Source: an uncultured Persicobacter sp.
Lineage (GTDB): Bacteria; Bacteroidota; Bacteroidia; Cytophagales; Cyclobacteriaceae
Assembly: GCA_947498325.1 (NCBI GenBank)
Contig: CANMKE010000045.1
Coordinates: forward strand, 1 to 34,460
Length of the DNA: 34,460 nt
Direction of reading: 5' to 3'
Below the pieces are notes generated by a model that worked only from the letters and a program-made list of their open reading frames with translations, searched no databases and was not told the DNA's origin. Numbering within the stretch: position 1 is the first letter of the stretch; every line of letters starts with the position of its first letter. Positions 1-34,460 of this stretch are shown here, piece after piece. A program made the translations under genes and the position numbers.

Positions 1-427
1 ATATACAGCCCAAAAGTTTACGCGCATGCCTGAAAGGACTTTTCGCAATAGACATGGAATTCATTCCATGGTAAAAATAGGCGTGAGCAAATTTTATTTG
101 GTTTGATAAATTGCAAACACAGTTGTGGGACAGCCCCGCTATGTTATATAATCCCTTCGGGATATAAAAATGGAAAGATCTACGACCCATCATTTTTCCC
201 GTCATCATTTAACCATGGTTGAAACCATGACCTATCATTACAAAAAACCATTGAAATGGGTTGGCTTTCCCTTTCAATTGAAACTGCAGAATAATTGAAA
301 TGCATCCTATCCAATTGAACCACAAGGCTAACCTGCTTTAGCAGGTTTTTGTATTGGTAGCCCATTGTTTTAGCTGTGGGTAAATAAGAATGGTAGAGAC
401 GTTGCACGCAACGTCCCCCCAAACAAT
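1..427. repeat. Gene-free stretch with REP-like hairpins
   Basis: No convincing gene is present. The stretch holds several short inverted repeats: CATGGAAT/ATTCCATG at 53-70; AACCAT-TGAA-ATGGGTT at 246-262; AACCTGC-TTTA-GCAGGTT at 330-347, followed by a T run on the plus strand; and GACGTTGC-AC-GCAACGTC at 398-415. The 246-382 part resembles the element at 3202-3373, including the arm TAGCCCATTG...CTGTGGGTA (358-382 here), but its left outer arm is missing. It looks like a truncated dispersed palindromic repeat just downstream of the glycosidase gene. Confidence 0.6.
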
Positions 428-2752
428 CTAAAATCCTGTTCTACCCTTAAATGTCTTCTGCATCACACGGTGATGATCCAAGGACATCGGCTCACAGAAC
501 TTCACGCCCTTGAATACCTCCGCTTGTTTTTCGGCTGTTGCCAAACGATCCGCATTTTTCTTCAAAGTGAAGCTTTGTTTTACTCGACCGTGGTGTTTCA
601 CATGAACCTCGAGTTGTTCACCTTTTTGAATCACAGTCAAAACATCCCCCGACTTCACCTTTATTTTTTGGGTATTGAATGGCCAAACGTCCAAATTCAC
701 TTCGGTATCAATATCATGGAACTGATAAGTGTAGCTTTGCTTGGCTTTGTTATAAGTTCCTTTCAGATAGCCTTCGCCTATGAATGATTTGTATTCCAGA
801 TCATTGATGTCCTTAGGTAATCGTGGCGCCAAAGTCAAAGTTTTGGCGATCATGTCCGGACGAACACCCAAGAAATATTGATTCCAAACGCGCAGGTGTT
901 CGGCATTCGACCATGCCTGCAAATAGGTACCGGTTAGCTTCGTCAATTTGCCCTCATGCGGATAACAATCCATATTTTCACTCAGACCACCGACTACCCC
1001 ACGGTTCATCGCCTGTTGGTTCATGTTTTGGAAAAGCTGATACGCCACATCCGACTGTCCGCTCTCGATCATTCGTTGCATCGCGATACCATTGAGCCAC
1101 AACCAGATCGTTCCATTATGGTATGCCTCGTCCTTATGATAATGCCTCCACGCCAAATGGAATGGATGGAAAAATAAATCCTGACGGTTCAGCGATGACG
1201 TTCCCCACGGGTAAACGAATTCCTCCCAACAGATTTTGGTCATCTGCAATTTGAAATCCTGATCATTGACCAAATCATAGGCAAACAACTGATTGGGGCG
1301 CAATTTGAATTCAGGAATACCCAGCGGATCCAAGCGGTCAGCCAGGAACTTTTGCGAAGGATCGCGGTAATCCTTATCGAAATTTTTCTTCACCTTTTCG
1401 GCAACGGCTTCCCATTTTTGTTCATTTGCCGTATCGCCAATCACACGGGCAAAGTACGCTCCCGCCTGCAACTGCTTGTACCAAAGTGCTTGAATATCAT
1501 TGGCACGCGTACCACGTGGTGAATATGATCGCTTGTCGTAATTGCGTCGGGCATCCATCCACGTTTCATTATTGGCGTGCAACAAATAACCCGAATCATC
1601 TGTCCAGTTTTTCAGCGCCCCCTCGATACTGTTTTTGACATTCGGATAAAGCTCCTTGATCAAGTCCATATCACCCGAATATTGCACATAATCATACAGC
1701 TCAATGACAAATCGAGGCGTCCCGTCGGTGGTGTGATAATCAATCGCATCAGGATTGACGATGTTCGGCACACGCCCAAAGAACTTGGAGTTTGGATCTG
1801 TATTCTGATATTCGGCGAAAGATTTCAAAATGTCCTTTGCCCATTTGAACTGACCGCTCACCAACACGGCTCCAGGCATAGAAATGAATTCATCACGTCC
1901 CCAATACTCATTGAACCACGGCAATCCCGCATAAATACCATAACCCTGCTGTTCAGAAACGAGCTGATCCATCGTTACCGACATCCAGTTCAGCGACTCC
2001 TCCAACTGCTTGTCGCTACTTTTGAAATAGGTGTTTTTCTCCAGCAATTTACTGATGCGCTCCTTGCGTTCTTTCTTCCATCGGCTGCTGTTTTTGCGGG
2101 CTTCTTTCAGTAAAGCCATCGCCTCATCCGCCGTTTTGCCTACGGCAATAAAAAATCCTTTGGCAGAAGCCGAAGCCGTCAGTTGATCTTTCTCCAACTT
2201 CCCACTATTAATGCTTCCCAAGCGAGGAGCGACCGCAATCACATGATTTCCCTCGATAGATTTGAGGATCATCAGGTTATTTTGTGCTGAAATATTTTTC
2301 GCATCAATTCCTTTCAAATGAATACCGATGCGCTTGCCTTTGACCGATGATAAATCAACCTCAACGACATTTTTGAAATCATGCAACCACAAAACCGACT
2401 GTGCACCATTGGCAAAAGAACGGTTCATTTTGTAAGGGTAAACCGTTACGGTCGAGCTGCCATTTTCCAACTGCTGACCATCAACAAACAAACTGAAGCC
2501 ACTGAAAATACGCTTCTTGGCGATGTTCATCCCCTCGAAATATTCATACTCATTGCCCGTATTGGCTTGGGTTTGGGTAAGATAATAAGCAGACTTTTTG
2601 TTGGCAAAAGAAACCTCACGATTGGTATTCCCCTTCAGCTTGACTGCCATCTGATCCAAGATATTCTGTGCCTGCACCGACTGCATTGTCCCGAAAGACA
2701 ACATGCCCGCCGAAGCCAGCATGATCAGTTTTGATTTATTTATGATGCTCAT
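428..2752 (-). CDS. Exported GH133-like amylo-alpha-1,6-glucosidase (glycogen-debranching-enzyme C-terminal family)
   Basis: 774 residues with a clear signal peptide (about 1-29, ending VQAQ), so the enzyme is probably periplasmic. Residues 250-700 carry the (alpha/alpha)6 pattern of the amylo-alpha-1,6-glucosidase (GDE_C) family: WGRDEF at 284-289, a TTDGT segment at 341-345, WMDA at 398-401, an INALWY-like DIQALWY near 419-425, and YHNGTIWLW at 544-552. These match the order seen in debranching enzymes and related GH15/GH63-like clans. The family hydrolyses alpha-1,6-glucosyl branches, but the actual substrate here is unknown; residues 30-240 are a family-specific N-terminal region I cannot name. 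It stands alone, with no SusCD pair next to it. A -7-like box (CAAAAGTA on plus, 2784-2791) lies about 32 bp upstream of the ATG, and the 9-nt-period repeat starts 59 bp upstream. There is no T9SS tail. Confidence 0.8.
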   Translation of the reverse strand: MSIINKSKLIMLASAGMLSFGTMQSVQAQNILDQMAVKLKGNTNREVSFANKKSAYYLTQTQANTGNEYEYFEGMNIAKKRIFSGFSLFVDGQQLENGSSTVTVYPYKMNRSFANGAQSVLWLHDFKNVVEVDLSSVKGKRIGIHLKGIDAKNISAQNNLMILKSIEGNHVIAVAPRLGSINSGKLEKDQLTASASAKGFFIAVGKTADEAMALLKEARKNSSRWKKERKERISKLLEKNTYFKSSDKQLEESLNWMSVTMDQLVSEQQGYGIYAGLPWFNEYWGRDEFISMPGAVLVSGQFKWAKDILKSFAEYQNTDPNSKFFGRVPNIVNPDAIDYHTTDGTPRFVIELYDYVQYSGDMDLIKELYPNVKNSIEGALKNWTDDSGYLLHANNETWMDARRNYDKRSYSPRGTRANDIQALWYKQLQAGAYFARVIGDTANEQKWEAVAEKVKKNFDKDYRDPSQKFLADRLDPLGIPEFKLRPNQLFAYDLVNDQDFKLQMTKICWEEFVYPWGTSSLNRQDLFFHPFHLAWRHYHKDEAYHNGTIWLWLNGIAMQRMIESGQSDVAYQLFQNMNQQAMNRGVVGGLSENMDCYPHEGKLTKLTGTYLQAWSNAEHLRVWNQYFLGVRPDMIAKTLTLAPRLPKDINDLEYKSFIGEGYLKGTYNKAKQSYTYQFHDIDTEVNLDVWPFNTQKIKVKSGDVLTVIQKGEQLEVHVKHHGRVKQSFTLKKNADRLATAEKQAEVFKGVKFCEPMSLDHHRVMQKTFKGRTGF

Positions 2753-2810
2753 TTTTATTGTGATGAAGTTCTAAGTGTCTTGTCAAAAGTATAATGGCGA
2801 TATTTTTTTG

Positions 2811-2895
2811 ACCATGATTTACTTGATTAAAAGGATTACCATGATTTTTATGGTTTGCATAGCCTAAAATCCTTTTTAATCTTGGTAATCATGGT
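2811..2895. repeat. 9-nt-period inverted repeat element
   Basis: Five consecutive 9-nt units run from 2811 to 2855: ACCATGATT, TACTTGATT, AAAAGGATT, ACCATGATT, TTTATGGTT. After a 12-nt spacer the complementary units AATCCTTTT, AATCTTGGT and AATCATGGT follow (2868-2895), so the whole can fold into a long imperfect hairpin. Related units occur at 24583-24618 and, inverted, at 22104-22139. All three lie 59-110 bp upstream of a minus-strand start codon. Confidence 0.7.
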
Positions 2896-2935
2896 TCAAT
2901 ACTAAGCTGTCGAATATTTTTGTACCTATCGGTAC

Positions 2936-2955
2936 GGACGTTGCATGCAACGTCC
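2936..2955. repeat. Perfect 20-bp palindrome
   Basis: The sequence is GGACGTTGCA followed by its exact complement TGCAACGTCC. The same core, GACGTTGC/GCAACGTC, recurs at 398-415 with a 2-nt centre. It looks like a dispersed REP-type hairpin rather than an operator, because the two copies are in unrelated settings (before and after the same gene). Confidence 0.65.
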
Positions 2956-3201
2956 CTACACAATATAAATCTCACTTTTGTGTAATATATTTTCAACAGG
3001 TGATTGTCATACACCAATACAGTCTATTCTCAATCCGAATATTAAACCTAATAAACAAAGAAACTTCCTTAACCTCTAAAAAATTCTCCAGTGAACGTGC
3101 CTGCATGAACTACAACCTTTGCGGAAAAAAATAAAGGTAAAATGATGAGGATCAGCGAGGTGATGGTTTTGGTAATGGAATGGAGGGTTACCGATGTGAT
3201 G

Positions 3202-3373
3202 TACCCACAGCTAAAGCAATGGGCTAACAGCTGTTAAACCCATTGAAATGGGTTAGCATGATGGCTCTTTTGGAACTGCATATTCGATAAAATATACGGG
3301 GTCAATTGGAAAACAAGACCAACCTGCTTTAGCGGGTTTTTGTATTGATAGCCCATTGCTTTAACTGTGGGTA
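3202..3373. repeat. Palindromic element with nested hairpins
   Basis: The outer arms at 3202-3226 and 3349-3373 are inverted 25-mers with one mismatch (core ACCCACAGCTAAAGCAATGG). Inside lie AACCCAT-TGAA-ATGGGTT (3237-3254) and AACCTGC-TTTA-GCGGGTT (3321-3338). A truncated relative sits at 246-382 and a single hairpin of the same type at 19340-19357. No open reading frame lies inside, so it looks like a non-autonomous repeat (MITE- or REP-like). Confidence 0.7.
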
Positions 3374-3487
3374 AATACGAGCCGTAGGCACAAATACAAG
3401 CGGACGTTTGCCATAATTTTAGGTCATAGCAAGGAGGCTACGACCAGTATCAGTCGTTCTTCCGAACGCCTCTACAACCATCTCAAA

Positions 3488-6010
3488 TCACTTACTATAC
3501 CGCCAACTCACCGACACATTTGGAAAGAAACCCATCTGTGTAACATCCGTCATCAGAAACTCTTGATTAAAAATGGCTGACACAGGCAATTGATCCACCG
3601 TTCGTTCCTGAATGTTTTTCTGATGGTATAAATCATAAATATTGAGGGCGAATTCGAGCTGTTGGTTGCTACCCAAATTTAGATGATACGCCACCGACAG
3701 GTCCATGCGGTGGTAAAAAGGCATATTGTATAACGCCTCTCTTTTGGCGACTTCTTCTTCAACATTAAAATTTTCAAAATCGTAACGAATCGATTTGCCA
3801 ATCCATGTACAGCCCAATTGCCAGTTACCTTTGGTATACACCAGGGCGGTCTGTAAAATATGGCTCTTGCGGATTTCTTCAGGCGACCGCTGAAAATTCA
3901 GATGGTAATGGTTATAGGCATAAGCCATATAAAAATTCCAGGGCTCATGGCGAAAATTAAAATAAGTATCGAGCCCCTGCGAAAGCCCATCCGCCAAAAA
4001 ATAGCGCATGGCTAAATCTGTCCGAAGGGCTAAAACGGAAAGGTCGTTTTTGTTATTCTTGGCATAATATTCGGCATCGAAACTAAAGTGTGATCGACTA
4101 TGCTGAAGGCCAATACTGATTTGGTCGGATACCATAGAAGGCAACTGCTCGGGGGTGGTCAGGCGCCAACGAAAAAGAGAACTCAGGGGATCCGTGATTT
4201 GATGCAAAAACTGATAATATCGACCCAATCCCAATTTAAAATTCGTTCCCTCCTGCTTGGTGGTATTGAGCTGAACCCTCGGCGAAAACAACCACCCATC
4301 AGGCTGATAATAAAGAAAATTACCGCCCGCTGTAAGGCTTACTTTCTCCCATTTTTTTTGATATGCCAGGTAAGTGTTCGCCAACTTGACCGTTTGATCA
4401 TGAATGGTATCTTTATTACTGATCTCCAATTGATATTGGGTAAGATCAAAGCCTACCGTAAAAGCATGATGTTGCAGCTTAAGGCCACCAAAAACAGTTT
4501 TTAGCTGCTGATCGTGCTGCTCGGCGACTTTTATAGTGTTACCATCATTAAAATTCCGATCCTTAAATACCTGATTTTCTCCCACAGAAACATTGGCAAA
4601 TACCTCAAGCTGTTGCTGTTCCCCAAGCCAATGGGTATAATCCATGCCTGCGGATTCATTCGCCCAGGAGCGGTTTTCAACCTGCCTGATGGTCCAAAAT
4701 GGACGATCTTGAATCGGTCGATTTCTTTTGCTTCGTAAATTCAACTGATGATCGTACCGATCCCAGGTTTTTAACCCACTCAGCTCAAGTAAAGCGCGAT
4801 CACTTATCCGCAAAGCAGACTTTAAATATAGGTCACCAAACTGAATTTCAGGATTCACTTGCTGATTAAAAACCGTCCCTTTTTTCGGCATCTCAATCGT
4901 TTCGGGCTGATCATTGGCAAACCGATTGATATACCAATTGGTGAAGGCATCATGAGATTGACGGAAGGCACCAAAAACATACCATTTATCCTTGATTATC
5001 GGCAAAGCCACGTCCATATTTACCCCAAACAAGTGCGCAGAAAGACCAATTTGCTGATGACTGAAATAATCATTTTTAGTTTGAATCTCCAATATGCCAG
5101 CCACACTTTGCCCATGCGAAACATCATAAGTTCCTTTGTGTAAAATAATATCCTGCGTCGCTACGGGATTGATCACATTGAAAATTCCATAATAATGATC
5201 GGGCAAAAATACCTGCTGTCGGTCAATGGTTATTTTGGTTTGCCCCGTACTACCACCCCGTACTTGTAGGTTGCTTGAAAGTCCATTGCTATTCACCCCA
5301 GGCAAAAATTGCAAGGCGTAAAAGGCATTATGCTTGCCTGTGGCCGTTGCAGAAATAGGACTAATCCGCTGACTGTATCGTCCCGCAGCCTGTGGAATAA
5401 TGGCGGGATTTTTCTGCATCGAGGAAATCAGAATCGCATCCAGCTGCCGAACATTCAGATCCATATTTACAACATTCGGGTTTTTAGCCGCCAAATCCTG
5501 AACGGCGATATTCATCGGTTCATACCCCACATAGGTGAATACCAGCGTATCCGAGAGTTGTGCATGGATATGAAACTGCCCATCCTGCCCAGAAGTTACC
5601 CCTTTGTCCGTTCCTTTTATGCGGATCACGGCAAAGGGTAATTTGAAATTTTCAATGCCCACGATGGCTCCATAAACAGCATGTTTTTTTACCTTGGGCA
5701 CAGGAATATCCACTACCTCAGCCTCCGCCGGTCGATTGATAATCATATATGAGCGAGGCTCAAGCTGTTCAAAAACAAGCGGGGTATCCGCCAGCCACCG
5801 CAACAAGACCTCCTGTACGCTTTCCTGAGGTTCGGCCCTGTTCACCTTGAATGTTGCTACTTTTGCTTCGTCAAAGGCGATGAATAAATCGTGTTCGTGC
5901 GCAAATTGTTTGAGGGCATCGGATAAAGGAATTTGCTGATTTTGCGCCTTGGCTCCCACAATGGAAAAACACAAAATCAGCAAAAGAAAAAATTTATTGA
6001 ATAAGGACAT
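3488..6010 (-). CDS. TonB-dependent outer-membrane receptor with STN signalling domain (FecA-like)
   Basis: 840 residues. A signal peptide (1-22) is followed by an STN domain (about 28-95) of the kind that contacts a FecR anti-sigma factor, a CarboxypepD_reg-like beta-sandwich (about 112-187, with FTYVGYEP), a plug (about 215-312, with LQVRGGSTGQ and the closing GILEIQTKN) and a C-terminal beta-barrel ending in an aromatic-rich strand (VSVSWRYSK). It should import a ligand across the outer membrane using TonB energy and report occupancy to the adjacent FecR. It overlaps the fecR-like gene by 17 bp, so the two are translationally linked. There is no SusD-like lipoprotein beside it, so the ligand could be an iron chelate, a cofactor or an oligosaccharide; the sequence does not decide. 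The length is near the short end for STN-type Bacteroidota receptors. Confidence 0.88.
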   Translation of the reverse strand: MSLFNKFFLLLILCFSIVGAKAQNQQIPLSDALKQFAHEHDLFIAFDEAKVATFKVNRAEPQESVQEVLLRWLADTPLVFEQLEPRSYMIINRPAEAEVVDIPVPKVKKHAVYGAIVGIENFKLPFAVIRIKGTDKGVTSGQDGQFHIHAQLSDTLVFTYVGYEPMNIAVQDLAAKNPNVVNMDLNVRQLDAILISSMQKNPAIIPQAAGRYSQRISPISATATGKHNAFYALQFLPGVNSNGLSSNLQVRGGSTGQTKITIDRQQVFLPDHYYGIFNVINPVATQDIILHKGTYDVSHGQSVAGILEIQTKNDYFSHQQIGLSAHLFGVNMDVALPIIKDKWYVFGAFRQSHDAFTNWYINRFANDQPETIEMPKKGTVFNQQVNPEIQFGDLYLKSALRISDRALLELSGLKTWDRYDHQLNLRSKRNRPIQDRPFWTIRQVENRSWANESAGMDYTHWLGEQQQLEVFANVSVGENQVFKDRNFNDGNTIKVAEQHDQQLKTVFGGLKLQHHAFTVGFDLTQYQLEISNKDTIHDQTVKLANTYLAYQKKWEKVSLTAGGNFLYYQPDGWLFSPRVQLNTTKQEGTNFKLGLGRYYQFLHQITDPLSSLFRWRLTTPEQLPSMVSDQISIGLQHSRSHFSFDAEYYAKNNKNDLSVLALRTDLAMRYFLADGLSQGLDTYFNFRHEPWNFYMAYAYNHYHLNFQRSPEEIRKSHILQTALVYTKGNWQLGCTWIGKSIRYDFENFNVEEEVAKREALYNMPFYHRMDLSVAYHLNLGSNQQLEFALNIYDLYHQKNIQERTVDQLPVSAIFNQEFLMTDVTQMGFFPNVSVSWRYSK

Positions 6011-6935
6011 GCTTCCCTTCTATTTTATACTTTAAATCCATAGGCTCACAAACCATCCGAAGCGCCATATCAATATTTTTATTGGAAATCGTCCCGGAGA
6101 ATCTTCTCAAAGAATCCACTTCTTTGACCGTAATTTTCACCCCGTATTGCCGCTCAATAGTCGCAAATACCGCTCGCAAGCGTTGATTATCAAAATGAAA
6201 AATCCCCTGATTCCATTGTGGCTTCTGGTTTTTACTGACCGCAAAACGCTTTTTCTGCAGGATCTGCTGCCCCACACTCATCTCTCCTGCCGTTAAAATG
6301 ACTTTTTCTGTTGCACTCCGCACTTCCACTTTTCCAGTATAACAACTCACTGCCCAATCTTCATCACGGACATTTATATTGAAAGAAGTTCCCAAAACTT
6401 CCACTTGCCCATAGGCGGTTTGCACGGTAAACTTGCTCCCTTTTTTCACTTTGAAAAAAGCCTCTCCCTTCAGGTCCAGGGTTCGGTGATCTTCCCATGA
6501 TTTCGGTGTAAAAGTGATGCTCGAAACGGCATTCAAAACCACCACCGAACCATCGGGCAGTACGTATTCAAATTGTTGGCCCGCATCAGCTACCACCTGT
6601 TCCTGTTGTGGCACCAGAAAACGGAACAAGCCTGCAGCCATCAGTAAAAAAGCCAATCCCGCAGCAATGGCCATCGGCCAACGGGGCTTTTTGTTCCGTT
6701 TTAGCTGTTTATTTTTTGCGGAAATATTGTCCCACATACGATTGGCCACCTGCGGAGAAAGAACAGGTTCGTCCACCTTTACTCCTGCGCTGACAAGTGC
6801 TTTTGCCGCAGCTATACCCTCACGCTCCTCGGGCTGATTTTTAATGATCTCAAGCCACTTTTGCTCTTGCGCATCATCACCCAAAGCCCAGGCAATAAAA
6901 TCTGAATCGTATATATATTTGTCGATGTTCGCCAT
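5994..6935 (-). CDS. FecR-type anti-sigma factor
   Basis: 313 residues from the ATG at 6935; a TTG four codons upstream (6947) is also open but less likely. Residues 1-85 form a cytoplasmic sigma-binding part, and 86-108 a single membrane helix (AIAAGLAFLLMAAG). The periplasmic FecR domain (about 113-205) contains LPDGS, LNAVSSI, GEAFFKV and LGTSFNI, the standard FecR signatures. The C-terminal 70 residues match the DUF4974-type extension common in Bacteroidota. It holds its sigma factor inactive until the TonB receptor's STN domain signals. It sits 62 bp after the sigma gene and overlaps the receptor gene. Confidence 0.92.
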   Translation of the reverse strand: MANIDKYIYDSDFIAWALGDDAQEQKWLEIIKNQPEEREGIAAAKALVSAGVKVDEPVLSPQVANRMWDNISAKNKQLKRNKKPRWPMAIAAGLAFLLMAAGLFRFLVPQQEQVVADAGQQFEYVLPDGSVVVLNAVSSITFTPKSWEDHRTLDLKGEAFFKVKKGSKFTVQTAYGQVEVLGTSFNINVRDEDWAVSCYTGKVEVRSATEKVILTAGEMSVGQQILQKKRFAVSKNQKPQWNQGIFHFDNQRLRAVFATIERQYGVKITVKEVDSLRRFSGTISNKNIDMALRMVCEPMDLKYKIEGKHVLIQ

Positions 6936-6997
6936 ATTTATTATCAAAAAAAGCCTCTACCTGTAAATGGCAAAAACCTGGTTGATGTACTGATATT

Positions 6998-7570
6998 TTA
7001 TGAAAAAATTTGAGAGATCATGGTCAGGATCAATCCAATATCTCCCATTTCATTTTTAAGTTGCTTGAGTGCCCCACTCTGAAGATTCCTTACCGACTGG
7101 TAATTCATCTCCATAATTTCGGCGGTTTCCTCATAGGATAATCCCAAGAAAAACCGATGATAAACCACCTGTTTCTGCCGGGGTGTCAAGACTTCCATCG
7201 CCTTTTTCAGCTTCCCCAAATTGATTTCCTTATGCTCGGCCAAGATGGTTTCTTCCTCTACAGAAAATACAACTTCAAAATGTGACTCCTGCGGATCTTG
7301 GTACTGAAACTTGTTGCTGCGCATCCGCTGATACAATTCTCGCTTCAGGGCCACCATCAAATAAAATTTGGGGTTGTCCGTATCGCCAAGCTGTTGGCGC
7401 TTCTCCCAGATCCGAACAAAAACCTCCTGCACGGCATCTTCCACAACAGTAGATTCCTGACAGATTTTATGGCCGTATTTATACAAAATCGCCACATGCT
7501 TTTCGAATAATTGTCGGTAAGCATGCGCGTCGCCTTTTTTAATATTTTCCCATAGCAAATGCTTGCCCAT
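6998..7570 (-). CDS. ECF RNA polymerase sigma factor (FecI-like)
   Basis: 190 residues. Region 2 spans about 16-82, with the core DAVQEVFVRIWEKR at 45-58. Region 4 spans about 121-173, with LTPRQKQVVYHRFFLGLSYEE and a helix-turn-helix around YEETAEIMEMNYQSVRNL. Regions 1.1 and 3 are absent, as in the extracytoplasmic-function class. It is first in the sigma, fecR, receptor set and should direct transcription of at least the receptor. A -7-like box (CAAAAATA on plus, 7631-7638) lies about 60 bp upstream of the ATG, but without a good TTG partner. The short hydrophobic C-terminus (ILTMISQIFS) is slightly longer than usual for the class. Confidence 0.92.
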   Translation of the reverse strand: MGKHLLWENIKKGDAHAYRQLFEKHVAILYKYGHKICQESTVVEDAVQEVFVRIWEKRQQLGDTDNPKFYLMVALKRELYQRMRSNKFQYQDPQESHFEVVFSVEEETILAEHKEINLGKLKKAMEVLTPRQKQVVYHRFFLGLSYEETAEIMEMNYQSVRNLQSGALKQLKNEMGDIGLILTMISQIFS

Positions 7571-8072
7571 AGTGGTTGGTGTGGGTTAATGGTTGATGTT
7601 GTTCCAATAATACGAAAATAAGTACTTGATCAAAAATATACTGCAAAATGTGCTCTCCCCGACGGTTCATACCTCCTCCCAATTACTGGGCATCGGCTGC
7701 TTAATTGGGCGATACCTTCGGAAGAATATTCGGCACCTTTAGGCGGCAGTGGATTTTGAATTTAATTCTGATCGGTATTACCTTCTGAATTTAAGCACAT
7801 TTAACCTCAGCCCACCTTAAAATCCTTATGCACAAATAGTTGGCATAAATACTGCTTTTAACAAGCTATTTTGATCAGGTACTTTGACATGGACATAAAA
7901 AAACCAACTGAACAAGCTCGCTCAGTTGGTGATATTGTATTTATTGAGGAATTTTTCGGTACCTCTTTATCTGTCAACGCCCCCACAATAGGACGCTCAA
8001 AATTACTGCAAGTTATTGTTTAATGAGGGTATTGCCTGCTTGAAAGCTCCCCGCTTTACATTATTCCATCAT
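7571..8072. other. Intergenic region, 502 bp
   Basis: The region lies between the sigma gene and the amidinotransferase gene. It contains the probable sigma promoter box (7631-7638) and a minus-strand terminator (7897-7930). The middle holds repeated CTTCGG segments (7731-7763) that look like a decayed hairpin repeat. No gene is seen on either strand. Confidence 0.5.
7897..7930 (-). terminator. Rho-independent terminator of the amidinotransferase gene
   Basis: On the minus strand, ACCAACTGA, a 10-nt loop and TCAGTTGGT (7930-7903) are followed by a run of T (the A run at 7897-7903 on plus). It lies about 140 bp after the stop of the gene ending at 8073. Confidence 0.75.
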
Positions 8073-9152
8073 TTAATGTTCGCGAGAAATGGGTTGATAG
8101 CTGCAACGCAATCCTCCGCCGTAGTAATTGGCTTTGTCAAAAGGAATGGCTATAACCTCTATACCATGCGCTCTTATTTGTTCGGCAACTTCAGGGAAGG
8201 CATCCACCATAATGATCGTTGCTGGATTGACAACGATACCGTTAGTGGCCATCACCTGTGCTTCTTCCGGTGCTACGGTAACCCACTTTCTGCGCTTCAA
8301 ACTTGCTGGTAATGCGTCAAAATCTTCAAAATCCTCTTCACAGATCACCCCGAGCTTATCATTGATCAGCATCATGGCACAGTCAAGGTGCAAAACATTT
8401 GGTTTCAAGGCCACACGATGCACCACATATTCATCGCCCAAAGTCTCTCTTAACCATTCAATGCCCAAATCATTGGTGGCATTTCCAGAAATACCGACGT
8501 AAATATCCTTCCCTTCCACGAAAACATCCCCTCCCTCAAGGTAGGCATTGCCCTCGGCGAGGCCCTGTTTTAGGGCAGGCATCCGCACGACCTCCCCCTG
8601 ATATTGTTCTGTTAAATCCTGCGCAATTCGCCCATAACTTGCTACTTCCATCCTGCGAGCTTCAGACCGAAGGTTGGCCAAAATCACTTTGTTGCCAATG
8701 GTAATCATCGGATCTCTTGAATAGCACTGCGAAGCAATCATTGAACTGAAAGGTATGGGGTCAGGTCTACGGACTTTCACCCCCAGATTTTCGAGTGTCT
8801 TGACGAGGTTTTCCTGTTCAAGGAAGTTATTTTTATCATCCTCAGGGAAAACCTCTGCAATATTCTTATCCTCACATTTTGCCCAATACTCCCATGCCTT
8901 ATCTGAAAGATAGGGGGCAAAATTTTTCAGTGAAGCATCTACCTTACCGACCCTAAAAGTATTGGGTACCCACCTGCCAACTACGACCTCCTTGAGTTGA
9001 CCATATTCCGTGCGGTTGCTGATGCGTAATTCTGAGGGTGCACCTTCCTTCATCTTTTTAGATTTATCAGGCAAGTTAAAAGCGGTTACTGTTGCGCCGA
9101 TGGTCAAGCCTAAGGCTCCGTAAATAAAATTCTTATAGCTCATCATTTTCAT
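8073..9152 (-). CDS. Amidinotransferase / arginine-deiminase-family enzyme with N-terminal membrane segment
   Basis: 359 residues from the ATG at 9152; a GTG five codons earlier (9167) is also open. The core is the pentein fold of the amidinotransferase family (PF02274 type): RDP at 146-148, LEGGDV at 205-210, LHLDC with His255, and the catalytic cysteine in GGGLRCSYQP (Cys350). This Cys/His/acid set is intact, so the protein should be active on a guanidino substrate, either moving the amidino group (as glycine or inosamine amidinotransferases do) or hydrolysing it. The GGGLRC motif resembles the amidinotransferase branch more than DDAH. Residues 8-25 are hydrophobic (NFIYGALGLTIGATVTAF), suggesting a signal sequence or anchor and export, which is unusual for the branch. 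It is monocistronic with its own terminator. Confidence 0.8.
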   Translation of the reverse strand: MKMMSYKNFIYGALGLTIGATVTAFNLPDKSKKMKEGAPSELRISNRTEYGQLKEVVVGRWVPNTFRVGKVDASLKNFAPYLSDKAWEYWAKCEDKNIAEVFPEDDKNNFLEQENLVKTLENLGVKVRRPDPIPFSSMIASQCYSRDPMITIGNKVILANLRSEARRMEVASYGRIAQDLTEQYQGEVVRMPALKQGLAEGNAYLEGGDVFVEGKDIYVGISGNATNDLGIEWLRETLGDEYVVHRVALKPNVLHLDCAMMLINDKLGVICEEDFEDFDALPASLKRRKWVTVAPEEAQVMATNGIVVNPATIIMVDAFPEVAEQIRAHGIEVIAIPFDKANYYGGGLRCSYQPISREH

Positions 9153-9383
9153 CTTTTTGTTGTTCACTCATCACTGGGAAAAAAATCAAGAAAAGCCCTA
9201 AGAGGAAAAAAAAAATGCCAATAAAGAAAATAAGGAGCCCGAAGGCTCCTCAAAATTCATTCAAATTAAATATAACAGGGTTACAATTAACCATTGGATA
9301 TTCTATGTACTCCACCATAGATCGGGGATCGGGGACCACAAAATTAACGGCAGGAACCGTTCCTGCAGTTCTTTAGCACATGA
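9153..9383. other. Short intergenic region, uxaC 3' side
   Basis: 231 bp separate uxaC from the amidinotransferase gene. Apart from the terminator at 9228-9250 there is a small hairpin-like GGAACCGTTCC stretch at 9355-9365. No -33/-7 pair was recognised for the amidinotransferase gene. Confidence 0.4.
9228..9250 (-). terminator. UUCG-tetraloop terminator of the hexuronate operon
   Basis: On the minus strand, AGGAGCC-TTCG-GGCTCCT (9250-9233) is followed by TTATTTTC. It lies about 135 bp past the stop of uxaC, the last gene of its operon. Confidence 0.7.
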
Positions 9384-10799
9384 TTAAAAATCTGTGTTGG
9401 TCGCGAAGGCGTAGTTTTTAATATTGTTATAGCAAATATCCTCTACCATGCCCCCTATCCAATTGATATCATTTGGTAACAGGCCGTTTTCCATTTCAGT
9501 GCCCAATAAATTACAGAGTGTTCTTCTGAAATACTCGTGCCGTGGGAAGGAAAGGAAACTTCGGGAATCAGTCAACATTCCTACAAACTGAGAAAGCAAG
9601 CCCAAATTGGATAGCGCATTCATTTGCATTTCCATGGCTTCTTTCTGATCCAGGAACCACCAGCCGGAACCCATCTGGATTTTTCCGGCAAGGCTGCCAT
9701 CCTGAAAATTACCAATCATGGTTCCGATCACATAATTATCTGCCGGATTCAAATTATAGATAATCGTTTTCGGCAGGAGGTTTTCTTCATCAAGACGGCT
9801 CAAAAATAAGCATAAGCGATCTGCCTGCTTGGCATCACTGATCGAATCAAAACCCGTGTCCGCACCAAGATTTTCAAATTGTCGTTTTGAATTATTGCGA
9901 ATCACCCCTATATGCAACTGCATTGCCCATGAACGCTTAGCATATTCTTTCCCCATAAAATCAAGCAAGGTGGATTGGTAATCATCACATTCTGCAGGCG
10001 TAAGGAAGCCCCCATTCAGGGCCTTACTTAACAGGGTGTTGGCTTTACCTTCATCAACGCTTCCCTTTGGAAGGCACTTGAAACCGTGGTCAGAAATCAC
10101 ACAACCGTGCGCTGCAAAATGGTTCATTCGTTGCTGTAATACCTCTTTAAGGTCTTCGAAAGAATGAATCTCCTGATCGGCAACTTCTGCCAATTGCTGA
10201 ATATAGCTGACAAATTTAGCGCCCTTTTCAATCCCTAAAACGCCATCTGGTCGCCAGGTTGGGTATACTTTTGAAACGGGGTTGCTTTCGTTATTTTGTC
10301 GATGATAAATTAGGCTGTCTTTAGGATCATCCGTAGTACAGACCACCTTTACGTTCATGCGCTCCATCAGGGATTTAGTCCCGAAAGAAGGGTCCTCTGA
10401 GAGTTGTTCGGAAGCGTTACGATAGATTTGATCTGCTGATGATGGATTCAAGAATTCGTCAATATTAAAATACCGCTTCAGCTCAAGGTGCGTCCAGTGA
10501 AATAATGGATTGCGCAGGGTTTTAGGCACTGTATTGGCCCACTGCGCAAATTTTTCCTCAGCGGTACCATCGCCTGTACAATATTTTTCCTTCACACCAG
10601 CTGAGCGCATCGCACGCCATTTATAATGATCCCCTTCCAGCCAAGCTTCAGACAGGTTATTAAACCTCCTGTTTTCAGCAATATCTTTCGGCGATAAATG
10701 ACAGTGATAATCGATAATTGGCATCCCTGCGGCAAATTCATGATATAATCTTGAAGCCGACTTGGTTTCTAACAGAAAGTCCTCTTTAATAAAGCCCAT
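9384..10799 (-). CDS. uxaC: Glucuronate (uronate) isomerase
   Basis: 471 residues, the usual length for UxaC, which converts D-glucuronate to D-fructuronate (and D-galacturonate to D-tagaturonate) in the cytoplasm. The amidohydrolase-like fold is shown by the N-terminal metal motif IIDYHCHLSP (His32, His34), WLEGDHYKWRAMR, and the conserved CTTDDP and MQLHIG segments. GSGWWFLDQKEAM, followed by SFLSFPRHEYFRR near the C-terminus, is also typical. It is the last gene of the operon, 19 bp after the MFS transporter, and precedes a tetraloop terminator. With uxuB and uxuA it completes glucuronate to KDG. Confidence 0.96.
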   Translation of the reverse strand: MGFIKEDFLLETKSASRLYHEFAAGMPIIDYHCHLSPKDIAENRRFNNLSEAWLEGDHYKWRAMRSAGVKEKYCTGDGTAEEKFAQWANTVPKTLRNPLFHWTHLELKRYFNIDEFLNPSSADQIYRNASEQLSEDPSFGTKSLMERMNVKVVCTTDDPKDSLIYHRQNNESNPVSKVYPTWRPDGVLGIEKGAKFVSYIQQLAEVADQEIHSFEDLKEVLQQRMNHFAAHGCVISDHGFKCLPKGSVDEGKANTLLSKALNGGFLTPAECDDYQSTLLDFMGKEYAKRSWAMQLHIGVIRNNSKRQFENLGADTGFDSISDAKQADRLCLFLSRLDEENLLPKTIIYNLNPADNYVIGTMIGNFQDGSLAGKIQMGSGWWFLDQKEAMEMQMNALSNLGLLSQFVGMLTDSRSFLSFPRHEYFRRTLCNLLGTEMENGLLPNDINWIGGMVEDICYNNIKNYAFATNTDF

Positions 10800-10818
10800 A
10801 GTTCTGAATAGTAATAAA

Positions 10819-12150
10819 TTAAATTTCTTCTTGAGTTAAAGGTTTGTAGTCAGGCACGATCAGGTGCATAATGGCCAGAATAATTAAGTAGAACATTCCC
10901 GCTACAAGAAACATCCAAAAATAGGCGTCATTCCCCATGGCATCGAGGTAGGTCCCTAATAACAGGTCGATAATCATTCCGGACACCGCACCAAACATCC
11001 CCCCAAAACCTACCGCACTTGCAACAGATTGCTTTGGCAGCAAATCAGAAGCGACGGTAAAGAGATTACAAGACCAAGCCTGGTGCCCTCCGGAAGCCAA
11101 AGCAATTAAACAAGCAGCGATAATGGCACTATCGGTAATGGTGGCCATACATACTGGTGCAATGCATAGCGCACAAATCAAAAGGGACACTTTCCGGGCA
11201 TTGTTTAAAGACCAGTTTCTCTCTAAAAAAAATTTAGACAGGTATCCGCCCCCAATACTTCCGAAATCGGCAATCAAATACATGACAGCATAAGCGGCGC
11301 CTAATTCTTTAATAGACATGCCGAATTTATCGTGGAAGAACATCCCACTCCAGAACATGAAGAAATACCACACGCCATCCGTCAATTTTCCTACGGTAAA
11401 GGCAAGGGTCTGACGCTTACTGGCAATTTTTGAAAGTGGAATTGGGACAGCCACTTCTTCCTCGGCTTCCTCAGCATCTTGCTGGATATAGGCTAATTCG
11501 GTTTCACTGACACTTGGATGGTCGGCGGGCTTTTTGTAAAATTTCAGCCACAAAACCACCCAAATCGCGCTAAATATACCTGTTACAAGGAAAGTCATTG
11601 GCCAGGCATCTGTACCTCCATAACTAAGAATGGCAGCAACAACAATGGGTGCTAAAAATGCCCCAACATTTGAACCTGCATTAAAAATACCGGTTGCAAA
11701 GGCACGGTCTTTTTTAGGAAACCATTCCGCCACCGTTTTTACGGCTGCAGGGAAATTACCTGCTTCTCCAAAGCCGAGCCCAAAACGTGCCGCCATAAAT
11801 CCGATCAGTCCGAAAGCCGGACGCAATAAAGAGTGTGCCATTCCAAAGACCGACCAAATGGCAATTGATATGGTGTAACCGATACGTGTGCCCAATTTAT
11901 CAATCAGCGTACCCATAGACAACATGCCCAGGGCGTAAGCGGCCTTGAAAGCAATATTGATCGAAGCATAATCCATTTTTGTCCATTGGAAAATCCCCTC
12001 CAAAGTAGGCGCCAGCACCCCCATGATGCTACGATCCATATAATTAATCGTAGTAGCCATAAATAATAAGGCTAAAATACGGTACCGGAATTTTCCATCC
12101 TTAGGTTTTACCCCTACCTTTTCCGAACCAACTTTCTCTAAAATATCCAT
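10819..12150 (-). CDS. MFS hexuronate transporter (ExuT / anion:cation symporter family)
   Basis: 443 residues from the ATG at 12150 (MDILEKVGSE). A reading frame open to 12222 adds 24 residues that look like untranslated leader. About 12 membrane helices are visible, starting with ILALLFMATTINYMDRS, which is the ACS-family TM1 signature. Next come GTLIDKLGTRIG between TM2 and TM3, and RFGLGFGEAGNFPAAVKTVAEWFP with FATGIFNAGSNVGAF, the segment typical of ExuT and GudP symporters. A charged central loop (AEEAEEEV) links the two halves. It should import glucuronate or galacturonate by proton symport. It sits between the LacI regulator (156 bp gap) and uxaC. The symbol exuT is likely but not certain. 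Confidence 0.88.
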   Translation of the reverse strand: MDILEKVGSEKVGVKPKDGKFRYRILALLFMATTINYMDRSIMGVLAPTLEGIFQWTKMDYASINIAFKAAYALGMLSMGTLIDKLGTRIGYTISIAIWSVFGMAHSLLRPAFGLIGFMAARFGLGFGEAGNFPAAVKTVAEWFPKKDRAFATGIFNAGSNVGAFLAPIVVAAILSYGGTDAWPMTFLVTGIFSAIWVVLWLKFYKKPADHPSVSETELAYIQQDAEEAEEEVAVPIPLSKIASKRQTLAFTVGKLTDGVWYFFMFWSGMFFHDKFGMSIKELGAAYAVMYLIADFGSIGGGYLSKFFLERNWSLNNARKVSLLICALCIAPVCMATITDSAIIAACLIALASGGHQAWSCNLFTVASDLLPKQSVASAVGFGGMFGAVSGMIIDLLLGTYLDAMGNDAYFWMFLVAGMFYLIILAIMHLIVPDYKPLTQEEI

Positions 12151-12306
12151 ATTAAAAAAATATATCTTGTTGAATGTTCTGATACTAAAAATGAGTAATA
12201 TCAGTATTGATGGCTGAACCATCCCCTGTACAGCAAAAATCTCCTCATAGTCCCACAGTCCTTTTACAATAGCATCATTGTCGATGCGATTTTGGTTTAT
12301 GAGCTG

Positions 12307-13359
12307 CTAATGAAAATACCTTATACTGTTGATGTTTTCTTTAGAATAAACCATTGAACAGATATGACTTTCTTTTTCAAAAAGCACGCGATCTGTTAAA
12401 TGTATATGTAAACCCTCCAATGCCAAGGCTCCCTGCCTCTTACTATCCTGCGCTATCAGGAAGTCAATATCACCATCCTGAAGTAGCTTAATGTTTTCGG
12501 GCAGGGGGTCATGCCCGATAATCAATATTTTTTGTGTTTGTCCACAAGCACGTAAACCATCAAATATTCGCTTCACACGAGAATTTGTAACGTAAACCCT
12601 ACTTGGTGCACCGTTGGCTTCAATTTCCGCTTTAATCTGCGCTTGTAGTTTTTGCTCATCAGTACCCCTTTTAAAATCCAGCATGCGGATTTGTTCATTT
12701 TTGAGTTGGTTTTCCCTGAGCGTATCCACAGCACCAATTTCCCGCAGGAAAGAGGTAGAATTTGCTGAGGCGGAAGAAAAATTAATGACCCATACCCGAT
12801 CTTCTTCCCCAAGCCCAAGGCTGAGCAACCTACCTGCCAAACCACCACAACTTTTGGCATCTTGCCCCACAAAATACATCGGTTCCAGTTCTGGAAGGTT
12901 CACATCCAAAAAGACAAATGGCAAATTATTAGCTCTGACATTCCGTACCAACTGGTAGGTGGCCTGCCGGAAAATTGGGTGGATAATTAAACCATCCACT
13001 GCCGCGTTGAGCATTGCTTCTCCTTTGCTGGTAAAATCCTCTTCACTGTGATAGTCATAGAGAAATTCTGTGAGCGAAACCCCATCATTTTCCAAAAATT
13101 TCGCTCGCTCACGTACTCCCTCAAGGGGTAACTCCCAATAGGGATTAGAAGAAGGAACCGGCAATAAAACGCCAATTCGTAAAGGCTGGACTTTAGATTT
13201 TTTAGGTTGATAACCTGTTTCCAAAACCAATTTCTGAACCTTATCCCGCGTTTCATCCGAAACCCTCCCGCGTTGGTGTATCACGCGGTCCACTGTACCA
13301 ACAGAAACCCCCGCAAGGGCTGCAAGTTCTTTTATACTAATGGATTTTCGCGCTCCCAT
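12307..13359 (-). CDS. LacI-family transcriptional regulator of the hexuronate operon
   Basis: 350 residues. The N-terminal helix-turn-helix is SIKELAALAGVSVGTVDRVI followed by HQRGRVSDETRDKV; the usual TVSRV of LacI recognition helices is TVDRV here. Residues from about 58 form a periplasmic-binding-protein-like effector domain (IGVLLPVPSSNPYWELPLEG, VDGLIIHP, LLQDGDIDFLIAQDS), of the sugar-binding type that contacts a small ligand. It is nested inside the operon, 10 bp after uxuA and 156 bp before the transporter, so it probably autoregulates with a hexuronate or KDG-pathway intermediate as effector. The 156-bp gap downstream contains CTGATA/TATCAG arms (12179-12204), a possible but weak operator. 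Confidence 0.9.
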   Translation of the reverse strand: MGARKSISIKELAALAGVSVGTVDRVIHQRGRVSDETRDKVQKLVLETGYQPKKSKVQPLRIGVLLPVPSSNPYWELPLEGVRERAKFLENDGVSLTEFLYDYHSEEDFTSKGEAMLNAAVDGLIIHPIFRQATYQLVRNVRANNLPFVFLDVNLPELEPMYFVGQDAKSCGGLAGRLLSLGLGEEDRVWVINFSSASANSTSFLREIGAVDTLRENQLKNEQIRMLDFKRGTDEQKLQAQIKAEIEANGAPSRVYVTNSRVKRIFDGLRACGQTQKILIIGHDPLPENIKLLQDGDIDFLIAQDSKRQGALALEGLHIHLTDRVLFEKESHICSMVYSKENINSIRYFH

Positions 13360-13369
13360 AGCTATATTA

Positions 13370-14563
13370 CTATTTATTTTTGTTGGCCTGTTCGATGGCG
13401 AACATCACTCCGCGAAGTTCAGCAAGCCCTCTTAAACGACCAATGCCCGAATACCCAGGATTGGTTTGCTTTGCTAAATCGTCCAACATCTTATGCCCGT
13501 GATCAGGACGCATGGGCATTCTGCTGAACTCATCATTACCTGACAAACGACGGGATTTTTCTGCCATTAATACATTCAGTAGCTCATACATATTCACATT
13601 ACCCTCGAGGTGGTTTGCCTCATAAAAGTTACCAAACTCATCGCGTTGAGTAGCACGCAAATGGACAAAATGAATGCGATCTGCAAATCGTTTAGCCATA
13701 CGAACAAGATCGTTATCCCCACGCACCCCATAACTGCCGGTACAGAAAGTAATGCCGTTACTTTTCGAAGGGACAGCCTCCAATAACCAGGCGGCATCTT
13801 CTTCAGTACTGACGACCCGAGGCAAGCCTAAAATTGGGTAAGGTGGATCATCAGGGTGAATGGCCAAAACCACACCCGCCGATTCGGCTACTGGTACAAT
13901 ATGACTGAGGAAGGTTTTCAGGTTCTTCCGCAACACCTCCGCGTCAATCTCTTTGTATTCATCCAATACAGCCTGAAACTGTTCCAGCGTATAACCTTCT
14001 TCAGCACCCGGAAGTCCAGCGATAATATTTTTCACCAATTCCGCACGTTTGCTTTCACTCATGGCATCAAAAACCTGAGCAGCCTTCTCTACTATTGCTG
14101 GCGAATAGGCATCTTCCGCTTTGGGGCGCTTTAAAATATGAATTTCAAAAGCGGCAAATTCTGCGACATCAAATCGAAGAGCCTCTGATCCATCTTCTAC
14201 CTTAAATGACAGGTCCGTTCGTGTCCAGTCCAGAACTGGCATGAAATTGTAACATACCGTATCAATACCACAGGTGGCAAGGTTTTGAATTGAGGTTTTA
14301 TAATTTTCGATATAAGTCTGAAAATCTCCTTTTGCCTTTTTGATATCCTCATGAACAGGAATGCTCTCTACCACCGACCAAGTAAGTCCGGCAGCTTCAA
14401 TCTCCTCCTTTCGCAATTGAATTTGCTCCACCGTCCAAATTTCACCATTTGGAATATGATGCAATGCGGTAACCACTCCTGTTGCCCCAGCCTGACGGAT
14501 ATCCGAAAGACTCACAGGGTCATTTGGGCCATACCAACGCCAAGTTTGCTCTAATCCTCTCAT
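13370..14563 (-). CDS. uxuA: Mannonate dehydratase (copy 1)
   Basis: 397 residues, the length of UxuA, which dehydrates D-mannonate to 2-keto-3-deoxy-D-gluconate using a divalent metal. The signatures are intact: [12 protein letters not shown] near the start, [11 protein letters not shown] at 33-43, [15 protein letters not shown] at 104-118, HPDDPP at 236-241, CTGS at 274-277, HLR at 301-303 and RPDHGH at 352-357. These include the His, Cys and Asp metal and catalytic positions. It lies 12 bp after uxuB and 10 bp before the LacI gene, so it is operonic. A second, diverged copy is encoded at 15921-17087. Confidence 0.97.
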
Positions 14564-14575
14564 TTTCTTATGATT

Positions 14576-15415
14576 TTAAACGCCACTGAAACAGTTATAC
14601 CCACCATCGACAGGAATGCACACTCCTGTAACAAAAGAAGCAATATCAGAACACAAATAAAGTGCCGTGCCCTGAATGTCATCCGGCGATCCAAATTTAC
14701 CCATTGGCGTACCATTGACAATTTTTTGCCCACGCTCGGTAAACGACCCATCCTGATTGGTTACCAAAAAGCGATTTTGGTCTGTGATGAAAAAGCCTGG
14801 AGCGAGGCTGTTAACGCGAACATTTTGAGGTGCAAGGTGCGTCGCAAGCCACTCGGTGAAATTATTAATTGCGGCTTTAGCTGCTGAATAGGCCGGGATT
14901 TTTGTCAATGGCTTGAAAGCATTCATAGAGGAAATATTCAACACTACACCCTGACGATCAGCACCGATCATGTCTTGCGCAAAGATCATCGTTGGCAGTA
15001 ATGTCCCCTTAAAATTCAGATCGAAGACAAAATCAAACCCTTTAACGTCCAAATCAAAAAACGTTCCTTCAAGTTCATCCTCTACCATTTGTTCCACTGC
15101 CGTGGTGGCTTTCGGATGATTTCCCCCTGCACCGTTCACCAAAATATCGATGCTCCCCAAGGCCTCATTGATGGTGCCTTTAGCTTCCACCAGCGAAGCA
15201 CGGTCCAAAACATTTGCTGAAACACCTAAGGCTTGAACTTGAAATTCACTCACCAGCTCTTCGGCCATCTTTTGTGCATTTTCTGCATTCAAATCTACAA
15301 TTGCTAAATTTGCCCCACAGGCGGCGAAAGCAGTACAGAGGCTCTTCCCGAGAACACCCGCTCCACCGGTAATGACGACCAGTTTTCCTTTTATATCTGA
15401 AAAAGTATTATTCAT
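14576..15415 (-). CDS. uxuB: SDR-type D-mannonate oxidoreductase (fructuronate reductase)
   Basis: 279 residues from the ATG at 15415; 13 more codons upstream are open but the promoter lies there. A classical short-chain dehydrogenase fold is visible: TGGAGVLG (16-23) for NAD(P), an acidic D41 at the end of beta-2, NGAG (94-97), Ser162/163, Tyr176 and Lys180 (YSAAK). The long insert after NGAGGNHP is typical of the Bacillus UxuB (YjmF)-type D-mannonate oxidoreductases, which are unrelated to the E. coli UxuB long-chain family. The role, reduction of fructuronate to mannonate, follows from its place before uxuA and with uxaC. It is the first gene of the operon, 37 bp from the promoter box. Confidence 0.85.
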   Translation of the reverse strand: MNNTFSDIKGKLVVITGGAGVLGKSLCTAFAACGANLAIVDLNAENAQKMAEELVSEFQVQALGVSANVLDRASLVEAKGTINEALGSIDILVNGAGGNHPKATTAVEQMVEDELEGTFFDLDVKGFDFVFDLNFKGTLLPTMIFAQDMIGADRQGVVLNISSMNAFKPLTKIPAYSAAKAAINNFTEWLATHLAPQNVRVNSLAPGFFITDQNRFLVTNQDGSFTERGQKIVNGTPMGKFGSPDDIQGTALYLCSDIASFVTGVCIPVDGGYNCFSGV

Positions 15416-15920
15416 TTTTTGAATTGACTTGTTAAAAAAATCATTGTATGACAAAGATAGAAACCAACACCTATACCACGCAAAAATTGATCATTCTCCA
15501 CGCCCCCTGACCATGCTGAAAAATATGGGTGATTTCTGAAATTATGCTGATATCATAAAATTTGGAGATAAAAATATGATTTATATAAAAATTGGGAACT
15601 CAATTTATCACTTTACTAACAGCTAAATAATAAAAAAAGACCTACTTAACCACTTTCATTCCAAATTCTTGCGTGCTTTTGCGTGCTTTTTACCTTATCA
15701 AGATGGTGTTATTTATTTCAGTGCCCATTAGTAATCCTATTTCCTCCTTTAAATCAGAATACTCACACGCGCTCTGATGTGTTGAGGCATTCTCCAAAAA
15801 GCAAATTCTTATTTCAAAATTTGACCTACGGCGTGAAAAGGCAGAAAGATGATGACCGGTACCAATGGCTGATTGCTAACCACCGATCATCATCGGTTGT
15901 GCTGAAAAATGCCGAACGAA
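15416..15920. other. Intergenic region, 505 bp, uxuB promoter side
   Basis: The region holds the uxuB promoter (15452-15483), a perfect tandem duplication of the 10-mer GCGTGCTTTT (15671-15690), and a small ACCGAT-CATC-ATCGGT hairpin (15882-15897) just after the stop of the second uxuA. An 88-codon plus-strand frame runs through the right half into uxuA but has no recognisable features. The gap suggests that the second uxuA pair and the uxuB operon are separate transcription units. Confidence 0.55.
15452..15483 (-). promoter_or_regulatory. Promoter of the uxuB-uxuA-lacI-MFS-uxaC operon
   Basis: Read on the minus strand, TTG (15483-15481) and TATCTTTG (15459-15452) are separated by 21 nt. This fits the Bacteroidota TTG / TAnnTTTG consensus. 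The -7 box ends 37 bp upstream of the uxuB ATG, leaving a short leader. No obvious palindrome overlaps it, so the LacI operator is not identified. Confidence 0.6.
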
Positions 15921-17087
15921 TCAATCCATCGAAGTTAAGGCAGCGATAATTCCTTTAAGTTCAGAAAGACCTTTTAATCGACCAATAGTGGAGTAACCAG
16001 GGCACAACATCTCTTTTGGCAAATCATCCAAAAGCTGATGCCCGTGATCAGGCCGATAGAATACCGATTGATTTTCTCCAACGGTCAGCAGTGTCTTTAC
16101 CAATGCCACCATGTCGGTACTGCCATCGAGGTGACCTCCTTCATGAAAACTTCTTCCGTCCTCCAATTGAACATTCCGCAGGTGCACAAAAGGAAAACGG
16201 TGCCCAAATTTTTGAACAATCTGCCGCAGGTCATTATTAGGATTGGCACCGAGAGAACCCGAGCAAAAAGTAATGCCATTATAGGGGCTATCTACCATTT
16301 TCAGGATGCACTCAAGGTCATGGGCATTAGAGACGATCCGTGGCAAACCAAATAAATTAAACGGTGGGTCGTCAGGGTGAATACACATTTTCACCCCCTC
16401 ACGAGCAGCGACGGGAATCACCTGTTGCAGGAAAAATTTCAGATTATCCTTGAGTTTATCCGCAGACACCTCTGCATATTTTGCCAATTCTTTAAGGAAA
16501 GCCTCCGGCGTAAAAACTTCTGTCGTTCCCGGAAGTCCAGCCAAAATACTTTCCTGCAAGGCTTGTCGTTCATCAGCTGAAAGTGTTTTCAGGTACTCTT
16601 CCGCCTGCGCTAAAAGTTGTGGTGAATATTCCGTAGCAGCACCTTCGCGCTGAAGCATAAAAACATCGAATGCTACAAATGCTTTAAAATCAAAACGCAG
16701 GGTTTCCGCACCACCCATCAGGCGGTATTTAAGGTCTGTACGAGTCCAGTCGAGCACCGGCATAAAATTATAACACAGGACCTTAATCCCACAGGTGGCC
16801 AAATTACGAATGGTCTGTTGATAATTTTCGATATACTTGTTCGCTTGGGGTCCACCAAGTTTGATTTCCTCGTGAATATTCACACTTTCGACCACATCCC
16901 AGGAGAGCAGCCCATCGTCCCCACTAATCTGTGCCTGTCGTTTTTGAATTTCAGCAATACTCCAAACCTCCCCAACCGGGATATGATGTAGCGCACTCAC
17001 TATAGATCTGACACCGACTTGTCGGAGATCAGAGATGGAGACAGGATCAGCATCACCGAACCATCTCCAACTTGGTAAAAGTTTCAT
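15921..17087 (-). CDS. uxuA: Mannonate dehydratase (copy 2)
   Basis: 388 residues, a full-length UxuA paralogue of the protein encoded at 13370-14563. All catalytic segments are kept: ALHHIPVGEVW (32-42), [15 protein letters not shown] (105-119), HPDDPP (237-242), CSGS (275-278; copy 1 has CTGS), HLR (302-304) and RPDHGH (345-350). The proteins differ widely in the central helical part (about 120-230), so the duplication is old or the copy was acquired separately. The gene starts 16 bp after a secreted AGE-family protein gene, suggesting it serves the sugar released by that system. It may prefer a related aldonate, but nothing visible shows that. Confidence 0.95.
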   Translation of the reverse strand: MKLLPSWRWFGDADPVSISDLRQVGVRSIVSALHHIPVGEVWSIAEIQKRQAQISGDDGLLSWDVVESVNIHEEIKLGGPQANKYIENYQQTIRNLATCGIKVLCYNFMPVLDWTRTDLKYRLMGGAETLRFDFKAFVAFDVFMLQREGAATEYSPQLLAQAEEYLKTLSADERQALQESILAGLPGTTEVFTPEAFLKELAKYAEVSADKLKDNLKFFLQQVIPVAAREGVKMCIHPDDPPFNLFGLPRIVSNAHDLECILKMVDSPYNGITFCSGSLGANPNNDLRQIVQKFGHRFPFVHLRNVQLEDGRSFHEGGHLDGSTDMVALVKTLLTVGENQSVFYRPDHGHQLLDDLPKEMLCPGYSTIGRLKGLSELKGIIAALTSMD

Positions 17088-17103
17088 GAAAAATGTATTT
17101 ATG

Positions 17104-18936
17104 TTAATGCTTGATCAATCGATGGACAGATTGTTGCTGTTGTTCATCGATTAATTTAAGCAAATAAAGTCCAGGAGTACACGGCTGCACATCGAGCTGT
17201 TGGTGCTCCAAGTCAGGCATCAGCGGGAATCGCTGTATGGTTTTCCCGGCAGCATCAAGAAGTACGGCAGCAACAATCCCTCGCCCTTGAATATTAAGCT
17301 CACTTTCGAAAACAGAAGGAAAAACCTGATAACTTTCCTTAGCGGCGGAGGCCAGCGGTTGCTGTGGATCGAGAGGACGCTCATTGGGTTTGAAAGTAAC
17401 CTTAAAAACCCCGTCAATATTTTCGTTCAAATCCACCGTCATGTTTTTACTGTTAAAAGCAGTGTAGTCCGCTCCGTTATAACTGACTGACTCAATGCTC
17501 AACCCCTCGTCTTTAACAATCAGCGGAGCTAACCTTACCTGTTTCGTGGTTTTTCCATTAAAATGGTAATATAGATCGAAGGCTCGGGCATGCAAATAAG
17601 TATGCGCATACAGGTAAGTCATATAACCCAATTCGGCATCATGAAATCCTGCTTTAAAAGCATCTGCGAGTAAATCACCAACAGGAAGAGCACCATTCTG
17701 AGTCACATTGGCATAAGAGACCCCATGACTGGTGAGCATATTTTTTTCAAAGAAATCCATCGACTCATCTGCAATTCGCAGATAAATTAATCGCTTAGTT
17801 TCATCGGTGGTGCTGTAGTAGTTCATTAAGCCACCGGTTAGCCCTTGCTCAAGCACCCAATGATTTTTCGTTTGATCTTTCCGTTTGCCCGTTTTCCAAT
17901 TAACGTCAGAAAATGGGGCACCATAGATATGATCATATAAATCCTCATGCGTTGGTTGATTACTTTCCCAGACATGATCCAATAATTTTTCCGCTGCTTT
18001 CTGGTAGGATGGATCTTTAAAAAACACTGCAGCACGCCCCAAACACCAGGCCGTTTTCAATACATGTCCTACACCTGAATGGTCCTTGGATTGATCGATT
18101 TCCCAGTTATTACTAAAAACTTCCGGAAAACCTGCTTTCACCTCCGCCAAATCAAGCGCTCCAGCCAGGTGGTCCCTTGAAATATCTGAAAGATCACGAA
18201 AACGCATCACATCCTGTGGTTCTTGACTGATATTCGCCAACAGCGCTGCGTGGGTATTGATACCATCAATTGTGCCGGTGAAGCCTTTGCCATTCTGAGC
18301 GCTATTTCGAGAAGTCGCTTTTTCATAAAACCCCAAATAATCCGCCCTATCGTCCCACCAATGGTCATCAAGATTATCCAGGGCCAGATTCATCCAGTCT
18401 GCCTCAATGGACTGACCATCCGACAGATAAGGCGTCCCACCGAGCGCTTCCATCATCGCCATAATTCCTACCGTAGCATATTCCTGCTGAAAGATCCATT
18501 TTTCGTCTTTTGCCCAAGGTGCCCCAAAAGCAGTTTGGTTGGTCTCATCATAAGTAAAATACCAACCATCATGCTGACGATCCCACCCTTTTTCATAAAG
18601 AAAGTTGAGCGCACGACGGGCATGTTGTAGATAGACGATATCTCCGGTAAGCTGAAAAGCACGGGCAAATGCATAGGCAGACCTGCTGATTGCACACAAA
18701 CTTTTATATTCGTAGCCTTCCCATCCACCACTTTGATCAGGAAGCGGCACTCCATCTAAATCAGCGAATGTGAAATAGCCCCCTGAAGGGTCTTCCAATG
18801 AAATATGAAAGTCTGCAACACCTTTTACAAAGTCGATATTTTGCTCAGGGAATTTTAAAAATTGCGAGTTCACGCTTTGTGACCAAGCAGGTACAGCTAC
18901 AATGAGCCATAAAAAAATGAGTAGGTGTTTCTTCAT
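17104..18936 (-). CDS. Secreted AGE-family (N-acylglucosamine 2-epimerase-like) protein with T9SS sorting domain
   Basis: 610 residues from the ATG at 18936 (MKKHLLIFLWLI); an upstream frame open to 19002 is probably leader. The signal peptide ends at about residue 20 (AWSQS). The body is an (alpha/alpha)6 barrel of the AGE type: SRSAYAFARAFQLTGD, GWYFTYDETN, QEYATVGIMAMMEALG, NTHAALLANI, HSGVGHVLKTAWCLGRA and NHWVLEQGLTGGLMNYY all correspond to conserved AGE helices. The last 75 residues (QVFPSVFESELNI ... GLYLLKLI ... HRLIKH) form a type A T9SS sorting domain. The protein is therefore exported to the outer surface or medium. Known AGE enzymes epimerise or isomerise sugars, mostly in the cytosol; a secreted one beside uxuA is unusual. 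It could instead be a hydrolase or lyase on this scaffold. Confidence 0.78.
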   Translation of the reverse strand: MKKHLLIFLWLIVAVPAWSQSVNSQFLKFPEQNIDFVKGVADFHISLEDPSGGYFTFADLDGVPLPDQSGGWEGYEYKSLCAISRSAYAFARAFQLTGDIVYLQHARRALNFLYEKGWDRQHDGWYFTYDETNQTAFGAPWAKDEKWIFQQEYATVGIMAMMEALGGTPYLSDGQSIEADWMNLALDNLDDHWWDDRADYLGFYEKATSRNSAQNGKGFTGTIDGINTHAALLANISQEPQDVMRFRDLSDISRDHLAGALDLAEVKAGFPEVFSNNWEIDQSKDHSGVGHVLKTAWCLGRAAVFFKDPSYQKAAEKLLDHVWESNQPTHEDLYDHIYGAPFSDVNWKTGKRKDQTKNHWVLEQGLTGGLMNYYSTTDETKRLIYLRIADESMDFFEKNMLTSHGVSYANVTQNGALPVGDLLADAFKAGFHDAELGYMTYLYAHTYLHARAFDLYYHFNGKTTKQVRLAPLIVKDEGLSIESVSYNGADYTAFNSKNMTVDLNENIDGVFKVTFKPNERPLDPQQPLASAAKESYQVFPSVFESELNIQGRGIVAAVLLDAAGKTIQRFPLMPDLEHQQLDVQPCTPGLYLLKLIDEQQQQSVHRLIKH

Positions 18937-19633
18937 TTTAGATGATTTAAGTTTGGCACAAATTACGCCTATCAGTGGCATAATAAATTGAAAAATCTTC
19001 ATTAGAGGAGGACGATTGGTTAATTATTCGCTTTGCTTGTAAGGAAAGGCTGCTCGTGAAATAATCACCACGCGTTTGTAAATTAAGAGAGATCTTTAGG
19101 GTTTAGCGATCATACTAATGAATCAGAAGGCCCTTAGTAATGAAATAGAGGACATTGCATTTTCAGCATCAAATCCCAACCCATCACCCTATCGCGTGAA
19201 TCCCTCTCGTGATAGACAAATAGCGGTTTTATTGTATTATTATTTTCCACGGGATGCCACCCGAGGCTATTGAAAAGGTACCTTCGGCACATGTGTTGGG
19301 CGTTTTTAACAAGGGTGCAACTTTGGCTTAATAAAGTGAAACCCATAGAAATGGGTTGGGCTTGACCTGCAAATGGATAACCGAACTAAAAATTATGTAG
19401 CTAAGTATTCGGTCAAAAAAAATCGATAAGGGTGACTGGTGATCAGTGCCTCATGAGTGCCAGATTATGCACTCCAATCACTGATCACAAATGACCATTC
19501 ATATGATCTCAGTACCCTTTTTATTAAAAGCAATGATTACACTTTTACCTATGGGATGTTCATTCAAAGTCAGGGTTTTGGCGCCATATGCTTTCATCAA
19601 TCTTGTGTTTGCTCCATCCCGATAACACCGATT
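18937..19633. other. 697-bp intergenic region with hairpin repeats
   Basis: No credible gene is present. From about 19232 to 19290 there is a segment with CACGGGATGCCACCCGAGGC and CTATTGAAAAGGTACCTTCGGCAC that looks like a dispersed Bacteroidota repeat. The hairpin AACCCAT-AGAA-ATGGGTT follows at 19340-19357, the same type as 246-262 and 3237-3254. Short frames here (70 and 76 codons) lack codon or domain support. A promoter for the AGE-uxuA pair must lie at the left end, but no exact TAnnTTTG box was found. Confidence 0.5.
19340..19357. repeat. Dispersed hairpin AACCCAT/ATGGGTT
   Basis: A 7-bp perfect stem with a 4-nt AGAA loop. The same stem with a TGAA loop occurs at 3237-3254 and, one base shorter on one side, at 246-262. 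It is part of a repeat family, not a gene-specific site. Confidence 0.6.
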
Positions 19634-20452
19634 CTATTTTTCAGTTTTTTTGGCTTCGGCTTTTTCTCCTTGCTTAAATTTGGGTAGGCTTTCTATTGTC
19701 TCAGGAATAAACTGAACCACCCCTGTTTTTAGATTATAAACTGCCCCAACAATCAGGACTTTACCTTCGGCAAAACGTCGACTTAAAACAGGTTCGAGTC
19801 CACGGAGCAACTGAACTTGCTCCAATACATTGGTTCGGATGGCAATATCAATAGCTTCCTCCTCACTTTCCCCATGCGACTTTGCCACCAAAGAAGCGGG
19901 CTTAATAGCATTAATCAGGGTAACAATATGCCCAGGAGGATTTTCAGGAAGTTTCATGGCGGCCTGCACTGCTCCACAGGATTCATGGCCCAACACCACA
20001 ATCAGTCGGGTGTTTAAAAATTCGGTGGCATACTCAATGGTTCCATAAGAGGCCTCGGCCATCACCTGCCCTGCCGTTCTTGTAATAAATAAATCTCCGA
20101 CGCCCTGATCAAAAATAATTTCATTGGGCACCCTACTGTCGGCACAACCGATAATAGTCGCAAATGGCTTTTGTCCCAGTTCATTATTTTTGAGATCGGC
20201 ATCGGTTTGTCGTGGTCTAATGCTTTTATTTTCAGCAAACCGTTTATTACCGTAAATTAATTTTTTCAAGCCATAATACGGGTCCACATAGGCGCTATCA
20301 CGGTCGGCGAAGTACTGGTTGTCCTCAAGGTGAAGAAGTTCGGTCACCTTTTCCGCTTGTTGACCATAACTTTCCAAACCTGCTGCCAGTAGGAGCAATG
20401 TAATCAGGAGAAAACGGAAATAATGTCTGGTAATCTTCGAATTTGCTTTCAT
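19634..20452 (-). CDS. Beta-class carbonic anhydrase with signal peptide
   Basis: 272 residues. Beta-carbonic-anhydrase zinc ligands and the catalytic dyad are intact: CADSR at 103-107 (Cys103, Asp105, Arg107) and GHESCGA at 155-161 (His156, Cys159). TRTAGQV (125-130) and the YATEFL and VVGAVYNLKTGVV-type C-terminal strand agree. Unlike the cytosolic family norm it begins with a signal peptide (about 1-31, LLITLLLLAAGLESYGQQ), so it should act in the periplasm, interconverting CO2 and bicarbonate. The tail (QGEKAEAKKTEK) is charged. It is a single gene between two catabolic loci, with no visible link to either. No clear promoter or terminator was found. Confidence 0.93.
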   Translation of the reverse strand: MKANSKITRHYFRFLLITLLLLAAGLESYGQQAEKVTELLHLEDNQYFADRDSAYVDPYYGLKKLIYGNKRFAENKSIRPRQTDADLKNNELGQKPFATIIGCADSRVPNEIIFDQGVGDLFITRTAGQVMAEASYGTIEYATEFLNTRLIVVLGHESCGAVQAAMKLPENPPGHIVTLINAIKPASLVAKSHGESEEEAIDIAIRTNVLEQVQLLRGLEPVLSRRFAEGKVLIVGAVYNLKTGVVQFIPETIESLPKFKQGEKAEAKKTEK

Positions 20453-20540
20453 AATATCAGTAAGTGTTGAATAATTGCTGTTGTAGACCTTGCAACATTA
20501 CGTTGTGTGATTATGTTATGATCCCCGATTTATAGGCACA

Positions 20541-20574
20541 AAAAAAGGCTGTAGCAATCATTGCGCTACAGCCT
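20541..20574 (-). terminator. Strong terminator after eda
   Basis: On the minus strand, a 10-bp perfect stem AGGCTGTAGC / GCTACAGCCT (20574-20565 with 20555-20546) is followed by seven T. It lies about 85 bp past the eda stop and closes the GntR-to-eda gene set. Confidence 0.85.
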
Positions 20575-20658
20575 CTACTGATATTAGATGAAGTTGTTGA
20601 TGCTCTCCAGCTGCTTAGTCGGCCACAAACTTGGAAAGCGGTATATTTTTTACAGCCA

Positions 20659-21294
20659 TTAAGCGGTTACTGCTGCGATCGACTGTTCATTCGCCTCACG
20701 GACATTGAAGGTGATTTGGTCGAAATCACCTGTTGCAATTAACGGTTTTGTCGCTAACCACGAACCACCCACAGCCACCACATTTGGTGCCCCGAGGTAG
20801 TCGTTCATGTTTTTCAGACTCACCCCACCCATGGGAATAAATTGCACCCCAGTGTGTCCGTAAGGACCCGCAAGAGCTTTCAGCATCCCGATGCCACCTG
20901 CTTGCGTTGCAGGGAACAATTTCTGCACCTTACAGCCCAGCTCCAGGGCAAGCTCCACTTCCGAGGGACTCATTACGCCAGGAATAAAAGGTAAGCCGAT
21001 CGCTTTTGCTTCTTTAACCACTTCAGGATTGAAACCCGGTGCCAATGCAAAAGATGCACCTGCGGCCTTGGCCTGATGCAGCTGTTCTTTGGTCAGGATT
21101 GTTCCCGCACCAATGTGCATCTGTGGCACTTCCTTTCGAATCAGGGCGATACATTCAGCGGCCTCCTCGGTTCTGAAGGGGATTTCCATCAGTGCTAACC
21201 CACCTGCAAGAATGGCTTTTGCGGTCGCTACTGCCTGCTCTTTTTTGGGGATGGTTACCGCAGGGAGGACTTTTATTTTATCAAAAATTTCCAT
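20659..21294 (-). CDS. eda: KDPG/KHG aldolase
   Basis: 211 residues, as for E. coli Eda (213). It cleaves 2-keto-3-deoxy-6-phosphogluconate to pyruvate and glyceraldehyde-3-phosphate, the last step of the Entner-Doudoroff and hexuronate routes. Catalytic elements are present: Glu37 in MEIPFRTE, GAGTIL (62-67), APGF (85-88), IPGVMSP (104-110) and the Schiff-base lysine Lys125 in VQKLFPAT. GPYGHTGVQFIPMGGV contains the phosphate-binding Gly-Gly. It is the last gene of its set, 10 bp after the creatininase-family gene, which suggests co-translation. It would also serve the KDG made by the uxuA locus. Confidence 0.96.
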   Translation of the reverse strand: MEIFDKIKVLPAVTIPKKEQAVATAKAILAGGLALMEIPFRTEEAAECIALIRKEVPQMHIGAGTILTKEQLHQAKAAGASFALAPGFNPEVVKEAKAIGLPFIPGVMSPSEVELALELGCKVQKLFPATQAGGIGMLKALAGPYGHTGVQFIPMGGVSLKNMNDYLGAPNVVAVGGSWLATKPLIATGDFDQITFNVREANEQSIAAVTA

Positions 21295-21304
21295 GATGAT
21301 GAAC

Positions 21305-21994
21305 TTAAATACTTCCGAATGCGGCCTTCACTTTCTGCGTCAGCACTTCCACGGCCTGATCACGAACTTTCTCACCATTGGCGAAATCAGCTTCACTTGG
21401 CTTGCCATTGATACCACCCGAGGCAGGATCGAGTTCGTAACGTGAACGGATTTTGTACCACGGTTTCTCTACCTTGAAATCCTTTACGCGATCCATATAC
21501 ACTGCTGTTCCGCAAGCTACCGCCACTTCCGTTTCGCCTTTATCGGCATGGTGGATACCGCTGATGCCACAATCCGACCACCAGTTCCAGCAAACGCCTT
21601 TGAAGTCAGGGTATTGTTCCCAAACCTTATAGAAAGCCAATTCACATGGTGCTTTATTGGCACCATGACCGGTAATAAAAATGACTTTTTTGAATCCTTG
21701 CTGACAAAGGTTTTTGGCAAGATCGACGATTACCTGCGAAAACACCTCTACGGACAGCCCAAGACTGCCAGGGTACTCGCGCATTTCATCGGAAAAACCA
21801 TAGGGTAAAGTCGGAACGATAATCGCCCCTGTATTTTTTGCCACCGCTCTACTGAAATAAGTAGCGGAATCGATATCGACACTTACAGGAAGGTGTGGCC
21901 CATGTGCTTCCACCAATCCAACAGGAACAAGCACAGGAATATTACGATCAAGCTCGTTGATCTCGTCTGATGTTAAGTTAATCCACTCTTTCAT
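21305..21994 (-). CDS. Creatininase-family metal-dependent hydrolase
   Basis: 229 residues from the ATG at 21994 (MKEWINLTSD); 19 more open codons upstream are not needed. The creatininase fold is shown by PVGLVEAHGPHLPVSVD (Glu29, His31, Asp40 as metal ligands), YPGSLGLS, ITGHGAN (His110) and the GETE segment (about 153-156). Family members hydrolyse cyclic amides and other small rings. One Thermotoga member (IolN) is reported to open a diketo-inositol ring on the way to KDG, which fits the position here directly before eda. The natural substrate is not decided by the sequence; true creatinine degradation is unlikely because no creatinase or transporter is nearby. A 9-nt-period repeat lies 110 bp upstream. 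Confidence 0.82.
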   Translation of the reverse strand: MKEWINLTSDEINELDRNIPVLVPVGLVEAHGPHLPVSVDIDSATYFSRAVAKNTGAIIVPTLPYGFSDEMREYPGSLGLSVEVFSQVIVDLAKNLCQQGFKKVIFITGHGANKAPCELAFYKVWEQYPDFKGVCWNWWSDCGISGIHHADKGETEVAVACGTAVYMDRVKDFKVEKPWYKIRSRYELDPASGGINGKPSEADFANGEKVRDQAVEVLTQKVKAAFGSI

Positions 21995-22103
21995 AATGGT
22001 ATTATTTCGAGGTTTAAAATTGGGGTTGAATGATGCTGTATCGCACTGCATAAAAAATAACGGTATAGGTCAGGCGCTCGGGTCTAACCCCACCAAAATT
22101 GGG

Positions 22104-22139
22104 ATCTCATGAAAATCCCCTACTCAAGGAAATCATGGT
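22104..22139. repeat. 9-nt-period repeat, copy upstream of the creatininase gene
   Basis: Read on the minus strand as ACCATGATT, TCCTTGAGT, AGGGGATTT, TCATGAGAT, in phase with the copies at 2811 and 24583 but in the opposite orientation. It lies in the 177-bp gap between the ROK and creatininase genes. Confidence 0.6.
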
Positions 22140-22171
22140 CTATATCACCCCATTAATATTATTGCGAATGC

Positions 22172-23149
22172 TTAAACCGCCGCCGCCTGTTTTTGCAAAT
22201 ACGCCTGCAGGTAGGCTACAGCCCCCACTACACCTGCATATTCCTGATGTTTAGCCACCACAATATCGATGGTGCCAGAGGGAAAACGGAAAATCCGTTC
22301 ACTAACCTTTGTGCGCAGCTTATCAATAAAAAGATCAGCTGCGAGGGTTGCCCCACCGCTCAGAATAATGCGTTGCGGTTCGTAGGCATGTACCGTATTG
22401 ATCAGCATCACGGCCACATTTTCTATCCATTGCTCGAAAACATCAATACACAACTGATCCCCCGCACGAACGGCATCTACTACCGCTTTAAAATCGATGC
22501 TATGTGGGTTGCTGAAATATTGATCTTCCAGGATAGAAGGCACTCCGCGCTGAATCGTCTCTCTTGCCATTAGGGCGAGGGCGGTTGCAGAGCAAAGGGT
22601 TTCACAGGTCCCATAATTTCCTGTCAGGCATAACGACTGAGAGGATTGCTGCATCACCATGTGCCCAATCTGGGTACCAAACTGAAAGTGTGGATCTTCA
22701 TCAATGTTGCCGTTGATCATGACCCCCGAGCCAATGCCTGTCCCGATGGTCAGCACCACCGCCCAATCAACATCTTCCGCATATCCCCCATGTTTGGCCG
22801 CATACATTGCCAATCTGCCGTCATTATTACAAATCACCGGAATGTTGAACTTCTCGCGAAGCATGGGCACGATGGGGAAACCTTCAAGGTTCTTGAATTT
22901 GCCCGGAAGGAGCACCACCCCTTTTTCGGGATCCACCCCACCGCTAAGACTCAAACCAATACCTGTCGGTCGGCCTTTCTCTGCAATTTGCTTTTCGGTG
23001 AATTCTACAATGGTATCAAAAAGTTGCTGTGCGCCCTCATTTGCACGGCTCGGAACAGCGAAGGTCTCCTTCAGCATTCCGTGGGCATCAACGATCCCCA
23101 CTTTCAGCCTTGTTCCCCCTACATCATAGCCAATAGCGTAATCTTCCAT
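22172..23149 (-). CDS. ROK-family sugar kinase
   Basis: 325 residues. The ATP-binding motif DVGGTRLKVG starts at residue 9, the catalytic Asp110 sits in CNNDGRLA, and GTGIGSG (136-142) is the second phosphate motif. His163 in QIGHM and the cysteine cluster follow, but the ROK zinc motif CxCGxxGCxE reads CLTGNYGTCE (174-183): two cysteine positions are threonine and one Cys is shifted by one. Full length and the SGGATLAAD segment near the C-terminus argue for an active kinase; there is no N-terminal helix-turn-helix, so it is not a ROK repressor. It phosphorylates a sugar, probably at O6. Nothing else in the window is a KDG kinase, so it may make KDPG for Eda. It lies 35 bp after the FAD oxidoreductase gene. 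Confidence 0.88.
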   Translation of the reverse strand: MEDYAIGYDVGGTRLKVGIVDAHGMLKETFAVPSRANEGAQQLFDTIVEFTEKQIAEKGRPTGIGLSLSGGVDPEKGVVLLPGKFKNLEGFPIVPMLREKFNIPVICNNDGRLAMYAAKHGGYAEDVDWAVVLTIGTGIGSGVMINGNIDEDPHFQFGTQIGHMVMQQSSQSLCLTGNYGTCETLCSATALALMARETIQRGVPSILEDQYFSNPHSIDFKAVVDAVRAGDQLCIDVFEQWIENVAVMLINTVHAYEPQRIILSGGATLAADLFIDKLRTKVSERIFRFPSGTIDIVVAKHQEYAGVVGAVAYLQAYLQKQAAAV

Positions 23150-23184
23150 GACTTTGTGCTTTAGATAAAAAAATGAAACTTATT

Positions 23185-24507
23185 TTAACGCAAGATACCG
23201 CCGTTTTTCTCCAAAGTATCCTGAAGATCAGCAACGTTGATATTGCCCGGCTGTGTATCTGTTTTCAATGCCAAAACCGCCGCATTACCAACAGCCTCAC
23301 CCATCACCATACACTGCGCCATCGAACGCACGCTACTATGCGCTACATGCGATGCCGAGAAACAACGACCTGCCACCAATAGGTTTTCAATTTTCTGAGG
23401 AACCAAGGTACGGAAAGGGATACCTACCGTTTTGCCGTCAGGCAAGTACTGCCATCTTACGCCTTCACCATCGTGGTGGTCTTCCATAGGCGCCCCACAC
23501 AAACCAATCTGGTCGTCGAATTTTTTTGCTGACAAAACATCTTCCGAAGTCAGGCGATACTGCCCGTGAATACGACGGGTCTCCCGTACACCAATCTGCA
23601 TCCCGTAAGTTGACAATTCGGCTTTTTCGTATCCTGGCACATAATCACGCAAGAAACGAATGTACTCAATGGCTTGCAAACGTCCTTCGATCTCGGCATG
23701 GCTCAAGAATTCCGGATCCGCCGCATTGATCGTTACTTCTCCTTCTTTTCTGAAAGAAGTCAAACGCGTCATGATCGTTGCGGTCATATGACTCACTGGC
23801 GTGATATGATCACTCCCCTCTTTACGAGGCAAATTGTATTTTCCTGATGCTGCGGCTTCTTCCATCAAAGCGTTGATTTCCTTTTTGGCAACCGTTTTAC
23901 GCTTCTCACAATCCACATTCACCATCTTGAAGGTGGTGGTCAATGTTTGGGCTGGATCCACTGCACCGGCCAATTCATAAGGCGCTTCAGCCTGGTGACA
24001 GATATCTGCATCACCTGAAGCATCAATAATTTGCTTGGCTTCATAATATTTCAAACCATCCTTGGTTGCCACAACCAAACCAATGATTTTATCACCCTTC
24101 TTGACTACATCGGTAACGTGTGCATTCAACAAAATTGAACAGCCCGCCTGCATCAATAATTTCTCCCAAACCACTTTCAAGTACTCTGGGTGGTAAGTAA
24201 CGCCCGTCCCGGCACCAAAAGTATTCGGGCGCTCAAAGCTCGCATTGTATTCTCCCAAACCTTTGACTACATCGTCAGCTATACCACCAACCACTTTAAT
24301 CGACTGGCTTCCTGGGGTGTAATATCCATAAAAAGTATCGAGCACAGCCGTAGATGTTCCACCGATAAATGGCAAACGCTCGATGATCAATGTTTTTGCT
24401 CCTGCTCTGCTGGCAGAAATTGCTGCTGGCGAACCCGCAGATCCAGAACCTACAACGATCACATCGAAGCAATCGATCAAGGGTAATGATTTATGATAAT
24501 TATGCAT
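23185..24507 (-). CDS. FAD-dependent oxidoreductase (FAD_oxidored family)
   Basis: 440 residues from the ATG at 24507 (MHNYHKSLPL). A longer frame to 24657 would run through the repeat region and is rejected. The dinucleotide motif VIVVGSGSAGSPAAISASRAG (around 16-36) and Glu43 mark the FAD Rossmann fold. The GGTSTAVLD segment and the C-terminal NLLVAGRCFSASHVAHSS are the family's second FAD motifs. There is no signal peptide, so the enzyme is cytoplasmic. Members are often found in sugar and sugar-acid gene sets in Bacteroidota, but few are characterised. It probably oxidises an alcohol or amine group of the pathway substrate. It is 35 bp upstream of the ROK kinase and 320 bp after the SDR, with a 9-nt-period repeat in that gap. 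Confidence 0.82.
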   Translation of the reverse strand: MHNYHKSLPLIDCFDVIVVGSGSAGSPAAISASRAGAKTLIIERLPFIGGTSTAVLDTFYGYYTPGSQSIKVVGGIADDVVKGLGEYNASFERPNTFGAGTGVTYHPEYLKVVWEKLLMQAGCSILLNAHVTDVVKKGDKIIGLVVATKDGLKYYEAKQIIDASGDADICHQAEAPYELAGAVDPAQTLTTTFKMVNVDCEKRKTVAKKEINALMEEAAASGKYNLPRKEGSDHITPVSHMTATIMTRLTSFRKEGEVTINAADPEFLSHAEIEGRLQAIEYIRFLRDYVPGYEKAELSTYGMQIGVRETRRIHGQYRLTSEDVLSAKKFDDQIGLCGAPMEDHHDGEGVRWQYLPDGKTVGIPFRTLVPQKIENLLVAGRCFSASHVAHSSVRSMAQCMVMGEAVGNAAVLALKTDTQPGNINVADLQDTLEKNGGILR

Positions 24508-24582
24508 GGTAGATAATTTTATTATTTCAAGATTAAAAAAAGAGCCACTACTTAGTGGTTTAGTGATGTAGGGAGGTTTTAG

Positions 24583-24618
24583 ACCATGATCACCTTGACT
24601 GAAAGGATTACCATGATT
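24583..24618. repeat. 9-nt-period repeat, copy upstream of the FAD oxidoreductase gene
   Basis: Four consecutive units: ACCATGATC, ACCTTGACT, GAAAGGATT, ACCATGATT. They match the units at 2811-2846 at most positions. The element starts 76 bp upstream of the FAD gene's ATG. Confidence 0.7.
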
Positions 24619-24704
24619 GTTGATTTGTAAGTGACAGCTTAGGAAATCTGTGGACAAATAGGTACCCTTTGTATTTTATATTCGGTTCTTACTTGTCGGA
24701 ATCC

Positions 24705-24807
24705 GTCCAAGCGAGACGCTTGAACTAAAGGTTACACATTACTTCCCCCCCTCTGATAATATTGTGTGATGCTTAATATCCATAGTCCAAACGAGCTGCC
24801 TGAACTA
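24705..24807. repeat. Pair of 23-bp hairpin repeats
   Basis: Copies lie at 24705-24727 and 24785-24807, starting GTCCAAGCGAG and GTCCAAACGAG and both ending TTGAACTA/CTGAACTA. The first contains CAAGCG-AGA-CGCTTG. They differ at five positions or fewer by eye, and look like a dispersed REP-type repeat duplicated locally, 80 bp apart. Confidence 0.6.
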
Positions 24808-24827
24808 TGAATAGCATATATAAAAAC

Positions 24828-25610
24828 TTAGCTCACACTCCAACCTCCGTCCACTTTCAGGACTTCGCCAGTGATCACTTTACTCTCTTGGCTCAATAAA
24901 AATACGGAGGTTTTTGCCACATCTACGGCATCCATCACGCCGCCAACTAATGGTTGTTTTTCGGCCATGAAGTTTACAATCTCCTCGTTTTCAGAAGCTC
25001 TCGCACTCATGCGTGTCAACGCCAAGCCCGGACAGATTGCATTCACACGGATCTTGTCAGCAGCATATTTTGAGGCCATCGACTGGCTCATACTGATGAT
25101 CGCTCCTTTGGCGGCAGCATAGGCAATGGTCGAAAAGAATTTCGGCTCTGGCGACATGCCCAAAATACTGGACATATTCAGGATCGTTCCTCTGAGACCA
25201 TTTTCATCCACCTCTTGCGCCAACATCACGTTCACCACCTCACGGCACAAACGGTACTGAGTGGTGACGTTGTTGGACATGGTTGTCGCCCATCCTTCTT
25301 CCGTGCACTCATGAACAGGACCATCACCAAAACGGCGACCACTGATCCCTGCCACATTGTACAGCCCGTCAATACGACCGTGCTTTTCTTTGCAGGCTTT
25401 CACCAAACGCACTGCCAATTCAGGATCGGTCAAATCGCCCACCAAAAAGTCGGCTTCACCGCCCAGCTCCAAAAGGATTTCTTTCAGCTCCTGACAACGT
25501 GCTTCATTTCTTCCGCAGAAAAAAACTTTCGCTCCCTGCTGTACAGCGAGTTTCATGGTTTCGGCAGCTATTCCCGAAGCACCTGTAATAATGAATATTT
25601 TATTTTTCAT
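24828..25610 (-). CDS. Short-chain dehydrogenase/reductase
   Basis: 260 residues, classical SDR. The motif TGASGIA (9-15) replaces the usual TGxxxGIG end glycine with alanine. NVAG (85-88), Ser147/148, Tyr164 and Lys168 (YAAAK) form the active site, and VDGGWSVS closes the chain. It should oxidise or reduce a polyol or sugar-acid hydroxyl with NAD(P); the substrate is unknown. The start overlaps the 3' end of the SIS-domain gene by 11 bp, so the two are translationally coupled. It is not closely similar to the uxuB SDR in the other locus, which has a long insert absent here. Confidence 0.88.
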   Translation of the reverse strand: MKNKIFIITGASGIAAETMKLAVQQGAKVFFCGRNEARCQELKEILLELGGEADFLVGDLTDPELAVRLVKACKEKHGRIDGLYNVAGISGRRFGDGPVHECTEEGWATTMSNNVTTQYRLCREVVNVMLAQEVDENGLRGTILNMSSILGMSPEPKFFSTIAYAAAKGAIISMSQSMASKYAADKIRVNAICPGLALTRMSARASENEEIVNFMAEKQPLVGGVMDAVDVAKTSVFLLSQESKVITGEVLKVDGGWSVS

Positions 25611-26457
25611 GCCCCGCTGGAGTTAATGCTTCTTCTACTGGCTTCACTGCCTCAGGGTTATACATGGCGCGTGCATATCGTTTGCGTTGGTCTGCAGTCC
25701 ACTCATCGTAGTTATCAGCGGTATTGTTGATGTGCATATTACGCAACACATGGTGGTGATACCCACGCTGATCAAGGGTACGGATCGTCATTTCGTTCAA
25801 AGACTGAATCACAGACAAGGCGCCAATAGATGAAAGTGGACATACCTGATACTGATCCAAATCGCCATCTACGGTAACCGACAAATCACCATAAGGCATC
25901 GAGTTGTCAATGAAGATGGCGTTTTCTGCTTGATCCGTTACATCACTCAAATTCATACCCGTACTGTGCTTAGGCTTGGCACCTTTGGACTGAACCTCAG
26001 AGGCAATGGCAATCAATGGATTGTTAGGATATCTTTTATTGAAAGTCAAAGCCATATCCACTGCTGCAGGGGTTGTTCCCGTAGCGGTGATTACCAACAT
26101 CACATCTTTTGGTCCTACTTCATATTCTTTCAGAATATTTTCGGCAATACCTTCGTAGCGCTCAATACCTTGATTAACACGGATACCGTTCACCCCAACA
26201 ACGTCGGTGAAAGAAGTCAATCCTGTCTGCAAAATACCGTGAAAACCAGTCAAGGCACCCATACGGATACACACTTCTTCGACAGAAATACGCGAGTGGC
26301 CATTGGCATACACATACACCACACCACCATCCATAATGGCATCAGCAAATTTACCGGCAACGGCCTGCAATTTTTCCTGTTGTGCTAACAAACCGTTTTT
26401 GATCTTGTCCAATTGCATTGGAAAGGTCAGTGCTACTTGTTCGGATTTTTGACTCAT
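25600..26457 (-). CDS. SIS-domain sugar-phosphate-binding protein (UPF0309-like)
   Basis: 285 residues. A single SIS fold spans about 35-215: VVYVYANGHSRISVEEVCIRMG, then VMLVITATGTTPAAVDMAL (phosphosugar loop) and PLIAIASEVQSKG, plus AKPKHSTGMNLSDVTD. These match the UPF0309 group of phosphosugar-binding proteins; the family handles ketose/aldose phosphates or acts as a sugar isomerase. The C-terminal 70 residues (YHHHVLRNMHINNTADNYDEW...) are an extension I do not recognise. It is 28 bp after the GntR gene and overlaps the SDR gene, so it is the first enzyme gene of the set. Whether it isomerises a phosphosugar or only senses one is open. Confidence 0.82.
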   Translation of the reverse strand: MSQKSEQVALTFPMQLDKIKNGLLAQQEKLQAVAGKFADAIMDGGVVYVYANGHSRISVEEVCIRMGALTGFHGILQTGLTSFTDVVGVNGIRVNQGIERYEGIAENILKEYEVGPKDVMLVITATGTTPAAVDMALTFNKRYPNNPLIAIASEVQSKGAKPKHSTGMNLSDVTDQAENAIFIDNSMPYGDLSVTVDGDLDQYQVCPLSSIGALSVIQSLNEMTIRTLDQRGYHHHVLRNMHINNTADNYDEWTADQRKRYARAMYNPEAVKPVEEALTPAGHEK

Positions 26458-26485
26458 ATCTTTAAAAAAATTGTCCTACTGCCTT

Positions 26486-27226
26486 TTATGCGAAATCCAG
26501 TTCGGCTACAGAAGGGTTGATTTGTTTTGATTTATATCTATATTCAGTTGCGGGCGCAATGATTTTCGAGTATTCGAAAGGTCTTTTATCTAACAGATAA
26601 GATACCCGCTTGATGACTAAAACAATGTCGGTTTTCAATTCAAAAAGTGACCGCTCTTCTTCGGTTGCGGCACGTGCATAGACTTCTTCTTCTGCGATTG
26701 CAGGCACATGTCCGTATTTTTGCTGAATCCATTGGTATAAAGATTCCTGATTCAGGTTTTCAGCTTTAAGATCAGGAACTAAATCGAAGGGCAGCTCATT
26801 ATGCATTAAGCAAATGGCTTTACCATCAATTCCCCTGACACGGTTTACGCTAATTGTGTAACCTCTTGATTTAATTCTCAAAAGATTGGCCACCTTAGCG
26901 CTGGGTTTGGTTTTCTCCACTTCCACCAATAGGGTTTCTGGCTTTTTCCCTATGGAGGAAATACTGTCGGTCCAGCTTGAAACCCCAACGTGGTTATCCA
27001 TCAATGGCTTTTCTTTCACGAAAGTTCCCTTACCGGCGATTGTTTCCAAAATCCCCTCATTCACCAAATGTGAAATGGCCCGCTTCACCGTAATCAGGCT
27101 GGTATCCGTAGCTTTGGCAATTGCCGTTTGCGTGGGAATAAGCTGCCCTGCCCGATACTCCTGTTCTATCAGTTCGGTAAGGTAAGTGAGCACTTTAATA
27201 TATAAGGGTTGTTTCGTCTTTGCCAT
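26486..27226 (-). CDS. GntR-family regulator with UTRA effector domain (HutC/FarR type)
   Basis: 246 residues. The N-terminal winged helix-turn-helix (about 8-72) carries QLIPTQTAIAKATDTSLITVKRAISHLVNEGILETIAGKGTFV, the GntR signature. Residues about 90-240 form a UTRA domain (MHNELPFDLVPDL, QESLYQWIQQKYG, LVIKRVSYLLDKRPFEYSKI). HutC-type members are usually repressors released by a sugar phosphate or pathway intermediate. It is the first gene of the SIS-SDR-FAD-ROK-creatininase-eda set and directly follows a promoter that overlaps a perfect 14-bp palindrome, which suggests autorepression. Confidence 0.92.
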   Translation of the reverse strand: MAKTKQPLYIKVLTYLTELIEQEYRAGQLIPTQTAIAKATDTSLITVKRAISHLVNEGILETIAGKGTFVKEKPLMDNHVGVSSWTDSISSIGKKPETLLVEVEKTKPSAKVANLLRIKSRGYTISVNRVRGIDGKAICLMHNELPFDLVPDLKAENLNQESLYQWIQQKYGHVPAIAEEEVYARAATEEERSLFELKTDIVLVIKRVSYLLDKRPFEYSKIIAPATEYRYKSKQINPSVAELDFA

Positions 27227-27245
27227 GGTAAAAAATAACTATGCA

Positions 27246-27276
27246 CAAATATTATAATATTATACTATTTATGCAA
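27246..27276 (-). promoter_or_regulatory. Promoter and candidate operator of the GntR gene set
   Basis: On the minus strand, TTG (27276-27274) is followed after 20 nt by AATATTTG (27253-27246), one base off the Bacteroidota -7 box TAnnTTTG. A perfect 14-bp palindrome AATATTATAATATT (27248-27261) lies between and over the -7 box, 22 bp from the start codon. The palindrome is AT-rich, so chance is possible. Confidence 0.5.
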
Positions 27277-27465
27277 ATCCTGCGTGTGAGAATGTCACAA
27301 AATTTCAGATCACTCACCATTAAGCACCGACCAAAACCACTCAAAGACCTCACAATCAGCACGTACAATTATATTTTATTTTTTCAGATGCTGGCATTAC
27401 CTCAGAAAACACCATTAAAATTACTTATTGCCTATTAGTTCAAATTGCGGACATCCTCCCAAAAG

Positions 27466-27503
27466 CAAAAAATGCCCGCCAAATCAGGCGGGCATTTCAT
27501 TTT
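27466..27503 (-). terminator. Terminator of the propeller gene (probably bidirectional)
   Basis: An 11-bp perfect stem AAATGCCCGCC / GGCGGGCATTT (27470-27480 and 27487-27497) has a 6-nt loop. A T run follows on the plus strand and, on the minus strand, TTTTTTGCTTTT. It lies about 100 bp past the stop of the gene ending at 27597. Confidence 0.85.
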
Positions 27504-27596
27504 TTTTCTCGTAATATTTCCTGGTTCGGAAGTCCCACCAATTCTACTTGGTTGTTTAGGGCCCACAAATTACCGTTCCGTATTTGGGTTACAGCA

Positions 27597-30500
27597 CTAC
27601 CTTCTGATCAGGCGGCTGAAAGATTGTTGTGCAGGCAAATAGACCATATAAATACCTGTGGGTAAAGTATGAATATCACAGCGACCATCGCCCTGATCAA
27701 ATTCAATGGACTGCTTTAAGATTAACCTTCCTGCAGCATCATAAATGTGGATTTCATGCCCTACTTCAGGATTCAACCCTTCAAAATACAAAAGGCCATC
27801 GTTAGGATTGGGGAAACATGTCCATTCTTCGGATGGGAAATCAGTATGGAGCACCCGCGTATTTTCCCGATCGAAATAGAAAGTCCCCACCCTTGCAATA
27901 TAATTGGCAATCACGGCCTGATCGGTCGCATATAATGTCGTCCATTGCTGCTGATCATTAGATCCATAACAGACAAAGCTGCTGACTCCTCGACGGGAGG
28001 CGTTGGATTGAATACGAATTCCATTGGGGTGAATTTCATTGCCTTCGCCGAGATCCACAGTAACGGCTACAGGAAAGTCGGTGCCCACAGCCCAATCGGT
28101 ATTTTTACCATCGAACATCTTCCAGCTGCCGGCCGTAACAGCGGTGGCTCTGTCCTGATCATTGACCGTCAGTTTTGGCGAGGGATAGGCCGCAGATTCC
28201 ACCAGCCATTCCAACTCCTGAAGGGTTACGGGCAAATCATCAATATCATCCCTGATTTCCAGCTTCAAATACCTGAAAGGAACCAAAAGCGGTAAAACTT
28301 CGACGGTCAGCTGTTGCTCAAATCCCCCATCATCCGTTTTTAGCGTGATGACGGCTGAGCCTGCTTTCTGAGCCGACAAAACGCCCACGGAATTAACACT
28401 GATGATATCGGGCTGACTGCTGCTGAAATGCACCTGCTTATTGGAGGCATCAACTGGCGCCACCTCATATTGCAATGTCGCCTGTTCGCCTTCAGTAAGG
28501 GAAGTCACGGCCCCTGTAACCTCAAGGCCCGTTACTGCAATAGTCAGAGGCTCAAAGCGTGCTGTAAAAACTTTTTGTTCATAATCTTCCACACTAATAT
28601 CGCTGCGGTCATACAAGACGGTCCATTCGTTTAAATCATTGGAACCTTCACAGATCAAATCGGTAATTGCATTGGAAACGGAATTTACGTTCACCGTCAG
28701 GCTGTCTGGTGTAATGGCAGTTCCGTTGCCCAAATCGAGGGTAATACTTGCCGGGTACTGATTGATAATATCCCAGGTTGGCGATTTGCCGTCATAAGCA
28801 CGCCAGGCAAGGTCCGCTGCAACGGTTGCCCATACCTGATCATTATTGGTCAGGTAAGTAGTCGGAAAACCCGCACCTTTGGCATACCATCTCAGTTGAT
28901 GGATTTTCACTGAAGCGGTTCCCGCCCTGGCCGTCATTCTTAAAAAACGAAACGATGTATTGCTTGTCGGCGGAAGGACCACAGGTGGATCCGCAGGTGC
29001 ATCAACAGGTTTACGCCATAAGCCCATCCCCGAGGAGGCGATATAAAAGTAAGGCACGCCATCGCTCTCAAAAACAGTCGCCTTTCTTGCACGAGGGTAT
29101 TTTAATCGGTTTTCTCCCTCGCCAGAAAAATCCTCCCAGCTTACTTCCCCTCCTCCAATTCGGCCACGAAGGGCTGCATAGCCATGCCGGCGTTCGCCAG
29201 TGATGGTCACAAAAATCTGTTGGCCAAAGCCCGCAATTGCACCAATTGAAACACCATCTCCTGCCACATACCATTCCTCTTTGTTGGTCGGGCGAACTTG
29301 CTTGATTTGTGTGCTGTTTAAAACGGAATGCCAACTGCTCCCCTGATCAGAAGACAGGTATAGGTTGCCATTTTGATCTCCTATACAAAGGTACGTAAGG
29401 CTTTGATCTGCCCATACTGTTAGTTCTGCTTTGGCACCCATACCAACATTGGAAATATCATTGATCTTGGTCCACACGGGCGCCGCTGTTTCGAGTTGTT
29501 CAATTCGCCACAGACCATTACTTTGTAATGCATACAAACAATCGCTGTTCTGCGGATCAACGAATACTTCATTGACTGAATTAGACTGCCCTGCCACCTG
29601 CTGCCAATCGGCTGTTGAAGTACCATCGATAAGCCCCACAATATCGGAATGTTTAAAAATACCTTTTTCTGTGGCGAGATAGACTTTGTTGTAGTCTGCT
29701 TTATCATAATCAATCGCATAAATACGCGGACCATTTCCGGTGTTTTGCGTCAGACCATTTAAACCCGGCGAATTTCCTCCGATTAATTTCATCCCGCTGC
29801 TCAGGTCGTGGGTCTGCGGATTGATTTTAGCCCCATGCACCTTACCAATGGAATAACTAAATCCGCCACCGTAATTACTCACGCCACCCGTGATAACTAC
29901 CGGCGATTCCTCGAATGGAATTACGGCCATTGCCCCACAATCATTTACTCCACCAGGCAAGTGAATGCGTTTCCAGGTCGCCCCGTTATCACTGCTGTAC
30001 ACAAAACCATTGTCCGCCTGCCCCTGCGCTATAAACTGACCAATACCAGCCATCGACCAATTAAAGGTAGAGGCAATTCCGCGGTTGTTATATCGCCCAT
30101 TGGATTGTTTTTCTGTCCAGCGCGGCTGCCAATCCGTTAAAAAGTTTCCTTGCGTATTCCAGGTGTAAAAGCCTTCATCACTCGTTACCCATATCGCTCG
30201 CTCCCAACTTGCAGGAGTATAACCATAATGGCCTGCCTTTGGCGAGGTTTCTTTCCAGCCATAATCGTAGTCCCATTCCGTACCACTCACCTTATTGAAG
30301 ATTTTTTGTTGCTCAATAATGGTGGGGGATTGTTGTTCCCAGCTGATGATCGTTTCCCACAAACCATTATGATCCGAGGATACCCGACAGCCCAACAGCA
30401 AATGATGGGTATTGCCCGTATCGCGAGGGTCAATCCTCGGTCGCCACCAATCTGTTTCCACCGCCAAAGCCGCAGACAGATCTTCCCATGCTACCGCCTC

Positions 30501-31328
30501 TGTGCTCCTGCCATACAATTTATACTGACCCGCTACCGACGTTTCATAAACTGCATAAACGTACTGCCCATTCGGACTGACGGTAACACCGCGGGAACGC
30601 CCTGTACCCGTAGGCGCAGGTAACTTTTCCCAGCTGAAATTACTGCCGGTTCTGATGCCTTTATATATTCCTGCTTCTGCGGAAAGGTATATCGCCTTTG
30701 TAACGGGATCAACGGAAATATCATAAGTGTTTTTCTCAATCACTCCTGTATCATAATAGGTGAGTGCCCACGATTTTCCGTGATCCACAGAAAAAGCCAT
30801 TGCTCCTGCTCCGGTGGTCGGGTGTGTGTTGGCTTCCTTGAGCACTGATGCCCATTTGTTCATCCAGCCATTTCCCGCATAGATCACCTGGGGATCGTCG
30901 GGTGCAATAGCAATAGCTGCCACGGGCCCTTTCACCCCATCGTTGTCCGCATCCCACGGATCAAAAAATGTCTGATATTGCCATGTAAGCCCACCGTCGT
31001 CAGAAATTTCCAGCCCGAAAAGTCCGCCATTATAAATCCGCTGCGGATTGCCTTCTTCCACTACGGTAACAAACTGCATCAGGTGGTGATGTTCGTGTAC
31101 ACCTGTGGGGCGCCAACTAAGGCCATTGTCCTGCGAAATACTGAGGCCTTCCATATCGGAGTTAAAAAACACCTTGCCTTCCGTATTGGGGTCAAAATAT
31201 AGGCCCTGTACCTGTCCCCCTCCTCCAGGATGCAATAATTCCCAGTGTTGTGCCCAAAGCTGAGCGTGAAAAAATGGCACCAGCATACATGCCAGCGCAA
31301 CTTTGAGAAAGTAAAACTTAATCCTCAT
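27597..31328 (-). CDS. Secreted Asp-box beta-propeller protein (GH74/sialidase-like) with discoidin-like, BIG2-like and T9SS domains
   Basis: 1,243 residues from the ATG at 31328 (MRIKFYFLKVALA); the frame stays open to 31502 but the signal peptide (1 to about 27) fixes this start. Residues 30-785 hold several Asp-box motifs (SQDNGLSW, SDDGGLTW, SVDHGKSW, SSDNGATW, SSDQGSSW), the mark of GH74 xyloglucanases, sialidases and related propellers. Then follow a discoidin-like domain (791-927), a BIG2-like immunoglobulin domain (928-1017), a second discoidin-like domain (1018-1162) and a T9SS type A tail (1163-1243, FPNPNDGLLYF ... GIYMVYL). It is thus exported through type IX secretion and probably binds a polysaccharide. 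Whether it is a hydrolase is unclear: I did not identify the two catalytic acids of GH74. It is a single gene with its own terminator. Confidence 0.82.
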   Translation of the reverse strand: MRIKFYFLKVALACMLVPFFHAQLWAQHWELLHPGGGGQVQGLYFDPNTEGKVFFNSDMEGLSISQDNGLSWRPTGVHEHHHLMQFVTVVEEGNPQRIYNGGLFGLEISDDGGLTWQYQTFFDPWDADNDGVKGPVAAIAIAPDDPQVIYAGNGWMNKWASVLKEANTHPTTGAGAMAFSVDHGKSWALTYYDTGVIEKNTYDISVDPVTKAIYLSAEAGIYKGIRTGSNFSWEKLPAPTGTGRSRGVTVSPNGQYVYAVYETSVAGQYKLYGRSTEAVAWEDLSAALAVETDWWRPRIDPRDTGNTHHLLLGCRVSSDHNGLWETIISWEQQSPTIIEQQKIFNKVSGTEWDYDYGWKETSPKAGHYGYTPASWERAIWVTSDEGFYTWNTQGNFLTDWQPRWTEKQSNGRYNNRGIASTFNWSMAGIGQFIAQGQADNGFVYSSDNGATWKRIHLPGGVNDCGAMAVIPFEESPVVITGGVSNYGGGFSYSIGKVHGAKINPQTHDLSSGMKLIGGNSPGLNGLTQNTGNGPRIYAIDYDKADYNKVYLATEKGIFKHSDIVGLIDGTSTADWQQVAGQSNSVNEVFVDPQNSDCLYALQSNGLWRIEQLETAAPVWTKINDISNVGMGAKAELTVWADQSLTYLCIGDQNGNLYLSSDQGSSWHSVLNSTQIKQVRPTNKEEWYVAGDGVSIGAIAGFGQQIFVTITGERRHGYAALRGRIGGGEVSWEDFSGEGENRLKYPRARKATVFESDGVPYFYIASSGMGLWRKPVDAPADPPVVLPPTSNTSFRFLRMTARAGTASVKIHQLRWYAKGAGFPTTYLTNNDQVWATVAADLAWRAYDGKSPTWDIINQYPASITLDLGNGTAITPDSLTVNVNSVSNAITDLICEGSNDLNEWTVLYDRSDISVEDYEQKVFTARFEPLTIAVTGLEVTGAVTSLTEGEQATLQYEVAPVDASNKQVHFSSSQPDIISVNSVGVLSAQKAGSAVITLKTDDGGFEQQLTVEVLPLLVPFRYLKLEIRDDIDDLPVTLQELEWLVESAAYPSPKLTVNDQDRATAVTAGSWKMFDGKNTDWAVGTDFPVAVTVDLGEGNEIHPNGIRIQSNASRRGVSSFVCYGSNDQQQWTTLYATDQAVIANYIARVGTFYFDRENTRVLHTDFPSEEWTCFPNPNDGLLYFEGLNPEVGHEIHIYDAAGRLILKQSIEFDQGDGRCDIHTLPTGIYMVYLPAQQSFSRLIRR

Positions 31329-31350
31329 AGTGGTTCTGTTAATGGTTATT

Positions 31351-31376
31351 TTGGGTTCTTTGCCGGCAAAGCCCAA
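31351..31376. promoter_or_regulatory. Strong hairpin in the leader of the propeller gene
   Basis: A perfect 14-bp palindrome CTTTGCCGGCAAAG is extended by TTGGG on the left and CCCAA on the right. It lies 23-48 bp upstream of the ATG and could be an operator or a leader RNA hairpin. Confidence 0.4.
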
Positions 31377-31585
31377 AGACTGAATTACCGACTTAGGGAA
31401 AAAATCAAACAGAACGATATAAAGGCTACAAACCCGCTGAAGAAACATTTTAGTTGGGAAATCAACAGAAAATAAATGCTGGAAAGCCTGTTTCGTCCCC
31501 AAAACATCCCTTCCAAAAAAGGTATAATCAATTTTCGGATTCGAAAAGCCCCCCTATCCTCACAGCCATAAGATTGATACTTTAG

Positions 31586-31940
31586 CCACTTCGCCGTTGG
31601 AAAGCGGCCATTAAACCTGAGGAAATCGCTGGTCTTTATGCCACGCCTCGAAAGTTCATTGACAAAAAAATAGTGTAGCCAATGACTACACTACTATTAT
31701 GAGGCCTTCAATAACGCCCCCGCAATGATGTTAAATATAACTCCTTTCCCCCAAAAGAAGTGCTATAATATAACGGCTTGGAATATGCATTCTTTGCCAT
31801 TACTGATGTATCAAAGGAAAAGAATTTCGCACGGTTGAGTGGCTATAAATCATTAAAATAAGTGGATTAATTGACCGGAAATTTACCACAAAGCGCTATT
31901 TACGGCCTTTGATAATGCTGAGGAAAATATTACTGGGTAG
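31586..31940 (+). pseudogene. Coding-like fragments, possible gene remnants
   Basis: Three short stop-free plus-strand pieces have protein-like composition: 31586-31678 (contains KPEEIAGLYATPRKFIDKKI), 31769-31861 (contains LEYAFFAITDVSKEKNFARL) and 31875-31940 (EIYHKALFTAFDNAEENITG). None has a good start, and the third is in a different frame from the first two. The first piece ends at a hairpin with a long A run on its left. I do not recognise a family. They could be remnants of one gene broken by stops and a frameshift, or chance. Confidence 0.25.
31664..31693 (-). terminator. Hairpin with T run on minus strand
   Basis: An 8-bp stem TAGTGTAG / CTACACTA (31671-31678 and 31686-31693) with a 7-nt loop, followed on the minus strand by seven T (31670-31664). 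No intact minus-strand gene ends nearby; the next is 640 bp to the right. It supports a lost gene or a distal terminator. Confidence 0.5.
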
Positions 31941-32169
31941 GAGACCTTGTTAATAGCAGATAAAGAGACTTAATCAGCATAAATATCGACCTCATGATTC
32001 AGGCTACAGGCCATGAGGCATTTTCTTGAAATTACCAACTTCTTATCCGACCGATGATGCAGGTAAAAAATCCATGTATTTGCCTTTAATAGAAGTCACC
32101 AGAAAATAGACGATACCTATCCGAAACTGAGGACAAATTTTAAATCAATTTATGACTATACATGAAAAT

Positions 32170-32195
32170 AGGATCCGATAAAAATATCAGATCCT
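32170..32195 (-). terminator. Possible terminator of the AAA-ATPase-like gene pair
   Basis: The inverted repeat AGGATC(C)GATA / TATC(A)GATCCT has a 4-nt AAAA loop and one mismatch. On the minus strand it is followed by ATTTTC, a weak T run. It lies about 140 bp after the stop at 32337. Confidence 0.4.
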
Positions 32196-32336
32196 AAAAT
32201 GAGTTTACACACTTTGTGGGATAGTGTCTATTTCAAACGCGATAAATTCTCAGAATCAAGTTTAATAAAATAATGAAGCAACCTTATTGATCTCCGTATT
32301 TTTCAATCGGTCTCAACTTCCGGTTCACTTCATCAA

Positions 32337-33932
32337 TCACTTCAACTCCTCCGCCCTAAACCAATCCAAATTCTTTTTCTCCTCACTAAAGTGCATCCCG
32401 ATAAGCACAATCTTCCGGCCATCATTTAGATATGGTTCATAGTATTTTTTCTCATGAATTTGATCCAAGGCTTCACCTCTTTCATCACCTTCAGGCTTCG
32501 CTGCATTAACCTTGAATTCGATCACATAAATATGCGTTGGACTTTCCATCACCATATCAATCCGACCTGCTGAATTGGTTTCTTCCGTTCTGCATTTTAA
32601 CCCAAGTCCAGCCATGAAACTGAACATCACCGAAGCATAATACCCCTCGTATTTTTGAATGTTGTTTTGCACATAATTATTGAAAGGAATGGCAGCAAAC
32701 ATTGCACGAACACTGGCTTCGAATTCCTTCAAATCATTTTTGAATAAGCTCCGGACAGCTTCATTCCTTCTCAAAAGGCGATTGGATTCAACCGAAGTTA
32801 GGCTAATCAAAAAGAGCATATTCAAGGTCATTCGAACTTCACGATTTGGGGTAGCAAGCACATAACTACTACCGCCAAAAGGCTCCTGTATCTCCTCCGT
32901 AATCGTCAAGTAACCTGCCTGCCACAGCAAAGAAGGTAAATTCAAATTACTGAGCGTAAATTGCTTCAACTCCTGAGAAGATAACTCCAAGTTTTCCAGG
33001 TCGTAAGTTTCATACGCACCTTTCTCAAACATCTTCGTCAAAAATGAAGGCTGACCAGAGTCCCACCAATAATTATCGAACTTAGCCCCTTTGTCCAAAA
33101 ATATCAAAATATCAAATGGATTGTAAACTCTGTCCCCGAGGTAGTTGTAGCCATTATACCATGCCTGAACCTCCTCCATATTTACCCCATCGAAGTAATC
33201 ACCAAAGCAGTTGTCCAATTCATTTTGAGTGAAGCCGCAAACAGAAGCATATCGCTTATCTAAGGAGATATCATTGAAATTATTCGCTCCACTGAATAGG
33301 CCAACACCCGTAAACTTGGTGATCCCCGTCATGAAGCAAAAACGGACGTACTGATCCGAGGCTTTGATGGCTGAATAAAATCCACGAAGAACATCCAAAG
33401 AGCTTGAAGCTAAGTCATCGTCATTCGATAATGTATCCTGAATAGGTTTGTCATACTCATCGACCAAGATTACTACCTTTTGATCATACTTTTGATAAAT
33501 TCTCAAGATTAATTCCTCAAATGCTCCGCCAAGGCTGTCTGTAATCTTCAGCTCAATATCATGAAATTCAGCATTTCGATTCAAATTAATCCACAGCCTT
33601 GTTTCTACTGCCTCTAAATCCTTGTAATTGGTAGCACTCAAATCAATCCGAACCACTGGAAATTTCGCCGACCAATCCCATTTATCATGGATATATAAGC
33701 CTTCGAAAAGCTCTTGCTTTCCTTCAAAAAGAGCCTGCATGGTTGAGCATAGCATCGACTTACCAAAACGACGAGGGCGGGAAAGGAAATAGTACCCTTT
33801 TGTAAGTTTTGTCATTTCGTGAATATGTGCTGTCTTATCTATATATAGATAGTCAGCACCTCCTGTTCGAAGGTCCTCAAAAGTCTGTATTCCGATCGGT
33901 AATGCTTGTCTTTGGCTCATGGGATTATCCAT
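32337..33932 (-). CDS. AAA-ATPase-like / PD-(D/E)XK nuclease-family protein (copy 1)
   Basis: 531 residues, the architecture PF09820 (AAA-ATPase_like) plus PF08011 (PDDEXK_9). The N-terminal part opens with LPIGIQTFEDLR and YIDKTAHI. A variant Walker A is SRPRRFGKS (51-59) and Walker B is VVILVDEYDKP (153-163). TGITKF and the YNGY repeat (AWYNGYNYLG) are standard for the family. The C-terminal PD-(D/E)XK core is GRIDMV (Asp459), then VIEFKV (Glu472, Lys474) and ALDQI. The family is very common and multi-copy in Bacteroidota; its function is unproven, with nuclease or mobile-element defence roles suggested. Start at 33932; Met5 is an alternative. It is 42 bp after a second copy. Confidence 0.9.
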   Translation of the reverse strand: MDNPMSQRQALPIGIQTFEDLRTGGADYLYIDKTAHIHEMTKLTKGYYFLSRPRRFGKSMLCSTMQALFEGKQELFEGLYIHDKWDWSAKFPVVRIDLSATNYKDLEAVETRLWINLNRNAEFHDIELKITDSLGGAFEELILRIYQKYDQKVVILVDEYDKPIQDTLSNDDDLASSSLDVLRGFYSAIKASDQYVRFCFMTGITKFTGVGLFSGANNFNDISLDKRYASVCGFTQNELDNCFGDYFDGVNMEEVQAWYNGYNYLGDRVYNPFDILIFLDKGAKFDNYWWDSGQPSFLTKMFEKGAYETYDLENLELSSQELKQFTLSNLNLPSLLWQAGYLTITEEIQEPFGGSSYVLATPNREVRMTLNMLFLISLTSVESNRLLRRNEAVRSLFKNDLKEFEASVRAMFAAIPFNNYVQNNIQKYEGYYASVMFSFMAGLGLKCRTEETNSAGRIDMVMESPTHIYVIEFKVNAAKPEGDERGEALDQIHEKKYYEPYLNDGRKIVLIGMHFSEEKKNLDWFRAEELK

Positions 33933-34460
33933 TTTTTGTATGGTGGTTAAAGATACTGAAATTTTGGGGCTATGTTAATTTCTCAACAACTCCTCCGCCT
34001 TAAACCAATCCAAATTCTTTTCCTTCTCACTAAAGTGCATCCCGATCAACACGATCTTCCGGCCATCATTCAGATAAGGCTCGTAGTATTTTTTCTCATG
34101 AATTTGATCCAAAGCGTCACCTCTGTCGCCAGCTTTCGGCTTCGCTGCATTGACTTTGAATTCGATCACATAAATATGCGTTGGGCTTTCCATCACCATA
34201 TCAATCCGACCTGTTGAATTGGTTTCTTCCGTTCTGCATTTTAACCCCAACCCAGCCATAAAACTAAACATGACCGAAGCGTAATACCCCTCATACTTCT
34301 GGATATTATTTTGTACATAATTATTGAAAGGAATGGCGGCGAACATCGCACGGACACTGGTTTCGAATCCATCTAAATCATTCTTGAATAAGCTCCGAAC
34401 AGCTTCATTCCTTTTCAAAAGGCGATTGGATTCTACCGAAGTTAGGCTAATCAAAAAGAG
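32343..34460. repeat. Tandem direct repeat of the AAA-ATPase-like gene (1,644-bp unit)
   Basis: The 3' part of the gene (32343-32816) matches 33987-34460 with a constant offset of 1,644 bp and no net insertion or deletion, about 90% identical by eye. The offset equals one gene plus the short spacer, so the whole gene was duplicated in tandem. The second unit continues past the window. Confidence 0.9.
33975..34460 (-). CDS. AAA-ATPase-like / PD-(D/E)XK family protein (copy 2, partial)
   Basis: Only the last 161 codons are in the window; the start lies beyond 34460. The visible part covers the end of the helical middle region (SLTSVESNRLLKRNEAVRSL) and the complete PD-(D/E)XK core: GRIDMV, VIEFKV and ALDQI, all intact. 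Compared with copy 1 it differs at a few sites (DLDGFETS for DLKEFEAS, STGRID for SAGRID, KPKAGDRGDAL for KPEGDERGEAL) and ends AEELLRN rather than AEELK. It is transcribed first of the pair. No decay is visible in the part seen. Confidence 0.9.
   Translation of the reverse strand, partial: LFLISLTSVESNRLLKRNEAVRSLFKNDLDGFETSVRAMFAAIPFNNYVQNNIQKYEGYYASVMFSFMAGLGLKCRTEETNSTGRIDMVMESPTHIYVIEFKVNAAKPKAGDRGDALDQIHEKKYYEPYLNDGRKIVLIGMHFSEKEKNLDWFKAEELLRN

Follow-up and report, generated by a model that had tools for sequence, protein, structure and literature searches.

Does a compact gene set that joins a SIS-domain protein, two oxidoreductases, a sugar kinase, a creatininase-family hydrolase and KDPG aldolase encode a route to KDPG of its own and, if so, by which reactions? 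The question is raised by seven co-directional open reading frames on the minus strand (20659–27226) of an uncultured Persicobacter sp. contig, confirmed here in the order GntR–SIS–SDR–FAD–ROK–creatininase–Eda within the window (the whole stretch analysed, 34,460 nucleotides). No description of this seven-gene set was found in the openly licensed literature, among the matches listed, in agreement with the original prediction that no known pathway uses exactly this set.

Layout and control elements of the operon

All seven proteins scored above curated Pfam cut-offs (PF01081, PF02633, PF00480, PF12831, PF13561/PF00106, PF13580 and GntR plus UTRA). The pPP2 plasmid of Persicobacter psychrovividus is near-identical, with the same seven genes, proteins 99–100% identical and corresponding annotations; start codons of the FAD and creatininase-family reading frames were taken as in the pPP2 annotation.

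The first gene, gntR (26486–27226, minus strand), encodes a GntR/UTRA regulator of 246 aa (GntR, 43.4 bits; UTRA, 114.8 bits) and is preceded by a 34-bp imperfect palindrome (27242–27275), to which this regulator probably binds as its operator. An intrinsic-terminator-like hairpin with 13 pairs and a T run (20544–20576, minus strand) follows eda, while a terminator-like hairpin on both strands (27469–27498) separates the operon from the upstream gene. Of the bounded unit originally predicted, the co-directional genes, the palindrome and the terminator-like hairpin are all present; the promoter-like match at 27397–27368 belongs to a class that occurs at chance frequency (18 sites versus 13.7 ± 3.7 in shuffles).

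The palindrome has one site in its own 5.66-Mb genome, with up to 3 mismatches allowed, and was found again at 5 of 25 other loci carrying the gene set: immediately 5′ of gntR (L036 and L038), about 0.8 kb upstream of gntR (L030 and L031) and upstream of a GH31 gene (L040). This supports reading the seven genes as one conserved unit that probably has an operator to itself.

Recurrence of the gene set in six phyla

A search of other genomes, proposed as a check with the original prediction, recovered the gene set at those 25 other loci, in six phyla, which shows that it is more than a chance neighbourhood. Four of the 25 were cut by contig ends and left out, and counts are given per 21 uncut loci. 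SIS, FAD, kinase and hydrolase genes were present in all 21 and the SDR gene in 18; in the kinase slot, ROK alternated with FGGY among relatives. Eda lay in the same stretch in 11/21, covering five phyla, and was absent from it in 10/21 (one of the ten cut after the hydrolase). PF01081 was found somewhere in the genome for 23/23 carriers searched (that of L048 left out), compared with 8/14 controls. At locus L073, FAD and PTE (phosphotriesterase-family) genes were adjacent, with no SIS or kinase match in 18 kb; locus L074 held GntR, SIS, SDR, FAD, MetE-like and PTE genes, with no kinase in its 12.5-kb contig.

Several relatives carry MFS genes, and all four scanned were sugar porters (Sugar_tr); one, scanned further, was nearest XylE. 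Neighbouring glycosidases gave no lead to the substrate: a GH31 enzyme was identified at a relative locus by PDB match, a GH36-like neighbour gave only a sub-threshold Melibiase match, and several other candidate glycosidase neighbours had no Pfam match. At a Martelella locus, nagA, ROK and GntR genes were found together with a SIS protein of the PRK02947/UPF0309 family.

Eda and the neighbouring glucuronate genes

The last gene, eda (20659–21294, minus strand; 211 aa; PF01081, 207.5 bits), reached 237.3 bits on TIGR01182 against a cut-off of 156.05 and is assigned as a KDPG aldolase. It is likely that the operon constitutes a conserved route to KDPG.

A hexuronate gene set (uxaC, uxuA and mannonate oxidoreductase, 9384–17087) lies 3.6 kb downstream, the pPP2 annotation shows neither kdgK nor a second eda next to it, and the MFS genes of L036, L038 and L039 are 28–32% identical to the Persicobacter hexuronate transporter. 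These observations would suit a reading with no separate KDPG route, in which the SIS protein would be an isomerase in a rare-hexose pathway while Eda and ROK complete the neighbouring glucuronate pathway. We consider this quite unlikely: Eda is joined to SIS, FAD and hydrolase genes in 11 of 21 loci, no UxuA or UxaC match (1e-8) was found in those stretches, and the Persicobacter genome itself encodes another aldolase, at L064, next to a pair of PfkB-like kinases (kinases identified by eye). On the same grounds, the operon as a mere Eda supplier to the glucuronate genes was rejected.

The SIS protein as candidate dehydratase

Formation of KDPG requires a dehydration and, to our knowledge, SIS is the only one of the seven genes' families for which a dehydratase is on record, namely NagS. 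The SIS-domain protein (25600–26457, minus strand; 285 aa; PF13580) is therefore the candidate dehydratase, proposed to act as a sugar-6-phosphate 2,3-dehydratase. It belongs to the PRK02947/UPF0309 family (NF002805 subfamily model, 150.8 bits, cut-off 135) and matched two solved structures, 3cvj and, distantly, NagS (SCO4393; 55.9 bits). In the excerpted text of PMC12680351, NagS is the GlcNAc-6-phosphate dehydratase of Streptomyces, which turns GlcNAc-6P into 6P-chromogen I, a hex-2-enofuranose, and also accepts ManNAc-6P; its role is described there as toxicity/signalling, not as a route to KDPG.

We aligned 20 SIS family members to NagS, the Persicobacter protein among them, the others being a selection from the homologues retrieved. 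The essential NagS residues H53, R64, E94 and D179 are all present in 20/20, so the tetrad is a mark of the family and does not by itself indicate dehydration. In the Persicobacter protein, the phosphate-contacting S54/S119/S121, serines reported as not crucial in NagS in the same excerpt (PMC12680351), read S/T/T. In place of the substrate-contacting S91 and N228 it has Q96 and H242, which do not vary within the clade; S221 aligns to proline and this position was not used, and the other positions named in the excerpt agree. Given the replaced S91/N228 and the 55.9-bit match, the Persicobacter protein falls outside the NagS group, which is confined to Streptomycetaceae with orthologues at least 58.7% identical, according to that text (PMC12680351). 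No described role for this PRK02947 branch was found in the openly licensed literature.

The likeness to NagS allows an amino-sugar reading, in which an N-acetylhexosamine would be phosphorylated, the SIS protein would dehydrate it to an enamide of the 6P-chromogen-I type, and oxidation at C1 would follow; the creatininase-family protein, from a family that includes amidohydrolases, would then yield KDPG by opening the lactone and taking off the amide nitrogen. The two N-acetylhexosamine phosphates accepted by NagS and the Martelella locus, with nagA, ROK, GntR and a SIS protein of the same family, point the same way. We judge this reading unlikely: deacetylase and hexosaminidase are absent from the operon, the residues at S91/N228 differ, relatives carry sugar-porter MFS genes and a GH31 enzyme, and three distant NagS homologues tested (26–36% identity) were all inactive or negligible on GlcNAc-6P, as the excerpt reports (PMC12680351).

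A hydrolase slot filled by two families

The creatininase-family hydrolase (21305–21994, minus strand; 229 aa), a proposed lactonase, matched PF02633 at 151 bits against a gathering score of 31.3. Creatininase E34, H36, D45 and H120, which we take to be metal ligands, correspond here to E30, H32, D41 and H111, and the position of E122, which presumably also has a role, is alanine (A113); all five are invariant in 13 rows (residue numbers counted from 21308–21997, one more than in the protein). Checking for a true creatininase, as the original prediction had proposed, gave a clear answer: the alanine for E122 and the low TIGR04448 score (82.3 bits, cut-off 235) rule it out.

The precedent first suggested, IolN acting in a cyclitol route, is a weak analogy: the IolN model NF041098 gave 44.8 bits (cut-off 245), and IolN orthology was rejected. 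A cyclitol oxidised twice, opened as a diketone by the creatininase-family enzyme in the manner of IolN, and then phosphorylated and cleaved as the acid, would make use of the two oxidoreductases and the hydrolase, and the NF041098 match does place IolN in the same broad family. Beyond the low score, this reading leaves SIS and UTRA unexplained, still lacks a reduction and a dehydration, and sits poorly with the sugar porters and GH31 enzyme at relatives; we regard it as highly improbable.

Among the uncut loci, the creatininase-family gene occurred in 13/21 and a PTE gene in 8/21, never both (21/21). This exchange requires a minimum of 2 changes on the SIS+FAD tree, and the starred branches alone force one hydrolase switch only. 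The Deinococcus PTE, the only one scanned, was nearest to the phospho-furanose lactonase model NF045706 (195 bits, equivalog cut-off 630), with 3msr/3ovg and 3pnz as best PDB matches; the work on 3msr/3ovg reportedly concerns phosphorylated-furanolactone hydrolysis. That lactonase work is touched on in PMC10971088. At the Firmicutes loci L065 and L066, a PTE gene and a more distant creatininase-family gene (proteins 27–33% identical to Persicobacter's) are neighbours, accompanied by a KDPG-type aldolase gene, so the two families may catalyse different steps in some lineages.

Kinases, oxidoreductases and the order of steps

The ROK sugar kinase (22172–23149, minus strand; 325 aa; PF00480, 155.1 bits) keeps the NND motif, reads QxGH for ExGH and, of the usual Zn motif, has the first Cys alone; we take ExGH and the catalytic Asp to be the functional motifs of ROK proteins. 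The Deinococcus FGGY kinase is XylB-like (368.2 bits, cut-off 380.25). FGGY kinases include gluconokinase, and we know of none that acts on aldoses. The FAD_oxidored flavoprotein (23185–24507, minus strand; 440 aa; PF12831, 374.5 bits) is a proposed C1 (lactone-forming) dehydrogenase, and the classical SDR oxidoreductase (24828–25610, minus strand; 260 aa; PF13561/PF00106) has YxxxK and TGxxxGxx-type motifs.

An oxidation-first, Entner–Doudoroff-like order would have FAD/SDR form a lactone, the creatininase-family or PTE enzyme open it to an aldonate, ROK/FGGY phosphorylate this, and the SIS protein dehydrate the 6-phosphoaldonate to KDPG for Eda. The presence of gluconokinase in the FGGY family, the TIGR01314 match of the Deinococcus FGGY (188 bits, cut-off 648.55) and the paired FAD and PTE genes of L073 would fit. 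We hold this order to be doubtful: removing an alpha-proton from a carboxylate without a metal is, as general knowledge, harder than from an aldehyde, and the scanned PTE is nearest to phosphorylated-lactone hydrolases, which argues for phosphorylation before lactone opening. In favour of this order, NagS is competitively inhibited by 6-phosphogluconate, although inhibition and not activity is what the excerpt reports (PMC12680351).

Proposed dehydration-first route

From the gene set, its conservation, the recurring palindrome, the protein families and the conserved residues, we infer a set of reactions, their order, the substrate and the regulator's site and ligand. The reading we prefer, while rating it somewhat short of even, is an inducible catabolic route to KDPG in which a hexose phosphate is dehydrated before oxidation. 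ROK (FGGY in some relatives) would phosphorylate a hexose at O6; the SIS protein would open the ring, remove the C2 proton and expel O3, as NagS does, giving 3-deoxy-hexosone 6-phosphate/hex-2-enofuranose 6-phosphate. The flavoprotein, alone or together with the SDR, would oxidise the furanose C1 to a 1,4-lactone, the creatininase-family enzyme (PTE-family elsewhere) would hydrolyse the phosphorylated lactone to KDPG, and Eda would cleave this to pyruvate and glyceraldehyde 3-phosphate. A GntR/UTRA repressor on the 34-bp palindrome may be released by a phosphorylated intermediate. The scheme balances (hexose − H2O − 2H + H2O = KDG). As dehydration erases C2 and C3, any hexose with D-erythro C4/C5 is a possible substrate; candidates are gluco, manno, allo, altro or 2-/3-substituted hexoses. 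The order originally predicted (oxidation, hydrolysis, phosphorylation, Eda) keeps its very probable end at KDPG, but it lacked a dehydration, and an early phosphorylation is more likely than a late one.

We counted in favour of the scheme the recurrence of the set, the co-occurrence of Eda, the NagS-type tetrad, the mutual exclusion of PTE and creatininase-family genes, the nearness of the Deinococcus PTE to phospho-furanose lactonase and the FAD–PTE pair in L073. Against it stand the need for one oxidation where 18/21 loci have two oxidoreductases, the FGGY kinases, Eda missing in 10/21, the kinase missing from L074, the Firmicutes loci that hold both hydrolase families, the single hydrolase switch forced by starred branches, and distant NagS homologues inactive or negligible on GlcNAc-6P, as well as a tetrad that marks only the SIS family, the differing S91/N228 and the single PTE scanned (195 versus 630).

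Still more tentatively, we propose that this is a previously undescribed dehydration-first route from hexose to KDPG, combining NagS-type chemistry, PF12831 lactone formation and a creatininase/PTE lactonase, bypassing 6-phosphogluconate and its dehydratase, and horizontally spread over at least six phyla. If true, central metabolism would gain a further point of entry, with a clean set of predicted intermediates; one branch each of the PF12831 flavoproteins, the creatininase family and the PRK02947 SIS proteins would acquire a function, and NagS-type chemistry, so far a Streptomyces toxicity step, would be put to productive use. With the recurring palindrome and the non-orthologous replacement at two steps (creatininase/PTE and ROK/FGGY), the order of reactions can be tested one enzyme at a time.

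Comparison with known pathways

In the Thermotoga maritima inositol route, the creatininase-family IolN reportedly acts on an oxidised carbohydrate, as the operon's hydrolase may, but the latter falls far below the IolN cut-off (44.8 versus 245). We know of no counterpart there of the SIS, PF12831 and ROK proteins. The TM0411–TM0416 operon of T. maritima is mentioned in the excerpt of PMC5931981.

The Luteolibacter lguABCDEF pathway for L-glucose/L-galactose, also outside Proteobacteria, shares oxidations, a kinase and KDPG aldolase; it uses D-altronate dehydratase, tagaturonate reductase and KDG kinase, and its excerpted text does not contain 'creatininase' or name a SIS, PF12831 or PTE protein (PMC12632266). 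An L-glucose/L-galactose route was rejected.

NagS and the Persicobacter SIS protein share the UPF0309/PRK02947 family, the essential tetrad and Ser/Thr at the phosphate contacts, but differ at S91/N228 (Q96/H242), and NagS is not part of a KDPG route. The Deinococcus PTE, which occupies the slot of the creatininase-family gene, has its best matches among PTE-family lactonases of phosphorylated furanolactones (3msr/3ovg, 3pnz, NF045706); its score lies below the NF045706 cut-off.

The Entner–Doudoroff pathway has the same kinds of step (kinase, oxidation, lactone hydrolysis, dehydration, Eda) and the same KDPG cleavage. None of the operon's seven genes is of the edd, zwf or pgl type and, unlike that pathway, the operon would give dehydration to a SIS protein, probably before oxidation.

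Gene families of the operon

The seven genes of the original prediction were recovered at 20659-27226 by open reading frame (ORF) calls and family models, all on the minus strand and each in the family named: a GntR regulator, SIS protein, SDR, PF12831 flavoprotein (FAD), ROK kinase, creatininase-family protein (Creat) and KDPG aldolase (Eda). Curated NCBIfam models recognized Eda (TIGR01182, 237.3 bits; cut-off 156.05) and the SIS protein (subfamily NF002805, 150.8 bits; cut-off 135); for the kinase, SDR, flavoprotein, regulator and creatininase-family protein, no model reached its cut-off among the matches listed, 25 at most for each protein. Plasmid pPP2 of Persicobacter psychrovividus matches the window, with the same seven genes annotated.

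The ROK proteins (22172-23149 and aligned relatives) carry QxGH instead of the ExGH motif of ROK kinases, and of the cysteines that usually bind Zn in this family most are missing; judged from these motifs, the clade may have an unusual sugar specificity. Directly upstream of the operon, and separated from it by a terminator-like hairpin, lies a gene for a 1,301-aa protein (27597-31502) that matches BNR, F5/8 type C and Big_2 and carries a Por_Secre_tail sorting domain.

Recurrence of the gene set

Searching 84,980 species genomes with a profile built from the SIS proteins of the window and of Deinococcus aetherius gave 24 loci, and a Deinococcus plasmid locus brought these to 25. Four loci cut by contig ends (L027, L028, L033 and L048) were excluded, so that counts refer to 21; the stretch examined reached up to 10 kb to either side, or 15 kb in Deinococcus. 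Genes for SIS, FAD, a sugar kinase and a hydrolase occurred together in all 21, joined by SDR in 18 (absent from L044, L046 and L047) and, within the stretch, by Eda in 11 (the L034 stretch ends after the hydrolase). Carriers were Bacteroidota (Zobellia, Flavivirga, Chitinophaga and a Flavobacteriaceae bacterium), Verrucomicrobiota, Planctomycetota, Acidobacteriota, Chloroflexota and Deinococcota. The predicted order does recur: GntR-SIS-SDR-FAD-ROK-Creat-Eda was exact in 3/21 loci (L036, L038 and L040), and two Zobellia loci share it minus Eda, all of these being mutual close relatives and hence non-independent. In Chitinophaga, a Creat-Eda pair lies ~3 kb upstream, with a sugar-porter gene and a divergently oriented AraC gene in between.

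Some SIS match was present in 14 of the 59 nearest-relative genomes (own included; best besides the window's own gene, 35% identity), and this search gave none in the same-genus genome G001. Among 395 phylum genomes, in each of which just a few top candidates were scored, the SIS (E ≤ 1e-50) and creatininase (E ≤ 1e-40) clades occurred in the same two, the window's own and G238, and the flavoprotein (E ≤ 1e-150) in ten. The gene set is rare and patchy among relatives; this rarity, together with its spread over phyla, suggests horizontal transfer.

Replacement of hydrolase and kinase

The hydrolase was of the creatininase family in 13/21 loci and of the phosphotriesterase family (PTE; assigned by Pfam for the Deinococcus protein, by BLAST for the others) in 8/21, with no locus having both or neither. 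Adding the window and the distant clusters L022, L023 and L062 made the tally 14 versus 11. The SIS+FAD tree, with 26 rows of which one had no hydrolase label, needed at least two switches; 4% of bootstrap trees allowed one, and the starred branches alone forced only one. The Deinococcus PTE, the only one scanned, was nearest to the phospho-furanose lactonase model NF045706 (195 bits; cut-off 630), with PDB neighbours 3msr/3ovg and 3pnz. The kinase was ROK in 17/21 loci and FGGY instead in 4/21.

In a Listeria record and an Alicyclobacillus plasmid, PTE adjoins a creatininase-family gene, more distant here (27% and 33% identity), and a KDPG-type aldolase; this co-occurrence argues that the two hydrolases are not strictly equivalent. 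These Firmicutes loci, L065 (7024-11727) and L066 (2622-7720), also include GntR in the same group of genes, with an ascorbate-type PTS in one and xylulokinase in the other (in the Listeria record the aldolase ORF is broken), and may encode a further uncharacterised route to KDPG. In several clusters of the PTE type a MetE-like protein (PF01717, checked in L025 and L046) adjoins PTE (L025 12187-13218, L044 13171, L046 13196-14260, L047 13130 and L074 5220-6227) and perhaps demethylates an O-methyl sugar.

Regulation and own-genome context

The operon is framed much as predicted, by a 34-bp palindrome 15 bp upstream of gntR (27242-27275; TGCAYAAATA-N14-TATTTRTGCA) and, after eda, a terminator-like hairpin of 13 pairs (20544-20576); promoter-like matches were no commoner than chance. 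The palindrome recurs in L038 (0 mismatches), L036 and L040 (1 each), L031 (2) and L030 (3), although their GntR proteins share only 50-52% identity with that of the window. In L040 the site comes before the GH31 gene, which in turn precedes gntR; in L030 and L031 it precedes a 218-aa ORF and sits ~0.8 kb upstream of gntR. At ≤3 mismatches it was absent from the remaining 20 relatives, and a four-mismatch match in L032 is chance-like; first-order Markov controls (seven loci × five) gave one three-mismatch and three four-mismatch sites. Given this recurrence and the single site (≤3 mismatches) in the own genome, GntR probably autoregulates the operon; for its UTRA domain we infer a pathway phosphosugar as ligand.

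Downstream of the operon lies a hexuronate catabolism set (9384-17087; uxaC, an MFS transporter, a substrate-binding-domain regulator, two uxuA mannonate dehydratases and a mannonate oxidoreductase SDR), beside which neither kdgK nor eda is annotated in pPP2. Own-genome contig C8 carries a second PF01081 gene beside two PfkB-like kinases (recognized by eye), so the hexuronate genes need not rely on the operon's Eda. Contig C20 (L062, 6654-17711) holds a paralogous GntR-SDR-ROK-SIS-FAD-PTE cluster, PTE occupying the creatininase-family place, followed by GH3 and GH94 genes.

Substrate and proposed route

Several relatives encode MFS sugar porters (4/4 scanned were Sugar_tr; that of Flavivirga was nearest XylE, at 413 bits against a cut-off of 608, and exceeded the sugar-porter subfamily cut-off), one an SSF symporter, and Chitinophaga SusC/SusD-like genes (by eye). 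Six have a GH31 protein (best PDB match 6jr6), and there is a GH36-like protein whose Melibiase match is sub-threshold only. With these neighbours, we lean towards a neutral, alpha-linked hexose as substrate. The GH31 proteins (1,119-1,136 aa, with a long C-terminal extension; L038 15283-18690, relatives in L030, L031, L035, L036 and L040) are found with the operon in Flavobacteriaceae as well as in a planctomycete. A ~700-aa carbohydrate-enzyme-like family (L038 18729-20816, L031 2076-4181, L040 15334-17484 and L043 19450), possibly an undescribed glycosidase, also accompanies the operon; its only match was sub-threshold Melibiase, in L043, and the L038 member had no PDB match.

KDPG is a 2-keto-3-deoxy acid, so the hexose has to lose water, and among the seven families we know of no dehydratase precedent other than SIS. 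After phosphorylation, the SIS protein would dehydrate the sugar first, giving a furanose; the flavoprotein would oxidize its C1 to a phosphorylated 1,4-lactone, resembling the suggested substrate of the PTE found in place of the creatininase-family protein; and hydrolysis would yield KDPG for Eda. One oxidation and one hydrolysis suffice to balance the scheme. In L073, FAD and PTE lie next to each other, as expected if they catalyse consecutive steps; no SIS or kinase match was found within 18 kb there. The scheme leaves outside it the second oxidoreductase, the FGGY kinases and L074, in which no kinase is visible, and we offer it tentatively, as a best guess. The predicted route to KDPG finds partial support: the operon is likely to be a conserved one leading from a hexose to KDPG, and no description of the seven-gene set was found in the literature searched.

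Comparison with NagS

The SIS protein had two solved-structure matches, 3cvj and NagS (Streptomyces SCO4393). According to PMC12680351, NagS dehydrates GlcNAc-6P, forming the hex-2-enofuranose 6P-chromogen I, and is inhibited by 6-phosphogluconate; the paper also reports zero or negligible activity on GlcNAc-6P for three distant homologues, which would fit a different substrate here without proving one. The phosphate-contacting serines, not crucial in NagS by the same account, align with S55, T124 and T126 of the window protein, whereas NagS S91 and N228 are replaced by Q96 and H242, invariant in 21 clade members. The essential H53, R64, E94 and D179 of NagS align with H54, R65, E99 and D191, a tetrad kept in 20/20 SIS family members compared (the window's included), which supports the family chemistry rather than dehydration as such.
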